Shown here: one piece after another, positions 1 through 64,000 of the stretch | How the letters are laid out: every line of letters starts with the position of its first letter | Position numbering within the stretch: the stretch's first letter is position 1 | Virus record (IMG/VR): IMGVR_UViG_3300042898_002111 | Coordinates: 1-64,000 of that record | Strand: one strand, 5' to 3' | DNA: 64,000 bases | DNA from: a virus | Position numbers and translations under genes: made by a program | The notes under the pieces: generated by a model | The model's database searches: none | What the model saw: only the letters and a program-made list of their open reading frames with translations | Told to the model about the DNA's origin: nothing

Positions 1-67
1 CCCTTACCCACGTGCCGAGCGCAAACCTTACGACAAGCCACGCACCAACTATCGAGTACGAGATTAA
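1..67 (+). CDS. C-terminal end of an upstream gene (partial)
   Basis: An open frame enters from the left edge (first full codon at 2) and stops with TAA at 65-67. The 21 visible residues are rich in Arg, Lys, Pro and Tyr and end in RVRD. Nothing identifies the family. Protein-like composition and tight packing against the next gene suggest a real C-terminus, but it could be chance. Confidence 0.4.
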   Translation, partial: PYPRAERKPYDKPRTNYRVRD

Positions 68-98
68 TCATGGCTAATATCAGTAATAGGATTTAAGT

Positions 99-263
99 AT
101 GGAAAACTCTCGATGTAGTACCTGCGGGATGAAAATCAAATCTGACTGTGATTATCAACAGGGCCGTTGTCCGCATCGCGCCAGTTTGGTTGACTTAATC
201 CTGACAAGTCCATATTATATGCGATTCCACAATCTACTTAAACGCTTACGTATTATTAAATGA
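99..263 (+). CDS. Small zinc-ribbon-like protein
   Basis: A 54-residue protein. Cysteines at 6, 9, 17 and 24 (CSTC, then two further Cys) form a CxxC-x7-C-x6-C pattern typical of a small zinc-binding knuckle. The C-terminal half is basic and hydrophobic (LLKRLRIIK). Its TGA overlaps the ATG of the following glycosyltransferase (ATGA at 260-263), so the two are probably translationally coupled. No strong Shine-Dalgarno is visible before ATG 99. Function unknown; the Cys spacing is seen, zinc binding is inferred. Confidence 0.6.
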   Translation: MENSRCSTCGMKIKSDCDYQQGRCPHRASLVDLILTSPYYMRFHNLLKRLRIIK

Positions 264-1324
264 ACACAATCTATATTGTACCCATTGAGCCCATTGACTC
301 TCGATACACTAAGCAATGGTACGACAATATTCCAGGTATTCTAGAATCAGCTATTACTACACAAGGTACGAACTACACTGTCAAAACTATCGACGGAGTG
401 ACTATACCAGCAGGTACTACCAGTGGTGCGTTCCTGGACTTTGGTGCCACCAATGTCTACAAGGCCAGCCAGACAGAGGCCATCAGTCGACTGTTTAGCA
501 CTGGTGAGATCAAGCCAGGTGATAAGTTTTTGGTAACAGATGCCTGGAACTTTGCCATCACAGCCATACGTTACATGAGTGACCTACTGGATATTCCTGT
601 AGAGATACATGGCATCTGGCATGCAGGTGCTTATGATCCCACAGATATTCTGGGATACAAAATGCAAAAACCCTGGCCACACCATCAGGAACGTGCCTGG
701 TTCCATGCTTGTGATCGCAATTACTTTGCCACTGATTTCCACAAAGACATGTTCTTGCGTAACTTGGAGATTTCTGCGGAGTTTCATCACAAAGCAGTAC
801 GTAGTGGACAACCACATACGCCCATCATCGATCAGTGCAGTCAGTATTGGAACACCATCAAGACCGACACCATGATCTGGCCACATCGATACAATGCTGA
901 CAAGCAGCCAGACATTGTGGAACATTTGCAATTGAATATCTATAGCAACACACTGATCACACAGAAGATGAATCTCAGCAAGGCAGAGTACTATCAGACA
1001 CTGGGTCGATGCAAGGTGCTGTTTAGCTGTAGTCTACATGAGAACCTGGGCATCAGTGTCATGGAAGGTGTGCTGGCTGGTGTCATACCTGTGCTGCCAG
1101 ATCGTTGCAGCTATACAGAAATGTATTTGCCGGAATTTAAATATCCCAGAATCTGGACTGAGAGTTGGGAAAATTATATAGCATACCAACTGCCCATGGC
1201 TGATTTCATCAATCAGCGTATACGTAACTATAATAACTATATCCCAGCATTGATGGAACAAAAGGCCATCTTGATCAAGGATTACCTGCAACCCACTGTC
1301 ATGGTCAATCAATTGACATCATGA
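260..1324 (+). CDS. GT-B glycosyltransferase (GT4-like)
   Basis: A 354-residue protein with the layout of a retaining GT-B glycosyltransferase. WPHRYNADKQPD lies near residue 214. LHENLGISVMEG, followed by AGVIPVLPDRCSYTEMY, lies near residues 259-293. This matches the E-x7-E-type nucleotide-sugar binding region of GT4 enzymes, where H-E-x-x-G-I-x-x-x-E is typical. The W-x-HR...DK-x-P and P-x-R-x-x-Y-x-E combination also resembles tRNA-queuosine mannosyltransferases (DUF3524/GTDC1 group). That is suggestive because FolE, QueD and QueE lie downstream, but a generic GT4 is equally possible. It overlaps both neighbours by 4 nt. Confidence 0.75.
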   Translation: MNTIYIVPIEPIDSRYTKQWYDNIPGILESAITTQGTNYTVKTIDGVTIPAGTTSGAFLDFGATNVYKASQTEAISRLFSTGEIKPGDKFLVTDAWNFAITAIRYMSDLLDIPVEIHGIWHAGAYDPTDILGYKMQKPWPHHQERAWFHACDRNYFATDFHKDMFLRNLEISAEFHHKAVRSGQPHTPIIDQCSQYWNTIKTDTMIWPHRYNADKQPDIVEHLQLNIYSNTLITQKMNLSKAEYYQTLGRCKVLFSCSLHENLGISVMEGVLAGVIPVLPDRCSYTEMYLPEFKYPRIWTESWENYIAYQLPMADFINQRIRNYNNYIPALMEQKAILIKDYLQPTVMVNQLTS

Positions 1325-1515
1325 TGGACACCAAACCGGAAATCTGGTTGGCGGTTTGCGAGGAACATTTTCCTGGCAAAACCGACGCTGAGATTATGTC
1401 ATACAGTATGAAGGCTGCCGCCGATTGGTATCACGGCCAGGATAATGCATTGGCACAATTGTTTGACCAATACGTAATGATTAAAAACTTAAAAGGAGAT
1501 GTAAATGGCAACTAA
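1321..1515 (+). CDS. Small hypothetical protein
   Basis: A 64-residue acidic, helical-looking protein with no recognised domain. Start codons at 1321 and 1324 (ATGATG) both overlap or abut the TGA of the glycosyltransferase gene; either could be used. It overlaps the next gene by 11 nt, and that gene's AAGGAG Shine-Dalgarno lies inside this reading frame near 1492. The arrangement is that of a translationally coupled phage operon. Function unknown. Confidence 0.65.
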   Translation: MMDTKPEIWLAVCEEHFPGKTDAEIMSYSMKAAADWYHGQDNALAQLFDQYVMIKNLKGDVNGN

Positions 1516-1720
1516 GAAATCAGCAGTAAGTAAAATCAGCGATAAGCTGGCCAAGGTAAATGAGAACTATAATGTTTATATGTACGATAATGGATACATG
1601 TTTGAGATCAGTGGCAAGGATTCTGAAGGCGATTGGAAGACTGCCAAGATCATGTGCGCGACAATTGATCAGTTGGTAGAACTGGTTCGTGAGGCAGACA
1701 GCATGGAACGTGACGACTGA
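1505..1720 (+). CDS. Small hypothetical protein
   Basis: A 71-residue protein with a basic N-terminus (MATKKSAVSK) and an acidic C-terminus (SMERDD). The middle reads as alternating strand and helix, NVYMYDNGYMFEISGK then ATIDQLVELVREAD. A clear AAGGAG lies 8 nt before the ATG. Similar short proteins are common in T4-like aquatic phages, but no function is known to me. Its TGA overlaps the ATG of the next gene. Confidence 0.7.
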   Translation: MATKKSAVSKISDKLAKVNENYNVYMYDNGYMFEISGKDSEGDWKTAKIMCATIDQLVELVREADSMERDD

Positions 1721-2295
1721 TGTTCAAACAGCTTTTCGAATTTGAAAAAGCTCTGTCTGAGTACACTGGTGCACCTTATGTAATATTAACAGACGGGTGT
1801 ACCCATGCTATTGAATTATGCATGCGATACGATCAGGTCAAAGCCTGTAAATTTACAGCCCATACATATCTTAGCATTGCCATGACCATGCGTCAACTGG
1901 GCATCAGTTATGAGTTGATCGAAGAACGATGGACTGGTGAGTATCAATTTTACGGCACTCGAGTCTGGGATAGTGCTCGCAGACTGGAACGTGACATGTA
2001 TCGATCTGGAGCCATGCAGTGTTTAAGTTTTGGTCACAGTAAGCCTCTGGAAATTGGAAAATGTGGGGCCATATTATTAGACGATGTTGCTGCCTATCAT
2101 GTTATAAGTCGTTGGAGGAGTGACGGCCGCGATCTGACAGTAAGTCCCTGGCAGGAACAAGCTAAATTTAGCGTTGGTTATCACTATTGTCCTACTCTGG
2201 AGTCCTGTGCTCAGGGTCTGGAAAAATTACCTCAGATTAACCAACCACCTAAATATCATCAATATCCTGATCTCAGGCATATTCAAATTGTTTGA
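1720..2295 (+). CDS. Short DegT/DnrJ/EryC1-like aminotransferase homologue
   Basis: 191 residues with recognisable landmarks of the PLP-dependent sugar aminotransferase family. These are FEKALSEYTGAPYVILTDGC at the start (substrate loop and PLP-phosphate region), VWDSARRLER near 86 (cofactor Asp), and CLSFGHSKPLEIGKCGAI near 104-121, where HSK supplies the candidate Schiff-base lysine. Family members are usually about 370 residues, so this is roughly half length and lacks the C-terminal domain. It may be a minimal enzyme, a subunit or a degenerate copy. Compare the full-length member at 26162-27277. The start overlaps the upstream stop (TGATG). Confidence 0.7.
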   Translation: MFKQLFEFEKALSEYTGAPYVILTDGCTHAIELCMRYDQVKACKFTAHTYLSIAMTMRQLGISYELIEERWTGEYQFYGTRVWDSARRLERDMYRSGAMQCLSFGHSKPLEIGKCGAILLDDVAAYHVISRWRSDGRDLTVSPWQEQAKFSVGYHYCPTLESCAQGLEKLPQINQPPKYHQYPDLRHIQIV

Positions 2296-2320
2296 CTATA
2301 CTGTCAAAATAAATTATAAT
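2292..2320 (+). promoter_or_regulatory. Sigma70-type promoter for folE
   Basis: TTGACT at 2292-2297, 17-nt spacer, TATAAT at 2315-2320; predicted start near 2327, about 17 nt before ATG 2344. The -35 box overlaps the stop codon of the preceding gene. AAAGGA at 2331-2336 is the Shine-Dalgarno. Confidence 0.75.
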
Positions 2321-2343
2321 ACATTATCTTAAAGGAAAAACTG

Positions 2344-3042
2344 ATGTCAGAAGGTAAACATCTGAGCGAAATAATTCGCTCTCGCATGCAGCAGGACGGT
2401 AAGAGATTTTGGGCTGGTGATAATATCAGCGAATACTTGGCTGACAGTGATCGCGAACATTTGATCAATGAAGCCACTGAGGCCTTTGAAGATGTACTGG
2501 ACACATTACTTATTGATCGAGAGAATGATCCCAACAGCAAGGGAACTGCACGTAGATTGGCCAAGATGTATTTTAACGAGATCATGGCCGGTCGTTACGA
2601 ATCTGCTCCAGATGCAACAGCATTTCCAAATGATAGTGAGGATAGATATGAAGGTATGTTGGTTGTGCGCAGTGAGTTGCGCAGTATGTGCAGTCACCAC
2701 CATCAGCCTGTTAGCGGTGTTGCCTACATCGGAATTATCGCAGCCAACAAGCTTATTGGGCTTTCTAAGTATACTAGGATTGCTCAATGGTGTGCTCGCC
2801 GTGGTACTTTGCAGGAAGAGCTCTGTAACGACATCGCCAGAGAAATAAGCCGGGCCACAGACAGTAACAACGTAGCTGTCTACATTCAAGCAACACATGG
2901 ATGCTGTGAGAACCGCGGTATCATGGCACATAGTTCGTTAACACAGACTACTGTACTAAAGGGTCGCTTCCTGGAAGATGCTGGTACCAAGAAAGAGTTC
3001 TTTGACAACATCAAACTACAACAAGAGTTTGCGCCCAGATGA
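2344..3042 (+). CDS. folE: GTP cyclohydrolase I
   Basis: 232 residues, the usual size for FolE, which converts GTP to 7,8-dihydroneopterin triphosphate. This is the first step for both folate and 7-deazaguanine (queuosine/preQ0) synthesis. Zinc-site residues are visible: Cys116 and the adjacent His in MCSHHHQPVSG, and the Cys pair in HGCCENRG near 187. KLIGLSKYTRI near 136-146 matches the family signature. It has its own promoter and stands ahead of the QueD and QueE genes, so deazaguanine supply is the likely role, though folate support for ThyA/DHFR is also possible. Confidence 0.92.
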   Translation: MSEGKHLSEIIRSRMQQDGKRFWAGDNISEYLADSDREHLINEATEAFEDVLDTLLIDRENDPNSKGTARRLAKMYFNEIMAGRYESAPDATAFPNDSEDRYEGMLVVRSELRSMCSHHHQPVSGVAYIGIIAANKLIGLSKYTRIAQWCARRGTLQEELCNDIAREISRATDSNNVAVYIQATHGCCENRGIMAHSSLTQTTVLKGRFLEDAGTKKEFFDNIKLQQEFAPR

Positions 3043-3107
3043 TTACTCTGCCTCCCGGTTGTACCGTTAGTCAGAATATCAGGATCGTGGTCAGTGACAT
3101 TGACTGA
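3039..3107 (+). CDS. Short ORF, likely N-terminal piece of the next gene
   Basis: A 22-residue frame begins at ATG 3039, overlapping the folE stop, and ends at TGA 3105-3107. It encodes MITLPPGCTV...RIVVSDID. The next frame (+1) continues as LTDDMVQWFVDVGGSV. From memory of T4-like aquatic phages, small proteins of this type usually have both parts in one chain, so this looks like the 5' part of a gene split by a +1 frameshift near 3096-3107. It could instead be an independent micro-ORF with reinitiation. Confidence 0.5.
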   Translation: MITLPPGCTVSQNIRIVVSDID

Positions 3108-3378
3108 CGACATGGTTCAATGGTTTGTGGATGTGGGTGGCTCAGTCAGTACTGACCATCAATTCAAAACGTATTCTTATCCCCCAGAGCGCGAAAAGAT
3201 CATCAAACGTGTCAGCTACGGCCGTGGCAAGTATTGTTATCGGCTGCAGGATGGCACTAATGGCACCTTGTTACACTTCCAGGGCGAAGATGCAGTGGTG
3301 GCATCGGCATTTATGTTAAGATTTAACAACTACATATTATCACACAACTTTCCGGAGTTTACCAATGAGCACGCCTAA
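3094..3378 (+). CDS. Small phage protein with C-terminal DAxxF-type motif
   Basis: 94 residues from GTG 3094; TTG 3100 or ATG 3112 are alternative starts and none has a convincing Shine-Dalgarno. The sequence contains MVQWFVDVGGSV, YGRGKYCYRLQDGTNGT and LHFQGEDAVVASAFMLRF. The last part is a pattern shared in looser form by several other small proteins in this window. The expected N-terminus is found in another frame at 3039-3107. The 3' end overlaps the phosphoribosyltransferase gene by 14 nt. Function unknown. Confidence 0.65.
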   Translation: MTLTDDMVQWFVDVGGSVSTDHQFKTYSYPPEREKIIKRVSYGRGKYCYRLQDGTNGTLLHFQGEDAVVASAFMLRFNNYILSHNFPEFTNEHA

Positions 3379-3865
3379 AAAATATTACACTGATCGAGAT
3401 GTTCGCAGTTTCGTACATAAAATTATTCGTGACATGACGGCAGACGGCTGGCGACCCGACTACATCGTGGGATTGACCCGTGGTGGGTTGGTACCAGCTA
3501 ATATGTTGAGTCAGTATCTGGATATCCCCATGAATGCCTTAAAGGTCAGTCTCCGCGATGATACTGATAGTCAAGAAAGTAATCTCTGGATGGCTGAAGA
3601 TGCATTTAATGGCAAAAACATCTTGATCGTGGACGACATTAACGACACGGGTGCTACATTAAACTGGATACGTCAGGATTGGCCTAGTGGCTGTCTTCCT
3701 AACGATGAAAAATGGAATACCGTTTGGAATAACAATGTTCGATTTGCTGTACTAGTGGATAACCAGAATAGTGAATTTGACACCATTGACTACAGTGGCG
3801 TAGAGATCAATAAAGCCGAAGAAGATGTCTGGATTGTTTTTCCTTGGGAAAATTGGTGGGAATGA
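3365..3865 (+). CDS. Phosphoribosyltransferase (type I, xanthine/hypoxanthine-like)
   Basis: 166 residues with the PRPP-binding signature ILIVDDINDTGATL near residues 93-106 and the N-terminal loop GLTRGGLVPA near 37-46. These are the hallmarks of type I phosphoribosyltransferases that join a purine base to PRPP. It may salvage a purine or purine-like base; its place between FolE and QueD allows a role with 7-deazapurines, but that is only inferred from position. GGAG precedes the ATG by about 9 nt, and the gene overlaps the previous one. Confidence 0.85.
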   Translation: MSTPKKYYTDRDVRSFVHKIIRDMTADGWRPDYIVGLTRGGLVPANMLSQYLDIPMNALKVSLRDDTDSQESNLWMAEDAFNGKNILIVDDINDTGATLNWIRQDWPSGCLPNDEKWNTVWNNNVRFAVLVDNQNSEFDTIDYSGVEINKAEEDVWIVFPWENWWE

Positions 3866-3892
3866 TATTTACTGTGTATGTAATTCGAGCAA

Positions 3893-3900
3893 GATAAATA
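3893..3900 (+). promoter_or_regulatory. Possible late promoter element GATAAATA
   Basis: GATAAATA matches the NATAAATA element found before the tail genes on the other strand. Here it lies 81 nt before queD rather than the 28 nt seen there, so the assignment is weak. The 115-nt gap around it also holds a weak hairpin (AGCGG...CCGCT) and the promoter listed next. Confidence 0.35.
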
Positions 3901-3934
3901 ATAGTATCACAGCGGTCTCGGGCATCATCCCCGC

Positions 3935-3963
3935 TATACAAACTCTGCTGCCTATGCTATAAT
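3935..3963 (+). promoter_or_regulatory. Extended -10 promoter for queD
   Basis: TATAAT at 3958-3963 is preceded by TGC, giving an extended -10 (TGNTATAAT). A weak -35, TATACA, sits at 3935-3940 with 17-nt spacing. The AGGAG Shine-Dalgarno follows at 3970-3974. Confidence 0.6.
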
Positions 3964-3980
3964 TAACATAGGAGAAATAA

Positions 3981-4532
3981 ATGATTCATTATAACGAAAC
4001 TGATTTAATAAAGTCTATTAATCAGCAAACACTTTTGCAACCTAGGCAATACAAATACACTAGCACCAAAGAATACCACGATGCATTTCCTTGTGCGTAT
4101 AGACAGTGGCGGGCCGATAGTCACTGTAATTTAATTCATGGCTACAGCTTTAGCATGAAGTTTTACTTTGGTACAGACGACTTAGATGTACGCAACTGGG
4201 CCGCTGACTACGGCGGACTTAAAGAACTTAAAAATGTCCTGGAAATGCAGTTTGACCACACATTGTTGGTGGCCGAAGATGATCCAGAGTTGCAGACATT
4301 TATCATGTTGGAATCCAAGAACATGGCCAAGTTGACCATCCTGCCCAAACTGGGTTGCGAGGGTTTGGCAGACATGCTGTACAAATTTATCAATGGCGTG
4401 TATATTCCTGATAACTGGGGACCAGGTGAGGCAGAACGCCTATGGTGCTATCGTGTAGAAGTACGTGAAACACAGAACAACATGGCGTTCCGTGAAGGCC
4501 ATCGTGAATGGGCAGAGGATTTATTTGCATAA
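3981..4532 (+). CDS. queD: 6-carboxy-5,6,7,8-tetrahydropterin synthase (QueD)
   Basis: 183 residues of the QueD/PTPS family, which turns dihydroneopterin triphosphate into 6-carboxytetrahydropterin in the queuosine/preQ0 pathway. HDAFPCAYRQW followed by SHCNLIHGYSF (residues about 33-56) carries the zinc histidines and the nearby Cys. DYGGLKELKNVLEMQFDHTLL gives the conserved D-x-H region, and the C-terminal E in RVEVRETQNN fits the family. It has its own promoter and a good AGGAG. The next gene starts on its last base. Confidence 0.88.
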   Translation: MIHYNETDLIKSINQQTLLQPRQYKYTSTKEYHDAFPCAYRQWRADSHCNLIHGYSFSMKFYFGTDDLDVRNWAADYGGLKELKNVLEMQFDHTLLVAEDDPELQTFIMLESKNMAKLTILPKLGCEGLADMLYKFINGVYIPDNWGPGEAERLWCYRVEVRETQNNMAFREGHREWAEDLFA

Positions 4533-5170
4533 TGTTAGAAACTATTTGTGAAGTTTTAGTAGACGCTTACAGGCGTAACTGGATCACCAGTCGAGATGGT
4601 AATGTCAGTATTCGTCATCATGGTCGTGACCATTTTTACATTACCCCAACTGGGGTACGTAAGCAAACTCTACAGCCAGATCAATTTAAGAAGATTGGAA
4701 TAACAACACGCCCTGACTCGATTAATGGCTGGGTTGTATTGCCATATACTGATATCAGTGAGAAACTTGTTCCCAGTGGAGAAATCCCCTTACACTTTGG
4801 GCTACAGAAAAAGATGGGCCAGCATAGCGCAGATGTCAGAGTAGTAGTCCACCTACATCCTACTTACTGTATAGCAGCCATGCATGCCGGTATAGATTTG
4901 AGTACTATCAGCGATGCGTTTCCGGAACTCAATCGCTACACCCGAGTAGCACCCAATGTGGGTGATGTACCTCCTATAAGCCAAGAGCTTGCTGACGAAT
5001 GTCACAGGAATCTGCAATTAGATGCAGCAGGTAACATTGCTTATGACATTGTGGGCATTAAAGGACATGGTGTGGTTGCTATTGATACCAGCCCATGGCG
5101 TGCATATGAACATATCGAAAGATTGGAACACATCTGCCGTATAGTGCTGGCATCTGGAAAACATGAATAG
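4532..5170 (+). CDS. Class II aldolase/adducin family protein
   Basis: 212 residues from ATG 4532, which overlaps the queD stop (TAATG); an upstream in-frame ATG at 4508 lies inside queD and is less likely. Family marks are GNVSIR near 26-31, VVHLHPTYCIAAMHAG near 108-123 (zinc histidines and backbone), and GIKGHGVVAI near 171-180 (third histidine). These enzymes act on sugar phosphates such as fuculose- or ribulose-phosphates or methylthioribulose-phosphate; the substrate cannot be told. Not a known member of the deazaguanine pathway. Confidence 0.82.
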   Translation: MLETICEVLVDAYRRNWITSRDGNVSIRHHGRDHFYITPTGVRKQTLQPDQFKKIGITTRPDSINGWVVLPYTDISEKLVPSGEIPLHFGLQKKMGQHSADVRVVVHLHPTYCIAAMHAGIDLSTISDAFPELNRYTRVAPNVGDVPPISQELADECHRNLQLDAAGNIAYDIVGIKGHGVVAIDTSPWRAYEHIERLEHICRIVLASGKHE

Positions 5171-5354
5171 TTTTGAAAAAATCTGGGCCCGGGCCACTGG
5201 CCATTTAATGGGCGAGACTGATCACGATCGTCCAGATGTTCCTGTACTGACCTTGCGGGAGGCACGTATAGCTCTGTTCCTAAAAACATTCTGGATAGGA
5301 ATCCATGTTATTACTTGCTGTTTCATTATTACCAATGTAATAAGGCATTGGTAG
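5163..5354 (+). CDS. Small membrane protein
   Basis: 63 residues. An acidic, Asp-rich first half (GETDHDRPDVP) is followed by one predicted membrane span (LFLKTFWIGIHVITCCFII) and a short tail. It overlaps the aldolase stop by 8 nt. No recognisable family; possibly an inner-membrane accessory to the transporter encoded next. Confidence 0.6.
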   Translation: MNSFEKIWARATGHLMGETDHDRPDVPVLTLREARIALFLKTFWIGIHVITCCFIITNVIRHW

Positions 5355-5378
5355 TATTATTAACTATGAGGACTTAAA

Positions 5379-5990
5379 ATGTTAGACCGTTTTTTACCCG
5401 GCGTAGACCGTACATTAGTTTTAAAGTTAGTGGCATTCCACACATTTGTCATCGCCATTAGTAACTGGTTAGTTCAATATAAGTTTGGATTCTTTGGACA
5501 CCCCATTGCAGTATCAGCATTTACATTCCCACTGGTGGTAGTGGCCACTGACCTTACAGTTCGTATGGTGGGCAAAACCACTGGTCGAGCGGTGGTGGCA
5601 CTGAGTTTTATTCCAGCAATTATTGCCAGTATTCTGGTAGTATTAGCATCTGGCGCACCAAGTTCAGTAGCTGTTCGCATTGGCATTGGTAGTGGCTTGG
5701 CATATTTTATTGGAACATTGTTGGATGTATATATATTCCAATATTTCCGAGAAAAATACAACAGCTGGTGGATTGCACCCACATTAAGTAGTATTGTTAC
5801 TACCATCGTGGATACCTACACCTTCTTTAGTACAGCGTTCTACAAGAGTGCCAACACGTTCATGGCAGATAACTGGCACATCGTTGCTACCAATCATATT
5901 ATCATCAAGGTATTAGTAGGATTACTGGTCGTTATCCCAGCATACGGTGTTTTACTTAACTATATGCAAAAGAAGCTGGATGCAAAATAA
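5379..5990 (+). CDS. yhhQ: YhhQ/VUT family queuosine-precursor transporter
   Basis: 203 residues with about six membrane spans, matching the VUT-1/YhhQ (COG1738) family that imports 7-deazaguanines such as preQ0 and preQ1. Marks are VVVATDLTVRMVGKTTGR near 50-67, FIPAIIASILVVLASGAP, and GLLVVIPAYGVLLNYMQKK at the end. GAGG lies about 8 nt before the ATG. With FolE, QueD and QueE in the same segment, the phage both imports and begins to make deazaguanine precursors, a combination that could bypass missing host steps. Confidence 0.85.
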   Translation: MLDRFLPGVDRTLVLKLVAFHTFVIAISNWLVQYKFGFFGHPIAVSAFTFPLVVVATDLTVRMVGKTTGRAVVALSFIPAIIASILVVLASGAPSSVAVRIGIGSGLAYFIGTLLDVYIFQYFREKYNSWWIAPTLSSIVTTIVDTYTFFSTAFYKSANTFMADNWHIVATNHIIIKVLVGLLVVIPAYGVLLNYMQKKLDAK

Positions 5991-7245
5991 AAAAACCTGG
6001 CCTATTGATATAGAGCCCACGTGTCAAGCAAAATGGAACTGGAGTACTATTTACTTAACCAATAGTGCTTCAGCTTCATGTCATCGCACAACACAGTACA
6101 AATTTGATTTAGATTCTTTTGACGATTTTCATAACCTTCCTGAGAAGATTAGAGATCGTCAGATGATGCTGGACGGGCAATGGCCCGGTAATGGGTGTGA
6201 GTATTGTCGTAAAATTGAAGATGCTGGTGGATTTAGCGACCGTATGTTCAACAATACTAGTAATAATGCCACGCCAGATGAAGTATTGACAGACCCCACT
6301 GTAGTTCGTGTGATTCCCAAAATGGTCGAAGTGTATTTTGATAATACTTGTGATCTCAAGTGTACCTATTGTGGTCCCTGGTATAGCAGTGCCTGGGCCG
6401 CAGAGAACAAACGTCATGGATATTGGGAAAATCAGAGCTTTCAACTAATTGATGACTACAAAAAGAGCGATAATCGCCGAGCCTATGTCGAAAAGTTCTG
6501 GCTATGGTGGGATCGTCATTATGATCACCTAACACATTTTCAATTTCTGGGTGGAGAACCGTTCTTCCAACGTGAATTTGATGAGTGTCTGGATTTTATC
6601 GAAGCTCGCAGTAACCCCAATCTGACTTTTAATATCAGCAGTAATTTAAACTGCACTACTGATCATTTAAAAGAAAAAATAGAACGTTTTCGACGTATGC
6701 AGGAAGATGGAAGGATTAAGACACTACAAATTACTGGCAGTATAGACTGCTGGGGACCTGAGCAGGAACATATCCGTTATCCTTTAAATTTGGATAGATT
6801 CAAAAATAATTTCGATTATTTGGTCAGCCAGAAGTGGTTAGTATTAAGTATTAATAGTGCTATTAGTAGCTTGAGCATTAAAACCATGCCGGACTTATTA
6901 CAAAGATTAAATTCCTGGAGGGAACATCGTCCTATATATCAGAACTTTATGACTATCCAGGACCCCATGCCTATGAACCCCGATTATCTGGGTGGTGAGG
7001 TATTCAAAGAAGATTTTGAGAAAATAATTAGCATTATGCAGGAGACCGAACACATGGATAGTTGGTATAGCAATTTTGTCCCCTATATGCAAGGCATTGC
7101 TCGACAGGTAGCTGCTAGTAAGCCCAACCCAAGTAAATTGAAGGAATTCAAGGCTTATCTAAATGAACTAGATCGTCGACGTGGTACTAACTGGCCTGCA
7201 TTATACCCATGGCTGGTTCAAGAGTTTAACCGTCATGAAATTTAA
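5980..7245 (+). CDS. Radical SAM protein (twitch type), solitary copy
   Basis: 421 residues from ATG 5980, overlapping yhhQ by 11 nt; an in-frame ATG at 5947 would overlap further. CDLKCTYC places the radical SAM cluster cysteines at 124, 128 and 131; FLGGEPFF is the GGE motif. The N-terminus has extra cysteines at 15, 34, 73 and 76 (SCHR, then GCEYCRKIED and SDR). That is the same N-terminal plan as the proteins at 40956, 42332 and 44798 on the other strand, so it belongs to that subfamily. Substrate unknown. Confidence 0.85.
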   Translation: MQNKKTWPIDIEPTCQAKWNWSTIYLTNSASASCHRTTQYKFDLDSFDDFHNLPEKIRDRQMMLDGQWPGNGCEYCRKIEDAGGFSDRMFNNTSNNATPDEVLTDPTVVRVIPKMVEVYFDNTCDLKCTYCGPWYSSAWAAENKRHGYWENQSFQLIDDYKKSDNRRAYVEKFWLWWDRHYDHLTHFQFLGGEPFFQREFDECLDFIEARSNPNLTFNISSNLNCTTDHLKEKIERFRRMQEDGRIKTLQITGSIDCWGPEQEHIRYPLNLDRFKNNFDYLVSQKWLVLSINSAISSLSIKTMPDLLQRLNSWREHRPIYQNFMTIQDPMPMNPDYLGGEVFKEDFEKIISIMQETEHMDSWYSNFVPYMQGIARQVAASKPNPSKLKEFKAYLNELDRRRGTNWPALYPWLVQEFNRHEI

Positions 7246-7262
7246 CTTTGGTCATATTCTTT

Positions 7263-7291
7263 TTGACATTCACAAATCAATCAATTACAAT
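7263..7291 (+). promoter_or_regulatory. Sigma70-type promoter for queE
   Basis: TTGACA at 7263-7268, 17-nt spacer, TACAAT at 7286-7291; the expected start near 7298 leaves a leader of about 70 nt. No other gene lies in the 7246-7368 gap. Confidence 0.7.
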
Positions 7292-7301
7292 TATTAAATA
7301 G

Positions 7302-7331
7302 ATGCCAAATAAAATTCTAAATACTTGGCAT
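7302..7331 (+). promoter_or_regulatory. Leader inverted repeat upstream of queE
   Basis: ATGCCAA (7302-7308) and TTGGCAT (7325-7331) form a perfect 7-bp inverted repeat with a 16-nt loop just after the expected transcription start. It may be an RNA hairpin or an operator. It does not match the preQ1 riboswitch pattern as I know it. Confidence 0.45.
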
Positions 7332-7368
7332 AAAATAGAAAATAATTATTTACAGAGAGACACAAATA

Positions 7369-8250
7369 ATGTTCGGCACTAATGAAATCGTAGGCAAGAA
7401 GTATTTTAAGGATGCACCTGCCGACAGCTTGTTTGTAACCAGTATGTTCTTTACCCTTCAAGGTGAGGGACCATATGCAGGTATGCCAGCCCTATTCATT
7501 CGCCTGGCCAAGTGCAACTTAGATTGCAGCTTCTGCGATACATTCTTCGACGACGGCGATTGGATGACTTATGCTGAAATTTCCAAGAAGGCGCACGAAA
7601 CTATCCTGGCATTCTGGCAGGACCAAGGTAAAGAGGTTCCTAACTGGGCAGTTGAGCAACAACACGTGGGAAAGATGTACCCCAACATTGTGTTGGTTAT
7701 GACAGGTGGTGAGCCCTTGATCCAGGAAAACATTTCGGAGTTTATGGCGCAACAGTTGCACAACTTTAAGGAAGTGCAGGTAGAAAGCAATGGCATCCCC
7801 GATACTGTCGTACCCCCAGGCGTTACATTGGTTTGCAGTCCCAAATGTGTGGAGAAGAATGGTCGTGCCATCAAGTACTTTGCTCCCAGCAAGACTATCT
7901 TGGATCGTGCAGACTGTTTAAAGTTTGTGGTAAGTGCCGATCCCGAAAGTCCATACAGCAGCGTTCCTGACTGGGCGTTGGAGTGGCGAGATCGCACAGG
8001 CAAGCAAATCTACTGTAGCCCAATGAATGTGTACAATAGTTTACCACAACGGATCAAGCTGTTGCGTTCTGAGAAAGGTACTATTACCATGGCAGAACGT
8101 AGTACTGTAGATGAGGTCATCAGCTTCTGGGAACCAGGCCTGTTAAACTTGGAGGCCAATCAACGCAACCATGAATACACAGGACAGTATTGTGTAGAAA
8201 ATGGTTTACGATTGAATCTACAACAACACCTGTATGCGAGTTTAGCTTGA
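7369..8250 (+). CDS. queE: 7-carboxy-7-deazaguanine synthase (QueE)
   Basis: 293 residues of the radical SAM enzyme that contracts carboxytetrahydropterin to 7-carboxy-7-deazaguanine. FFTLQGEGPYAGMPALFIRL near 27-46 is the QueE substrate loop. CNLDCSFCD gives cluster cysteines at 49, 53 and 56. VMTGGEPLIQ is the GGE motif, and VQVESNGIPDTV matches the ESNG region. It is at the longer end for QueE, with an inserted segment around 65-105. It follows FolE and QueD; QueC is not in this window. Confidence 0.92.
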   Translation: MFGTNEIVGKKYFKDAPADSLFVTSMFFTLQGEGPYAGMPALFIRLAKCNLDCSFCDTFFDDGDWMTYAEISKKAHETILAFWQDQGKEVPNWAVEQQHVGKMYPNIVLVMTGGEPLIQENISEFMAQQLHNFKEVQVESNGIPDTVVPPGVTLVCSPKCVEKNGRAIKYFAPSKTILDRADCLKFVVSADPESPYSSVPDWALEWRDRTGKQIYCSPMNVYNSLPQRIKLLRSEKGTITMAERSTVDEVISFWEPGLLNLEANQRNHEYTGQYCVENGLRLNLQQHLYASLA

Positions 8251-8462
8251 TGCCACTGGATACTCTTATGAATATTCGAGACGAAGTCTGGGCTCGACCA
8301 TGGAAACTACAATTTGCATGGAAGCCTCAGAGGTGCTATGCATCAAATGAATTAATTTGGCTGACTTGGGGTTATAGAGGAACATCACAGTATATTATTA
8401 ATACGCCCGCAATATGGTTGACCAAAGTTGAGTATCTGATAAAGTGCTTAAAAGATGTCTAA
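8250..8462 (+). CDS. Small hypothetical protein
   Basis: 70 residues from ATG 8250, which overlaps the queE stop (TGATG); the same frame is open further upstream inside queE. The sequence is Trp-rich (ARPWKLQFAWKP, LIWLTWGYRG) with no recognised family. It overlaps the next gene by 8 nt. Coupling on both sides supports a real gene. Confidence 0.55.
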   Translation: MPLDTLMNIRDEVWARPWKLQFAWKPQRCYASNELIWLTWGYRGTSQYIINTPAIWLTKVEYLIKCLKDV

Positions 8463-8916
8463 TATAGCCAAGGGTCGCAACAGCTACGACAGCACATTTG
8501 GTAATACTGTAGTACCATTCTTCAACAAGAACGTCACCCCATATCCCACAGAAGCAGGTGGTCCTGCATTTGATCTAGTGCCAGTCACCCGACAAAAAGA
8601 CATCATGCTGAACGTGGCTCGTATGCACGCCGAGCAAGAGTACAACAGGATTATGGAACTGGTTGATGTCCTACAGCGACAAGCCGCAGATATCAAACGC
8701 AGATTAGATTTGACCGACATGGTACATGCAGCTAAGTATGATTTTCAAATAGCACATGGACAAACGTATTGGTTGGTACAAGATACACGCCGAAACGAAC
8801 TCATACTGTGTGGCATGGAACCAGACGGTTGGTCAGCTGGTGCTCCTACGTGGTATGAGTATATTGTAGCAGTAAAGTGGTTAGGTGACCACACCTGGAT
8901 TGAAGTAGAGGAATAA
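8455..8916 (+). CDS. DUF2452 family protein
   Basis: 153 residues resembling DUF2452, an uncharacterised family. A Pro/Gly-rich N-terminus with FDLVPVTRQKDI is followed by a long helix, LNVARMHAEQEYNRIMELV then LQRQAADIKRRLDLTD. The compact C-terminal part has YDFQIAHGQTYWLVQD, MEPDGWS and LGDHTWIEVEE. The GQTYWLV and ADHTW-like ends are the features I associate with the family. Function unknown. Confidence 0.7.
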   Translation: MSNIAKGRNSYDSTFGNTVVPFFNKNVTPYPTEAGGPAFDLVPVTRQKDIMLNVARMHAEQEYNRIMELVDVLQRQAADIKRRLDLTDMVHAAKYDFQIAHGQTYWLVQDTRRNELILCGMEPDGWSAGAPTWYEYIVAVKWLGDHTWIEVEE

Positions 8917-8917
8917 T

Positions 8918-9325
8918 ATGTTTGACAAACTAAAAAATATGTTTAAAAAAGAACCGTCTGTGGTAGTGGAACCCAAAAAGGCACCTAAACCCAAGGCACC
9001 TAAAAAGACAGAAAAAGAAATATCCACAGAAAATGATGAACCGTATGTTTCTATAATCAGTGTGGCCCTGGATCCAAACAACATTGGAAACGGTTCATTT
9101 GAATTGGATTGGAACGACAAATTTATCGTCAAGTTGGTTAAAGCTGGATACCAGTTGAAAGCTGGCGAAGATGAAAATGTTATCGTGGATCGCTGGTTCC
9201 AGGATGTGTGCCGCAATGTGGTACAGGAGAACTTCGAACAGTGGGAAGCCAATCAGCCAGCTGAGTCTCGCCCACGCAACATGGATCGCCGAGACTTAGG
9301 CGGTGGACGTTCTGAAATATCGTGA
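8918..9325 (+). CDS. Conserved phage hypothetical protein
   Basis: 135 residues. A Lys/Pro-rich basic linker (PKKAPKPKAPKKTEK) precedes a compact domain with FELDWNDKFIVKLVKAGYQ and IVDRWFQDVC. Domains of this kind are familiar from T4-like cyanophages, where they are hypothetical proteins. The Arg-rich tail (RPRNMDRRDLGGGRS) ends in a 4-nt overlap with the next gene. Function unknown. Confidence 0.7.
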   Translation: MFDKLKNMFKKEPSVVVEPKKAPKPKAPKKTEKEISTENDEPYVSIISVALDPNNIGNGSFELDWNDKFIVKLVKAGYQLKAGEDENVIVDRWFQDVCRNVVQENFEQWEANQPAESRPRNMDRRDLGGGRSEIS

Positions 9326-10047
9326 CACTTCTGTATGTAAATGGTGACAGTCATACTGCGGCCGCTGAAGCAGTAAATCCACACGGTTTTGCACAAGATG
9401 ACGGTCAATACTTGCAACGTGGACGACGACCACATCCAGACAATCTAAAAGTCAGCTGGGGGCGAAAATTGGCAGACCTTATGAATGCCGATTTTAGTTG
9501 TAATGCCGAGAGTGCTAGTAGTAATGATCGGATTAGACGTACCACTATTGATTACCTGACCAGTCGCAAGGATCGAAAAATTCAGGACCTGCCCTGGCCT
9601 GATTATATGGTTATTGGTTGGAGCACCTGGGAGCGGGCTGAATGGTTATATGACGACATATACTGGCAAGTGAATGCTGGCGGTGTTGGTCACGACTGGC
9701 CCGATGAAATCAAACGTCGGTACAAAAATTACGTGGCCAATATCGATTACCAAAAGTGTATGCGAGAAGAACACAAAAAGATCTATCAGATGCATCTAGA
9801 TCTAAATCTGATGGGATTCAAACACTTGTTCTTTAATACATTTCTACCATTTAGCGGTACTGAACAGGTGGATTGGGGCAACAGCTATCTGGAACCTTAC
9901 AATCCAGACTTCACATTCTATAACTGGTGTTTGGCTCAGGGTTTTAAGACGGTGTATCCAGGATCGTATCATTTCGGTCCAGATGCTCATGCTGCCTGGG
10001 CTGAATTCATTTATCCATATATTGTCCAGACTGCCTTGACACAATAA
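9322..10047 (+). CDS. SGNH-hydrolase-like protein (DUF6071-like)
   Basis: 241 residues with the block-I motif YVNGDSHTAAAEA near 5-17 (nucleophile Ser in GDS), an Asn in AESASSNDR near 62-70, and a late D-x-H in FGPDAHAAW near 222. This is the order expected of SGNH/GDSL hydrolases, which remove acyl groups from glycans or lipids. VIGWSTWERAEW is shared in outline with the proteins at 24215 and 33526 here. The likely role is trimming or recognition of a decorated glycan; the substrate is unknown. Confidence 0.7.
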   Translation: MTLLYVNGDSHTAAAEAVNPHGFAQDDGQYLQRGRRPHPDNLKVSWGRKLADLMNADFSCNAESASSNDRIRRTTIDYLTSRKDRKIQDLPWPDYMVIGWSTWERAEWLYDDIYWQVNAGGVGHDWPDEIKRRYKNYVANIDYQKCMREEHKKIYQMHLDLNLMGFKHLFFNTFLPFSGTEQVDWGNSYLEPYNPDFTFYNWCLAQGFKTVYPGSYHFGPDAHAAWAEFIYPYIVQTALTQ

Positions 10048-10071
10048 CATATATTATGCTACTATTATAGC

Positions 10072-11070
10072 ATGAAATATTTAATCGTAGACACAGCTAA
10101 TACATTCTTCCGAGCACGTCACAGTGCCCATCGTCAGAGCGACACCTGGGACAAACTGGGCTTTGCCATTCACGTAACCCTAAGTAGTGTCAATAAAGCG
10201 TTCCGAGACCAGAAGGCAGATCATGTGGTCTGGTGCCTGGAGGGACGCAGTTGGCGCAAGGATTTTTATGAGCCGTACAAAAAGAACCGAACAGTTGCCC
10301 GTGCTGCACTTACTGAAGCTGAGGCTGAAGAAGACCGGCTTTTCTGGGAAACATTTGACGAACTACAAACTTTCATCCGTGAGCGCACCAATTGTACTGT
10401 TCTCCAGCACCCAAGATTGGAGGCGGATGACCTGGTGGCAGGATGGATTCAAAGTCACCCTGCAGATCAACACGTAATTGTCAGTAGTGACACTGACTTT
10501 TATCAGTTGCTGTCTGAGAATGTCAAACAATATAACGGAGTAGCCGATGAGCTCCACACCATCCAAGGTATCTTTGACAAAAAGGGTTCCCCAGTCAAAG
10601 ATAAGAAAACAAAAGAAGCCAAAAAAATTCCGGATCCCAAGTGGATTCTTTTCGAAAAGTGCATGCGGGGCGATCCGACCGACAACATTTTTTCGGCTTA
10701 TCCAGGCGTTAGGACGGTTGGATCAAAAAACAAAGTCGGTCTCACAGAAGCCTTTGAAGATAAGACCTCAAAAGGCTTTGCGTGGAACAACCTCATGCTC
10801 CAAAGGTGGGCGGACCACAACGGCCAGGAACACCGTGTTCTCGACGACTATGAGCGTAATCGCATCCTCGTCGACCTCTCGGCGCAACCGGAAGAAATCA
10901 AAGCCCTGATTACTGAAACAATATCAGCTGGCAGTCAGCCTAAAAATATATCCCAAGTGGGTCTGTATTTTATGAAGTTTTGCGGTAAGTATGACCTGGT
11001 CAAGATTGGTGATCAGGCACAAGAGTACGCTCAATGGTTAAGCTCACAATATCCAGATAAGGAATTATAA
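10072..11070 (+). CDS. 5'-3' exonuclease / RNase H (FEN-like)
   Basis: 332 residues of the FEN/5'-nuclease family that removes RNA primers and processes flaps, as T4 RNase H does. Acidic metal-site motifs are present: Asp7 in LIVDTANTFF, LEADDLVAGW near 121, SSDTDFYQ near 139, and MRGDPTDNIF near 200. No clear Shine-Dalgarno precedes ATG 10072. A possible promoter (TTGACA 10036, TACTAT 10060, 18-nt spacing) would start the transcript almost at the ATG. The segment 10560-10910 has distinct codon use, with CTC as the main Leu codon, unlike the rest. Confidence 0.88.
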   Translation: MKYLIVDTANTFFRARHSAHRQSDTWDKLGFAIHVTLSSVNKAFRDQKADHVVWCLEGRSWRKDFYEPYKKNRTVARAALTEAEAEEDRLFWETFDELQTFIRERTNCTVLQHPRLEADDLVAGWIQSHPADQHVIVSSDTDFYQLLSENVKQYNGVADELHTIQGIFDKKGSPVKDKKTKEAKKIPDPKWILFEKCMRGDPTDNIFSAYPGVRTVGSKNKVGLTEAFEDKTSKGFAWNNLMLQRWADHNGQEHRVLDDYERNRILVDLSAQPEEIKALITETISAGSQPKNISQVGLYFMKFCGKYDLVKIGDQAQEYAQWLSSQYPDKEL

Positions 11071-11246
11071 TGTTCGATAAAATTTTAATATGGTTTCGTA
11101 AAAATGAGATTCAGTGTGTCTGGTTCATCATTGGCTTTTTATCAATGGCACTTCTTGAAGCCCTGGCTCGCGGTGATTACATCACAGCAACCATTAATGC
11201 TGCATTAATTGTTATAAATTTCCATCTGAGGCCAAGAGCTGCATGA
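11070..11246 (+). CDS. Small membrane protein
   Basis: 58 residues from ATG 11070, which overlaps the stop of the exonuclease gene (TAATG). It has a short basic N-terminus, a membrane span (VWFIIGFLSMALLEALA) and a second hydrophobic stretch (ITATINAALIVINF). It ends overlapping the next gene by 4 nt (ATGA). Unknown function; kept because of overlap coupling on both sides. Confidence 0.55.
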   Translation: MFDKILIWFRKNEIQCVWFIIGFLSMALLEALARGDYITATINAALIVINFHLRPRAA

Positions 11247-11443
11247 GAAGTATCTGGTTTGAAGTGGTCATTTCAGTCTTAATCCTAGTGGGATCAGGCC
11301 TGGCTGTAATAGGATTACTGAAAAATGCACCCAAAACAAAAGTGTATAATTGTAGCTTGGCTGAATTTCACCCAGATTTTCCCATTGCAGTAAAAGAACA
11401 ATGTAGGCATATTACTAAACATCCGACTGAAAATTCAAAATGA
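11243..11443 (+). CDS. Small single-span membrane protein
   Basis: 66 residues with one N-terminal membrane span (VVISVLILVGSGLAVIGLL) and a Cys-containing soluble tail (YNCSLAEFHPDFPIAVKEQC). The two tail cysteines could form a disulfide if the tail is periplasmic. It overlaps the genes on both sides by 4 nt. No family recognised. Confidence 0.6.
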   Translation: MRSIWFEVVISVLILVGSGLAVIGLLKNAPKTKVYNCSLAEFHPDFPIAVKEQCRHITKHPTENSK

Positions 11444-11811
11444 ATATACATCTTACCGTACTAACGTTATTTCTCATGTTCATGGTCAAACACTTTGTGG
11501 TTGACTTTGTTTGTCAGACGCGATATCAGTGGAGCAATAAGGGAATCTACGGCCACCCCGGAGGCCTACTACACGCAGGGTTACATGGACTGGGCACAGT
11601 AATTTGTCTGTTGGCATTTTCATGGGAAGACATATTATTTCTAGCCCTGATGGATGCAGTATTCCATTACCACATTGACTGGGCCAAGGTCAAAATCAAC
11701 AACCGTATGGGCTGGACTGCCGATAATTCCGAATACTTCTGGTGGCTATTGGGTGCTGATCAATTGTTGCACATGATAACATATATCATTATTATAGGAT
11801 TGATAGTATGA
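11440..11811 (+). CDS. DUF3307 family membrane protein
   Basis: 123 residues with several membrane spans, resembling DUF3307. The conserved features are VKHFVVDFVCQTRYQWSNKG near 16-35, a His-rich LLHAGLHGLG near 43-52, DAVFHYHIDWAKVK near 72-85, and GADQLLHMITYI near 105-116. The repeated His and Asp in the membrane region is typical of the family; the function is unknown. Part of a run of three membrane proteins after the exonuclease. Confidence 0.7.
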   Translation: MNIHLTVLTLFLMFMVKHFVVDFVCQTRYQWSNKGIYGHPGGLLHAGLHGLGTVICLLAFSWEDILFLALMDAVFHYHIDWAKVKINNRMGWTADNSEYFWWLLGADQLLHMITYIIIIGLIV

Positions 11812-11829
11812 TAACCAAAGGAAATAAAA

Positions 11830-12204
11830 ATGAAGTGGTTTGATAAGTGGTTTTATCGCAAAGCACGATGGTGCTGGCATCGTGCAGGACAACAATATCC
11901 TGAGCTCAAAGCCGAGCAAGATTGTTTAGATGAAATGTCTGATCGAAGTCAAGACGGTAAAATAGCTTGTTGGAGTAAAGATTCATTAATTGAAGTGAAT
12001 TCTGATGTAACTAAAAACACTGTTGATATGGAAAATAGTATTCGCTTTAATGTATTGCCCTGCACTGGTGGATTGGTATTGGAAGTTAATATATTTGATC
12101 GCAAATCACACGAAAACACCACCAAAACTTATTTAATTCCTGACGGCGAGCCCATTGCTGAACGAATTGGACAATACGTAACTATGGAAATGATGCAAAG
12201 ATAA
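11830..12204 (+). CDS. Hypothetical protein
   Basis: 124 residues. An aromatic and basic N-terminus (MKWFDKWFYRKARWCWHR) is followed by a strand-rich domain (IRFNVLPCTGGLVLEVNIF) and TYLIPDGEPIAERIGQYV. AAAGGA precedes the ATG by about 7 nt. The WFDKWFYRKARW start is reminiscent of small cyanophage proteins, but no function is known. Its TAA overlaps the ATG of the methyltransferase gene. Confidence 0.65.
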   Translation: MKWFDKWFYRKARWCWHRAGQQYPELKAEQDCLDEMSDRSQDGKIACWSKDSLIEVNSDVTKNTVDMENSIRFNVLPCTGGLVLEVNIFDRKSHENTTKTYLIPDGEPIAERIGQYVTMEMMQR

Positions 12205-13016
12205 TGGAAACAACTTTTGAAGTCCCAAAAATTCGCTGCGGTCATCGCATTGGCACTGGCGCTGACGCTGCATACTGGTTTGAAATGGACCATGCTGGCG
12301 AAGGTTCACGCAGTCTGTTGAGTATCTTTGATCTATATCTAAATCAATATGGCTGGGATCGGTTTATTCAGCCCGGTATGACCTGTATTGACATTGGTGG
12401 GCACTCAGGAGATACTGCCATCCCCATGCAGTATCTGGCACGAGCCACTGTACTCAGTGTGGAGCCCAATCCGCTGATCAAGCAATATCTGGACTTCTGT
12501 TGTGATATGAATGCTCATCTGGGCAGATTTGTCACAGCAGGTGAAGCAGTTACTACTGAGAACTGTTCAGCAGTAGAGATACTGGATCACAACAATGCCA
12601 TGTGCAATGGCGGGCGTATTGACCCCAATTGGACTCAGGAATTACAGACACGTATGCGCAACATGGCTGGTGATCGAATCACTGTTCCTGGACTAACACT
12701 AGAAAATCTCTGTGCTAAATATTTAAGTGAAGCTGAAATTCAAAACACAGGCTTTATCAAGACAGACACAGAAGGACATGATTGTTCTATTCTGGAATCA
12801 AGTGCCAGTTTCCTGGAACGACTAAAACCCACAATATTTACCGAATGGTTCTTTGCTTATACTGATGTAGAAAGTCGTAAATTATTCGATGTCATTAATG
12901 ATCTCGGATATCGGCCATTCTATCCTGGTACACTAGAGCCAGCCACTGTGGATCGTCGTAGTGAAGATCTGGTGTTGATTCATCATACCAAAATTCAGGA
13001 GTTCTTCAATGAGTGA
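12204..13016 (+). CDS. FkbM family methyltransferase
   Basis: 270 residues with the SAM-binding motif CIDIGGHSGDTAI near 62-74, an acidic post-I motif SVEPNPLIKQYL near 90-101, and the FkbM signature GFIKTDTEGHDCSIL near 183-197. FkbM proteins O-methylate sugars or related hydroxyl groups, so the likely substrate is a glycan, matching the many sugar genes in this genome. It overlaps the next gene by 8 nt. Confidence 0.85.
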   Translation: METTFEVPKIRCGHRIGTGADAAYWFEMDHAGEGSRSLLSIFDLYLNQYGWDRFIQPGMTCIDIGGHSGDTAIPMQYLARATVLSVEPNPLIKQYLDFCCDMNAHLGRFVTAGEAVTTENCSAVEILDHNNAMCNGGRIDPNWTQELQTRMRNMAGDRITVPGLTLENLCAKYLSEAEIQNTGFIKTDTEGHDCSILESSASFLERLKPTIFTEWFFAYTDVESRKLFDVINDLGYRPFYPGTLEPATVDRRSEDLVLIHHTKIQEFFNE

Positions 13017-13467
13017 GATTATCGCAAAACCAGTAGTCAAGAATAAATTTTGGATAGTAGAAGAAGATGGTGCGAAGATTGCCACCATCCAGGCTGTGGA
13101 AGAAGGTGGGTTTGCCTATGTGCGTGACACCAACAGGGAAGTATTCCCCACCATCAAGTTATTGAGTGAGCGATATAATATACACATCGCCAAGACCACC
13201 ACTGCGGCCAAAACAGTCAAAGGTGACTGGGAAGTATATGGATTTCCGGTAACCGGCCGCCCACACAATATATTATACAATGTGCCGCGTAAACTTCCAG
13301 TATATACCAAAACAGTTAAAAGTCGTAGCTATTATTGTGCTGGTCATTATCTGATCAAACTAAAGGACACTTGGGAAAGTCATTTTTGTCCCAAACTGAT
13401 CACAGTTAACCGTTATCCCACACAGGGCCCATTCCATATTGCCATGACAGGACTAAACGATGAGTGA
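13009..13467 (+). CDS. Conserved phage hypothetical protein
   Basis: 152 residues of mixed strand pattern: KPVVKNKFWIVEEDGAKIAT, then a charged middle, then YTKTVKSRSYYCAGHYLIKL and FCPKLITVNRYPTQGPF. The KPVVxNKFWIVE start is one I associate with T4-like cyanophage hypothetical proteins. It overlaps neighbours on both sides by 8 nt. Function unknown. Confidence 0.7.
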   Translation: MSEIIAKPVVKNKFWIVEEDGAKIATIQAVEEGGFAYVRDTNREVFPTIKLLSERYNIHIAKTTTAAKTVKGDWEVYGFPVTGRPHNILYNVPRKLPVYTKTVKSRSYYCAGHYLIKLKDTWESHFCPKLITVNRYPTQGPFHIAMTGLNDE

Positions 13468-13675
13468 ACCCAGCATTCATATTAAAAATTTTAACGATAA
13501 AGTTAAATTAATGAATCAGACTCAGCGTAAAGAGATAGTACTAAGTGCGGCAGATGCACGTAGTTTACACGCTGAAATATACGGTTTATTGGCACAAATC
13601 GCCGATTTAGCCAGAGTTTCAGAGTCGCCTGAGCCAGTAATACAAGTGGGCATGGATGGCGGTGGATTTAAGTAA
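13460..13675 (+). CDS. Small hypothetical protein
   Basis: 71 residues with a central helix (SAADARSLHAEIYGLLAQIADLA) and a short tail ending VGMDGGGFK. It resembles small conserved proteins of T4-like phages in which ADARxLHxEI is typical. Starts inside the previous gene (8-nt overlap). Function unknown. Confidence 0.65.
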   Translation: MSEPSIHIKNFNDKVKLMNQTQRKEIVLSAADARSLHAEIYGLLAQIADLARVSESPEPVIQVGMDGGGFK

Positions 13676-13681
13676 TATACG

Positions 13682-13719
13682 CTGTTTTCCAGCATAAATA
13701 AAAGTATCGAGGAAAACAG
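13682..13719 (+). promoter_or_regulatory. RBS-masking hairpin with late promoter element in its loop
   Basis: CTGTTTTCC (13682-13690) pairs perfectly with GGAAAACAG (13711-13719). The 3' arm includes part of the Shine-Dalgarno (GAGG, 13709-13712) of the gene starting at 13723. The 20-nt loop holds CATAAATA (13693-13700), the late-promoter element of this phage. A late transcript starting inside the loop would lack the 5' arm and leave the ribosome site free. Confidence 0.65.
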
Positions 13720-13722
13720 AGA

Positions 13723-14010
13723 ATGAGCCGACCTAAACCCACTGTGTTGTTGGAGCACGTCAATAAATCTAACTACAAGAGCGAGCAAATTCTTGCCAGT
13801 GATGGAATCTGGGCAGTATATTATGATGCTCAACCTATCAATCTAAAAACACAAAATATGTTGGTCAGTTACCCCGGACCCAAATACAAAAAGGTGTCCT
13901 TCAGTAACAGTGGCCACGCTATCAACTTGGCAAAAAAATTGAATGTATTGTTCAAGACTGATAAATTTTCAGTCGTTCTGTTGCGCCAGGGTGAGCAAAT
14001 ATATCCTTAA
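13723..14010 (+). CDS. Conserved phage hypothetical protein, probably late-translated
   Basis: 95 residues: MSRPKPTVLLEHVNKSNY, then WAVYYDAQPINLK, then YPGPKYKKVSFSNSGHAINL. It is a small basic protein of a type seen in T4-like phages, without known function. Its ribosome site is inside a 9-bp hairpin that also contains a late-promoter-like element. By analogy with T4 genes e, soc and 49, this suggests that translation is blocked on early read-through RNA and allowed on late RNA. Confidence 0.7.
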   Translation: MSRPKPTVLLEHVNKSNYKSEQILASDGIWAVYYDAQPINLKTQNMLVSYPGPKYKKVSFSNSGHAINLAKKLNVLFKTDKFSVVLLRQGEQIYP

Positions 14011-14362
14011 TCAGTCGGAATACCAACAGCGTATTCTGACCAGTCTTGAATTAGACCCCAATATCTTAAATGGTGCCCAGTACACCTGGTGGTATAATCC
14101 CACCAACCCCTCTAGTCTAAGACTGACCAAGTTGGGCCATAAATGGTTCAGTGGTGTGGCAAAAATCGCCACTTACCATGTGGGGCTGGGAGACCAGATG
14201 ATCTATCCAAAACAGCTATTGCAGTTGGAACGATTGTTCACAGCACCCTATTATATACAGACACTGAAGAAGCTCTGGGTATATAGTGAAACTGATTACA
14301 TCATGCTACAGTTACACGGCAGTGATCTAAAGACCTATTTAAACAACCTGGAAAATCAATAA
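13991..14362 (+). CDS. Hypothetical protein (GTG start)
   Basis: 123 residues if translation starts at GTG 13991 (VSKYILNQSEYQQ), which follows a CCAGG that can serve as a Shine-Dalgarno; an ATG in the same frame at 13943 lies deep in the preceding gene and gives an unlikely Cys-rich N-terminus. The body contains YTWWYNPTNPSSLRLTKLGHKWF and LPKQLL-like segments of mixed fold. Overlaps the previous gene by 20 nt. No family recognised. Confidence 0.65.
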   Translation: MSKYILNQSEYQQRILTSLELDPNILNGAQYTWWYNPTNPSSLRLTKLGHKWFSGVAKIATYHVGLGDQMIYPKQLLQLERLFTAPYYIQTLKKLWVYSETDYIMLQLHGSDLKTYLNNLENQ

Positions 14363-14383
14363 GTTGTAAAAATACAACGCTGG

Positions 14384-14437
14384 TTGACCACAAAACCCCT
14401 TAATAGTAAACTGACTATCTTAATAACTCTAAGATAG
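14384..14437 (+). promoter_or_regulatory. Promoter and hairpin in front of the cell-wall hydrolase gene
   Basis: TTGACC (14384-14389), a 17-nt spacer and TAAACT (14407-14412) suggest a promoter. CTATCTTA (14415-14422) pairs perfectly with TAAGATAG (14430-14437) across a 7-nt loop, and the 3' arm touches the Shine-Dalgarno AGG (14436-14438) before ATG 14446. A transcript from this promoter would start inside the 5' arm and so lose it. A second small hairpin (GTTGTA/TACAAC) precedes at 14363-14378. Confidence 0.5.
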
Positions 14438-14445
14438 GTGCTGCC

Positions 14446-15054
14446 ATGCGGCGAATTATTGTGGAATTAAGTTTTGTCAGTGGTATTTTATTTTCAGCCT
14501 ACACCATTATCAGTATACCTGATATGGTGCGTCAGCTGATTAATCCAGTGGGAATTTTTCCTATACCGGATCCTATACCAGAACCCTCAGTGCAGGTGTC
14601 ATCTAAAGAAATCAAGAATTTTTCAGTCAATCCAGTTCTGTTGTATCGAGTATCGTACCAACTAAAGTTTACTGCTAAAGAAATGGATTGTTTGGCTAAA
14701 AACATTTTCTTTGAATCAGCCACGGAAGACCATGCTGGTAAACTAGCAGTGGCACAGGTCACATATAACCGTTTGAAAAACGGCCGTTGGGGTGATGACA
14801 TCTGTAAAGTGGTATATGCCCGAGCACAGTTCAGCTGGACTCTGGATCAGAGAAAGATGCGCACACAACCGTATGGGGTCAATTGGGAGAACAGTCAGCA
14901 GGCAGCTAGAGATTTTGAGTCAGGTAAACGAGTAGATCGATTACGTGACAGTCTGCATTATCATGCTGATTGGATTCGTGCGCCAAAATGGGCCAAATCT
15001 GACAATCAGGTGCACAAGATTGGACAACACGTTTTTTATGCGTCAATAAAATGA
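14446..15054 (+). CDS. Cell-wall hydrolase, SleB/CwlJ type (putative lysin)
   Basis: 202 residues. The N-terminus has one membrane span (IVELSFVSGILFSAYTIISI), then a Pro-rich linker (FPIPDPIPEP), then the Hydrolase_2 domain from about residue 78. That domain has MDCLAKNIFFESATEDHAGK with the catalytic-type Glu90, VAQVTYNRL, and a C-terminal HYHADWIRAPKWAK and IGQHVFY. It is expected to cut peptidoglycan as an endolysin or a signal-anchored lysin released at the membrane. The upstream hairpin may time its expression. Confidence 0.88.
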   Translation: MRRIIVELSFVSGILFSAYTIISIPDMVRQLINPVGIFPIPDPIPEPSVQVSSKEIKNFSVNPVLLYRVSYQLKFTAKEMDCLAKNIFFESATEDHAGKLAVAQVTYNRLKNGRWGDDICKVVYARAQFSWTLDQRKMRTQPYGVNWENSQQAARDFESGKRVDRLRDSLHYHADWIRAPKWAKSDNQVHKIGQHVFYASIK

Positions 15055-15263
15055 AGAACCATTTTGGTCGTTGTGTAGCTAGTATTATGCCACCAGAATC
15101 TATCGGCACTACATATCGTGGCTGGATTCCGTGTATCGACTGGTGTACAGAAATGTTTGGTGTGGCACATCCTCTGAACGGTCAGTGGCTATACATAGGC
15201 GAAGGCGTGTTTGAATTCACTAATGAGCGGGATCTTACTGCATTTTTACTAAAATGGAGTTAA
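15051..15263 (+). CDS. Small phage protein with C-terminal aromatic motif
   Basis: 70 residues, overlapping the lysin gene by 4 nt. The C-terminal VFEFTNERDLTAFLLKWS follows the pattern of a strand, a short acidic turn and a hydrophobic helix ending in KW that recurs in other small proteins in this window (for example at 15254 and 19331). A Trp- and Cys-containing front part (YRGWIPCIDWCTEMF) is unrelated to those. Function unknown. Confidence 0.65.
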   Translation: MKNHFGRCVASIMPPESIGTTYRGWIPCIDWCTEMFGVAHPLNGQWLYIGEGVFEFTNERDLTAFLLKWS

Positions 15264-15481
15264 CTATTTGTTTAGAACGACTAAGTCCGGGTCAGATTCT
15301 GAATATAGTATACGAACTGGAAGACCAACATGGACTTAAACGTGACAATGATTTCACATGGGAATTCCACAAAAGGGTCACCAATGGAAATCCACCGTAC
15401 GACATAATACAGGAACGTTATACTGCATTTACTTTTTGTGACGATGTGGTGGCCACCTGGTTTAGATTACGATATGGTTAA
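15254..15481 (+). CDS. Small phage protein with C-terminal aromatic motif
   Basis: 75 residues. The N-terminal helix LSPGQILNIVYELEDQHGL is followed by an FTWEFHKRV strand and the closing TAFTFCDDVVATWFRLRYG, which shares the pattern F-x-F-x-x-x-D-hydrophobic-x-A/W-F-x-L-R/K-aromatic with several neighbours. It overlaps the previous gene by 10 nt and is the last gene before a promoter-rich gap. Function unknown. Confidence 0.65.
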   Translation: MELTICLERLSPGQILNIVYELEDQHGLKRDNDFTWEFHKRVTNGNPPYDIIQERYTAFTFCDDVVATWFRLRYG

Positions 15482-15489
15482 AAATATTT

Positions 15490-15518
15490 TGACATTGTAC
15501 GCTAACCGCTATATACTA
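15490..15518 (+). promoter_or_regulatory. Strong sigma70-type promoter in the 15482-15707 gap
   Basis: TTGACA at 15490-15495, exactly 17 nt, TATACT at 15513-15518. The predicted start is near 15525, so it would transcribe the two-hairpin segment that follows, before the next promoter at 15647. Confidence 0.75.
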
Positions 15519-15524
15519 GTAAAG

Positions 15525-15640
15525 AGTTGTAAGTATTAGGACCACTTGTTCTGATACTGTATGTCGCAGACCAGTAGATTCGCTCCCGAAAGTCTGCAAA
15601 CCCGAAGCCCCTATGGATTCGCTCCCTGTAGGGGCTTCAC
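15525..15640 (+). ncRNA. Candidate small RNA with two hairpins sharing one loop motif
   Basis: Two hairpins stand in tandem: GCAGAC/GTCTGC (15566-15571 with 15592-15597), and a perfect 10-bp stem GAAGCCCCTA/TAGGGGCTTC (15604-15613 with 15629-15638). Both loops carry the same 11 bases, GATTCGCTCCC (15577-15587 and 15616-15626). A strong promoter lies just upstream. There is no U-run after the second stem, so the end is uncertain. The alternative is a 29-residue ORF across the same bases (next entry), or an untranslated leader. Confidence 0.45.
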
Positions 15641-15650
15641 CTTGAGTTGA
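15561..15650 (+). CDS. Possible 29-residue peptide gene
   Basis: An ATG at 15561 opens 29 codons ending at TGA 15648-15650. The 11-base repeat falls in the same reading frame both times, so the peptide contains SRFAPES and later YGFAPCR, that is, a repeated FAP element with single basic and Cys residues. No good Shine-Dalgarno is near. It competes with the small-RNA interpretation; both may be wrong. Confidence 0.25.
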   Translation: MSQTSRFAPESLQTRSPYGFAPCRGFTLS

Positions 15651-15675
15651 CATATAAATTATTTAATTGTATAGT
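15647..15675 (+). promoter_or_regulatory. Sigma70-type promoter for the ParB-like gene
   Basis: TTGACA at 15647-15652, 17-nt spacer, TATAGT at 15670-15675, preceded by the spacer block ATTTAATTG (15661-15669) that recurs in other promoters here. GG is the only weak Shine-Dalgarno before ATG 15708. Confidence 0.8.
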
Positions 15676-15707
15676 AGCACTATCTTAACCTAATTTGGAA
15701 ATACACC

Positions 15708-16907
15708 ATGTCTATCGATTTATTGGCAGCAGTTAAAAATCTTGACGAAAAGAATATGAGCTCTTTGTTGTTGAAAACTACCAAGTATAAAAACAATACT
15801 GGTGGCAACTATGTGCCCATTGCTGATTTAGTAAAAAAAGTACTAGGTGCAGAATCCATCAAAAAAGGTATCGAATTACGCAAAAATAAACTTGCCAATG
15901 CCTTATATGAGGCTATGCATTTTGGTCGAGTAGGTATGGTACCAATTGGGCTAATAGATATCAATATTGACATACAACGAGGCATTGAAATAAAACACAT
16001 TGGTAATAATATCCTGCCAATTTTTGACCCACGTATTACCCAACCAATCAATTTAATCTATTACCCTGACACTGGTCGATACACTTGCTGGGACGGTCTG
16101 CAGACCCTGAGTACTATATTGACTCTGATATGCAATGGATTGATTGCCACTGATAATTGGGAAACATTTGAGATCAAGTCTAATATCATTGATTCTGATC
16201 TACTAGTACCCGGCGCTTCCTGTACTGTGGCAGAAGCAGTTGCTAATTTTGGATTCCGAACATTAAATGGACCCAAGGGACGGCTTGGTGTAGACGAATG
16301 GTTTATTATGCGAAGCGAGTATCACGGCGCCAGACTGTATAATAGCGACCTGACAGAAGACTTGCACAGTAAAGCCCTGTGGGAGTGTATGATCAAACAC
16401 AATATGTTACCGGCCGACAAGGTCAATGAAAAAAAACCAGGGTATATTCCGTATATTAGTTACATAAAAACACGATTTGGTCATGGCACCAACCGATTCG
16501 ATATTGATACATTTGAAAAAGTTATTGAATTCTTATCTACTTACTTTATCAAGGATCTGGGAATCAATGCTAGTTTCTTGGTAGGTATTGCTGAGTTATT
16601 TGTGCTGTTAAAAGATCAAAAAATCAAAGTAGGAACCAAGCCCACTCAGTTTAATGCCGATCGATTTGCTAGGTTTTTAAAAGATGCATACGGTCAAGAA
16701 AATACCGGTAATATGTGGCGTATTAAGTTTGCCCAGCCCCGATTAAAAGAACTGCATATTGCACAAGGTTATATAAAGTCCACTTGGACAGATAACTGTA
16801 CTTTACCTTTTTGGTTTGATGATTTTGAGCAGTACTGTGAGGACCATGGATTGGCACTATGTAGGTTACCAGAATTGCCAGCTGGCATGCAGGGGTATGT
16901 ACGATGA
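15708..16907 (+). CDS. ParB/sulfiredoxin-fold-like protein
   Basis: 399 residues. Residues about 82-140 look like a ParB N-terminal domain: IDINIDIQRGIEIKHIGNNI, then ILPIFDPRITQPINLIYY, then YTCWDGLQTLSTI, matching the family order of QR, FDP and a D-G-x-x-x-L box. The remainder is unrecognised and helical. Such domains in phages are linked to DNA binding, nucleotide hydrolysis or protein modification. Substrate unknown. Overlaps the next gene by 4 nt and has its own strong promoter. Confidence 0.6.
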   Translation: MSIDLLAAVKNLDEKNMSSLLLKTTKYKNNTGGNYVPIADLVKKVLGAESIKKGIELRKNKLANALYEAMHFGRVGMVPIGLIDINIDIQRGIEIKHIGNNILPIFDPRITQPINLIYYPDTGRYTCWDGLQTLSTILTLICNGLIATDNWETFEIKSNIIDSDLLVPGASCTVAEAVANFGFRTLNGPKGRLGVDEWFIMRSEYHGARLYNSDLTEDLHSKALWECMIKHNMLPADKVNEKKPGYIPYISYIKTRFGHGTNRFDIDTFEKVIEFLSTYFIKDLGINASFLVGIAELFVLLKDQKIKVGTKPTQFNADRFARFLKDAYGQENTGNMWRIKFAQPRLKELHIAQGYIKSTWTDNCTLPFWFDDFEQYCEDHGLALCRLPELPAGMQGYVR

Positions 16908-17302
16908 ATTCCGACACACGATATTTTTACATGTGGATTCATCCATACACCAAAAAGACTTGCTATGGTGTGACTGGTACTTTGGCCAATCGAAAACGTG
17001 CGTATCAAGGACACAACGGTTTCGACATTGAATGGGATTTCCTTGTCAAGGGATCTGCATTTGATATCGACAAACTAGAGGGGATTCTCAAACAAAAGAT
17101 TAGATTGATTGAAGAAGATTCAGGCCAAAAAATCAGTTACGGTGGATATGAATGGATTGAAGCTGAGGTGGCTTACGATAGTATTGAAGCACTAGTTCTT
17201 AATTTTATTGAAGAGGACAATTATGATTCCGTAATCGTGATCAAGAGCAATACCATGGGTGGTTCCGATACTGAAATTGAGGGAGAATCAGATTCTGAGT
17301 AG
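16904..17302 (+). CDS. GIY-YIG-like (T5orf172 type) protein, tentative
   Basis: 132 residues. The first 60 show YFYMWIHPYTKKTCYGVTGT, then NRKRAYQGHNG, then a paired helix (IDKLEGILKQKIRLIEED). This resembles the small nuclease fold of T5orf172 or GIY-YIG proteins, where an aromatic strand is followed by YGxT and an Arg. The C-terminus is strongly acidic (DTEIEGESDSE). It shares an operon with the ParB-like gene and is followed by terminators. The assignment rests on pattern only. Confidence 0.45.
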   Translation: MNSDTRYFYMWIHPYTKKTCYGVTGTLANRKRAYQGHNGFDIEWDFLVKGSAFDIDKLEGILKQKIRLIEEDSGQKISYGGYEWIEAEVAYDSIEALVLNFIEEDNYDSVIVIKSNTMGGSDTEIEGESDSE

Positions 17303-17309
17303 ACCAAAA

Positions 17310-17355
17310 TGTTGTACAAAAACAACACTTTTTAGCCCTGAAATCAGGGCTTTTT
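17310..17355 (+). terminator. Tandem intrinsic terminators
   Basis: First hairpin TGTTGT/ACAACA (17310-17315 with 17322-17327), followed by CTTTTT. Second hairpin AGCCCTG.../CAGGGCT (17334-17351), followed by a T run to 17355. Together they end the ParB-like operon just ahead of the next promoter. Confidence 0.8.
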
Positions 17356-17368
17356 CATGGATCATTTC

Positions 17369-17397
17369 TAGACAGGTAAATCATTTAATTGTATAAT
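17369..17397 (+). promoter_or_regulatory. Sigma70-type promoter with conserved spacer block
   Basis: TAGACA at 17369-17374, 17-nt spacer, TATAAT at 17392-17397. The spacer ends in CATTTAATTG, directly upstream of the -10 box, as in the related promoters at 15647, 17631, 18084 and 19652. Confidence 0.75.
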
Positions 17398-17427
17398 AGT
17401 TTTATAGTGATGAACAAGGAGCAGTAC

Positions 17428-17634
17428 ATGGGTTTCGAAAAAATTGTGTTGGACAAGGTTGCAAAAGTTATCAAGCAAGACCGTCAGGCTTATTTTTGCA
17501 ACGGTACCTTGTTTGTTTGTACTGAAGAAAAAGATGCTCGACGTGTGTTTTCCATGTTGTTTAGGGACTATAACGGCCGGGTCCAAGTCAGTGTCGCAAT
17601 GCACGGCGAGTTCGCTTACGATTTTACTGGTTGA
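17428..17634 (+). CDS. Small hypothetical protein
   Basis: 68 residues from ATG 17428, chosen because AAGGAG lies 8 nt upstream; an in-frame ATG at 17389 sits inside the promoter. The protein reads as helix (EKIVLDKVAKVIKQD), strand (AYFCNGTLFVCTEE), helix (DARRVFSMLFRDY) and strand (RVQVSVAMHGEFAYDF). That is a compact alpha/beta fold of unknown function. Its leader is nearly identical to that of the next gene. Confidence 0.7.
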   Translation: MGFEKIVLDKVAKVIKQDRQAYFCNGTLFVCTEEKDARRVFSMLFRDYNGRVQVSVAMHGEFAYDFTG

Positions 17635-17659
17635 CCGATAATTCATTTAAATGTATACT
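17631..17659 (+). promoter_or_regulatory. Sigma70-type promoter overlapping the upstream stop codon
   Basis: TTGACC at 17631-17636 (it includes the TGA stop of the preceding gene), 17-nt spacer, TATACT at 17654-17659, with CATTTAAATG directly before the -10 box. Confidence 0.75.
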
Positions 17660-17689
17660 GTAGTTATAGTGATAAACAAGGAGCAGTTG

Positions 17690-17971
17690 ATGAGACAAGA
17701 TTACACTGTGTATGTTTATAAGCGTGATGGTCGTACTAAATCAGGTGAGCGTGCCATCAGCACCACTGTCTGGAAGGACATGACCGAAGCCGATATGCGC
17801 TGTGTGGGCAATGAGCTGTATGAAACCCATCCTGCCACCCTGGGCTATCGATTCGAGTACCACCCCACCATGCAGACTGTTAAAAATTTAATGACTGGTA
17901 AGGATGTGCAAATTGATCGCGACACCCCCTGGTGTTGTAATCCTGCAAGTGAAACATATTGGAGTTCGTAA
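17690..17971 (+). CDS. Small hypothetical protein
   Basis: 93 residues from ATG 17690, which follows GGAGCAGT like its neighbour; the in-frame ATG at 17651 lies within the -10 region and is rejected. The sequence has YTVYVYKRDGRTKSG, VWKDMTEADM and PWCCNPASETYW. No family recognised. The leader from about 17661 to 17686 duplicates that of the preceding gene. Confidence 0.65.
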   Translation: MRQDYTVYVYKRDGRTKSGERAISTTVWKDMTEADMRCVGNELYETHPATLGYRFEYHPTMQTVKNLMTGKDVQIDRDTPWCCNPASETYWSS

Positions 17972-17972
17972 T

Positions 17973-18086
17973 ATGCGATTTCACCCAGCTCAGTGTAAGT
18001 CGGATTGGTTAATCATATTAGTACTAGGCATTTGTGAAATAGGCCTAGTACTGTTGTTTTTTTCATGCATTTATCTGGTTCTATAG
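17973..18086 (+). CDS. Possible 37-residue membrane peptide
   Basis: ATG 17973 with GGAG 11 nt upstream opens 37 codons whose second half is hydrophobic (LIILVLGICEIGLVLLFF). The frame runs through a strong intrinsic terminator (18020-18063), so its hydrophobicity may be a by-product of the T run. Small membrane peptides are common in phages, but this one is uncertain. Confidence 0.35.
   Translation: MRFHPAQCKSDWLIILVLGICEIGLVLLFFSCIYLVL
18020..18063 (+). terminator. Intrinsic terminator
   Basis: A perfect 10-bp stem AGTACTAGGC/GCCTAGTACT (18020-18029 with 18043-18052) with a 13-nt loop, followed by GTTGTTTTTTT. It separates the two small-gene cassettes from the MoxR promoter. Confidence 0.8.
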
Positions 18087-18112
18087 ACACAAAAATACAT
18101 TAAATGTATAAT
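18084..18112 (+). promoter_or_regulatory. Sigma70-type promoter for the MoxR-like gene
   Basis: TAGACA at 18084-18089, 17-nt spacer ending ATTAAATG, TATAAT at 18107-18112. The leader continues to AAGGAG at about 18138. Confidence 0.75.
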
Positions 18113-18150
18113 ATTATTTCCGTAGTACTTAATTTCAAGGAGTTGTAAAA

Positions 18151-19257
18151 ATGGCCGTGACTGAAAATCGTAGTATTACCCCAGGCGAAGCTCGTAGCCG
18201 AGTCCTACGTTGTTTTAAAAATAAGCGTCCCGTATTCATGTGGGGTCCTCCAGGAATCGGTAAATCCGAACTGGTAGCAGACCTGACTGCTGAACTAGGT
18301 GGACACATGATTGACCTGCGTCTGGGTCAGATGGAACCCACTGACATTCGTGGTATTCCGTTCTTCAACAAGAACAACGAGAAAATGGACTGGGCTCCTC
18401 CCATTGACTTACCTGACCAAGAACTGGCCAGCCAGTATCCCATCGTCGTGTTGTTCCTGGACGAAATGAACAGTGCCGCCCCTGCAGTACAGGCCGCAGG
18501 TTATCAGCTGATCCTGAACCGCCGCGTTGGTAAGTATGTACTACCAGACAATGTGGTAATTGTGGCCGCCGGTAATCGTGAGTCAGACAAAGGCGTTACC
18601 TATCGTATGCCCAGCCCGCTGGCCAACCGTTTTGTCCACTTGGAAATTCGCCCGGATCATACCAGCTGGGAACAGTGGGCTGTTAACCACAAGATCCACA
18701 AGGATGTGGTGGGATATGTTGGTTTTGCCAAACAAGATTTGTTTGACTTTGATCCTAAATCGCCCAGCCGTAGTTTTGCTACACCACGTAGCTGGACCTT
18801 TGTGTCACAGTTCTTGTACGACGAAGATGCCAGTGACGCAGAGATCACTGACCTGGTTGCTGGTACTGTAGGCGAAGGTGTTGCGGTCAAGTTCATGGCA
18901 CATCGTAAGGTCGCTGGTCAGATGCCTAAGCCTGAAGATGTATTGTCGGGCAAAGTGACTGAACTTAAAGTTAAAGAAATTTCAGCCATGTACTCGCTGA
19001 CTGTTTCCATGTGTTACGAGTTGCAGGAGCAATACCGTAAGTTAGGCAAAGATAAAATGCCCGACTGGTATGCTCAGGCTGATAACTTTTTGCGCTTCAT
19101 GATGGATAACTTCACTACCGAATTGGTTGTTATGGGTGCCCGTGTTGCAATGACCACCTATAGCTTGCCACTGTTGCCTGGTAAGATGAAGAGCTTTGAC
19201 GAGTTCCACAAGAAGTTTGGTAAATACATCATCGCGGCATCCAGTCGGGATAATTAA
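18151..19257 (+). CDS. MoxR/CobS-like AAA+ ATPase
   Basis: 368 residues with Walker A GPPGIGKSE at about 32-40, Walker B VVLFLDEMN near 100, a sensor-1-type VVIVAAGNRESD near 133, and LANRFVHLEIRPDHTSW near 151. MoxR-type ATPases act as chaperone-like remodelers with a VWA-domain partner. The partner is encoded 450 nt downstream (19707-20948). T4-like cyanophages carry a protein usually labelled CobS that looks similar. The role in infection is unknown; a link to cobalamin is doubtful. Confidence 0.85.
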   Translation: MAVTENRSITPGEARSRVLRCFKNKRPVFMWGPPGIGKSELVADLTAELGGHMIDLRLGQMEPTDIRGIPFFNKNNEKMDWAPPIDLPDQELASQYPIVVLFLDEMNSAAPAVQAAGYQLILNRRVGKYVLPDNVVIVAAGNRESDKGVTYRMPSPLANRFVHLEIRPDHTSWEQWAVNHKIHKDVVGYVGFAKQDLFDFDPKSPSRSFATPRSWTFVSQFLYDEDASDAEITDLVAGTVGEGVAVKFMAHRKVAGQMPKPEDVLSGKVTELKVKEISAMYSLTVSMCYELQEQYRKLGKDKMPDWYAQADNFLRFMMDNFTTELVVMGARVAMTTYSLPLLPGKMKSFDEFHKKFGKYIIAASSRDN

Positions 19258-19276
19258 AGTTACCGCTAGTCACGGT

Positions 19277-19311
19277 CCAGGGCAGGAGTGATCCGTAAGG
19301 CCCTGGTTTTT
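19277..19311 (+). terminator. Intrinsic terminator
   Basis: CCAGGGC (19277-19283) pairs with GCCCTGG (19300-19306), followed by TTTTTATTT. It ends the MoxR-like gene. Confidence 0.78.
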
Positions 19312-19330
19312 ATTTAGAAGTGTGCAAAAA

Positions 19331-19642
19331 ATGTTCAAAGTCAATAAGTTAGACGCTCGATTTAGTGGCCATACTTACTATGGGTTTGTTGGTACTTTGA
19401 TTATACCAAGCTCTTACCGAGAGAGACGAACTGCACTTATTGAGTTTGATACTGTTCGTACCTGGTGCATCGAATCCTGGGGTCCTAGTGCAGAACTGGA
19501 TATCCAATCCGGTAAACTCAGACTTGGTATACCAGAAACTGTGACCGAATGGTGTTGGATGAGTGACTTTACCCAAAATAAGTTTCGCATATATTTAAAA
19601 ACTTCAGCTGAAGCCACTCTCTTTAAATTAAAGTGGTGTTAA
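19331..19642 (+). CDS. Small phage protein with C-terminal aromatic motif
   Basis: 103 residues from ATG 19331; a GTG three codons upstream (19322) is an alternative and no strong Shine-Dalgarno separates them. The body holds GFVGTLIIPSSYRERRTALI and WCIESWGPSAELDI, and ends with FRIYLKTSAEATLFKLKWC, the motif shared with the small proteins at 3094, 15051 and 15254. It lies between a terminator and a promoter, so it may depend on read-through. Function unknown. Confidence 0.65.
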   Translation: MFKVNKLDARFSGHTYYGFVGTLIIPSSYRERRTALIEFDTVRTWCIESWGPSAELDIQSGKLRLGIPETVTEWCWMSDFTQNKFRIYLKTSAEATLFKLKWC

Positions 19643-19651
19643 ATTCCCAAC

Positions 19652-19680
19652 TTGACGCTAAATTCAGTTAAATGTATAAT
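19652..19680 (+). promoter_or_regulatory. Sigma70-type promoter for the VWA protein
   Basis: TTGACG at 19652-19657, 17-nt spacer ending AGTTAAATG, TATAAT at 19675-19680; AAAGGA follows at about 19695. Confidence 0.78.
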
Positions 19681-19706
19681 AGCGGTATACTGAAAAAGGA
19701 TATATT

Positions 19707-20948
19707 ATGTCGGAAGTAGCAGAACGCCCTAAAACAGATCCCAAGATTGATGCCGCCGCTCGCGAAAAACTTATTACTGCCCGTATTGGCCTCTTACTCA
19801 AGGCGCCGTTCTTTGGTAACATGGCCACACGACTGACACTGGTTAATGCTGATGACTGGTGTAATACCGCCGCCACTGATGGCCGTAAATTTTATTACAA
19901 TAGTCAATTCGTTTACAAGATGCCACTTAAACAAGTGGAGTTCTTGTTTGGTCATGAAGTGTTGCACGCCGTATATGACCATATGGGCCGGCGGGGTGAT
20001 CGCAATCCCAAAATCTGGAACATTGCTGACGATTTTTGCGTTAACAGTGACCTGATTGATCAGAAGATTGGTGATCGTATCACTGTATGTGGCATGCTAT
20101 ATGATGTCAAATATCGTGGCATGAGTGCTGAAGAAGTTTACGACGATCTTATGGCCAATTCCAACAAAATTAACCTCAGTGAATTACTCAAGAACGTTCT
20201 GGACGAACATCTGGACGGTGATGAGGGTAATGGAGAAGGTGATGGTGATCAGGAAGGCAAAGGTGGCCGTCCACGTTTAAGCGATGCTGAACGTAAAGCC
20301 ATCCGTGACGAGATCAAAGAAGCCATGTTACAGGCCGCTCAGGCTGCCGGTGCTGGTAATTTGCCATCAGGTGTCAAACGTCTGGTCAAGGATCTGACTG
20401 AGCCCAAGATTGGCTGGAAAGAATTGTTAGAGCAACAGATCCAGAGTACCATTAAATCTGACTTTACCTGGGCTCGCCCCAGCCGTCGTGGTTGGCACAT
20501 GGATGCTATCTTACCCGGTATGAAGCCAGGTGAAACTATTGATGTGTGCATTGGCATTGACCAGTCAGGTAGTATTACCAGTCAGGACAGCCAGATCTTT
20601 TTAAGCGAGATCAAAGGTATCATGGAATCATACGACGAGTATAACATTCGTGTCTGGTGTTTTGATACTGAGATTTATAATGATCAGACCTTTAACACTG
20701 ACAACCTGAATGACATCATGCAATATGAGCCGCAAGGTGGTGGTGGTACACTGTTCGAAGCCAACTGGGATTACATGAAAGAACATGGTATTGAGCCCAA
20801 GAAGTTTATTATGTTTACTGACGGTATGCCAGGAAATGGTTGGGGTGATGAGAATTACTGCGATACTGTCTGGATCATCAAAGGTAATCCCAACTGTGAA
20901 CCGCCCTGGGGTATCTGGGCACATTATGAAGAAGAGGCACGTAAATGA
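19707..20948 (+). CDS. VWA-like protein with metallopeptidase-like N-domain (DUF2201 type)
   Basis: 413 residues. The N-terminal domain has GHEVLHAVYDHMGRR at about 82-96, containing an H-E-x-x-H zinc motif. An acidic Gly-rich linker (DEGNGEGDGDQEGKGG) follows near 173-190. The C-terminal VWA-like domain has CIGIDQSGSIT near 277-287, the D-x-S-x-S metal-ion adhesion site. This arrangement is the DUF2201/VWA-like family, the usual partner of MoxR ATPases, and the ATPase gene is just upstream. A remodeling or protease-like complex is plausible; the target is unknown. Confidence 0.82.
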   Translation: MSEVAERPKTDPKIDAAAREKLITARIGLLLKAPFFGNMATRLTLVNADDWCNTAATDGRKFYYNSQFVYKMPLKQVEFLFGHEVLHAVYDHMGRRGDRNPKIWNIADDFCVNSDLIDQKIGDRITVCGMLYDVKYRGMSAEEVYDDLMANSNKINLSELLKNVLDEHLDGDEGNGEGDGDQEGKGGRPRLSDAERKAIRDEIKEAMLQAAQAAGAGNLPSGVKRLVKDLTEPKIGWKELLEQQIQSTIKSDFTWARPSRRGWHMDAILPGMKPGETIDVCIGIDQSGSITSQDSQIFLSEIKGIMESYDEYNIRVWCFDTEIYNDQTFNTDNLNDIMQYEPQGGGGTLFEANWDYMKEHGIEPKKFIMFTDGMPGNGWGDENYCDTVWIIKGNPNCEPPWGIWAHYEEEARK

Positions 20949-21253
20949 GCAACAAAACTACCACTGAAGTTGATGAAGCAGAACTACTGAAAAAATATCT
21001 ACCCACATACATCAATGCCCCAGAAGATCTAGAACAAGCTAGAGATCGTATTCTGGAAATTGAAATGGCTCTAGAAGATCTGGCCCGTGCTGTGGAGATT
21101 GCACAAATAACCAATAACTGGTCCATGCTGGACAGCTTCCGCCAGACTACTGAAACAGTATTACAGGGCAAGATTGAGATTGTACAACCAGATCAATCGG
21201 ACATGAAATTGAACGTGGTCATCGACGATCGCAAAGACAAAGCCGATGCTTAA
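20945..21253 (+). CDS. Hypothetical helical protein
   Basis: 102 residues, acidic, with a long heptad-like helix (DLEQARDRILEIEMALEDLARAVEI) likely to form a coiled coil. It overlaps the VWA gene by 4 nt and the next gene by 8 nt, so it may be a small subunit of the MoxR/VWA system. No family recognised. Confidence 0.6.
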   Translation: MSNKTTTEVDEAELLKKYLPTYINAPEDLEQARDRILEIEMALEDLARAVEIAQITNNWSMLDSFRQTTETVLQGKIEIVQPDQSDMKLNVVIDDRKDKADA

Positions 21254-21539
21254 ATACGGCGAAGCCAATCCACTATCAGTGTGGGGGATCAGAAGATTGG
21301 AACACTGCCCACCACATTTTACAAGTGTGGATTTCGACGTTCATTGTGACGAAAAAGTAATAACCGACTGGATATGGGGCAACCTATCCGGTCGTTTCTA
21401 CTTCGGCGACATATATAAGGAAAATTTCACGGGCTTAGGTATTACTGTGTGCAAGCGAGCTTCTTTTGAACAGGGGGCTGAAGCCAGTTTTTTTGGTATG
21501 ATGTTGGACTCTATCAATAAATCAGAAATCCTCTTTTAA
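21246..21539 (+). CDS. Small phage protein
   Basis: 97 residues: SVWGIRRLEHCPPHFTSVDFD, then ITDWIWGNLSGRFYFGD, then FEQGAEASFFGMMLDSI. The NLSGRFYFGD segment is common in small proteins of T4-like cyanophages. The GAEASFF part is a loose variant of the C-terminal motif of the other small proteins. Function unknown. Confidence 0.65.
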   Translation: MLKYGEANPLSVWGIRRLEHCPPHFTSVDFDVHCDEKVITDWIWGNLSGRFYFGDIYKENFTGLGITVCKRASFEQGAEASFFGMMLDSINKSEILF

Positions 21540-21601
21540 AAAATATTTCCGTAGTAATAATACCAGTTAAATATCATGAGTGTTATTATTACGGAGATAT
21601 C
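21540..21601 (+). promoter_or_regulatory. Imperfect inverted repeat over the ribosome site
   Basis: CCGT (21549-21552), a 3-nt bulge and AATAATA can pair with TATTATT and ACGG just ahead of ATG 21602, covering the CGGAG Shine-Dalgarno. The element TTTCCGTAGTA here also occurs at 18117-18127 in the MoxR leader. Function is inferred only. Confidence 0.35.
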
Positions 21602-21853
21602 ATGTCAGAACAAACAACTACATCTGCGACAGAGCAACCAACAGCACCTAGCTTAACTCTAGCAGATCTAACCCTAGCCCTACAGACTATACAGATTGTT
21701 GCCCAACGCGGCGCCATTAAAGCTGAAGAAATGTCTACTGTTGGCGGCTTGCACGATCGTTTATTTGCTTTCCTAAAAGCTCAGGGTATCGTGGGCCAAG
21801 AGTCAGCACCAGAATCAGCACCAGAAGTATCGGCGGCTGACAGTCAATCCTAA
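21602..21853 (+). CDS. Small hypothetical protein
   Basis: 83 residues with low-complexity ends rich in Thr, Ala, Pro, Ser and Glu, and a central helix (LTLADLTLALQTIQIVAQRGAIKAEEM then VGGLHDRLFAFLKAQG). CGGAG precedes the ATG by 6 nt. Proteins with a central QTIxxxAxRGAIKAEEMxxVG helix occur in T4-like cyanophages as hypotheticals. Function unknown. Confidence 0.65.
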   Translation: MSEQTTTSATEQPTAPSLTLADLTLALQTIQIVAQRGAIKAEEMSTVGGLHDRLFAFLKAQGIVGQESAPESAPEVSAADSQS

Positions 21854-21871
21854 TTAAGGAAGGAAATTAAA

Positions 21872-22546
21872 ATGCAAATATTAAAACACGTTGGCCGCCA
21901 CGACAACAAGAAAATTGTTCTCGTGTACCGCCAAATTCCCGGTGACGAGCACATGTGCTTGGTACTGTACAGCGACGCTCTACCACAATTATATCATGAT
22001 GAAGTTATGTCATGTTTGGAAAGTGCAGTAGGACAAAACACAGAAGAGTTGGCTGATGCTCTATTCCGTGTTACAATGAAAGATGGCACCAACTGTCTGG
22101 AAGCGTTACACCGTCAGGGACTAATGAAAAAGATTAACACCAACCAGGTGGTAATTACCCCCAATGCCAAGTCAAGTGTGCGTTTGGATGAGTTAAACAC
22201 CATCTTAAACGAAATGAAAACTGGAGAAGACGCCATTAAAAAGATGGCCGAAATGGATGCTAATACTGGTATGTCCAGCAAAAAACGTACACCACGTGAA
22301 GTAGGTGTGAGTCCAGCTAGTCGTACACAAGAAGCCAGTCCTAGTACCGCAGCTATCGGTGAAGTATTAACTGATGAACAACTGGCAGCACAACGTATTG
22401 CCCAGGCAGCTAGTATGAAGTTACAAGCCGAACAGTTGATAGCCGAGGCTAAAAGACTAGAAGCAGAAGCAGTATCACTTAACCCGGCAGCAGCTAATGG
22501 CACAACAAAAACCAGAAAAACCGCCAAGAAAAAACAAGCGGCTTAA
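21872..22546 (+). CDS. Conserved T4-like phage hypothetical protein
   Basis: 224 residues. The N-terminal domain has LKHVGRHDNKKIVLVYRQIP, HMCLVLYSDALPQLYHDEVM and QNTEELADALFRVTMKDG, recognisable from cyanomyoviruses. A helical middle and an Ala/Glu-rich coiled region follow (LQAEQLIAEAKRLEAEAV). The C-terminal tail is very basic (TTKTRKTAKKKQAA), suggesting nucleic-acid contact. AAGGA precedes the ATG by 9 nt. Function unknown. Confidence 0.72.
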   Translation: MQILKHVGRHDNKKIVLVYRQIPGDEHMCLVLYSDALPQLYHDEVMSCLESAVGQNTEELADALFRVTMKDGTNCLEALHRQGLMKKINTNQVVITPNAKSSVRLDELNTILNEMKTGEDAIKKMAEMDANTGMSSKKRTPREVGVSPASRTQEASPSTAAIGEVLTDEQLAAQRIAQAASMKLQAEQLIAEAKRLEAEAVSLNPAAANGTTKTRKTAKKKQAA

Positions 22547-22844
22547 ATTAAGTATTACTGAACGAGACAAGTGGCGTCAAATTTTAAAAGAAGTTGATAA
22601 AGATGAAGCCCCTGTCTCGGTATTAAAAAGTATTACTGTAAATCTTGTTGATGGCACCAAAGTAAACATCAACATACAAGAATTGCTATCTGAGGGAGTT
22701 ACTCCTGAGGATCTAGAATTTGACATCAATGAAAAGTTATTACGCCTAGATGACATTATCAAAAGTGTAGACTTTTTTATCAGTGTTGATCATGTGGCCA
22801 AAGCAATTCAACCAGCAACTGATAATCTACTAAAAAATCTATGA
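22497..22844 (+). CDS. Conserved phage hypothetical protein
   Basis: 115 residues from ATG 22497, inside the 3' end of the previous gene (50-nt overlap), the longest in this region; later starts are possible. The basic start (PEKPPRKNKRLKL) leads into ITVNLVDGTKVNINIQELL and a helical end (KLLRLDDIIKSVDFFISVDHVAKAI). It ends 4 nt into the DHFR gene. Function unknown. Confidence 0.65.
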   Translation: MAQQKPEKPPRKNKRLKLSITERDKWRQILKEVDKDEAPVSVLKSITVNLVDGTKVNINIQELLSEGVTPEDLEFDINEKLLRLDDIIKSVDFFISVDHVAKAIQPATDNLLKNL

Positions 22845-23347
22845 TAAATGCCGTATTCGCGGCAGACTTTTGGGGTGGTATGGGGTTCAACGGTACATTA
22901 CCGTGGCCCCACAACCCTGCTGATCTGGCGCACTTTCAAAAACTAACTAAAGATCATGTGGTCGTAATGGGTCGTAAGACCTGGGACGATCACAAACTGC
23001 CCAAGCCACTTCCTGGTCGTATTGTGTATGTGGCGACCAATCGTCCGGTGTTTCATGCTGGACGTATCGGTGGCGACATTAAATCTGAAGTATTAAGATT
23101 GGAGAAACTACATCCAGACAAAATTATCTGGGTAGTAGGTGGACCCAAACTACTTGTAGAATGTATAGACATTCTGGATCGTGTCCACTTGACACATTTC
23201 CAAGAATCGTTTAAAGTAGATACTAAAATAGATCTCAAGATATTCTTGCGTGGCTTTCAGATGACCAGCGCAAGTGTGGCCTCCGACTTTAAATCAACCT
23301 TTGTGACATATGAACCAGTATTTAAACGCATTACAACAAGTACTTGA
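22841..23347 (+). CDS. folA: Dihydrofolate reductase
   Basis: 168 residues, usual DHFR size. NADPH/substrate motifs are seen: FAADFWGGMGFNGTLPWPHNP near 6-26, VVVMGRKTWDD near 41-51, GRIVYVATNR near 60-69 and IIWVVGGPKLL near 94-104 (the GG of the NADPH site). It regenerates tetrahydrofolate for the thymidylate synthase encoded next. The 3' end overlaps thyA by 38 nt, so the two are tightly coupled. Confidence 0.9.
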   Translation: MINAVFAADFWGGMGFNGTLPWPHNPADLAHFQKLTKDHVVVMGRKTWDDHKLPKPLPGRIVYVATNRPVFHAGRIGGDIKSEVLRLEKLHPDKIIWVVGGPKLLVECIDILDRVHLTHFQESFKVDTKIDLKIFLRGFQMTSASVASDFKSTFVTYEPVFKRITTST

Positions 23348-24218
23348 ACAGGGTACAGTAAAATCAGATCGCACTGGTGTAGGAACCATCAGCCTATTTG
23401 GTATGCAACAGCGATATGATCTGTCAAAATCATTCCCGGCAGTGACCACTAAGAAATTAGCCTGGCGTGCCTGCGTGGGCGAGCTATTATGGATGATTGA
23501 AGGCTCGGGTGATGAACGCAGACTGGCAGAAATCACACATGGATCAGCTGATGGGAACGTCACCATCTGGACCCCCAACGCTCTGGCTCCCTATTGGCAA
23601 CCCAATGCTAAGTACGAAGGCGACCTGGGTCGTGTATATGGCGTACAATGGCGCCAGTGGCGCACACCGGTTGAACACCGACGAGAACATTACCGAGATG
23701 ATTTTGGTAATGTCTACAACCGCGGCGGCAAGTTGCATGTTAAGGAAGTCGATCAATTGATGAATTTGATCGACGGAATCAAACGTGATCCACATGGACG
23801 ACGACACATAATATCAGCTTGGAACCCTGGCGAATTAGACCAGATGGCTCTCCCACCATGTCACACGTTTGCTCAGTTCTATGTTGCAGATGGCCGATTA
23901 AGTTGCCAGATGTATCAGAGAAGTTGTGATATGTTTTTGGGAGTACCTTTTAATATCGCCAGCTATAGTTTGCTCACGCATATGATAGCTCAAGTGTGTC
24001 AGTTACAGGTTGGAGAGTTCGTTCACGTGCTGGGCGATGCACACATATATCTCAATCACATAGATCAGGTAAAAGAACAATTGAAGCGTGAACCCTTGCC
24101 TGCACCACAACTATGGCTTAATCCCGACGTCACTGACATCACCAAATTTACCATGTCAGATATTCGTCTGGATGGTTATACGTCGCACCCACCTATAAAG
24201 GCAGAAATGGCTGTATGA
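23310..24218 (+). CDS. thyA: Thymidylate synthase
   Basis: 302 residues of the ThyA family (dUMP plus methylene-THF to dTMP). The catalytic Cys is Cys184 in LPPCHTFAQFYV. QRSCDMFLGVPFNIASY is the dUMP-binding part, and KSDRTGVGTISLFG near 18-31 is the phosphate loop. The insertion around 112-140 is within the range of known bacterial and phage members. It overlaps both neighbours and supplies phage DNA synthesis together with DHFR. Confidence 0.94.
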   Translation: MNQYLNALQQVLEQGTVKSDRTGVGTISLFGMQQRYDLSKSFPAVTTKKLAWRACVGELLWMIEGSGDERRLAEITHGSADGNVTIWTPNALAPYWQPNAKYEGDLGRVYGVQWRQWRTPVEHRREHYRDDFGNVYNRGGKLHVKEVDQLMNLIDGIKRDPHGRRHIISAWNPGELDQMALPPCHTFAQFYVADGRLSCQMYQRSCDMFLGVPFNIASYSLLTHMIAQVCQLQVGEFVHVLGDAHIYLNHIDQVKEQLKREPLPAPQLWLNPDVTDITKFTMSDIRLDGYTSHPPIKAEMAV

Positions 24219-25195
24219 TCAATAAAATAACTATATTCATAGGTGACACTGGTGCTTATCTAGCACAAGAAGCTAAAAAGGTATCTGAGAGTGCATGCCT
24301 ATTAGATTCGTTATCCACACACATACTTAAACCTGGAATATATTATACTAGTTTGGGGGATTGTTATAATGAGCAAATATTATTAAAAATTCTCAATCAA
24401 GCCGATGTATTGATATACTGTCCTCCGGATATATGGAGCGATGGTGACACTCATGAATTTAGTATGCGCAAAACTACAGAATTCTATTTAAGATTTTTTA
24501 TTAATAAAAAACAAGTGTTGGGAGTTGATACCAATGGTCCTGATTTTAAATCCACTATGTTGGAATTGGCTGATGTTCGGAGATCAGAAAATCCACAAAT
24601 ATGGATAAGTGGTTGCAGTATTAGTCACGGAATTGGTCAGGGTATTGAAGCAGATGAACGATATGGGGAGCATTTGTCACACGAATTAAATATGCCAGTC
24701 AGCTATCTTACACGACCTGGCACTAGTAATGCCTGGCAAGCACAGCAGATTTTACGATCAGACCTGCGTCCCGGGGATATTATTGTCTGGGGATTGACTT
24801 CTTGGGATAGATTCACATTTGTTCAGGATAAACCAGAAAAATTTACACATGTTAATGTTAGATATTATGAAAGATATCCCGAATTTCATAAAGTGGTTAG
24901 TCTAGAAAGATTATTAGAGACTAACAATTTGTTATACCATTCATTGACAAGCATACACCAAGTGGTAAACGTATGCCAAAAACTGGGCGTTAAATTGCTA
25001 TTAGCTGGCTTGTTGGTAGATCGCATGTTTATACAGTATCTAGTAGATTTACCAAATTATATACAATTATTAGGATATAACGGATTTGAAGTTAAAAATA
25101 TGTATCCAGATCAGGGCACTGATGGACGTCACCCAGGCCCACTGTCACATCGTTGGTTTGCGGACGAAATGATTAAAGGAATTAAACAATTATGA
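24215..25195 (+). CDS. SGNH-hydrolase-like protein with extra N-terminal domain
   Basis: 326 residues. The first ~110 form an unrecognised domain (ITIFIGDTGAYLAQEA, VLIYCPPDIWSDGDTHEF). From about 125 it follows an SGNH layout: ISGCSISHGIGQGIEADERY (a CS-for-DS nucleophile region), TRPGTSNAWQAQQI with Gly and Asn, VWGLTSWDRFTF, and a terminal D-x-x-H (TDGRHPGPLSHRWFADEM). It starts 4 nt inside thyA and precedes an epimerase, so glycan processing is likely. The nucleophile block is divergent. Confidence 0.65.
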   Translation: MINKITIFIGDTGAYLAQEAKKVSESACLLDSLSTHILKPGIYYTSLGDCYNEQILLKILNQADVLIYCPPDIWSDGDTHEFSMRKTTEFYLRFFINKKQVLGVDTNGPDFKSTMLELADVRRSENPQIWISGCSISHGIGQGIEADERYGEHLSHELNMPVSYLTRPGTSNAWQAQQILRSDLRPGDIIVWGLTSWDRFTFVQDKPEKFTHVNVRYYERYPEFHKVVSLERLLETNNLLYHSLTSIHQVVNVCQKLGVKLLLAGLLVDRMFIQYLVDLPNYIQLLGYNGFEVKNMYPDQGTDGRHPGPLSHRWFADEMIKGIKQL

Positions 25196-26169
25196 AATAT
25201 ATTATAACAGGCGGTGCCGGCTTTATCGGGCACAATGTAGTACGACAACTGGAAGCACTGGGTCATGAATGTCATGTAATTGACAGTCTGACCAATTATG
25301 GGTTTGTACCTAAACCAGAACTAGAATACTTAACTGCTGAACGTCAGAAAAGATTTAATTCCATAGTGCATGAGATTGACATCAGAGAATATACTGCGGT
25401 CAAAGCAGCATTTGAAAGAGCTGGTAAAATTGATGGAGTTATTCATCTGGCCAGTTTTCCACGTCAGAAAGTCGTGGGACAAAATCCAGTCTGGGGTGGA
25501 GAAGTGATGTGCCCTGCGTTAATTAATTTATTAGAGTTAACTAAACAAAATAATATTCCCAAATTTGTGTATATTAGTAGTAGTATGGTGTACGGAAATT
25601 TTGACAATGATGTAACCGAAGAATCAGTGTGTAACCCACTGGGGCATTATGGTATTATGAAATATATGGGAGAAAAATTAGTTGAAGATTACACCCGTCG
25701 TGGATGTTTTGATCATGTGATTATCAGACCCAGTGCGGTGTATGGTGAATGGGATGTGGAAGATCGTGTGGTTAGTAAATTCATGCTGGGAGCCATGAGC
25801 AATAGTGTTCTTAAAATTAACGGACCTGGTGAAGTACTGGATTTTACCTATGTAGAAGATACTGCACAGGGTATAGTACTGGCTGCTATAAAACCAGCCG
25901 CCAACAACAAGATTTTTAACATTACACGCAGTGATACACGTCTTTATACCCTGAAAGATGCCGCTGAAATTGCCATTCGTATCGCAGGCAGTGGCTCCGT
26001 AGAACTACGCGGCAAGGATGCAGATTTCCCTAGTCGTGGTCGTTTAGACATTAGTCGTGCCATACTTGAGTTAGGATACAAACCCACTGTGGGTGTGGAA
26101 GAAGGATTCCACAGATACTATAACTGGTTTAAATCGTCGACTTTTTGGCAAAATAAATTAAATGGCTAA
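25192..26169 (+). CDS. NAD-dependent sugar epimerase/dehydratase (SDR family)
   Basis: 325 residues of the extended SDR family. Rossmann motif ITGGAGFIGHN at about 4-14; SSSMVYGN near 128 holds the catalytic Ser; YGIMKYMGEK near 148 is the Y-x-x-x-K pair; IRPSAVYGEWDVEDRVV matches the nucleotide-sugar region. It resembles UDP-glucose 4-epimerase and related enzymes; the exact sugar is not readable. It overlaps the SGNH gene by 4 nt and the aminotransferase gene by 8 nt. Confidence 0.88.
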   Translation: MKYIITGGAGFIGHNVVRQLEALGHECHVIDSLTNYGFVPKPELEYLTAERQKRFNSIVHEIDIREYTAVKAAFERAGKIDGVIHLASFPRQKVVGQNPVWGGEVMCPALINLLELTKQNNIPKFVYISSSMVYGNFDNDVTEESVCNPLGHYGIMKYMGEKLVEDYTRRGCFDHVIIRPSAVYGEWDVEDRVVSKFMLGAMSNSVLKINGPGEVLDFTYVEDTAQGIVLAAIKPAANNKIFNITRSDTRLYTLKDAAEIAIRIAGSGSVELRGKDADFPSRGRLDISRAILELGYKPTVGVEEGFHRYYNWFKSSTFWQNKLNG

Positions 26170-27277
26170 CACTATTTTCAAAATACCGTTTTTTGGTATT
26201 AAACGTCAATACGAAAACTTGCGACAGGAGATACTGGATACAGTGGACACAGTCTATACCAGTGGACAGGTATTAGACGGACAATACACTAGGTATTTTG
26301 AAAGAGCCATGGCACTACGATGTGATCGTTTGTATGCCGTGGCTGTAAATAGTTGCACACAGGGTCTGATCATGACAATGCGTTTAATGATACCCCGGAA
26401 AAGTCAAGTACTAGTTCCTAATATTAGTTTTGCTGCCACCGTCAATAGTGTTCTGATGGCTGGTCATATTCCAGTATTTTGCGACACTGATGCTCAGGCA
26501 TTAATCAATCTGGAAAGTATAGATTTCACATTAAAAGGTTCTGGTGTACACAGTATAATGTATGCCAATCTGTTTGGTAATGTAGTGGACTACGATCGCT
26601 TCCGAGTCATCACTGAATTCTTTAACAATGAAGAAATGTATATCATTGAAGATGCCGCACAGAGTTTTGGTGCCAGCTATCGTGGCATACCATCAGGCAA
26701 GCTGGGCACAGTCAGTGTGCTGAGTTTTGATCCCACTAAAAATTTACCTAACTACGGATCTGGTGGTATGATACTAACTGATGATCTGGGTATAGCAGAA
26801 GAATTGTACGACATGCGCGATAATGGTAAGCAGGAGGGACACAACTTTCCTGGAACCAATAGTAAAATGTCCGAAAGCGATTGTGCTCAGATGCTGGTTA
26901 AACTACGTCACTTTGATGCCTGGCAGGATCGTCGACGAGAAATTGCCGAGTATTACACTGGTGAATTATGTGACTATGTAGATGTTCCACAAGTAACTGA
27001 AGGTGCTGAACACGCCTGGCACAAATATGTCATTAGACTGTCAGAACGCCACGGACTGCGCACAGCCCTGGCACACGAGGGCATTGACACTAGAATACAT
27101 TACGACAAGACATTGTCTGAATTGCCAGTTAGCTGGAAATATGATGGTTATAATCTGGATCAATATCACGAAAGCACTGCATTTACTCGTGAATGCATGA
27201 GTTTACCCATCTACCCCGAACTAGAAGATTACGAAGTAGAACAGGTAGTTAATGCTGTGCAGAATTACTTACGTTAA
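26162..27277 (+). CDS. DegT/DnrJ/EryC1/StrS sugar aminotransferase
   Basis: 371 residues, full family length. PLP features: IIEDAAQSFGASYRG near 161-175 (Asp and Gln contacting the ring), SFDPTKNLPNYGSGGM near 189-204 with the Schiff-base Lys, and RDNGKQEGHN. It installs an amino group on a keto-sugar nucleotide. With the epimerase gene it could make one amino sugar for the decoration pathway. Its 3' end overlaps the convergent gene by 29 nt. Confidence 0.9.
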   Translation: MANTIFKIPFFGIKRQYENLRQEILDTVDTVYTSGQVLDGQYTRYFERAMALRCDRLYAVAVNSCTQGLIMTMRLMIPRKSQVLVPNISFAATVNSVLMAGHIPVFCDTDAQALINLESIDFTLKGSGVHSIMYANLFGNVVDYDRFRVITEFFNNEEMYIIEDAAQSFGASYRGIPSGKLGTVSVLSFDPTKNLPNYGSGGMILTDDLGIAEELYDMRDNGKQEGHNFPGTNSKMSESDCAQMLVKLRHFDAWQDRRREIAEYYTGELCDYVDVPQVTEGAEHAWHKYVIRLSERHGLRTALAHEGIDTRIHYDKTLSELPVSWKYDGYNLDQYHESTAFTRECMSLPIYPELEDYEVEQVVNAVQNYLR

Positions 27278-30200
27278 ATCGTTCTTGCAACCACGCCCAA
27301 TCAAAACTCAACTTTAGCAGTTCATAATCCCCAGCCACTTCATCATAGTATTCCACTGCATCACGTGCGCCTGCCAGACAGTGTTTGGCATAGTCGCCCT
27401 GGGCCACCGTCAACCAAGTATTGAGTCGATGTTCTGTTTCTAAAGTGGGTGCAATGGTTATAAAGTGTTTTAATTTCAACACCTCACGAAAGGCAGTACG
27501 CCAGGTCATCCAAGCATCTTGATTGAAGTGCGCGATACCACTGAGTGTGGGCACCGATTCATGTGGCTGACTCAGTGTAAAGTCAATACCCGGATTGTTG
27601 TTGGATAACACTAGATTCTTGTTGAAGGCAATCATGCCCATGTGGCCGTACTCCAAACCGTTCACTGGATTTTTTGCATTAAAAATATAATGCTTGGGTC
27701 CTTGGAAATAGTCCGGTTGCCAGTGCCAATCAAAGTTGCCACCCAGTACCTCCAGTTTGGCGAACACCATGAAAAACCAGGGAGTGTCGCTTAACCTGGC
27801 TGCTGCCTGATAGGCTGCTGTACGTCCATTGACCCCACGACTCCATTTGACCGTACGATTGCTCATGTATTCAGTGTGATCAAACCAACGTTGCTCGTCT
27901 GGTTCACCATTACTAATATAGATGATGTCCAAGTGTTGATCGGTTGTGCCACTGTGCAATTTATTAATATAAGGATAGTCGTACACCTGAGTTTTAAGGT
28001 GCGTTTTAATATCTCTGGGTACCAATGCACTGCTACCACTACCATTATATCTCACAACTGTTCGGTCTTTTTCACTCCATAGACAAAAGTTAGGCACTAT
28101 GCGGCGGGATTTGCTGTCATATCTGGTATGATCTTTTGAAAAGAACACATAAGGACTTTCAAACTTGTAGTTTTGAATCTCAGCAACAAGATCGTCACCC
28201 TGGTATAGATGCACTGGACAGTCAAATCTAGGAACCCTAGGTTCAGGAATGTAGTTGATGACATTAAAGAAGTCCAAAATATCCAGTTCGCACATTTGCT
28301 GTCGGAACGACTCCACATGTATATAGAAAGTATCGCCCTGTTTAGTATGATCACTCTGGAATACATGTATCATTTCCTTCTGCCAGGGCTCAGGTTGCCA
28401 GGTAAAGTCAAACTGTGTGTAATCGCAGATACTGTTAATAATCCAGACGTATTCTGTCTCAGCAGTGGCCATGATACGCTTGAACGTGTCTAGATAGTTA
28501 CCCACAAAACGAGTCATCACCATGTCAGGATGATGCTCACGTAAAACCTCATACTGATGTTTGGCAATAGTACCATTGCCGTGATCTACATAATAGATAT
28601 TGTGTAAGTTATCTGGCTTGTCCACAATCTGGTTGCTGACAAAATTTAAATTGGGAAATTCTTCCAAACGTCTGGCCCATTGGATATTGCGTTCAAATTC
28701 CCATTTGTTAATTAAAAATGAATCAGACCATTTTTGATGCTGACTGGGAAATACGTGAGTCATATAATTTTGCCAGGGCTGCGCATGCCAAGCAAAGTCA
28801 AAGGTATCATAATTGTATTCTGAACTAATAACCCAGAATTTGTTGTTTTTAGTCCGTGATGTGCATCGCTTGATAGTGTCCAGCATACTGTTGGCATATC
28901 GAATCTTTTGAATTTTAGGATATTTTGTCTGTAGACGCTCGTAACGTGCCTGAGCAGTAGCGTTATTTTTATCTACAAAAAATATGTCTAAAATGTCTAT
29001 TATACGGTGTTCTTGAACGATTTTAGGGGGTTCTCCGGCAAATTTTATCTCAGTTGCGCCTGGTACTGTATAAGTAAGCCCTATACTCTGTTGATATTCT
29101 GTACCAAAATGATGTATAAAAGGTGTCTCGTTGGGATCTGGAACCCAGCTGAAGTCTACATTGTTTCTATTAACTTCCTCGGGAATGGCCCAATTGGTTT
29201 CATCAACCAATAATTTGGCCACTGGATATTCCATGTACTTACGCTCAGTGGCCCCGGGCATACGATATTCAACTGTGGGCATTTTGATTGCAGGCCAATG
29301 TTGATTACCAAATACAAAAATTAACTGAGGACTGCCCGGCTCAGGGCGCCAACTATAGTCCCATTCACAATCTATCAATGTGTGCCATTGATTGTCATGC
29401 CGCTCCAGTAAACAAGCTCTGGGATTATCTATATATTTGCTTTCAGTGGCGCCTGGCATACGATACTCCACAGTAGGCATAATTTCTGCCGAATACCATT
29501 GATTACCAAATATGTAATTGTATGCTGGACTACCGGGATCCGGTTCCCAACTAAAATCAAATTCACAGTCGTAGTGTGTGATAAATTTTTCTGGCTCGCC
29601 TATACGCAGAGCCCGCGGTTCTGATATATATTTGATCTCAGTGGCGCCTGGAACCAAGTATTGCAGTGCTGGACGTTGTTCAGGACTCGACCACTGATTA
29701 CCAAAAACATAAATGTAAGCTGGGTCTGTGGGATTAGGTCGCCAACTATAATCAAAACTTTTTATATCATCTAACAATTCCCAATGTGTTATATCTGCGG
29801 CTACTATAGCTATCAGATCATCTACATACTTAATTTCAGTAGCATCAGGAACGGTATAAACTACAGTAGGCTCTAACACTCCAGGATTCCATTGATTACC
29901 AAAAACGTAAGTCATTGGGGGGTCGAACGGATTGGGTTCCCAACTGTAATCAAACGAATTGACTGCTATATTGTGTCTGAATAAATTTGGTTGTGGTAAT
30001 CTAACGGTTTTAACATCACCGATAAATTTTGTTTCGGTGGCTCCAACAACACGGTAACGAATACTAACTTTGTGCTCGGGAGGATTCCACTGATTGCCGA
30101 ATTCATAAATATATGCTGGCTCCAATGGGTTGGGTCGCCAGGTCCAGTCCCACTGAAGCTCGTCAATATCCTCCAATAATTCCCAATTGTCCCTAGACGG

Positions 30201-30881
30201 GGACAGTTTGGCCAATGGAAAGTCTAAGAATTTTTTTTGTGTGGCGCCTGGAACTGTATAAACCACAGTGGGCATAATAGTACCAGAATAGTGTTGATTA
30301 CCAAATACATAGATATACGGTGGATCACCAGGATCAGGACACCAGCTGAAGTCAAAGCCAGCTATTTTTTCTAAAATTTGCCAATTATTTGTAGTGGGTT
30401 TAACCAGGGCTGGCGTCGACAAGAACTTACGTTCTGTTGCACCAGGGACACGATACTCCACAGTGGGCATACGTTCACCTGGCCACCATTGATTTCCAAA
30501 TACATAGATATATGGGGGATCAAATGGATGTGGGTGCCAGCTGAAGTCAAATTCTACATCGTGCAGCACATGCCAATGATCCATGACTGGTTTTGCTTTA
30601 ACTAGACTTTCATGAAAATTCCAGGATCGCTGTTTTACGTAACTAACATGTGCTAGATATGTACCTCCATATTCGCACCATTGACTGGGCCATACGTGTA
30701 CATGGTCAGCCTCCCAGGGAACTGGCTGGTAATCAAAATCAAATTTCGTGTAATCATTGCCCCCATAAATATACCAGTAATACCCAGTACAACATAGAGT
30801 AGCAGCATGCTCTAAACTTTCAGCAGGCTTTTCAAATTCAAATAAACCGGGCTTGGGCCCATAATAGAAAACATCAAACAT
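27249..30881 (-). CDS. Large repeat protein with glycosyltransferase-like domains lacking DxD
   Basis: 1,210 residues. Residues about 105-625 are eight tandem units of ~66 residues. Each has a line like FDFSWxPxPxDPPYIY, then VFGNQ, MPTVEYRVPGATE and KYL. Residues 628-870 hold two longer units (FWVISSEYNYDTFDFAW, VWIINSICDYTQFDFTW). Residues ~985-1,130 resemble the GT-A-like protein at 46179, with FDWHWQPDYFQG and KNPVNGLEYGHMG. The DGD seen in that protein is absent here. Function unknown; possibly an inactive, multivalent glycan-binding or structural form of the enzyme fold. Confidence 0.75.
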   Translation of the reverse strand: MFDVFYYGPKPGLFEFEKPAESLEHAATLCCTGYYWYIYGGNDYTKFDFDYQPVPWEADHVHVWPSQWCEYGGTYLAHVSYVKQRSWNFHESLVKAKPVMDHWHVLHDVEFDFSWHPHPFDPPYIYVFGNQWWPGERMPTVEYRVPGATERKFLSTPALVKPTTNNWQILEKIAGFDFSWCPDPGDPPYIYVFGNQHYSGTIMPTVVYTVPGATQKKFLDFPLAKLSPSRDNWELLEDIDELQWDWTWRPNPLEPAYIYEFGNQWNPPEHKVSIRYRVVGATETKFIGDVKTVRLPQPNLFRHNIAVNSFDYSWEPNPFDPPMTYVFGNQWNPGVLEPTVVYTVPDATEIKYVDDLIAIVAADITHWELLDDIKSFDYSWRPNPTDPAYIYVFGNQWSSPEQRPALQYLVPGATEIKYISEPRALRIGEPEKFITHYDCEFDFSWEPDPGSPAYNYIFGNQWYSAEIMPTVEYRMPGATESKYIDNPRACLLERHDNQWHTLIDCEWDYSWRPEPGSPQLIFVFGNQHWPAIKMPTVEYRMPGATERKYMEYPVAKLLVDETNWAIPEEVNRNNVDFSWVPDPNETPFIHHFGTEYQQSIGLTYTVPGATEIKFAGEPPKIVQEHRIIDILDIFFVDKNNATAQARYERLQTKYPKIQKIRYANSMLDTIKRCTSRTKNNKFWVISSEYNYDTFDFAWHAQPWQNYMTHVFPSQHQKWSDSFLINKWEFERNIQWARRLEEFPNLNFVSNQIVDKPDNLHNIYYVDHGNGTIAKHQYEVLREHHPDMVMTRFVGNYLDTFKRIMATAETEYVWIINSICDYTQFDFTWQPEPWQKEMIHVFQSDHTKQGDTFYIHVESFRQQMCELDILDFFNVINYIPEPRVPRFDCPVHLYQGDDLVAEIQNYKFESPYVFFSKDHTRYDSKSRRIVPNFCLWSEKDRTVVRYNGSGSSALVPRDIKTHLKTQVYDYPYINKLHSGTTDQHLDIIYISNGEPDEQRWFDHTEYMSNRTVKWSRGVNGRTAAYQAAARLSDTPWFFMVFAKLEVLGGNFDWHWQPDYFQGPKHYIFNAKNPVNGLEYGHMGMIAFNKNLVLSNNNPGIDFTLSQPHESVPTLSGIAHFNQDAWMTWRTAFREVLKLKHFITIAPTLETEHRLNTWLTVAQGDYAKHCLAGARDAVEYYDEVAGDYELLKLSFDWAWLQERFNVSNSAQH
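29010..30570 (-). repeat. Eight tandem ~66-residue (about 200-bp) coding repeats
   Basis: The FDFSW-type core recurs at residues about 111, 176, 244, 310, 376, 441, 507 and 576 of the 1,210-residue protein, with spacing 65-69. Copies differ at the DNA level but keep VFGNQ and PGATE, so they are old duplications under selection for sequence. Unit 8 is shortened (FGTEYQQ). Confidence 0.85.
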
Positions 30882-32031
30882 GTATAATATTCACAGTCAT
30901 TACGAAAACATTTGGACTTACTTACGTACTATTGTAACAGATCCGCGTGTACTTTATCTAGTACCGAACGGGGCAACTCAACCAGAAAATTTAGAAAGAC
31001 TTGCCCAGGAACAGCGCGGCTGGTGGCCATACCCTGGTCCACCAGATAAACGTGGGCCATTATTTATATTCTATGATCAGGAACCTATATATGGTGAATT
31101 TAACTACAAGTTGTTTGATCATATTAGGGATAACTATAAAGGACCTTTTGTTTTAGTTACTACCGAAAAAAATAGTAATATGTTAGATCATATTAAAGAA
31201 AAATACAAATGGCCATCAGTGTACTATTTTTATCATGCATTTGCAGCACACGATTGGTTTCGTGGATCTCGATTTAATGGCGGACTTGTTCCACCCGATC
31301 AACGTATTCTCAGAAAAAAATATATTTCATTTAATCGGCTAACCAGTGCCAAACGTGTCTATCGTAGCTTACTTATCGCTGAATTTGTTCAGAGAAATAT
31401 ATTAGATCAAGGGCATGTCAGTTATAATGAAATTTGTCCAGAAGGTGGTCACTACCGGGATGAAATTTCGCAGGCTGTCATCAATAAATTAATAGACCAT
31501 ACGTCGGCTCAGGATGCTATTGCAACATTGGATACTTTATCATTTCCACTTCGTATTGATTATCAACAGGAAACTGTTATTCCCAATCATAGTTTTAGTT
31601 TGAGTGCTGTGACAGAAAGTCAGGAAAGTTTCTGTTATCTAATAACCGAAACATGCTTCTGGGAGAGTAAACATCATTTGACTGAAAAGATATTTAAACC
31701 CATTATTAGTAAAATGCCGTTTATCTTGGCGGGACCAGCACATAATTTAAAATATCTACGAGAGTATGGTTTTAAAACATTTGATAATTGGTGGGACGAA
31801 AGTTATGACGACGTAGAAAACGCACAGGATCGATTAAAGGCGATTGGTAACACCATGCAGCAAATATGTAATTACAGTTTAGATCAATTACAAACAATGT
31901 TGGTAGAAATGGAGCCAATATTAGAACACAATTATAACTTATTCAATAGTGCAGAATTTCTGGATAAATGCTGGGCAGAATTAACTAACAACCTTAATGC
32001 CGTAGAGACTTTGGAATCGTTCCGCATCTGA
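30880..32031 (+). CDS. Glycosyltransferase-like protein (fucosyltransferase-like)
   Basis: 383 residues. The C-terminal half has LITETCFWESKHHLTEKIFKPI, then KMPFILAGPAHNLKYLREYGFKTF and WWDESYDDV. This resembles the donor-binding half of GT10-type and related GT-B enzymes, where E-K-x-x-x-x, PFI-x-x-G and DESYD are typical. The N-terminal half is unrecognised. The start codon shares CATG (30879-30882) with the divergent 1,210-residue gene, leaving no intergenic DNA. The 3' end overlaps the convergent carbamoyltransferase gene by 51 nt. Confidence 0.7.
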   Translation: MYNIHSHYENIWTYLRTIVTDPRVLYLVPNGATQPENLERLAQEQRGWWPYPGPPDKRGPLFIFYDQEPIYGEFNYKLFDHIRDNYKGPFVLVTTEKNSNMLDHIKEKYKWPSVYYFYHAFAAHDWFRGSRFNGGLVPPDQRILRKKYISFNRLTSAKRVYRSLLIAEFVQRNILDQGHVSYNEICPEGGHYRDEISQAVINKLIDHTSAQDAIATLDTLSFPLRIDYQQETVIPNHSFSLSAVTESQESFCYLITETCFWESKHHLTEKIFKPIISKMPFILAGPAHNLKYLREYGFKTFDNWWDESYDDVENAQDRLKAIGNTMQQICNYSLDQLQTMLVEMEPILEHNYNLFNSAEFLDKCWAELTNNLNAVETLESFRI

Positions 32032-33465
32032 CCGGTCGTCAACCATTGGTTCGCCTCTTATGTTTAGACTGGTGTTGAGCAGCATAGGGCATCCAGTTAT
32101 TACATACCATTTTTCGAGGAGTTCTCGGATTCCCGACTGACAATCTTTTGCCACAGTTTGAACTCTACTAGTACCATCATAATGAACAATAGCGGGATAT
32201 AAATCAGGACGAAGGCATTCAGCGACAGATTGCATATAAGGACTATTACCCCAACCATGAGGAAGGTGAAAATAATCACTAGCGCACTCTGCAAGGATAA
32301 CTGGAGCAAAGGGCCTAAATTTCTGCCGTCTTTTAATTTCATTTACCCTGTCCTTGATGTCAGCCCCGCGTGGATCTGCTAATAAACTTCTGTTGCCCAA
32401 AGCCCTAGGTCCAAATTCAGCTCTTCCACTTGCTATACCAACAATTCGATCAGTCAACAGCACATCTAAAGCAGCATTAACAGGATACTCACCAGGAATG
32501 TTGTGACCAAGATAAGGACCAGTCCAATTAATGCGAGTACCAAGAGCGAGAGCAGCGGCGCCAAGACTACTACCAGCATCACCAGGATTAGGTAAAATCC
32601 AAATTCTATCAAAATAGTCTCCCAGATATCGATTAATACTACAATTAAGTGCCACTCCACCACCATATACCAGGTGGTCGCTCCAACCGAAATCACGGGC
32701 ACGTTTCATTACATTTAGTACCAGTTGTTCGGCTACATACTGTGCGCTGGCTGCTATGTCTACATCACCTACGTGTTTGAGCAATCCGGGATCAGCACCT
32801 ATGTGCATATTATTCTGAAATGTAATATCCCATTCGTTTTCCACTGTCTGGTTTTGTAACCAGCTGCCCATACCACGTTTACCGTAAGCAGCCATGCCCA
32901 TGAGTATATATTCTTCTTCGTTGGGCTTTAGACCCACACGTTGGGTCATGGCACTATAGAACAATCCAATGCTATGTGGGTATCGTTGTCCCCAGAGTCG
33001 TTTGTATCTTGCTTGACCATTAACATACTCTGCGCCCCAAATACTTATAGTATCCCATTCACCAATGGCATCAATAATGACCACAGTGGCACGATCAAAT
33101 GGGCTAGTTTGAAATCCTGCGGCGGCATGACTCAGGTGATGGTTATGACTGCTGATATTTCTGGGCAATACACATGGCCCCATCTGTTCCTGTAATATGT
33201 TTTTAACACTGAGTTTATTCCACTCAATGCCCTCGCCACTGTATAGTCTACGAAGTTGTTTGGCCCAGGGACGCTCATAATATGCAACATGGTCGATAGC
33301 GCCACAATCCATAACGTCACGCATGAGATCTGCACAGATGTTGGGGTCGCTTTTGATCTTACTGTAGCGTTCTGAATGCCCAGCAAATAATATTTCACCA
33401 CTGCGACTTAATACAGCAGCACTGGCATCATGAAATCCAGCACTTATTCCTAAAATATGTGACAT
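31981..33465 (-). CDS. Carbamoyltransferase (NodU/CmcH family)
   Basis: 494 residues matching the O-carbamoyltransferase family. LGISAGFHDASAAVL near 5-19; NHHLSHAAAGFQTS near 107-120 (metal and carbamoyl-adenylate site histidines); GMAAYGKRG near 195; VYGGGVALNCSINR near 266; and EFGPRALGNRSLLADPR near 350-366 are all present. It transfers carbamoyl to a hydroxyl of a sugar or similar group. The stretch minus-strand 32600-32105 uses more CTT/CTC and T-ending codons than its surroundings, hinting at recombination. Confidence 0.92.
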   Translation of the reverse strand: MSHILGISAGFHDASAAVLSRSGEILFAGHSERYSKIKSDPNICADLMRDVMDCGAIDHVAYYERPWAKQLRRLYSGEGIEWNKLSVKNILQEQMGPCVLPRNISSHNHHLSHAAAGFQTSPFDRATVVIIDAIGEWDTISIWGAEYVNGQARYKRLWGQRYPHSIGLFYSAMTQRVGLKPNEEEYILMGMAAYGKRGMGSWLQNQTVENEWDITFQNNMHIGADPGLLKHVGDVDIAASAQYVAEQLVLNVMKRARDFGWSDHLVYGGGVALNCSINRYLGDYFDRIWILPNPGDAGSSLGAAALALGTRINWTGPYLGHNIPGEYPVNAALDVLLTDRIVGIASGRAEFGPRALGNRSLLADPRGADIKDRVNEIKRRQKFRPFAPVILAECASDYFHLPHGWGNSPYMQSVAECLRPDLYPAIVHYDGTSRVQTVAKDCQSGIRELLEKWYVITGCPMLLNTSLNIRGEPMVDDRSDAERFQSLYGIKVVS

Positions 33466-33525
33466 TTATAATATAAGATCAATTAATTTTCATGTAACCA
33501 TCATGTGAATATAGGTCATATTATG

Positions 33526-34194
33526 CTATGCCCAACCAAGGTTTCTAATATGCTCATACAATTTTTGAGTCACTTTTCTATGACCTTCGTCTAAGAAATG
33601 TCCGTCGGGGCCGCGTTTGCATCCTTGTGTCCATTCTGACATCCCTTCTGAAGGCCATCCTAGATAGTGTTTAGCATCTACTTGTGCAGATAGATTAATC
33701 ATTTTGGGATTAAAATTATTGTGATAATATTCATTAAAATCAGTGTTAATCATAATATATTTGATATCACGTGTTTGTAAAAAACTCTGCATTAGTATCA
33801 CATCTAACAAATGTTGGTGATACAAATATTCAGGATCATGATACTTGTTAATATAGTCAAGCAATTCCAAACGCCAGTCTTGTTTATCTCGTTTAAATAA
33901 ATTTCCGCTGTATCCTGGCCAGAGATCGAACTGTCCACCCATATCAGCAAATTCCATACGACCTGCACTGGACCACCCAATCACAACTAGGTCCACAGGA
34001 TTTTTATTTGTAATGTATTCTATCACAGTGCGAATCATTCTCTTGTTACCAGACCCGGGACGAGCTTCGTTCACTACATCTGCCTTGAGGCCACGAGCCA
34101 AGTAATAAGGATAAGCATGATTTCGATTTTCAAGCTCTTCACCGTAAGTAAAGCTATCACCCACCGCTAAAATATTGTTGATCATTTTAGTCAT
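33526..34194 (-). CDS. SGNH-hydrolase-like protein
   Basis: 222 residues with AVGDSFTYGEELENR near 10-24 (GDS nucleophile), NEARPGSGNKRMI near 56-68, VVIGWSSAGRMEF near 84-96, and a late D-x-x-x-x-H region (GPDGHFLDEGHRKV). It matches the protein at 9322 in outline. Likely an esterase or deacetylase acting on a glycan, or a binding relic. It starts just after the stop of the small gene next to it. Confidence 0.75.
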   Translation of the reverse strand: MTKMINNILAVGDSFTYGEELENRNHAYPYYLARGLKADVVNEARPGSGNKRMIRTVIEYITNKNPVDLVVIGWSSAGRMEFADMGGQFDLWPGYSGNLFKRDKQDWRLELLDYINKYHDPEYLYHQHLLDVILMQSFLQTRDIKYIMINTDFNEYYHNNFNPKMINLSAQVDAKHYLGWPSEGMSEWTQGCKRGPDGHFLDEGHRKVTQKLYEHIRNLGWA

Positions 34195-34195
34195 A

Positions 34196-34297
34196 TTATT
34201 TGTAAATAAACGGGTCGCGTTTTTTAAGTTCTTTTAATTTTTTGCGATATTTAATTTCTAAAACTATACGGTAATATATATTTTTTAACCATTTCAT
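34196..34297 (-). CDS. 33-residue conserved basic peptide
   Basis: ATG at 34297-34295 is preceded on the minus strand by TAGGAG. The 33 residues are very basic and helical, starting MKWLKNIYYRIVLEIKYRK and ending RDPFIYK. The ending KKRDPFIYK is one I recognise from short ORFs in T4-like cyanophages. A late promoter element (34351-34358) lies upstream. Probably a real small gene of unknown function. Confidence 0.6.
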   Translation of the reverse strand: MKWLKNIYYRIVLEIKYRKKLKELKKRDPFIYK

Positions 34298-34350
34298 TGA
34301 AATTCTCCTATGTTTAATACATGTTGAACAGTATAAGTATGTCCATTAAA

Positions 34351-34358
34351 TATTTATC
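34351..34358 (-). promoter_or_regulatory. Late promoter element GATAAATA
   Basis: On the minus strand this reads GATAAATA, 54 nt before ATG 34297. It lies just after the terminator of the upstream operon, the place a new transcription unit should begin. Confidence 0.5.
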
Positions 34359-34374
34359 GCATACCAGTGACCAG

Positions 34375-34410
34375 AAAAAAAACCCTGGGATAATTTCCAT
34401 CAAGGTTTTT
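34375..34410 (-). terminator. Intrinsic terminator for the radical SAM operon
   Basis: On the minus strand a 7-bp stem (AAAAACC/GGTTTTT, 34404-34410 with 34378-34384) with inner partial pairing is followed by a T run. It overlaps the last codon of the 34409 gene. The stem is A/T-rich. Confidence 0.6.
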
Positions 34411-35485
34411 ATACTTGACTACTATAATCATAACCCGGTTTTAACCTTGCTATTTGTTGTTGGTGATAATCAGTGTCGGTCCAGGTGTAGTCGTATCTGG
34501 CTGTTAAATCACCTGCTGTGATCTGAAATATGTCCAGATATTGGCTGAGTATGGGCCATATTTCTTGAGTATTAGTAGTACCAAAACTATCTAGTAATTC
34601 CACTTGACCCACTGGATGATACCCGTAGTTATATTGTGTGTCATTTAGATCAAATCCATTGCGTTCCAACCATGCACGATACCCCACCATTTCTTGAGTG
34701 TGCCATGGGTGTGGTCCATCGTATACGATATCATTTGCCCACTCAATATCAAACTCCCCTGAATAGTAGCGCAAATGAGTAATAGCGTCACAAGTAGCAG
34801 ATCCAATATCCACTCCTCGCTCATCTCTATACACTTCGTAAAGCGTCTTACCAATCTGAGTCCAATGCAAATAAACTTCTCCAAATTTTCTATTGTATCT
34901 AGATTCAGCAAAAGTTGCTTTAAGATCATCGGGATAATCGATCCTAGGTGCATTTAAAAAAGTTGTTATCTGACTAGGTCGTACCCATTCAGGTGCTGTA
35001 ACCTGTTTACGCTGACTTAACATCAGACTCTCTGCCTCGTGGCACAGGTTGTTTAGCTGACGAATAGCAAATTTTGTTGCGTAGTCTGCACGTCGGTAAT
35101 AGTCACTTAATCCCCAAACAGTACCCTGTAGATGCTCAAATCGATTGTGCAATAAATTCATTACCTCTTGTTTGGGAGTTAGGGTATCGGCGTCACGAAT
35201 AAAATCAGGAGTATATACTTCTGCTATTACATACTCTGAGCCAAAAAATCGATTGATCTGGTCACAGGCATTGTTAAGCTCACGGCAGATGTAGTCTAGA
35301 TTTCTGGCACTATCGGGGAACCCCAAGAAGCAGAAGTTCTTTTCTAGATAGTTATTGTTGCGCAACAGATCTTGCAACGCAGTGTACCAGTGGTGACCCA
35401 ATGCAGTATCGTAAACCGCAATAGTGTAGTCTAGTAATAGTTGCTTGTTTAACGGGTTGCGTAGCGTTACTTTAACTTTATTCAT
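34409..35485 (-). CDS. Hypothetical protein at the end of the radical SAM operon
   Basis: 358 residues with no recognised domain. It is rich in Tyr and Asn and looks alpha/beta: DYTIAVYDTALGHHWYTAL near 18-36, LGFPDSARNLDYICREL, YLHWTQIGKTLYEVYRDERG, and a repeated YDYTWTDTDYHQQQ near the end. It follows the radical SAM gene at 35491 by 5 nt and precedes a terminator, so it is probably co-expressed with that set. It could be a partner or substrate-handling protein. Function unknown. Confidence 0.65.
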   Translation of the reverse strand: MNKVKVTLRNPLNKQLLLDYTIAVYDTALGHHWYTALQDLLRNNNYLEKNFCFLGFPDSARNLDYICRELNNACDQINRFFGSEYVIAEVYTPDFIRDADTLTPKQEVMNLLHNRFEHLQGTVWGLSDYYRRADYATKFAIRQLNNLCHEAESLMLSQRKQVTAPEWVRPSQITTFLNAPRIDYPDDLKATFAESRYNRKFGEVYLHWTQIGKTLYEVYRDERGVDIGSATCDAITHLRYYSGEFDIEWANDIVYDGPHPWHTQEMVGYRAWLERNGFDLNDTQYNYGYHPVGQVELLDSFGTTNTQEIWPILSQYLDIFQITAGDLTARYDYTWTDTDYHQQQIARLKPGYDYSSQV

Positions 35486-35490
35486 AGTTA

Positions 35491-36786
35491 TTAATTTGTT
35501 TCAATCGAGTCCCACCATTCTAATATCTCTGGCCGCATTGCCAGAATATCTCGCATAGTATACTGATCTTTTCTAATTCGTTCAAGTTCTCGTATACGAG
35601 ATTTGCCTTTGATTAATCCAGCTTTGTAAGTGTCTGGCCACTGCTCGGCAAAAGTGGGTCTGGTTTTTAGTTGAGCCAGTACGTCCCTTAGAGCGCCACT
35701 TACTGTGGATATATGTTCGTCTACCCAAGGATGTAATAATTCTCTGGGTAGTGCCAAGGGCGACATGACAATGTCAGGGCTGAAACTAAAGACTACTTTT
35801 GCTAAGATATCCACTCCGAGCTGCTGCCCGAGTTGTTGGATTTTTTGGACTTCGAAAAGTCCTGGGAGAGTGAGGGTGAAATCGATTCGCATTTGTCTGC
35901 GATTTCTTTGGATTTCGGTTCCTCTGTGGAAATTTTCGAGCCATTGATTATAATCAAGGCCTGTTCTAATATACTCTCCAATTTCTTTCGTACCATCAAG
36001 GCTTGCACATATTTGCCAGTCACGAAGCCCAGATAAAATATCAGTATACAGATCAACACCACGATACTTAACACGGCTGAGATTTGTATTATACCTAGCG
36101 TAAACATTTGGTCCATCCCCTAACTCAATAATGCGGCGCATGTAGCGCCAATGCTGCTCATACATGAGGGGTTCACCACCGACCCAGTATACTTCCTCGA
36201 CTCTGTGCTCTTCCACTGCTTGGGAAAACTCTGTTTCTATTTGCCTATCTTGAAATTGACTAATTTGTTGGCGAACTTCTGGATACATCCAGTTGTTTTT
36301 GGGATCATGCCAGTTGATCATGTGATGTTGTTTTTGTTCGGTTTCCCAGGCACTACTCAACATATCACCACACATACGGCATTTAAAGTTGCACAGATTA
36401 CTAAAGCGATAATCCCAACTAATGGGCTTGGCTGTAGTAAACCCAGTGACATCAGTGGCTGCTATCACTTCCGAATACTTATGCCCAAACATCTGATTAA
36501 AGTAGCTGCGGTAAACATCAGTATTAAGCAATTTGTCATTACATACTTCACACTCAGGTAATGTTTCCCCAGCCATCATGCGACGACGCACTGACTTCAT
36601 GTGCTCTGAATTCCAGTGTTGTTCCAGAGTAATGGGCATATAGCGACCAGTACCAGCACTGGTATCAATGTATTGTTGAAAATTTTGTGCTGGCTCGCGT
36701 GACGCACAACACATACGTCGTTCGGTCTGTGGACTCAGATACGTATGAGTCCAGGGTGCCATGCATAATGTTGCTGGCCTATTCAA
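35491..36786 (-). CDS. Radical SAM protein 8 of the array (CxxPW type)
   Basis: 431 residues. N-terminal cysteines Cys8 (CMAPWTH), Cys26-Cys27 and Cys79/Cys82 (PECEVCN) precede CNFKCRMC, whose cluster cysteines are 132, 136 and 139. VGGEPLMY is the GGE motif. The CxxPWxH...CC...CxxC front is that of SPASM/twitch-like radical SAM proteins that bind an extra cluster. Overlaps the upstream gene by 8 nt. A patch at 35945-35820 has unusual CTC-rich codons. Substrate unknown. Confidence 0.85.
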   Translation of the reverse strand: MNRPATLCMAPWTHTYLSPQTERRMCCASREPAQNFQQYIDTSAGTGRYMPITLEQHWNSEHMKSVRRRMMAGETLPECEVCNDKLLNTDVYRSYFNQMFGHKYSEVIAATDVTGFTTAKPISWDYRFSNLCNFKCRMCGDMLSSAWETEQKQHHMINWHDPKNNWMYPEVRQQISQFQDRQIETEFSQAVEEHRVEEVYWVGGEPLMYEQHWRYMRRIIELGDGPNVYARYNTNLSRVKYRGVDLYTDILSGLRDWQICASLDGTKEIGEYIRTGLDYNQWLENFHRGTEIQRNRRQMRIDFTLTLPGLFEVQKIQQLGQQLGVDILAKVVFSFSPDIVMSPLALPRELLHPWVDEHISTVSGALRDVLAQLKTRPTFAEQWPDTYKAGLIKGKSRIRELERIRKDQYTMRDILAMRPEILEWWDSIETN

Positions 36787-38026
36787 AATATGGTCTCCAT
36801 TCTGGCACTACCTCAACCAAAGATTTTTTAGAAGTTTTATCCTCTATACGCATTTTTTGAATGAATTTAGCCAATTGCAGTGGTTTATGCTCAGTGTTAC
36901 GCAACACGCCTAATACATTATCGTATAATTCTTTATAGACTGGTATAGTCATTGTCGATTGTTTCGCTGCCAATCGTTGGATCAATGGAATCTTTATTTC
37001 GTTGGGTATTACTTCCACTGTCAAATAAAGTTCTCGAAATACTGGACTAATACAAATGTTAGTGATACCGTGAGTCTCAAACCAATCAAATAATTTGTCG
37101 ATCCCCCAGACATTAATAGCAGTCAACACACAGTTTACTACGCTCTTATAATTTTCATATATGAATAATGCATTCTGTCCAACCGTTTTCCAATTGCACC
37201 CCCTTCGTTGATATTCAATCACATCATCAATTCCATCAATACTAATGGTATAAAAAACATTTTTAAATTTCGCAAACCGTTCTGTCATTTTTGTTGGAAT
37301 ATTTGATGCATTCGTAATCAATGTAATGTATAAATTTTTAGCAAGGTCTTGTGCAATAAGATAATCAATTAATTCCTCCACCTGCGGTTGTAATATTGTT
37401 TCTCCACCAGTCAAGTTGATGATTTCCACATGTTTTAGTAGTTCGTAGAAATCTGCATCTGGTTGATTTAGAGTTAATTTTCTAAAATTATGCAAGAATT
37501 TAATTTCAAATGTGTGACGTTTACTAGAGGCTCCGCCAGAACACATCACACACTCGTAATTACAGTAGTTACTAGGATAATAATCCATGGTAATTAATTT
37601 GTCTGTCTTATAACCATTAGCAATTATATTTTTAACTTCTTGAATAATATCGACACTCAAATGTTCGGCATAAAATACATTGTTCATTTTACGGGCTGAA
37701 ATTGCTCCAGTTCGATCATTAAATGCACATGCTTTACAGTCAACCACGTCATCGGCGGTACCTTCTATAAACGTTTTTCTTAACTCGATCCAGCGATCAC
37801 TATTACGTGCATCATTGATAGTGGTATTGACATCCCATGAGGCCCATGTAGACTCCTCACCAAAATATTTTGGTTGATCATTTATAACACTACACGGGCG
37901 TATAGTATTCTTGGGCACTTGCCCAACTCTTGTCATGTGATTAGTCTGGTAAAATCCATTGAAAAATGGATATAAACAAACCTGGTCCCCCAACTCTTGA
38001 TATATTTTATCGATATTGTTATTCAT
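36779..38026 (-). CDS. Radical SAM protein 7 of the array (CxxPW type, divergent)
   Basis: 415 residues. The front shows CLYPFFNGFY (Cys17), PCSV (Cys45) and DCKACAFND (Cys97/Cys100). CNYECVMC gives cluster cysteines 155, 159 and 162. NLTGGETIL is the GGE motif, and YNTISIDG-like segments follow. It has only one Cys where its relatives have CC, so the extra cluster may be different. Overlaps its neighbours by 8 nt on both sides. Substrate unknown. Confidence 0.85.
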   Translation of the reverse strand: MNNNIDKIYQELGDQVCLYPFFNGFYQTNHMTRVGQVPKNTIRPCSVINDQPKYFGEESTWASWDVNTTINDARNSDRWIELRKTFIEGTADDVVDCKACAFNDRTGAISARKMNNVFYAEHLSVDIIQEVKNIIANGYKTDKLITMDYYPSNYCNYECVMCSGGASSKRHTFEIKFLHNFRKLTLNQPDADFYELLKHVEIINLTGGETILQPQVEELIDYLIAQDLAKNLYITLITNASNIPTKMTERFAKFKNVFYTISIDGIDDVIEYQRRGCNWKTVGQNALFIYENYKSVVNCVLTAINVWGIDKLFDWFETHGITNICISPVFRELYLTVEVIPNEIKIPLIQRLAAKQSTMTIPVYKELYDNVLGVLRNTEHKPLQLAKFIQKMRIEDKTSKKSLVEVVPEWRPYFE

Positions 38027-39242
38027 AGCCCATGGCCCGTGCTATTTCTGGATGTGTGTCAGTAAAACACTGTTTACGATATTCATCAGTCTGCTTCATC
38101 TTACGTAAGAACTCTGCACCATCACTGCCTGGTCCCTGTTCAATGAAGTTAATGACCCCTTGCAGATCCTGGTGATACCTGTGCCCAGTCCAGAACATGG
38201 TCTTGAGTTTATCTAAAACCATTGTTCGAGCCGCAGGCGTCATGTACTGCACACTCATATGCTCGGGCCCATGCATCATGTTAAAGTAAACGCTGCCAAA
38301 TGATTTAGTATCCGCCCAGGACAGTAGTTCATCCAAATAGTATACGTTCTGTATGTTGATGGTAAAGCATAACTGTGTGGTAATGTTGGGGACACTCATT
38401 CTTTTCATTATGTGAATTTCATCAATTATGATGTTTGATTCTTGCCATTTGGCCCCATAACGTTCGTATTCAAATCTATCGCCCACATTGTCCACACTAA
38501 ATGCAATATCCACACGGCCAAAATTCTTCCATAGGCCCCAGTGCCCACCAGGATATTGTGTAGCATTGGTATTGTAGTGAATGTCAATATTCTTACTTAC
38601 ACCTATGTCAACTGCGTGTTGTAATAGATCAAAGTGTTCTTTAATCATCCAGGGCTCGCCGCCGGTAAATTCCAGATATTGTATGTTGGGCAACAGGCTC
38701 CGCATATTTTCCCAGAATGTTTCTGTCTTACGTGGCCAGTTTCCCTGACGTAACCATGTGTATGCTTGATGTGCTTTAGGATCTCGGCCAGTGGACTTAA
38801 CATAATCCATTTCTTCTGCGGCCCATTTACTACTACTCCAACTTCCACATATGCGACATTTAAGGTTGCAAATGTTGCCCAGTTTTAAGTCAATGAACCA
38901 CAGTTGATCAGGATTATCATTACCCCAGTCTACTTGCTCATATTGATTTTTTAAACGTAGACGACTGTTCATACGCTTGCTGATGCGCCCTGCTGCTTCC
39001 TCATCCCAACATCGATTACAGGTCTTGGGTTTCTCACCTGCGCGAAAATCTTGGCGTAATTTCTGCATATACGGACTACGATATACAGTTTCCAAATCAG
39101 TGTTATTCAAGTCGTATATCTGATCGTTCTCATCAGTGATCTCTTCATGTGCCATACAACATGGTCTGACAGTACCCACTGGGCTAGTTTCAATACTGAC
39201 CCAGGGCAACATACAGATGGTATCAGGTAATTTATCGGGCAT
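38019..39242 (-). CDS. Radical SAM protein 6 of the array (CxxPW type)
   Basis: 407 residues. CMLPWVSIETSPVG with Cys10, PCCMAHEE (Cys28-29) and TCNRCWDEE (Cys75/Cys78) form the auxiliary front; CNLKCRIC gives cluster cysteines 125, 129 and 132. LEFTGGEPWMI is the GGE motif, and DIAFSVDN is a typical barrel strand. Overlaps the upstream gene by 11 nt. The pattern is closest to the proteins at 39232 and 35491. Substrate unknown. Confidence 0.87.
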   Translation of the reverse strand: MPDKLPDTICMLPWVSIETSPVGTVRPCCMAHEEITDENDQIYDLNNTDLETVYRSPYMQKLRQDFRAGEKPKTCNRCWDEEAAGRISKRMNSRLRLKNQYEQVDWGNDNPDQLWFIDLKLGNICNLKCRICGSWSSSKWAAEEMDYVKSTGRDPKAHQAYTWLRQGNWPRKTETFWENMRSLLPNIQYLEFTGGEPWMIKEHFDLLQHAVDIGVSKNIDIHYNTNATQYPGGHWGLWKNFGRVDIAFSVDNVGDRFEYERYGAKWQESNIIIDEIHIMKRMSVPNITTQLCFTINIQNVYYLDELLSWADTKSFGSVYFNMMHGPEHMSVQYMTPAARTMVLDKLKTMFWTGHRYHQDLQGVINFIEQGPGSDGAEFLRKMKQTDEYRKQCFTDTHPEIARAMGYE

Positions 39243-40542
39243 ATCGTTTTAGATCCGTATATTCAGGAAATGTGGTGTAAAAATCTTCACCACGGAATTT
39301 ATCTAGTTCATAGTTGCGTTTAAAGAACTCCTGCAACAGATCATTCATGTCATCTTCACTGGTGGTGCTTTTATCGTCCTGATCCATAAAATTTATCAGA
39401 CTACGATATCCATTTGTGGCACGAGTGACTGGATCCTGCGGTTCTAACCAGGCAATGTGATCGGTAATTTTTTGTCTGGCTAACTCTTTGTAATGTTGCG
39501 GTAAGATATTAACACGTTCGTGATCAGGTCCTTGGAGAATGTTAATATTCCAATCCTTGGGTTGTATCAATCCCAGGTCTGACCACTCTTTGTGAAAGTC
39601 TGGTATATGTAGCACGTTGAAAATGCTGACAGTACTGCTGACATAGAAGTCCACATCAGGACAAGTCTTGAGCATACGTTCACGATTGGCCACAGTTTCG
39701 GCCCAGTTCTGACCTTTACGGATATATTCCCCACGTGCGTAGCTACCATCTAAACTGGCACCCACGCTGACATTGTCAAACAATTTCCAAAGTTCCAGTA
39801 CATCCTGTCCCTTGAATTTTAACTCTGAGAAATTGGTATTGTACTGTAGGCGTACATGAAACATTTCACGATTGACTAACTCGCGCAGAATACGATAATG
39901 CTCTTCCATGATCAGAGGCTCACCGCCAGCAAAATATATTTGCTCCAGATGCGGTATGTGTTCCTGCATCTGTTCCCACATGTCGTCTTTATGTCGTCCA
40001 GCAATGGCGATCTGCGGATATGGGCGTGGGCCAAACATTTTAACTTCGTCCTGATACCAGTTGCTGCTAAAGATGCTGCCGCAACTACGACATTTGAAGT
40101 TACACAGGTTGCTGAAGCGAATGTCATAGTAACGCATCTTGAAATCGTCATATCTACCATCTGTATGAGTATCATCTACCACACTGACATGATGTCCAAA
40201 TGCCTTGTTACTGCTGTTACGCATACTGAAAAAGCCGGCATCTTCTTGCTCGTAACATTTGGAACATTCTTTTGTGGGCTGATCTGCCAACATCTTGACA
40301 CGCATGTCACGCAGTGGTTGATCGTTCCAGACTTCAGCCAGGGTGTTCTTGTGCAGGTCACCAATGGGGTGCTTGTCCACGCTGAGGCAACAGGGAAAGG
40401 CCCGGCCGTCTGGAAAGGCATGCATATGTGTCCAGGGCATCATACAGAAGCTCTTGCTCTCTGTCAGACGATGTATTTGTTGGTCAGTGAGTAGTTCTGG
40501 TTTAATATATGTAGGGAACTTGCTATTATAGGTATATGTCAT
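39232..40542 (-). CDS. Radical SAM protein 5 of the array (CxxPW type)
   Basis: 436 residues from ATG 40542; a TTG at 40590 in the same frame lies in the hairpin region and is rejected. CMMPWTHMHAFPDG (Cys33), PCCLSVD (Cys51-52) and ECSKCYEQED (Cys93/Cys96) precede CNFKCRSC with cluster cysteines 147, 151 and 154. YFAGGEPLIM is the GGE motif. It is the first gene after the gap that holds the GIY-YIG gene, and lacks a clear Shine-Dalgarno. Confidence 0.87.
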   Translation of the reverse strand: MTYTYNSKFPTYIKPELLTDQQIHRLTESKSFCMMPWTHMHAFPDGRAFPCCLSVDKHPIGDLHKNTLAEVWNDQPLRDMRVKMLADQPTKECSKCYEQEDAGFFSMRNSSNKAFGHHVSVVDDTHTDGRYDDFKMRYYDIRFSNLCNFKCRSCGSIFSSNWYQDEVKMFGPRPYPQIAIAGRHKDDMWEQMQEHIPHLEQIYFAGGEPLIMEEHYRILRELVNREMFHVRLQYNTNFSELKFKGQDVLELWKLFDNVSVGASLDGSYARGEYIRKGQNWAETVANRERMLKTCPDVDFYVSSTVSIFNVLHIPDFHKEWSDLGLIQPKDWNINILQGPDHERVNILPQHYKELARQKITDHIAWLEPQDPVTRATNGYRSLINFMDQDDKSTTSEDDMNDLLQEFFKRNYELDKFRGEDFYTTFPEYTDLKRYAR

Positions 40543-40564
40543 TAAGTTTGTACTAACTAAAAAT

Positions 40565-40594
40565 GTAGTTCGCGGGTGTAGGAACCCCAACTAC
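40565..40594. other. Hairpin between divergent genes
   Basis: GTAGTT (40565-40570) pairs with AACTAC (40589-40594), with inner GGGT/ACCC pairing. On the minus strand ATTTTTA follows, so it may act as a terminator for RNA coming from 40956; on the plus strand it precedes the GIY-YIG gene. The role is inferred. Confidence 0.4.
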
Positions 40595-40619
40595 TCTAAC
40601 ATTATGAAGGAATGCCAGC

Positions 40620-40961
40620 ATGAGTATTTACTCTAAATCTTCCCCACCGTCAGGCTTTTATGTCTACACATATTTGAGAAAATCCAATCTTACTCCATAT
40701 TATATAGGAAAAGGGTATGATACGCGAGCCTGGGTTCCACATTATTTCACCACACCAAGGGATGATACAAAAATAATAATACTCGAATCAGGACTCACTG
40801 ATATTGGTTCTGTAGCTATTGAAAGAAGGATGATACGTTGGTATGGACGGAAGGACTTGGGCACGGGTATAACTTATGAAGAGATATTTAGTGTCGAACG
40901 AGCTAAAGAATTAAAGGCGGCGCAATCCATAGCTACTAAGTTACAACATAACAAATCATAA
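40620..40961 (+). CDS. GIY-YIG endonuclease-like protein (possible homing element)
   Basis: 113 residues. [21 protein letters not shown] near 12-32 is the GIY-YIG core, with the Arg in [26 protein letters not shown] holds the family's later Glu and the YGRKDLGTG segment seen in phage members. AAGGA precedes the ATG by 9 nt. It is the only plus-strand gene inside a 15-kb minus-strand block, and its end overlaps the 40956 gene by 6 nt. Position and family suggest a selfish or homing nuclease; alternatively it serves DNA processing. Confidence 0.78.
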
Positions 40962-42335
40962 CGAATTGTACCATTCTGCTAATCTAGGGAATGTTTGTGC
41001 TAAATTTCTGCTGCGCCGTATGTCGAACTCAGTAAAAAATGATTTAAAATCTTTTTCTAAATCATCCCTGTTAAATTCTACTGTGGCTTCATTAAATGTT
41101 GTATCCGGTCTCGATGAATTATTTTTATGCGGTATAGAGACGTCAGTTATATAGCCAATTACTCGAGTAATTTGATCTAGTTGGTATTGTGACATAGTGT
41201 CTGGCATTTTCAGTCGGCTGACCGTGGCAGCAATCTCATTACCCAATTCTACTCGTAACTGCGTGGGCAGGGTGATAATATTTTGAAAACTCGGGAATCG
41301 TAATATGTTTACTGTATGCACAAATTTATCGTGGGGCTGTCCGAGGTATTTCTCCGCAAACCATTCCAGGAATTCAGCATACCCATCTGCTTGCAATACG
41401 CCCATGGTGCAACATATCCCAACTTTACTAATACTCGGATGTGCTAAGACTTTATCGAGATTAGCAACCCATTGATCCCATTCTAATCCATCCCGGATAT
41501 ATTCATCCTTTGCGCCCACAGTCTCTGCACTAGTCCATACTTCAATTGGCTGAGTTATCTTACTGCACTTGTCAAGGAATTTTTGTAAAATCTCATCGCT
41601 GTACGCTAGATTTGTAGTTATGTGTATTTTACATTTACTTTTAGTCGGATTATCTGCTAGCCAATCTAATAACTTCCATGTGTATCCGCTCATCATTGGC
41701 TCACCACCAGTTATTCTGAGAATTTGTAGATTTTTATACAAACCCTGTTCCCACCACTTAAAAAATGCATCAGCATAAGGATTTTCTTCGCCAAACTTAA
41801 TCGTCGAGTTGTCATTGGTGGTTGTATAAGAGAGTGTAGTGTCAGTTAGTAGTGTGTATTTGCCATTTTTACGAATGTCAGATGCCCAAGTAGAACTTAT
41901 TGCTGGGCTGCAATAACTACACCCAAGTTGGCAAGTTCTATCAAACGCAATTTCTAAATAGTCAAGATCATAATCAGCAGTTGCATCTCCATCGAATGCC
42001 GCTTGTAATCTGTCAGATGAACTTAATTGACTACTCATTACTCGGTCCGATGTACTGTCAGGGACAGTGTCTTCCATTACCCAACAAAATTGACAGCCGA
42101 CAGGTTTTAATCCATCTTGCATCATCTTGCGTTCGGCTTTTTTACTGGAAGTATTATGCAATGCGGCTGGGTTTAATTTAATCTCTTCGGTGTCAATTGC
42201 ATGCCACGGATTGTGGTGACAACTAGAGGTTGTGCCAGCGAAGAAATACATAGAAGCATTATACCATTTGGCGCCACAGAAACTAGGGCTTTTGCTATCA
42301 AGCTCTTTTATTTTCCATTGTTTCAATGATGTCAT
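40956..42335 (-). CDS. Radical SAM protein 4 of the array (CGAKWYN type)
   Basis: 459 residues from ATG 42335, overlapping the upstream stop (ATGA). [16 protein letters not shown] (Cys20), [10 protein letters not shown] (Cys39), ALHNT and [10 protein letters not shown] (Cys81/Cys84) form the front. CQLGCSYC gives cluster cysteines 135, 139 and 142, and [11 protein letters not shown] is the GGE motif. Closely related to the gene upstream; both end in EWYNSL. A 22-nt identical stretch at the two 3' ends (40957-40978 and 42333-42354) points to tandem duplication. Confidence 0.87.
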
Positions 42336-43681
42336 AACGAATTGTACCATTCTGTTAATTCTGGGAACGTCTTGGTAAAGTCTTTACCTCGGCGCTGATC
42401 GTATTGTGTATAAAATTGCTTGAAGTCTTGTTGTAATACTGCTTGTTCTGCAGATCCCATGTGTGGAGTTTTAACTACATCTAAATAATCAATTAAACGC
42501 TGTACTTGATTAATTTCCATCTGATGTAAGAATTCATTGTTGCCATTGGCATCTAGCCAGGATTGAATGCGATGGCGGAATGTAGTTCTTAATTCGTCGG
42601 GTAATACCAGGGGACTTTGGAAGCTGGGAAATCTTAAAATATTTAGCGTAAATGTGGGGTAGTCCGAACCATATTCCTGTTTCCATTGTAGCAATATGTC
42701 CAGGAATATGTGCAACTTACTCAGGCACAGTGCATTAATGGTGCACATCATGTGGAATCCCTCAATGTTGCCATTGGCCAGAACTTTGTCCACATTGTTG
42801 GCCCAGTCTTCCCAGATCATGCCATCACGTATATATTCTGCCTGTAGTCCAGTGGCCTCATTGCTAGTATACAAGTGAAAATGTTTGATGCGGTGTGAGG
42901 CATCAACCATGCGGTCAATAAGATCGTCTTTGGCTCCCAGATTACTATTCATGGCAAAACGCATGTCAGTATCGTGTGTCTGAAACCAGTCCAACAATTT
43001 CCAGGTATCGCCCGACATCAGTGGCTCGCCACCAGTCAGTCGCAACTCTTTTAGTGATCTATGAAGATCTGATTCCCACCATTTGAAGAATGCTTCAACA
43101 TACGGATTGGTTTCTCCAAACCGATAAAGTTGGCTACTGTCATGAGGATGAGTAAAGTGATTGCGACCATCAGATACCAGACCGGTGTAGGCTCCATTCC
43201 GGTTAATATCGTTAACCCAGGTACTGCTAAAAGCAGGATTGCAATAACTACAAGCGAAATTACATGTTCGGTCAAAAGCGATTTCAAGGGTCTGTAAGTC
43301 AACATCTTTATCTGATTCCAGATTGTAGGCATAATCTAAATCCTTATCGTCATATATGACCGTTTTGTATACACGGTCGCTGATATTATCTCGACCAATG
43401 TCTTCTATCTTCCAACAATATTCGCAACCCGCTGGACGTTCACCACGTTGCATCTGATCACGTTCAGATTTCTTTTTGGCTGTATTATGCAGAGCTTTGG
43501 GATTGGCCAATACATCAGCCACTTCCACTTTATGTGGTAACGGGTGGTGACAACTGGTGGTCATTCCACTGCCCAGCCAGATGGTGGCGTTATACCATTT
43601 GGCACCACAAAACGATTCTGACTTAATGTCAATTACGCGGCGCTTATAATCTAAATCGGTTTCTTTATCAAGTCTCGGCAT
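42332..43681 (-). CDS. Radical SAM protein 3 of the array (CGAKWYN type)
   Basis: 449 residues. [16 protein letters not shown] (Cys25), SCHHPLPHKV (Cys44), ALHNTAKKKSER and GCEYCWKIEDIG (Cys86/Cys89) with a following SDR, then CNFACSYC with cluster cysteines 140, 144 and 147 and RLTGGEPLMSG. It aligns along its length with the next gene and ends in the same EWYNSL. Starts 31 nt inside the upstream gene. Substrate unknown. Confidence 0.87.
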   Translation of the reverse strand: MPRLDKETDLDYKRRVIDIKSESFCGAKWYNATIWLGSGMTTSCHHPLPHKVEVADVLANPKALHNTAKKKSERDQMQRGERPAGCEYCWKIEDIGRDNISDRVYKTVIYDDKDLDYAYNLESDKDVDLQTLEIAFDRTCNFACSYCNPAFSSTWVNDINRNGAYTGLVSDGRNHFTHPHDSSQLYRFGETNPYVEAFFKWWESDLHRSLKELRLTGGEPLMSGDTWKLLDWFQTHDTDMRFAMNSNLGAKDDLIDRMVDASHRIKHFHLYTSNEATGLQAEYIRDGMIWEDWANNVDKVLANGNIEGFHMMCTINALCLSKLHIFLDILLQWKQEYGSDYPTFTLNILRFPSFQSPLVLPDELRTTFRHRIQSWLDANGNNEFLHQMEINQVQRLIDYLDVVKTPHMGSAEQAVLQQDFKQFYTQYDQRRGKDFTKTFPELTEWYNSL

Positions 43682-44817
43682 TGTTCCAACTCTGGTATGT
43701 AATCTTGCAGTTTTATATTTCTTGATTTATCCAATGTGTCATTATACTGGAAAAATTCCGATAATGCAACCAGATTAACTTTATTATTTTGTATTTCTGT
43801 AGTGAAAAAATCTAATTTAGAGGCAAATGACGCATCTGATACATATCTACGTGATTGTTTACATTTGGCTAGATCCAACAAAGCCAATTCCTTATTAGGG
43901 AAGGTGGTGAATTGTAAATACTGCTTTCCGTATACTTGATTTAATAATACAGTATTGTTGGGGAATTCATTATCAAAAAATTCAATCAATTTACTCAATT
44001 GTGATATGTTCCAAATACTTACAGTGACATTGAATGCCATTGTTGGGGTAATAGCAGAAATACCCCGTAAGTTTGATACCAGTGACTCCCAATCAGTTGG
44101 CCAACGTATATATCTATTAACCTGATCATAACCGTCAATACTACATATAATTTCCAAATTGGTAAATTGTGCCAATAATTCTCGGTATTCTTTGTTTAAA
44201 TTGGTCGCATTAGTATTCATACGAATCTTAATGTCGGTTCGTCTAGCTGCGATAGCCCTTTTAAGAAATAATCTGAATCCTTGCATTAAACTGGGCTCTC
44301 CCCCAGCTACATACACCATCTTAACAGTATTTAAATCAACAATGTCATTGAGTCCTTGTGCTTCTTTTTTGGATAGGTCATTGAAGAACCACCCAATTTC
44401 TTTATATTCTTTTTCCAATTGGCTGCTAAACTGGGGGCTGCACATACGACAACTTAAATTGCATAAATTGTCGTTTCTAATATCATAATATACTAGATCA
44501 GTGATTACATTTTCCACATGATCTAAATTAAGTTTATGCATCCATTCCGCCGTGTCACGAATTCTAGAGCTGTCAGATCTAGCATCCTCGTACTCATAGC
44601 ATTTGGTACAATGTTTGATCCGTTCTCCGGATAACATTTTTCGGCGAACTTCCTGCATTTCTGGGTCGTTTACAAAGTCAAAGTCTTTGGTATATTTTTT
44701 TACTGTCTGACCATCAGCCAGACAGCAGAGTTTGATGTCGTTTTTTTCGTTCACGTGTAAATGAACAAAGGGCAAAATACAGAACGATTTGTTTTCTTTA
44801 AGATCTATTTTGTGCAT
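43651..44817 (-). CDS. Radical SAM protein 2 of the array (CxxPF type)
   Basis: 388 residues. CILPFVHLHVNEKND (Cys13), LCCLADG (Cys31-32) and HCTKCYEYED (Cys70/Cys73) precede CNLSCRMC, cluster cysteines 119, 123 and 126; VYVAGGEPSLMQ is the GGE motif. It belongs to the CxxPW/F subfamily yet sits between two CGAKWYN-type genes, so the two subfamilies are interleaved. Overlaps the upstream gene by 20 nt. Substrate unknown. Confidence 0.87.
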   Translation of the reverse strand: MHKIDLKENKSFCILPFVHLHVNEKNDIKLCCLADGQTVKKYTKDFDFVNDPEMQEVRRKMLSGERIKHCTKCYEYEDARSDSSRIRDTAEWMHKLNLDHVENVITDLVYYDIRNDNLCNLSCRMCSPQFSSQLEKEYKEIGWFFNDLSKKEAQGLNDIVDLNTVKMVYVAGGEPSLMQGFRLFLKRAIAARRTDIKIRMNTNATNLNKEYRELLAQFTNLEIICSIDGYDQVNRYIRWPTDWESLVSNLRGISAITPTMAFNVTVSIWNISQLSKLIEFFDNEFPNNTVLLNQVYGKQYLQFTTFPNKELALLDLAKCKQSRRYVSDASFASKLDFFTTEIQNNKVNLVALSEFFQYNDTLDKSRNIKLQDYIPELEQCRDLIKKPI

Positions 44818-46186
44818 GGTATCGGCATTCCTTCCAGAATTCGTTCATTTCTGGAAAAGTCTCTTCAAAGTTAGTTTTACGACGTTTGTCGTGTTCGTGA
44901 AAAAATTTATAAAAATCTGCTCGTTGTAGTTTAACATAATCCGGATCCAGATTGCAACCTTCCTTCATCCAATCCACATCACGACGCATACGCTGTACCT
45001 CGTAATCCTTAAAGCCTTGGAATGGCTCTTCGGCCGTTTCTAGATTTTCCTCCATCCAATCAGCTACTTGGGCTAACTTATCGGCATATACTGGTGGCAG
45101 TATCTGTAAACTTTGCCAGGTGGGGGTTCGCAACAATGGTGTATCAAACCATACACGTTGATAAGTTGTACTATACTGTCTCCGCAAACTCAATATCCAG
45201 CCCAACTGTTGCTTCAAGCCAGTGACACTAAGATTGTTCATGGTAATAATGAAGGTCAGACTATTGCGATAAGGTATATGTTCTAGGAACATATTAGAGT
45301 AGCTGGCCATACGACTAAAATTCAATCCATGACGTATGTATTCTGCTTGGGCGGGATTACCAGAATCCAGGCTGACAAATTGCATGAAATGTTCAATTTG
45401 TGTGTTGCATAACTGTTTGACATAGTCCAGATATTTGTTGAATATTGCTGGCTCCACACTAAAGTTGCTGGTGACATTCAGATGAAGGTCGGACTTGGGA
45501 AATGCTAAAACATAATCAAATACTTTATATGTGTTCCGGTCCAACAATGGCTCACCACCGGTCATGCGGAAATGTTTCAGACGGGTATAAAGCGTGGGCC
45601 ACCAGGCCCAGAATGCATCAACATATGGATTATCCTCTCTAGCAGGAATTGGTCTACGACTGCCAGTAAAATGGCTAGGATCATTATGAATAGTACTAGT
45701 AGGATAACCACCCCAACGGTCAACTTCTTGTTGCCACGAGCTGCTGAACTGTGGACTGCAATAACTACATTTGAGATTACAAGCGTGATTAAAATTAACT
45801 TCAACATAACTAGGTATAGCATCTTCTTCTCCAGTGCTATTCATTATTTCAGTAAATTCATCGGCCGCCCATTTCTCACCCGATCGATAATGTCTATCAC
45901 TCAATTGTCCGTGTGATTCTATATTCCAACAATAACTACACTCAGCAGGCTTCTCCTGACGTAGCATTATTTTGCGTTGTTCTTTCTTGTGCGGTGTATT
46001 GTGTAATGCACTGGGGTTGTCAACCAACAAACTGGCATCAATGGGATGCAATGGTGGATGATAACAACTATTATTCAGCCCAGTGGGCAAATGTAGACTA
46101 ACCTGTTTCCACTTGGCCAGACACATGGCATTACCCAGATTATCTTTCATCCATTCAGCTGATGCCATGAAGTCGCTTTTACTCAC
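44798..46186 (-). CDS. Radical SAM protein 1 of the array (CxAKW type)
   Basis: 462 residues. MCLAKWKQVSLHLPTG (Cys22), NSCYHPPLHPI (Cys41), ALHNTPHKKEQRK and ECSYCWNIES (Cys83/Cys86) with SDR, then CNLKCSYC with cluster cysteines 136, 140 and 143 and RMTGGEPLLDR. It is the first radical SAM gene of the minus-strand block and overlaps the glycosyltransferase-like gene upstream by 8 nt. Substrate unknown. Confidence 0.87.
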   Translation of the reverse strand: MSKSDFMASAEWMKDNLGNAMCLAKWKQVSLHLPTGLNNSCYHPPLHPIDASLLVDNPSALHNTPHKKEQRKIMLRQEKPAECSYCWNIESHGQLSDRHYRSGEKWAADEFTEIMNSTGEEDAIPSYVEVNFNHACNLKCSYCSPQFSSSWQQEVDRWGGYPTSTIHNDPSHFTGSRRPIPAREDNPYVDAFWAWWPTLYTRLKHFRMTGGEPLLDRNTYKVFDYVLAFPKSDLHLNVTSNFSVEPAIFNKYLDYVKQLCNTQIEHFMQFVSLDSGNPAQAEYIRHGLNFSRMASYSNMFLEHIPYRNSLTFIITMNNLSVTGLKQQLGWILSLRRQYSTTYQRVWFDTPLLRTPTWQSLQILPPVYADKLAQVADWMEENLETAEEPFQGFKDYEVQRMRRDVDWMKEGCNLDPDYVKLQRADFYKFFHEHDKRRKTNFEETFPEMNEFWKECRYHAQNRS

Positions 46187-47072
46187 GGGTCATTGGTCCT
46201 ATGTTTCTATGTTGTGCTTTATAATGATGTTTAAAGAACTTGCTTTCAGTCGTGTTGTAAGTGACTATGGGCAATCTGAGACGCTGCCGCAAGGTTTCAC
46301 CCAGTGAATCCATGGCAGTCTGGTCGTGTGTACTAAACGTAGCCCACAAATCAGCTAGTACATCAAAACTTTGCACCTGTTTATGATCCCAGTCACGTAG
46401 CATGGTATAATATGTTCCCAGACGAGCACCGTACATGGCCCACCACCCATTTTCAACATCTGCGCCCACACTCTGCCAGATGCATAGATTGTCATAGTTG
46501 CGACTAACTATACGACTTTCAAATTCAGACAGTGCAGTTTTTACACCCCGATCCAGGCACATTTTGACACCCTCACGGAATCCTGCTCGCCAGGCCTGGA
46601 ACGGGGTAGAATTGGGGTATGTAGTACTATAACAATCATTCATGGCCCAATAATTGGGATAAAAACAAAATTCAACATCATTGGACGCTGATCCATCACT
46701 AGCCTCGTGAGTTTTCATATTATATACAAAGTCCTTAGTCCAACAACTCATACCACCATTGCCGTACATCAACCCATTAATGTGATTTCTTGCACGCCAA
46801 CGAAATACACAATCACGATTGGCGTCAGTTAGTGTCAATTGTAGGTTAAAAAATTCAGGATCAGGCAAATTATCACCATCAATGAGAATAAATCGGTCAG
46901 TCTCACTTGCATCTGCTGCTGCTTTATGTGCTGCATCTGAGCCTTTGACTCCATCTACCCTCTTGGCCCAGGGCACCATATTTTGAATCTTAACCCAAAA
47001 CTCTTCTTTTTTAGGTTCATCGTAAGTCAAATATATTGTGTCAAGATCAGCTACGTCAATTATTTGTGTCAT
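46179..47072 (-). CDS. GT-A glycosyltransferase-like protein with DGD
   Basis: 297 residues. An N-terminal Rossmann-like strand LDTIYLTYDEP, then RVDGVKGSDAAHKAA, then FILIDGDNLPDP near residue 95, where DGD is the candidate D-x-D metal site. FRWRARNHINGLMYGNGGM and FQAWRAGFREGVKM complete a family common in T4-like aquatic phages. The C-terminal part of the 1,210-residue protein (27249) matches this order but lacks the DGD. Likely a sugar transferase; donor and acceptor unknown. Confidence 0.7.
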   Translation of the reverse strand: MTQIIDVADLDTIYLTYDEPKKEEFWVKIQNMVPWAKRVDGVKGSDAAHKAAADASETDRFILIDGDNLPDPEFFNLQLTLTDANRDCVFRWRARNHINGLMYGNGGMSCWTKDFVYNMKTHEASDGSASNDVEFCFYPNYWAMNDCYSTTYPNSTPFQAWRAGFREGVKMCLDRGVKTALSEFESRIVSRNYDNLCIWQSVGADVENGWWAMYGARLGTYYTMLRDWDHKQVQSFDVLADLWATFSTHDQTAMDSLGETLRQRLRLPIVTYNTTESKFFKHHYKAQHRNIGPMTRE

Positions 47073-47427
47073 AATATTCTATATCCGTATATACTTCTGT
47101 TTCTGCCAATGGCACAACCGCATGTCCTTTTACCACCGCTTGGCCTTGTGTGGACTTTTTTAATCTAAATGTTTCATTAATACTTGGATTTAACAAGGTC
47201 AACTTATTATCATTAACACGAAGTAGACTGGTATTATGTCGATGAAATTCATCTGGATGTGATAAGACGATATAATCACCATTGGGAAAATCTCGTTCCC
47301 AAAGTCCAATAATTGTGCCGTCCTCATGGTAATATAATCTGAATTCCTTAACCGCTAATTTGGCAGCACGCTCAGCGTCTGCTTCAGCAATCAATCGCCA
47401 GGCTAGTTCGTAATCGTCTGAATCCAT
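47056..47427 (-). CDS. Hypothetical protein
   Basis: 123 residues. A helical N-terminus (ELAWRLIAEADAERAAKLAVKE) is followed by strands (FRLYYHEDGTIIGLWERDFPNG, YIVLSHPDEFHRHNTS). The DGTIIGLWE and YIVLSxxDEF phrasing is found in phage hypotheticals. Overlaps the gene on each side (25 and 17 nt). Function unknown. Confidence 0.65.
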   Translation of the reverse strand: MDSDDYELAWRLIAEADAERAAKLAVKEFRLYYHEDGTIIGLWERDFPNGDYIVLSHPDEFHRHNTSLLRVNDNKLTLLNPSINETFRLKKSTQGQAVVKGHAVVPLAETEVYTDIEYYDTNN

Positions 47428-48230
47428 TGTTTATCGTAATAGTGTAATGGGTGGTATTGATTTACATTATTAATGCGAATCATGTTGCCATCCCGTTCAA
47501 CATTAAACACATCTGAAAATGACTGTTCCTCAGCATATCCATTAATGCCCGGCTTCATATGCACAAAATTTATAAAATCCAAACTGGGGGCTGTACACAA
47601 TTCAGGACCAACTATCTGTGCTGTTAATGCATACAACAAATCAGTACTGGGAGTTTCTTCATCACAGCCCATGATTGATGATCTGATTGCAGGCCAGTTT
47701 TCAAATATGGTTCTAGCAGTGGAGAAAAACTGCTGAGCTTCCTGACTAAATCTAAAATACATCAACCCATTATATACATCAGGCAAATGATTGTTGTCAA
47801 AAATCTGACGATACTTTCTTACTGAACTCAATTCTTGCTGATAATTTCTGCAACCAGTACTCAAACATACATTTCGCAATTTAAATGCAGTCCACCAGTG
47901 ATCTATACTGCGAGTAAACAACAAGTCACTTTCTAACTTAATAGTTTCCTTAAATGGCGTTAACCAAAAGACCTGCCATTCATTAGCTAACCGCCAAGTA
48001 GAATCAGGGCTATTAAAATCGTGTGTAATATCGATGATGTAATCAAATACTGATAGGTGTTGGTCATTTATTTGAGCTCTAGTTGCGGCGTCTACTGCCA
48101 CTGCAAATTGATTATGCTTCTGTGTTGCTTTAATATTTAGTGCTTGTAGATAAGCCAGATGTAGATAGTCTACATCAGCAGTATTTTGTGCGAATGTAAA
48201 ATAACCCCGCTGTGCTTTATGCCAACTCAC
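47403..48230 (-). CDS. GT8-like glycosyltransferase homologue
   Basis: 275 residues. The start FTFAQNTADVDYLHLAYLQA is typical of GT8/GT-A proteins that begin with a nucleotide-binding strand. WLTPFKETIKLESDLLFTRS near 88-107 sits where D-x-D is expected but reads ESD, so activity is uncertain. LPDVYNGLMYFRFS matches the acceptor-side NGG/NG segment. A close relative follows at 48217. Likely glycan-related, possibly a weakened enzyme. Confidence 0.62.
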   Translation of the reverse strand: MSWHKAQRGYFTFAQNTADVDYLHLAYLQALNIKATQKHNQFAVAVDAATRAQINDQHLSVFDYIIDITHDFNSPDSTWRLANEWQVFWLTPFKETIKLESDLLFTRSIDHWWTAFKLRNVCLSTGCRNYQQELSSVRKYRQIFDNNHLPDVYNGLMYFRFSQEAQQFFSTARTIFENWPAIRSSIMGCDEETPSTDLLYALTAQIVGPELCTAPSLDFINFVHMKPGINGYAEEQSFSDVFNVERDGNMIRINNVNQYHPLHYYDKQWIQTITN

Positions 48231-49017
48231 TGTCTATAAACTCCCTAAACTGTTCACTTTGTAGATATGCTTTGCTCATGACATGCATGTTAGTACGTGG
48301 GATTACATAAGCTCTGTCGACATCACGTACAATGAAGTTAGTTCCTTGTGATGTAATATTAGTAACTGCATTATCTATGTGCAACATTGGTCCCAGTAAT
48401 GCTGGTGCCCCCAGTGGATTATAACCATTAAGTGCCATGTCGGCAATAGCAAATGCATGATCATTTCTAAAGTTGCGTTGTTCAATATTATACAATGCGC
48501 GATAGAAACCGTAGTTTTCTTGTATACGCCTAATTAAATCAAAATAAATTCTGGACCGTGATGTCTTTTTAAATGCGAATGCAGTGGCCCAGACGTAGGG
48601 TAAACTGTTTGATCCCATGTATTTGGGATACTGTTGAGTTAATCCCGTGGCATCACGTATCACTTGCCAGTCCCAGAGTTCTAGATCAAAAACACAAGAA
48701 ACCGAGTCGTTGAATATTAAAAAGTCAGCATCAATTACCAGAGTTTCATCATATGGACTTAGTTCATAGGCCTGATAACGGCCTGCATTACGCCACTGCA
48801 CAAATCGACCCGTGTCAGTATCATAACGCTGATTATCGTAATCCTGGGCATTGTCTGTAATTAGAGTATATGGCAGGCCCAGTGTTTTACTGGCTAGTTT
48901 TAACGTGCGTTCAGCGATACTAACATAATCTGTGGTGTCAGTATTGTAGGCAAATGCAAGGATCCCTCTAGATTTTTCGGACACGTTTAAGCTCTGCGTG
49001 TTGTTGTTGCCAATCAT
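48217..49017 (-). CDS. GT8-like glycosyltransferase
   Basis: 266 residues from ATG 49017 (50-nt overlap with the upstream gene); a GTG at 48984 would give a 17-nt overlap. GILAFAYNTDTTDYVSIAERTL opens the domain; ELSPYDETLVIDADFLIFND near 92-111 carries D-A-D, the candidate metal site. YVWATAFAFKKTSRS and RNDHAFAIAD follow the family order. It pairs with the 47403 protein, which has a changed motif at the same place. Confidence 0.72.
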   Translation of the reverse strand: MIGNNNTQSLNVSEKSRGILAFAYNTDTTDYVSIAERTLKLASKTLGLPYTLITDNAQDYDNQRYDTDTGRFVQWRNAGRYQAYELSPYDETLVIDADFLIFNDSVSCVFDLELWDWQVIRDATGLTQQYPKYMGSNSLPYVWATAFAFKKTSRSRIYFDLIRRIQENYGFYRALYNIEQRNFRNDHAFAIADMALNGYNPLGAPALLGPMLHIDNAVTNITSQGTNFIVRDVDRAYVIPRTNMHVMSKAYLQSEQFREFIDSELA

Positions 49018-49315
49018 TCATTACTCGTTGATAATGTTCACAGGCTGTGCGATAAAATTCTGCACAACTTTCAATATGGATGGGGTTTCCGTAGGTATCT
49101 TCCATGAACATACTGTCACCACCTCTCCAGGGCCACACCTCATCTGCACTGCGCCAAGCGTGTACGAATGCTATCAATTCTGGTGTGGCTTTAAACAAAC
49201 CTCCATTATGGGTAAAGTGGAGGTCTGTCTGAATCTTTTCTTTTAAAATCTTTCGATTAACCTGATAGTCAGTGGCTTGCTTTAATTGTTCAACAATTTC
49301 TGGTATGTCGCTCAT
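48968..49315 (-). CDS. Hypothetical protein, first gene of the minus operon
   Basis: 115 residues: helices (IPEIVEQLKQATDYQVNRKILK), then LFKATPELIAFVHAWRS and FMEDTYGNPIHIESC. The LFKxTPELIAF and LEDTYGNPI phrasing occurs in T4-like phage hypotheticals. The Shine-Dalgarno is GGAAAT, 6 nt before the ATG; a promoter and a terminator lie just upstream. Function unknown. Confidence 0.68.
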   Translation of the reverse strand: MSDIPEIVEQLKQATDYQVNRKILKEKIQTDLHFTHNGGLFKATPELIAFVHAWRSADEVWPWRGGDSMFMEDTYGNPIHIESCAEFYRTACEHYQRVMNDWQQQHAELKRVRKI

Positions 49316-49330
49316 GGATTTCCTGCGTAG

Positions 49331-49375
49331 AAAAAAGGCATAGTAGATTTTACACTACCATGCCCCGATTGTCAA
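49331..49375 (-). promoter_or_regulatory. Terminator and promoter overlapping in one hairpin
   Basis: Minus strand: stem GGCATGGTAG/CTACTATGCC (49355-49364 with 49337-49346, one G-U) with loop 49347-49354, then TTTTTT (49331-49336), an intrinsic terminator for the tail genes. The same bases hold TTGACA (49370-49375), a 17-nt spacer and TAAAAT (49347-49352), with the -10 box in the hairpin loop. A new transcript would begin inside the 3' arm. Confidence 0.72.
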
Positions 49376-49385
49376 CTATATTAGA

Positions 49386-50336
49386 TTATAGCGAAGAAAT
49401 AGTTACTGCGCCCCAAGTATTGCTTATGTTTGTAACTTCTGGGAAGCTAACATCAATCGAACGAATAACGTTGATGCCCAAACTATCATCAAAACTTCCC
49501 CCAGCATTGGCACCAGATGTTGAGCTTAGGTTAATCCAGAAATCTACGTTTAGACCATTGCCGTTATTGGATCCTTGAGTACCGTTGCAACTTACTGTAA
49601 TTGTTCCAGTGTCGGTGGTATAAGAAGTAGTGGTACTGGTAATGCTGACTATTGTTACGTTGCTGTTGTATGTGCTGGTCCAATAACCCTTGGTTGTATC
49701 GTTTGTGCCCAGTGTTCCACCAGCACCAGTTCTACCACCGTTGGTATTGGCGGCAAACAGTGCCACGCCGCCCAGATATGTTAAGATATTAATAGCTGCG
49801 TTGGTACGGGCTGTGGTACTGGCGTTTTGTGTACCGCTAGTATTTAATTTTAGTCTGCCGCCAGCGTTAAAAAAGTATCTAGCCTGATCAGCTGATGCAA
49901 ATGTAGCACGTACACCAAAAGATCTAGCCAACGTAGATGACGTTGTGGTACTAGTCCAGGCTGTGGATTGGTTAGATCCGGCAACTACAGCTGAGTTGGA
50001 TGCAAAATTCAAACGGTTGGTATAGCTAGTGGTGATACTTGTTGAAAGAGTGCTTAAATGATTTATTTTTCCACCAGCAACAGTGGCACTAATACCCGAT
50101 CCCGAACCTGCTTGGTGTGTTAATATGCTGTTCAATGTGTTGATAAGTGATGCCCATTGAGTGGCCGTTACTATTCCAGCAGCAGACACTTGACTGACCG
50201 CAGTCTGTCCGTAGCCAGCACTACCGCTACCAACTGACCAAACTGTATTAATTCGGTTGGTAGTACTACTGGGACTGGTGCCTACAAATGTGTTGTAGTC
50301 TGCGGCATCGATCTTTCCGCCTTGTGAGTATGACAT
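49386..50336 (-). CDS. Virion structural protein
   Basis: 316 residues rich in Ser, Thr, Gly, Asn and Ala. It starts MSYSQGGKIDAADYNTFVG, then VGSGSAGYGQTAVSQVSAAG and TQWASLINTLNSIL, a front found in virion proteins of T4-like cyanophages. The C-terminal half is beta-rich with repeated TSTT and short-side-chain strands, ending in VRSIDVSFPEVTNISNTWG. Last gene of the tail block before the terminator. Probably a fibre or baseplate-associated component; exact place unknown. Confidence 0.7.
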   Translation of the reverse strand: MSYSQGGKIDAADYNTFVGTSPSSTTNRINTVWSVGSGSAGYGQTAVSQVSAAGIVTATQWASLINTLNSILTHQAGSGSGISATVAGGKINHLSTLSTSITTSYTNRLNFASNSAVVAGSNQSTAWTSTTTSSTLARSFGVRATFASADQARYFFNAGGRLKLNTSGTQNASTTARTNAAINILTYLGGVALFAANTNGGRTGAGGTLGTNDTTKGYWTSTYNSNVTIVSITSTTTSYTTDTGTITVSCNGTQGSNNGNGLNVDFWINLSSTSGANAGGSFDDSLGINVIRSIDVSFPEVTNISNTWGAVTISSL

Positions 50337-50350
50337 TTACTGTTTATCCT

Positions 50351-51805
50351 TTACGAATTTAGCTTTACAACGGCTTCAATAATACCTTCACCATCGTCTA
50401 ATTTATTTTCCAGTGCGCGGCCAATCACATTCCAAGCAGTAATTTCGCTGCGGCTGCCGGCTCGAGCAATGCCATTGCCTGCACTAACCAAACGGTCTCC
50501 CTTGCGAATACGACCAGTCACTTTAACTGGGACACGACCTTGGACTGCAATTGGGGGATGTGTTTGATTTGTTCCAGCACCAGAATTCATTAAATAAGCT
50601 GCTCTAGTACTTATGACTCCAAAGACATTCTCACTTAAATCTTCTACCGCAGCAGTAATTTCAGCTGGGCCACCTAATTCTACCACAGTACCAGGCCCAT
50701 ATTCTGTATCAGCCTCAAATCTTTCGGCCAAGTCGGCATACTGTGCATGTACGGCAGTACCGTAAATATTATTCCACCAGGCCGATGCTGAACCCAAATC
50801 ATAAGTCAAGTTACCACTCGGCACAATGTTTGATGCAACTGATGTGAATGTAGCAGAACCAGTAACTCCTAAAGTTCCACCAACTGAAACGTTCCCCAAT
50901 AAGTTGACATTTCTTACATATAAATTATTCCAGTAGGCACTGGTACTTCCCAAATTTTGTGTACCGTTACTATTTGGAATTAAATTCCCAGAGATCGACG
51001 CAATACTTACTGGGTATCCGGCAGGAAACGAAACATTTCCAGTAAAAGCTGCGTCGCCAGTTGCGCCAGATATGAAAAATACAGTTCTAGGTGTGCCGCT
51101 GACATTGGCTGTTATATTAAATCCATATCCCGTAGTTAAACTAGTTACCTGTACGTTACCACTACTAACACCAAAAATCATATTTGGTGTTGAAATCGCA
51201 GTTGGTTCAGCAGTACTGGAAAAGTTAATACCAGGATTAATGCGTGTAATGCCGCTAGCAGGATAAGTAATTGCTGGAACGAATGACGTGTTGTCTGAAC
51301 TTATTATTGCTGTTAATTTATTATTAACTATTAAATTACCAACAGTGTGTGATGCTGATGATGTATCTGTAACGGCATTGCCTTGAAAATCAGTTGTTGC
51401 AGTACCTGGGGGGACTTGTGGTCCCACAACTATCCAAGAACTCCCTGAATATCCACGCAATTGGCTTAACGAGCTGTCCCACCATAAGTCTCCTGCGATC
51501 GGCGCCACAGTTGGTGCAGAAGTGCCAGAAATAGCATGACTAACTGGTTTCCAACCGGTGCCTTGCTGTACCATCAGTCTCTTATTGCCACTATCCCACC
51601 ACAATTGGCCCTCAATACCTGAAGAGGGTGCAGCGGATCTACTAAAATTTTCCAATATCTTAACGAAATTTTCGTTAATTGATTCACCATAACCAGTGGT
51701 GTTTTTACCAATCAAAGTGATGCTTGTTGCAGAAGTATTCGTGGTCCCGTCTGCCAATGAAGGTACTAGTTCACTACCATCGGTTTTGTTAATTGTATAC
51801 GCCAT
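50351..51805 (-). CDS. Tail-fibre-like protein (mosaic)
   Basis: 484 residues. Residues 1-90 (MAYTINKTDGSELVPSLADG, GYGESINENFVKILENF, GQLWWDSGNKRLM) match the N-terminus of the 52984 protein. The C-terminal ~155 residues (YDLGSASAWWNNIYG, YADLAERFEADTEYGPGTVV, GVISTRAAYLMN, GRIRKGDRLVSAGNG) match that of the 55445 protein. The C-terminal part resembles a chaperone or cleavage domain of phage fibres. A late promoter lies 28 nt before the ATG. Confidence 0.82.
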   Translation of the reverse strand: MAYTINKTDGSELVPSLADGTTNTSATSITLIGKNTTGYGESINENFVKILENFSRSAAPSSGIEGQLWWDSGNKRLMVQQGTGWKPVSHAISGTSAPTVAPIAGDLWWDSSLSQLRGYSGSSWIVVGPQVPPGTATTDFQGNAVTDTSSASHTVGNLIVNNKLTAIISSDNTSFVPAITYPASGITRINPGINFSSTAEPTAISTPNMIFGVSSGNVQVTSLTTGYGFNITANVSGTPRTVFFISGATGDAAFTGNVSFPAGYPVSIASISGNLIPNSNGTQNLGSTSAYWNNLYVRNVNLLGNVSVGGTLGVTGSATFTSVASNIVPSGNLTYDLGSASAWWNNIYGTAVHAQYADLAERFEADTEYGPGTVVELGGPAEITAAVEDLSENVFGVISTRAAYLMNSGAGTNQTHPPIAVQGRVPVKVTGRIRKGDRLVSAGNGIARAGSRSEITAWNVIGRALENKLDDGEGIIEAVVKLNS

Positions 51806-51832
51806 AACGCTCTTTGTCCCAGTTAGTACTCT

Positions 51833-51840
51833 TATTTATT
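51833..51840 (-). promoter_or_regulatory. Late promoter element AATAAATA
   Basis: On the minus strand AATAAATA ends 28 nt before the first base of the ATG at 51805. The same distance is seen before the genes starting at 55382 and 56737. Confidence 0.65.
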
Positions 51841-51875
51841 GCTTCTTGGCACTTTTTCGCCCGTGATCTAGTAAA

Positions 51876-52187
51876 CTAATATATACTAACAAGATTATAT
51901 TCTCCAGGATTAGAAAATACGTGTTTCACTCGTCCTTCGCTCACTGTTACTACTCCGCCATCAAATAATATTCCATTCTCATTGGTGTAACTGAGACTAA
52001 TATAGCCGTGGCCTGCGCTGCTACCAGTCGCAGTAGCTGATCCCAAGGGGATAGTATCACTACCGGATCCACCATTGGTGCCATTATAGTCATCAATACC
52101 GTGAGTGCCTGCGGCACCGTTGGGCCCACCTCCACCTCCACCACCCCCACCATCACTGGGGTGATTTTGTCCGGGAATTCCTGCCAT
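51876..52187 (-). CDS. Gly-rich tail protein, short
   Basis: 103 residues. It starts MAGIPGQNHPSDGGGGGGGG, then GTNGGSGSDTIP, then a compact end GHGYISLSYTNENGILFDGG and EYNLVSIY. Poly-Gly runs plus a GYISLSY strand recall Gly-rich phage adhesins. GGAG precedes its ATG on the minus strand. It may be a partner of the larger Gly-rich protein encoded upstream (52234-52968). Confidence 0.62.
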   Translation of the reverse strand: MAGIPGQNHPSDGGGGGGGGGPNGAAGTHGIDDYNGTNGGSGSDTIPLGSATATGSSAGHGYISLSYTNENGILFDGGVVTVSEGRVKHVFSNPGEYNLVSIY

Positions 52188-52233
52188 ATTATCTCCTGTT
52201 ATCTTAAATTATTAGGACGTACCGCAATTTCCA

Positions 52234-52968
52234 TCACTCGGGCCCACCGGGCCCATCAGAGCTGCACGAAGCGTCACCTGGACTATCACAATCGCCTGGC
52301 CCAGGTGCTGCGTCACCCTCAATGCCCCCACCATTGTCATTGTAATATTCCACTGGTATTTCGATAACTGGGTCGATAATGGGTGGTGGAGTGGGTGGGT
52401 ATACGGGCAGAACAGGTGGAATCACTGGTGGAATCACTGGTGGTGGTGGTGGTTCAACAAAACCACGCCCACCACCACCGCCACCGCCACCGCCGCCAGC
52501 CACTATTATATTAGTACCATTAATTATTAGTGCTGATGCTCCACCACCACCCCCACCTGATCCTGACCATCCACTGGGACCGGAGCTACCTCCGCTGCCT
52601 CCACCAAATTCGACCGTATATCCCCCACCAGTACCGCCAGCTCGGGCAGTTCCAGAGGCGCCGTCATTGCCTTGTTGACCAACAATTAATTTTATAACGG
52701 CACTTGGGTCGAGCGCGAGTACTCCTTGAACTCGATTACCAAGAACCCCATCAAATCCGGCAGTAACATCATCGCCACCTCGACCCCCACCAGCACCCAT
52801 GACTACTACAGTGGTTTCCACTGCTGGGGGCCAGAATTGACGCCAAACCCCATCCACTCTGGTCCACCCAGCGCGAACTTTGGTATATTGGCCCTGGGCA
52901 TTTTTAACAAAAAACTGCCGCAATGCTGCGTTGTACCCAGATTTTCTAACAAAAATACCACGTGGCAT
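52234..52968 (-). CDS. Gly-rich adhesin-like tail protein
   Basis: 244 residues. The N-terminal ~60 (MPRGIFVRKSGYNAALRQFF, VDGVWRQFWPP) are a short attachment-like domain. Then comes TTVVVMGAGGGRGGDD and several Gly-rich loops, including runs of nine to ten Gly, typical of polyglycine-II sandwiches in phage adhesins. A Pro-rich arm (PPPPPVIPPVIPPVL) and an acidic, Cys-containing end close the chain. It is likely part of receptor binding; the poly-Gly and poly-Pro order is unusual. Confidence 0.68.
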   Translation of the reverse strand: MPRGIFVRKSGYNAALRQFFVKNAQGQYTKVRAGWTRVDGVWRQFWPPAVETTVVVMGAGGGRGGDDVTAGFDGVLGNRVQGVLALDPSAVIKLIVGQQGNDGASGTARAGGTGGGYTVEFGGGSGGSSGPSGWSGSGGGGGGASALIINGTNIIVAGGGGGGGGGGRGFVEPPPPPVIPPVIPPVLPVYPPTPPPIIDPVIEIPVEYYNDNGGGIEGDAAPGPGDCDSPGDASCSSDGPGGPE

Positions 52969-52983
52969 TTAAATATTCATCCT

Positions 52984-54720
52984 TTATTGAATTAAAAACC
53001 AAAAGTCACCGTCATTTTGTGCTATATCATTAGTGGAGAACAAAACTCCGCTGACGTCTGTGGGAGGGGTAATAGATATATTGTAATTAAATCTTTTTCC
53101 ATCAACTGACCTGGTCACAAACTCAGTACTGGCGATTTGCGTGGTATTGGCACCAATCGTGGCCGTCGGTGCTGTGGGAACTCCGGAAAATGCTGGACTT
53201 ATTCTAGGGGCCAATGGTGCTTTTGCTGCTGCCACAAATGCAGTGGTGGCTATTTGCGTGGTGTTGGCGCCAAATGCTGCTGTTGGTGCAGCAGGTATTC
53301 CAGTAAAAGTCGGGCTTGCTATATTTGCCTTGAGTAGTCCGGCATTATATATTTCAAGATCTACATAAGTTTTATTAGAAACATCATTTCCAGAAACTGG
53401 AACATTAGCCACTTGCAATGTTCCAGTCAATCCATTTAACTGTACTACCCTAACATTAATGCCACTGGATTTTACATAAAAATTAATATTTGAACCTTCA
53501 ACGGTATTAATTAAATCAGTCTCAGTAGCAGTACTATTAATTGCAATATTCCCGGCAGATAATGCTACATTACCAGCAAAAGTCTCATCAATGTCTTTTC
53601 TAGCATACCCATTTGCATTAATATTTCCCAATTTATTAGAATCAGTTGCTGGATTGGTGGCGGCCGCTACAAAAGCAGTTGTTGCTAATTGAGTAGTACT
53701 GGTACCAAGTGCTGCTGTTGGTGCAGCAGGTATTCCAGTAAAAGTTGGACTTGCCTTGGGTGCCAATGGACCAGTGGCATCAGTTACTGTATTGTCTACA
53801 TAATTTTTATTGGTAATATCAGATGAATTGTATGGGGCATTTGATGTTTGAAATGTGCCAGATACTCCGTTAACAGAAGCCACTTTAGTCTTGATACCTG
53901 CCAAATTAGCATAAAAATTAACATTGGATCCACTGACCGTATTAACAATGTCAACATCAGCTGAGGATTGATTGATGCTTAAATTACCAGAAATAACATT
54001 TAAATTTCCAGCAAAAGTTTCATTAATATCTTTTCTGGCGTACTGAGCTGCTGTAATATCACCCAAAGTTAATGAATTGATTGCAGTCCCCACAAATCGG
54101 GCACCAATTGCTGTATTTGCATTAATACCCGGAGACACATTGGCAAATCCAGGGATAGCAACGTTGGGCACAAACGCTGCATCGTAGCTGGCTATAGAAC
54201 TAACATTACCACTGGTATACATTTTAACAACAATGTGTTTTCCACCCGCAGTGTCATATACAGTTTCAGGAAATGCACCGCTTTTACCATCTGACTTTGT
54301 GTAGGGTGGACCAATTAACAGCCACGCAGATCCAGTGTAGATAAACAATTGATCATTTGTGGTATCCCACCAGTGCGATCCAGTAACTACATTTGTTCCG
54401 GTAACTATAGGCGTGTTGTCACTGACTAAAATTGGAGATACTGGAGTCCAACCTGCTCCTGTGTAGACTTTTAAAAAACCATTGGCGGTATCATACCATA
54501 GTTCCCCACGAATTGGTGCCGAAGGGGGTGTACTATTGGCAAAATTTTCTAGCATTTTGACAAAGTTTTCATTTTGGAACTCCCCATAGCTGGGATAGTT
54601 TTTTCCAAAAAGATTTATATCTAACGTGTTTTCTCCGGGATTTATGGCTGGCCCATCAGCAGTGCCGTCCAATAATGTTAGTATTAATTGCCCGTTAGTT
54701 TTATTAATTAAGTAAGCCAT
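52984..54720 (-). CDS. Tail-fibre protein with internal repeats
   Basis: 578 residues. The N-terminus (MAYLINKTNGQLILTLLDG, YGEFQNENFVKMLENF, GELWYDTANGFLKVY) is shared with the 50351 protein. The middle holds two YARKDI(N/D)ETFAGN units and three copies of a PTFTGIPAAPTAA...TTQIATTAFVAAA unit, characteristic of many phage fibres. The end (DVSGVLFSTNDIAQNDGDFWF) is unrecognised. Probably forms a beta-rich trimeric shaft. Confidence 0.85.
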   Translation of the reverse strand: MAYLINKTNGQLILTLLDGTADGPAINPGENTLDINLFGKNYPSYGEFQNENFVKMLENFANSTPPSAPIRGELWYDTANGFLKVYTGAGWTPVSPILVSDNTPIVTGTNVVTGSHWWDTTNDQLFIYTGSAWLLIGPPYTKSDGKSGAFPETVYDTAGGKHIVVKMYTSGNVSSIASYDAAFVPNVAIPGFANVSPGINANTAIGARFVGTAINSLTLGDITAAQYARKDINETFAGNLNVISGNLSINQSSADVDIVNTVSGSNVNFYANLAGIKTKVASVNGVSGTFQTSNAPYNSSDITNKNYVDNTVTDATGPLAPKASPTFTGIPAAPTAALGTSTTQLATTAFVAAATNPATDSNKLGNINANGYARKDIDETFAGNVALSAGNIAINSTATETDLINTVEGSNINFYVKSSGINVRVVQLNGLTGTLQVANVPVSGNDVSNKTYVDLEIYNAGLLKANIASPTFTGIPAAPTAAFGANTTQIATTAFVAAAKAPLAPRISPAFSGVPTAPTATIGANTTQIASTEFVTRSVDGKRFNYNISITPPTDVSGVLFSTNDIAQNDGDFWFLIQ

Positions 54721-54725
54721 TTACT

Positions 54726-55382
54726 TTATCCTATGCTACTTAGACTAGTAAGTGTTTGAATTCTCACTGTATAGTCAATTTGTATTAATCGGTTTAAACT
54801 TTTTTGCACTGGGTGAAAAACCACATGTGTCAACAGTTTACCAGTTGTGGATAAGCCATAGGTTCCGTCAGTGCTACGAGCCTTCAATCCCAACTCATCA
54901 AAAGTAAACTCATCATCGAGATTGGTGCTATTATCAAAAACTGCCTGGCCACTTGGCTCACCATAATCTAACAAACATGTTATTAATATGTCTGAGTAGA
55001 CTTGTCCGGGAACATGGCGTATTTCAATTTTATTTCTAGTTGGGTCTGGATTTATGGGGCTAGTATTGTCTACTATTTTACTATAAGTTGGGTTATATAA
55101 ATCTGCATTCTGCGTATTTGTGTTACTGGGAAGGTAATTAATTACACCAGTGGGATCTACGCTGGTTCCCCCATTACCAAAATGCATTTCAAAAACATAG
55201 CTTTGTCCTTTATTTGCTAGACTATAAGCAATAGCTTCGGATATGTTTTCATAATGGATAGCATTTCGTTTGTCATGATAAACCGTTCCAGATTCTGGAT
55301 CATAAATTTTAATATGTCCTGTTACATAAATTCCACCAGTTTCATCCGGCTTCTTTTGATTTAAGTTCTTACTTGTGTTCAT
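54726..55382 (-). CDS. Conserved phage virion protein
   Basis: 218 residues. IYVTGHIKIYDPESGTVYHD, KRNAIHYENISEAIAYSLA, FEMHFGNGGTSVDPTGV, YLPSNTN and DLYNPTYSKIVDN are segments found together in a tail-region protein of T4-like cyanophages. Predicted beta-rich with no signal peptide. It has its own late promoter 28 nt upstream. The next gene follows after 5 nt. Role likely tail/baseplate; exact function unknown. Confidence 0.75.
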   Translation of the reverse strand: MNTSKNLNQKKPDETGGIYVTGHIKIYDPESGTVYHDKRNAIHYENISEAIAYSLANKGQSYVFEMHFGNGGTSVDPTGVINYLPSNTNTQNADLYNPTYSKIVDNTSPINPDPTRNKIEIRHVPGQVYSDILITCLLDYGEPSGQAVFDNSTNLDDEFTFDELGLKARSTDGTYGLSTTGKLLTHVVFHPVQKSLNRLIQIDYTVRIQTLTSLSSIG

Positions 55383-55409
55383 AATATGATCTTTAAAATG
55401 TTATCTGTA

Positions 55410-55417
55410 TATTTATC
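55410..55417 (-). promoter_or_regulatory. Late promoter element GATAAATA
   Basis: On the minus strand GATAAATA lies 28 nt before the ATG of the 55382 gene, matching T4 late promoters (TATAAATA) at seven of eight bases. Confidence 0.68.
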
Positions 55418-55444
55418 GTTAATATTTAATGGCATCGTAACCCC

Positions 55445-56737
55445 TCAAAACTTCATAATAACTACTTCAATTAGTTTAATTTGGGTCGATTCGTTGTCGT
55501 TAAGTGCATGTCCGATAACGCATCCAGGCACATATTTTGTTACATCCAAACGCCCAGCAACTCCTGTCGCAATATTCACCAGTCTATCACCTTTGGCCAC
55601 TGGTCCCTGTACTAGACAGGGCACTCGACCACTTAATGCAACTGGTAACCCGGCGCTAATGGCATTCATTAAGTATGCTGGCGACGTTGATATTACTCCA
55701 GCAACCATTGGAGTATGATCTTCTGAACTAGTTGTTATCTCATTCGACCCCCCAAAGCAAACTACTGTCCCCGGTGGGTATTCATGATCAGCAGTATATA
55801 TCTCTGCCAAGTCAGCATATTTTGCCTGTATACTAATGCCATAAACATTGTTGAACCAAGCACTTGTGCTGCCCAAATCAATAGTTAAGTTAGCATTGGG
55901 AACTATTGCCCCACTTACAGTTAATCCTGTCAATGTACCAACACTTGTGATATTATTTTGAGCCGATGTACTTAATGTACCAGTTAGAGTAGCACCTGAG
56001 TTGCCAATGGTTCCAGCATTTACTGTTGTTGCTGTGACTGTAGTAAAACGTCCAGTATTATGTGTGGTGGCCCCAACTGCAACGTTGTTAATGTTGCCAC
56101 CAGTAATTACTGCGTTACCACTACTAAAATTAGTAGCCACTGCTGTAGTGGCCGCTAGATTGGTAATAGTGCCCAACGCAGTGATTCCAGTTGCTGATGT
56201 AATGTTATTTTGTGCGCCAGAACTCAATGTACCAGTTAATACAGCACCTGAATTACCGATTGTGCCCGCGTTTAATGTGGTTGCTACAAGAGTTGTAACT
56301 CGAGCAGATTGTGGACTAACATTACCAATTATTGTATTATTAATCGAGGAAAACGATGCTTCATTTATAGAAGTTAGGTTTCCACCAATGTTTAAATTGG
56401 CCCCAGTTAACATTACATTTCCACCAATGTTAGCTGTACCTGAAACTACTAAATTTACCAAGGTTCCAGTGGATGTGATGTTGGGCTGTGTTACTGTACT
56501 TAAAACTCCAGTTAAAATAGTCCCAACATTGCCTATAACACTGGCCTGGACCAGATTAGCTGTTAAAGTTTCGGCGTTTATTGCGCCAGACACAATGACG
56601 TTCCCCAAAGATGACATGTAGCTCTTTAACGACAATGCTGTTAATTTTCTTGTAAAAGCGCCATCCTGCACTGAAAAAACAGTGGTGTCTTGTGGTGTAG
56701 GTAATAGTGTTAGGTTACCAATCGTTACGGTAGTCAT
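55445..56737 (-). CDS. Tail-fibre-like protein with repeats and chaperone-like end
   Basis: 430 residues. Residues about 40-270 carry at least three copies of an NAGTIGNSGA...LTGTLS...QNNITS unit, a beta-rich fibre repeat. The C-terminal ~150 residues (IDLGSTSAWFNNVYG, YADLAEIYTADHEYPPGTVV, GVISTSPAYLMN, GPVAKGDRLVNIATG) match the C-terminus of the 50351 protein. The front (MTTVTIGNLTLLPTPQDTTV) is a short attachment part. Late promoter 28 nt upstream. Confidence 0.82.
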   Translation of the reverse strand: MTTVTIGNLTLLPTPQDTTVFSVQDGAFTRKLTALSLKSYMSSLGNVIVSGAINAETLTANLVQASVIGNVGTILTGVLSTVTQPNITSTGTLVNLVVSGTANIGGNVMLTGANLNIGGNLTSINEASFSSINNTIIGNVSPQSARVTTLVATTLNAGTIGNSGAVLTGTLSSGAQNNITSATGITALGTITNLAATTAVATNFSSGNAVITGGNINNVAVGATTHNTGRFTTVTATTVNAGTIGNSGATLTGTLSTSAQNNITSVGTLTGLTVSGAIVPNANLTIDLGSTSAWFNNVYGISIQAKYADLAEIYTADHEYPPGTVVCFGGSNEITTSSEDHTPMVAGVISTSPAYLMNAISAGLPVALSGRVPCLVQGPVAKGDRLVNIATGVAGRLDVTKYVPGCVIGHALNDNESTQIKLIEVVIMKF

Positions 56738-56764
56738 ATGTGTCCTTGTATTGCTGCCATGCTG

Positions 56765-56772
56765 TATTTATT
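56765..56772 (-). promoter_or_regulatory. Late promoter element AATAAATA
   Basis: On the minus strand AATAAATA sits 28 nt before the ATG of the 56737 gene, in the 45-nt gap after the large tail gene. Confidence 0.66.
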
Positions 56773-56782
56773 AGTTATCATA

Positions 56783-59700
56783 TCATAGTCCTTTAACGAA
56801 CATTGCTTGTGCCGCTGTACTTCCCTCAATCCCAGTTCCATCAAATGGGGCACTCAGAACAGTGCTGGTTACCAAAGTATTTCCAGTATGATCATTCAAT
56901 TCGTTGCCCAGGTCGTCAATTATAGTTTTGGATATCAAATCCACGTTTGCATTAAAGTTTAACCAGGTCCCTTTATGCGAGCTATCTACGCCCAGGCCAG
57001 TACTTGGAATTTTCTGATTATACCCCAGGTCATCTACGATTGATCCAACTATATGAATTAATGGTGCTCCAGTTTTGTCAGCACTGCGCCGTATTTGTGC
57101 CAGAGTATTGTTGCTTACTTGGGTAACATTTGCTGTTATATTAGCAAAATTAGCAGCATAAACATTTCCTGATGTTAGGTACGTGTTTCCACTGTAAGTA
57201 ATTAATCTATTTGATGCTACTAAAACGTTAGCTACCCAGGCAGTTTTTGCTTCGGTGGCATAATTTCTCCAATAAACAATTTTTTCACCGTTAATGTAAA
57301 TCGCACCGGGAATATTTAATGCCACATTTGGGGATGCAAGCACACTGGCATCCCCCACTGATATATTGGAGTCAGTGATATTCAAATTTGATGTTAACAC
57401 TGTGGTATTGCTAGCTGAAATACGATAATAATCAGGCCAGTAACTGGTTGAAATATTACTAGTAATTTCAGACCTGGCATTGGTCACCATACGATAACCA
57501 ACAATTTGTGTATTACTTAATATTTTGGTATATACACTAATTGCTACGTGGTCAAATAACTGTCCGGGAATTAATTCCTCAGGAGAATGGCTGCTAAATG
57601 TATCGTAATATGCGCCACCGTCGATGTTAATATCTTCAGCCCGTAATCCCAAATCCGAATCTTGATATGCGCTTTGTATAGTACTATCAAGGTTAATTGG
57701 ATTATGAAAATCATAATACTTTAGTGAAACATTACTGCCATGTGCTATGCTAAATGTTGCACCAGCAATCTCCGACAATTGCAGGCGATCATTGGTGATA
57801 TTAACTATCTTGAATGTTAAATTAGCTGATACTGGCAAATCTAAGTTGGATACTGTCAAATATTCACCAGTGGCGTATTCTGTTGTGGTAAAGTCAAAAT
57901 AGTCGTTAACGTTACTGATGGCAGTAACATTGGCTGTTAGATTGGCACCGTCTCGGTATACGTAGATATTAGCTGCGTTAGAGGAAAATACACCAACTAC
58001 TCGACTAAGTGTCACTACGTTTCCTGTAGATATGCTGTAAACATTGCCGTAAGCACCAGTACTTAATTGCGTAATTGTATTACCAACCCAGACATTGGCA
58101 TTAGTACTCAGTGTTAAGCGTGTAATTATATTACTACTGATCAATGATAAATTACTATGATGATAGCTAATAATATTACTAGTAATATTACTACTAAAAG
58201 CATTAAATTTTACGCCTTGAACTCGAACTCCAGGATATTCCAGTCCTGATACCAAATTATCAAGATCTCGGCCTGGCATTCCAGCAAGTGGACTATAGTA
58301 TGCTGCAATGCGATCATTGGCATTATCAAAATCGCTAGCATTAATTTTAGTAAATTGGCTATAATCAAATACGTTTGTTACCGTGGATGGACGGACCCCA
58401 ACAGCTACAGAATTTATCAATAGATTTCCACCGCGTGGAAGAAAATCACTAGAGATATTGGCTACAGTAAGTACGTTACCAGAGACTACTGAGGTAACCA
58501 CTTGTGCGTTGGCAGTATTATTATCCTGGGTTATGTAATCTCCAGCTACCACAGTTATATTGCCGTTCAATTTCATAGTGGTTGAATTATACACGTTAGC
58601 AGTGGTACGATATGCTACGCCATCATATCTGACAGTTGTGTTAGCTGGTATAGTAATATTACTAGCCCAATCAATAACTTTGGTTCCATAATATGCCTGG
58701 GCAGTAAATGGAATTAAACTGTCTACACCATTTATAGAAATATTACCCAACAAATCGCCAGATTCCAATTGACTACCAATCCGGTCAAATTTAAGAACAC
58801 TGTCAAAAGTCCTAACTTTATTATAGCTACGATCCACAAATTGTGTGAAATTGTTGATCGAGGTAATTTTTGCACCCAAATTGCTTTCTAACGTATATAT
58901 AAAATTATTAAGTGATGTGTTGGATGTAAAAGTTCCAGTCACATCAGTTAATGTGATAACATTAGCATTATTTGAAGTAGTGTACACATATCCCTGTGCT
59001 GTACTAATGGGCTGTGATATTAAGTTACCCTCATATACTGTGACATTGGCACTTAATGTAAGTTGAGTAGTTGGTAGACTATCAACATAATATTCACCAA
59101 CCAGTCGAGCATATCCTAGTGCGCCTGAACCTGTGCCATTGATTGTTATTGTGGGCTGACTAGTATATCCAGACCCAGGGGCAACAACTTCAAATCTGGC
59201 AATATTGGAATAAGTTGGATTGATGTGTGCTATTACTCTAGCCCCAGAACCACCTCCGCCAACTACAGATATCAATGGTGTTTCATAATACCCACCAAAG
59301 CTCAATGTATAAAAATTAATTGCATCTACATTAACTTGTAGGTTAGAATCGTTATTAAAAATATATGCATTGTCAATTGTGGTGGTAGTTACATTGGCTG
59401 CTAGGTTTGCACCATCACGATAAATGTATGCATTTCCTACAGTAGAATTACTAAATTCACCAACAACATTACTTAATGTAACTGTGTTACCAGTGCTGGT
59501 AATAAAAACATTTCCGTATGCTCCAGTGCTCAATTGAACAATAGTATTACCAACATACACATTAGCATTACTGTTTAAGGTTAATGTTTCCAATATATTA
59601 GTAAAAGCACCAGTTACATTTTGTAATGTAATTATGGAATCCACACTGCTTACTTGCACTACACCATTGGCACCAGTCACTGGTTGTGTGATATAATCCC

Positions 59701-62700
59701 CAGCATTCACTGTGACATTAGCGTTTCGAACGTTTAATGTTACCACTGGAATATCATTTGTGTTTCCGGCATTGACTACTTCTACGGCCCCAATTCCGTA
59801 ACCATAATTGTTATACCAATCTTGATAGATTGCATCATTGGCCAATGTATATTCATCTTTATCCAAAGTTAAATCGGGACTACGATAAATTTTTAAATCT
59901 GAGTCGTAGGTACTGGGAATATCAAAATCGGTTATATTGTTTTCATATAAATCCGATACTTGATAATTCAACAGATATTCACGGAGGCTAGTGCGATAGG
60001 GCTTAACTTCGGAAATATAGTTTTCGTAATATGTTTGGTTATCCCTAATATAGTTGGGAAATTGTTCCAATTTACGCAATTGATGCACTATGCTAACAAA
60101 ACTGGTCTTAAATATCCAATCAACTGTCTTTTGTTCAGTTAAAATATAATTAATTAGGAAAAAGAACATTTCGTTGAATTTTCCTGACAGTCTTTCTTTA
60201 AATATGTCTTGCTGTAGTGCGTCAAATATAACTCGGATTTCGTACTGTGCAGAATTTTCAGTATTCCATAGATTGTCATTTAGTTGAATGGTTCCATTCT
60301 GGACTCCAACTAAATTCTCAACCAATGAATCATCGAATCGATATATCTCCCATTGTCCTCTACCGTTGTTTAATACTTTAACAGTGTCACCAGACCTGGG
60401 CACTAATTTCTGTATATCAGCAATGTTATTCACTTGATATACCGGCTTAATGGTATAATCATATGTACTATCATACCAATCTATCTTACTCCAATAGAAT
60501 GGAGTATAATAGCTTTGTGTCGTTGTTAATACGAACGCAGCAGTATCTTCATCAACTATGACAAATGTATAGGTAGCCCATAATCCACCTTGTGTTTCAT
60601 CATTGATTACCAGTACTACATACCCATTTAACAGTCCATTTACATTAATATATCCCAATTCTTCATAACTATTAACGGTTAAATCGTAGTCTTCAGCTAA
60701 TGGCTGCTCTTGGGCGGCGTACAGACGATCAATATTAAAATCGTTTATAACCGGGACTGTTAGCATTATGGAATTAACATACCCAGCCCAATTTTTAACC
60801 GCAGTCAAACGGTCAATGAATATGCTCTGATCACGGGATATACCAACGTTAGACTGTATTGGAAGAGCTGGATCGGGCACTGGGTTTAAAAACTGGTCCT
60901 GTCCAGCCAAACTGTCACGTAATTTGTTAACAATTCGCTCGGGTATAATGCTGTTATTATTTCCTTCTTGTACCAGCTGATATTCGCTATGAATAATGTT
61001 ATCGTTTTTAACATAATCATAGTCCATATGAAGTACTGTGCTGTTTCCTTTTATATACCTGTTAACATTATATAAACTGACCGTGTCGTTTTTTAGTACC
61101 GCTGCATAGGGGATTCCCTGGGCCTGGGGATTACTAATCATATCCTCCAGAGTTACAATACTGTTTCGTCTCGATGTTTGTAATGTATCAACACTATTTT
61201 TGTTAATAACCCAGAAATAATAACGACTTCGTAAAATTTTAGTATTAGGATCAACAAATGTCTCAGACACATACACACTATTATCCACTGGATATAGAGG
61301 TTCGCCGTCACCAGTGTATTGACTTGGTGGATTGTTACTCACTACCCATTCAGCCACCTGCACTTGACTTCCTGGAAATAAATCCGACCAGGAATTTGAT
61401 CGATATGTTATGTTACCTTGCTCATAATCTATAAATCTAACCTTATTGACGTTCCACCAGGTTCGTCCCACCTGTTCGGCGCCCCAATTAAAATCTAAAT
61501 TGACACTAACGTCGTTGGTTACGTAATCTGTTCCGCCAGCAACATTATAGACTGCTGGATCATATGCTGTCCAATAATCAATGTCTTGTTGAGCCGCTCC
61601 CAGCAATTTACCTTTAATTGGATCGATATAATCCAAATTGGTTAAAATAGTATTAGTTGCTGTGTCAAACAAATACAAACGATTGATACTATCCAAATCT
61701 ACTTTGGATTCCTGGGTACGAATAACATCCCAACCCACATTTCCAGATAAATTTTTATAAGTATAAATTGCCCCAGCATTACTAAGGTTGGAATATTCCC
61801 CAGTTGCCTCGTTTAATACCAAATCACTGTCGTCTCCAGGCGCCCCCACCAACAGAGTTTCTGAGTTGCTGGCCAGGCTACTACCAAATTGATCATACGA
61901 TGATAAGTTGGTGTTTTGTAATCTCTGCACAAACACCAGCTGATCTTGGGCAGCCCCACTTAAAGAAGATCCCACTAATCCGTAGACATATACTGCTCCG
62001 GCGGCCATAATAGGATCTAAGAACGAGGTTGCCCCCTGGTCTATCATTGTGGCACCATTATCAATAACAAATGTATTGTATGTGGTGCTTCCGGGACCAG
62101 AAACCGCTAATGAATATCCGTCGGGACTGATGGCCAATTTAGAGCCAAATCCATTTACATCGTCTTGCCCCAGATGATAAATTGTTTGTATATTTGTGTA
62201 TACATTTACGCCCAGATTGGCCAACACATTGGCACTGTTTCCGGGTGTTATAACTAATTTGTCCACGGTTGTTGTAATATTGCTGGTTATTAGCAATGCG
62301 TTGGAGTTGGTTGAACTAGCAGATACCCCAGTGATGTTTGCGCTATTAATGGCCGATACTACATTGGCTAGATATATGTTGCTGAAGGTAATTAGCTGTC
62401 CGTTAATACGAATACTATCGCTAATTGTCACCAGTGGGTCTGATACTGACCCTAGCACATTGCCATAACGTTCACCAGAATTAACGAATCGATGAACCAC
62501 ACCACTGTGGTATCCCGGCTCACTGAACCCAGGACTGCTTATGTATATGTCAGCATCGTCGCCACTGATATCAGATGCACTACCAAATGCAGAACCACTC
62601 TTGGGTTTTGGGTCCACCAATTGTTGCATCAATTGAAATTTATTTGTTTCAAGAGTAACTGGACTTCCTGCAACTGGGGGATTGGTAAAAGTTACTGCTG

Positions 62701-64000
62701 TGGCATTTGATGTAAATCCAGAACTCTGTCGTACACCATTTAAACTGACACGCAAAGTGCTAGAATTAATAGGATTTGCTGTGAAAAACGCGGTTCTTCC
62801 ATTGGCTGCAAATGTTTCAATACTGCGATCATAGACATAAACTGTACCGGCAGCACTTACACCAGACACTGCTTCGTATGGTGCGGCAATAATAGTTTGA
62901 CTGGCATCACTAGTAGTCTTGACTAGACTACCAAATGCTGCGGTAGCGTTGCTGCCCACCGAAATAGTATTAGCGTAGGTGTAATAGCTATTAGCATTAG
63001 AGTGAAATACCTCCACGTTTCCTTTATTGGGCGCACCAACGAACAACCAAGTGCCATCAGCACTGGCGCTAATACTTTGCCCAAATTTGTTTCCAGTATT
63101 ACTGGCCCAGTTACTGGTAATAGTCTGAATTGGAGTTAGTGTAATATTACCATTATGTCGGTAGACGTATACACGACCATGATGTGTTGTGCCGTTTCCT
63201 GGTGTACCAACATAAAGTATATTGCCCTTAATGTCCAGACTGGAACCAAAGTTAGTAACTGTGTCAGTTGTACCAATGTTGGCAAATTGTGTTAATATGT
63301 TCCCGTTGGTCAAGTTAGCAGTGAATACCAGAACGTTGCCATTCATTACACTAGTAGCACTGGCAGCAGCTAAATTTCCGTAATTATTGATTGCAACTAC
63401 ACCACCAAATCCAGAGTCACGATTTTGCGTATTGGCCTGTGGGGACATACTACCAGTGGCCAAGTCCGCTTCTGACCAGGGCGTCGATTTGTTGTATACT
63501 ACCCAATTACTGTCACCAGAATCATCAACCCACAATTTGTCATTGTTTTTCCAAGTCTTGGGTGGCGTGAGTGTAGCAACATCGGTGTCTTGTTTTAGTC
63601 TTAGACTCTGTAGGCGAAATATTGTGCCCAACCCAGTCACACTCTGAGCAGATCTGATCTGCTCCAGAACTATCCCAGACAATATAACATTAAAACTGAC
63701 CGCACTATTGATGTTAATTACCTGATAAAATCCATCGATTCTAGAGTCAAATCCCTTGACTGCCAATAAGTCACCAATAGCAAAATTATTGGGGCGGCGA
63801 GTAGTGATTTCAGCTACATTATCTATGCTGTAGTTTATTGAAGTAATGACTGAATTTGTTTCGTACGCACGATATACTGTCCAGTCTCCGGAAAAATCCT
63901 TGGCGCACCAAATTTTATATCCCACTGTTACTTTGGATATAACTGAATTTAAATCCCTATAATTTCCTATATCAAATATAGTGGTATCCACATCATTGAC
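56783..64000 (-). CDS. Very large tail protein with FG-GAP-like propeller (5' end outside window)
   Basis: At least 2,402 residues; the frame is open through position 64000 on the minus strand, so the true start lies beyond the window and the GTG at 63991 is only the first in-frame start visible. Residues about 190-780 (61650-63430) contain FG-GAP-like blades, such as FGQSISASADGTWLFVGAPN, FGSKLAISPDGYSLAVSGPG and FGSSLASNSETLLVGAPGDD, which suggest a beta-propeller. Further on (57900-59720) are about five related ~60-residue units with VGNTIxQLSTGAYGNV phrasing. Likely a long fibre or baseplate spike component. Confidence 0.78.
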   Translation of the reverse strand, partial: VNDVDTTIFDIGNYRDLNSVISKVTVGYKIWCAKDFSGDWTVYRAYETNSVITSINYSIDNVAEITTRRPNNFAIGDLLAVKGFDSRIDGFYQVININSAVSFNVILSGIVLEQIRSAQSVTGLGTIFRLQSLRLKQDTDVATLTPPKTWKNNDKLWVDDSGDSNWVVYNKSTPWSEADLATGSMSPQANTQNRDSGFGGVVAINNYGNLAAASATSVMNGNVLVFTANLTNGNILTQFANIGTTDTVTNFGSSLDIKGNILYVGTPGNGTTHHGRVYVYRHNGNITLTPIQTITSNWASNTGNKFGQSISASADGTWLFVGAPNKGNVEVFHSNANSYYTYANTISVGSNATAAFGSLVKTTSDASQTIIAAPYEAVSGVSAAGTVYVYDRSIETFAANGRTAFFTANPINSSTLRVSLNGVRQSSGFTSNATAVTFTNPPVAGSPVTLETNKFQLMQQLVDPKPKSGSAFGSASDISGDDADIYISSPGFSEPGYHSGVVHRFVNSGERYGNVLGSVSDPLVTISDSIRINGQLITFSNIYLANVVSAINSANITGVSASSTNSNALLITSNITTTVDKLVITPGNSANVLANLGVNVYTNIQTIYHLGQDDVNGFGSKLAISPDGYSLAVSGPGSTTYNTFVIDNGATMIDQGATSFLDPIMAAGAVYVYGLVGSSLSGAAQDQLVFVQRLQNTNLSSYDQFGSSLASNSETLLVGAPGDDSDLVLNEATGEYSNLSNAGAIYTYKNLSGNVGWDVIRTQESKVDLDSINRLYLFDTATNTILTNLDYIDPIKGKLLGAAQQDIDYWTAYDPAVYNVAGGTDYVTNDVSVNLDFNWGAEQVGRTWWNVNKVRFIDYEQGNITYRSNSWSDLFPGSQVQVAEWVVSNNPPSQYTGDGEPLYPVDNSVYVSETFVDPNTKILRSRYYFWVINKNSVDTLQTSRRNSIVTLEDMISNPQAQGIPYAAVLKNDTVSLYNVNRYIKGNSTVLHMDYDYVKNDNIIHSEYQLVQEGNNNSIIPERIVNKLRDSLAGQDQFLNPVPDPALPIQSNVGISRDQSIFIDRLTAVKNWAGYVNSIMLTVPVINDFNIDRLYAAQEQPLAEDYDLTVNSYEELGYINVNGLLNGYVVLVINDETQGGLWATYTFVIVDEDTAAFVLTTTQSYYTPFYWSKIDWYDSTYDYTIKPVYQVNNIADIQKLVPRSGDTVKVLNNGRGQWEIYRFDDSLVENLVGVQNGTIQLNDNLWNTENSAQYEIRVIFDALQQDIFKERLSGKFNEMFFFLINYILTEQKTVDWIFKTSFVSIVHQLRKLEQFPNYIRDNQTYYENYISEVKPYRTSLREYLLNYQVSDLYENNITDFDIPSTYDSDLKIYRSPDLTLDKDEYTLANDAIYQDWYNNYGYGIGAVEVVNAGNTNDIPVVTLNVRNANVTVNAGDYITQPVTGANGVVQVSSVDSIITLQNVTGAFTNILETLTLNSNANVYVGNTIVQLSTGAYGNVFITSTGNTVTLSNVVGEFSNSTVGNAYIYRDGANLAANVTTTTIDNAYIFNNDSNLQVNVDAINFYTLSFGGYYETPLISVVGGGGSGARVIAHINPTYSNIARFEVVAPGSGYTSQPTITINGTGSGALGYARLVGEYYVDSLPTTQLTLSANVTVYEGNLISQPISTAQGYVYTTSNNANVITLTDVTGTFTSNTSLNNFIYTLESNLGAKITSINNFTQFVDRSYNKVRTFDSVLKFDRIGSQLESGDLLGNISINGVDSLIPFTAQAYYGTKVIDWASNITIPANTTVRYDGVAYRTTANVYNSTTMKLNGNITVVAGDYITQDNNTANAQVVTSVVSGNVLTVANISSDFLPRGGNLLINSVAVGVRPSTVTNVFDYSQFTKINASDFDNANDRIAAYYSPLAGMPGRDLDNLVSGLEYPGVRVQGVKFNAFSSNITSNIISYHHSNLSLISSNIITRLTLSTNANVWVGNTITQLSTGAYGNVYSISTGNVVTLSRVVGVFSSNAANIYVYRDGANLTANVTAISNVNDYFDFTTTEYATGEYLTVSNLDLPVSANLTFKIVNITNDRLQLSEIAGATFSIAHGSNVSLKYYDFHNPINLDSTIQSAYQDSDLGLRAEDINIDGGAYYDTFSSHSPEELIPGQLFDHVAISVYTKILSNTQIVGYRMVTNARSEITSNISTSYWPDYYRISASNTTVLTSNLNITDSNISVGDASVLASPNVALNIPGAIYINGEKIVYWRNYATEAKTAWVANVLVASNRLITYSGNTYLTSGNVYAANFANITANVTQVSNNTLAQIRRSADKTGAPLIHIVGSIVDDLGYNQKIPSTGLGVDSSHKGTWLNFNANVDLISKTIIDDLGNELNDHTGNTLVTSTVLSAPFDGTGIEGSTAAQAMFVKGL

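Follow-up and report, generated by a model that had tools for sequence, protein, structure and literature searches.

Organisation of the operon boundary

The window, that is, the whole 64-kb stretch of viral DNA analysed here, contains on its minus strand a boundary between two runs of genes, and the 45-bp element at 49331-49375 occupies it. Upstream lies a gene for a protein of 316 amino acids (49386..50336, minus strand), a conserved neighbour beside tail-fibre-like genes, from which RNA would enter the hairpin described below; in all three relatives with open reading frames listed, the upstream gene again encodes a homologue of this protein. Downstream is a gene of 115 codons (48968..49315, minus strand), the first behind the promoter, whose ATG at 49315 is preceded by a Shine-Dalgarno-like AGGA (49321..49324). 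The 115-residue product has many relatives in IMG/VR and had no match in Pfam or PHROG, and nucleotide and protein searches found no relatives of the junction genes among named phages. The run of tail genes is headed by a gene for a 218-residue protein, and 27 nt before it is a T4-late-like motif, GATAAATA (55410..55417, minus strand), a putative promoter and a possible source of the RNA that enters the hairpin from upstream. The window also encodes at least six radical-SAM-like proteins (5947-8250 on the plus strand, and 36779-40590 and 43651-46186 on the minus strand), four of which belong to the run of minus-strand genes that follows the promoter.

The first-pass annotation had described a promoter, a hairpin and six T on the minus strand, and all three can be read directly from the sequence. 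The -35 box TTGACA (49370..49375), which is kept in relatives, and the -10 box TAAAAT (49347..49352) are separated by 17 nt, and so conform to sigma70-type hexamers (TTGACA and TATAAT-like, 16-18 nt apart). The hexamers and their spacing were thus correctly recorded, but the promoter is not 'perfect' as had been claimed; the -35 box is, while the -10 box agrees at five of six positions, for a score of 11/12. Inside the promoter spacer is the 5' arm of the hairpin, GGCATGGTAG (49355..49364), followed by an 8-nt loop, TGTAAAAT (49347..49354), the 3' arm CTACTATGCC (49337..49346) and a U-tract, TTTTTT (49331..49336), where the tail-gene RNA is predicted to end. The stem has 10 bp with one G.U pair. 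The -10 box had been equated with the loop, and it does lie there, but as six of the eight loop bases rather than the whole. In RNA reading in from upstream the hairpin has a folding energy of about -16 kcal/mol with TTTTTT directly after it, the stable G+C-bearing stem and immediate U-tract expected of an intrinsic terminator.

Both components stand out from their surroundings. In a scan of positions 40000-59000 the promoter is one of only two scoring 11/12, and the hairpin is listed first among the terminator-like hairpins and has the most pairs (12). Scanning the whole window for promoter and hairpin jointly returned the 45-bp element and one other, weak match; in 100 dinucleotide-shuffled windows no match was as strong, and loose matches averaged 0.36 per window. 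Hairpin promoters of phage N4, which serve a virion polymerase, have a short stem and a three-base loop and lack a -35 box; with its 8-nt loop and consensus TTGACA the element is not a single-stranded promoter of this type.

Conservation of the promoter among relatives

Four scans of IMG/VR for relatives of the downstream gene produced 104 distinct junctions, all on metagenome contigs and many of them related to one another, so that the counts given here overstate the number of independent events. Scored against the sigma70 consensus, on the assumption that the host uses sigma70, 68 of the 104 have a promoter that scores 10/12 or more where dinucleotide shuffles lead us to expect 4.0, and 54 have one that scores 11/12 or more where 0.2 are expected. 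TTGACA and the -10 box are kept at a spacing of 17-18 nt across relatives with differing arms; an exact search with the arm sequence of this element found one further contig. The combination of nested layout and U-tract is present at 30 distinct focal junctions and at five places elsewhere in 1.6 Mb of partly redundant loci; the nested layout is a feature of this gene boundary and not genome-wide. The first 50 kb of T4 contain one weak nested match. The layout appears to have been kept, with its sequences changed, in about 40-50 distant relatives.

Position of the predicted start

In every junction the transcription start was placed by rule, about 7 nt past the -10 box. For the element this gives 49339..49341 (minus strand, 6-8 nt past the box), within the 3' arm, and RNA folded from these positions does not form the hairpin, in agreement with the earlier suggestion that RNA begun at the promoter would start in the 3' arm and be unable to fold. 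Fifty-five junctions combine all three of promoter, hairpin and U-tract. The hairpin encloses the predicted start in 42 of them and precedes it in the other 13; in none does the start come ahead of the hairpin. The inside cases comprise two layouts: that of the window, where the -10 box lies in the loop and transcription would begin in the 3' arm, and another (L045, L063, L071 and L122) with the -10 box just 5' of the 5' arm and the start within that arm. Across both, the median fold is -15.4 for the full hairpin of read-through RNA and 0.0 for RNA begun at the promoter itself. Mapped on the gene tree, which is based on few columns, the layout label changes 20 times, with at least 14 of these changes forced by starred branches.

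Several relatives carry other start signals at this junction. In 21 of them (including L018, L025, L033, L061, L087, L114-L120 and L146-L148) a sigma70-type -10 box is found exactly 6 nt before the ATG of the homologous gene, which predicts a leaderless mRNA. A T4-late-like GATAAnTA lies exactly 5 nt before that ATG in 16 of the motif's 17 occurrences ahead of this gene (L030, L041, L052, L054, L062, L066, L068, L073, L083, L122, L144, L207 and others), with the same prediction; elsewhere in related loci the motif is about 20-26 nt before open reading frames. L122 and L144 have a sigma70-type promoter overlapping a terminator and then a separate, late-type leaderless promoter, placing three signals in about 80 bp.

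Conservation of the hairpin as RNA or as DNA

Of the 85 junctions whose promoter scores 9/12 or better, 65 have a stem of seven or more Watson-Crick pairs with its centre at or close to the -10 box, against a mean of 16.6 and a maximum of 28 when the spacer and downstream bases are shuffled. In the relatives the pairing of the arms is kept and their sequence has changed, and it varies widely (GGCATAGTAG, GGTGTAG.., CTGGTTAGTG, ATATGGACAGG, AGCACAGTCT, AAGGTACAG, ATGGGTAGA, GATAGGTATATA and others). Since arm geometry also differs between families, we re-dealt the right arms among junctions instead of counting pairs in a single alignment; the pairing of each left arm with its own partner sums to 1016, while re-dealt arms average 600 and never exceed 697 in 5000 permutations, all of them below the observed value. 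Single-linkage clustering of the arms merged most families by chaining and was not used as a count.

The kind of mismatch that the stems accept distinguishes RNA from DNA. An RNA hairpin tolerates G.U alone, and on its own strand, whereas in a decaying DNA palindrome, with mutation assumed to be strand-symmetric, G.T and A.C should arise equally often. Energies of sense and antisense hairpins were set aside, the hairpins having been chosen by sense folding, and strand-symmetric scoring was used in their place. By this measure the distinct stems with a U-tract contain 23 G.U pairs, from about twelve lineages by inspection, and one A.C; the corresponding figures are 17 and 10 for stems that lack a U-tract, and 40 and 11 for all stems. 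For stems with a U-tract, the ratio of 23 to 1 thus indicates that it is RNA of the tail-gene strand that is under selection, and on these comparative grounds the case for a hairpin selected as RNA appears well supported. Of the initial proposal that RNA from the tail genes folds and stops here, folding gains support from this selection in relatives, while stopping is predicted from the form of the terminator.

Alternative interpretations

The inverted repeat could instead be a DNA operator, at which a dimeric phage or host repressor sits over the -10 box and the run of T is incidental. The centre of the repeat falls on the -10 box, which is a classic place for an operator, and about 20 relatives have an inverted repeat round the -10 box and no good U-tract, which a terminator leaves unexplained. 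We nevertheless regard an operator as improbable, since it predicts equal decay on both strands where a marked strand bias is found, and would have to accommodate the wide turnover of arm sequences, the U-tract that accompanies the repeat in about 40 relatives, and the absence of the repeat from junctions with a separate, ordinary terminator, where the promoter has no stem around its -10 box. Six relatives (L114, L115 and L117-L120) have a near-perfect or perfect inverted repeat, CATCTACACAGTA..TACTGTGTAGATG, upstream of the homologous gene; it covers the spacer, the -10 box and the start codon, has no U-tract and is not a terminator. The same strand bias, G.U 23 to A.C 1, tells against a cruciform that is extruded in supercoiled DNA, exposes the -10 box and aids promoter opening. 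Such a structure would suit the -10 box, which most relatives carry within or at the loop, but it explains neither the U-tract nor L063, L071 and L122, where the box is just outside the stem, and it seems to us very improbable indeed.

Two further explanations accept the terminator and differ over the promoter. The terminator alone might be real and the promoter match fortuitous, with the downstream genes read by terminator read-through; the -10 box is after all TAAAAT rather than TATAAT, and its start is placed by rule. A chance match would hardly be expected to keep its hexamers 17-18 nt apart while the arms between them change, or to recur at 11/12 in more than 50 junctions, and we consider this highly improbable. 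An attenuator, or some other regulator in the 5' leader of the downstream operon, would likewise place a promoter next to a terminator, but would require initiation upstream of the hairpin, and the predicted start precedes it in 0 of 55 junctions; a search of Rfam for a riboswitch or similar element gave no match, leaving this explanation scarcely credible.

A model for the element and its limits

Our essential contention, which we hold to be likely, is that the 45-bp element combines an intrinsic terminator with a sigma70-type promoter, both written in the same bases, at the boundary between the tail operon and the next operon. RNA from the tail genes would carry both arms, fold and stop at the six U. 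RNA from the promoter would start within the 3' arm, at about 49341-49339, and run on into the 115-codon gene, being unable to fold because it lacks the 5' arm. The actual RNA ends, the efficiency of termination and the promoter activity of the element are predicted from its sequence.

The first-pass annotation also held that one operon ends and the next begins 'without mutual interference', and this we cannot support, because the anatomy provides independence at the RNA level only. Polymerase arriving from the tail genes must cross the -35 and -10 boxes before terminating, so promoter occlusion is to be expected for as long as tail transcription runs, and holoenzyme bound at the promoter would be a roadblock to that polymerase. 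The two outputs may therefore be insulated as RNA while not being independent as DNA. Polymerase that has stopped at an intrinsic terminator can also remain on the DNA and initiate again close by (PMC6978380), and we tentatively raise, as a possible but doubtful extension, a one-way coupling in which late tail transcription silences the sigma70 promoter and the polymerase ending at 49331 stays on that promoter and restarts with sigma70, linking the two operons in time.

The tail operon upstream of the element is probably late. A match to T4 gp55 is encoded by 11 of 15 related contigs, and one related contig scanned with PHROGs has a late sigma factor match at 1e-77; the window's own contig, a 67.8-kb fragment, has no gp55 match. 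GATAAWTA motifs in related loci lie 5 or about 20-26 nt ahead of open reading frames, and these phages look T4-like in regulation. The upstream operon may thus be read late with a gp55-type factor and the downstream operon with host sigma70, though the timing is uncertain since late promoters occur in related contigs.

If the model is correct, the relatives supply a design rule with some 40 natural variants, namely that a promoter overlapping a terminator has its start inside or after the hairpin and never before it. This rule is directly testable, and the elements themselves amount to a ready-made set of compact terminator-promoter parts.

Comparison with known systems

The terminator of the frd operon of E. 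coli overlaps the promoter of the next operon, ampC, in one short region; this terminator is downstream of the ampC start and serves as its attenuator, which differs from the element in the window, where the hairpin contains the predicted start. A similar but weaker case is the central terminator between genes VIII and III of M13 with the putative gene III promoter, where TACAAT stands just before the hairpin and the predicted start is in the 5' arm. There, however, the -35 box is weak (4/6), the start is not annotated in the record used, and a four-pair remnant of the hairpin remains in RNA begun at the promoter.

The closest analogue is the H-A junction of phiX174 (J02482, 3927-3980, locus L218), comprising the terminator TH and the promoter pA. 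TTGACA is at 3927, TTTTTT follows a hairpin at 3956-3974, and the start annotated at 3962 falls within that hairpin; the fold is -12.8 for read-through RNA and -1.5 for RNA from pA, which lacks the 5' arm. One set of genes ends and the next begins there, and the element shares this logic in that its start is predicted inside the hairpin and its own RNA cannot form it. The phages are unrelated and the geometry differs, the -10 region of phiX174 being just before the 5' arm with the start near the apex, while in the window the -10 box fills most of the loop and transcription is predicted to begin in the 3' arm, a layout kept with many different arm sequences. A literature search for promoters inside terminators, with subscription papers mostly outside its scope, returned a remark on phiX174 only. 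An overlapping promoter-terminator has been described between its structural and replication genes (PMC9135205), and a model of the phage places pA upstream of TH and has TH cut short most transcription from pA (PMC11527146). The sequence does not favour such a cut-off, because the annotated pA start falls inside the hairpin that must form, and the modelling of pA and TH is thereby called into question. As phiX174 H-A has the same logic, the principle was already known; judged by its sequence and those of its relatives, the element in the window is a variant of this known arrangement with unusually strong comparative support.
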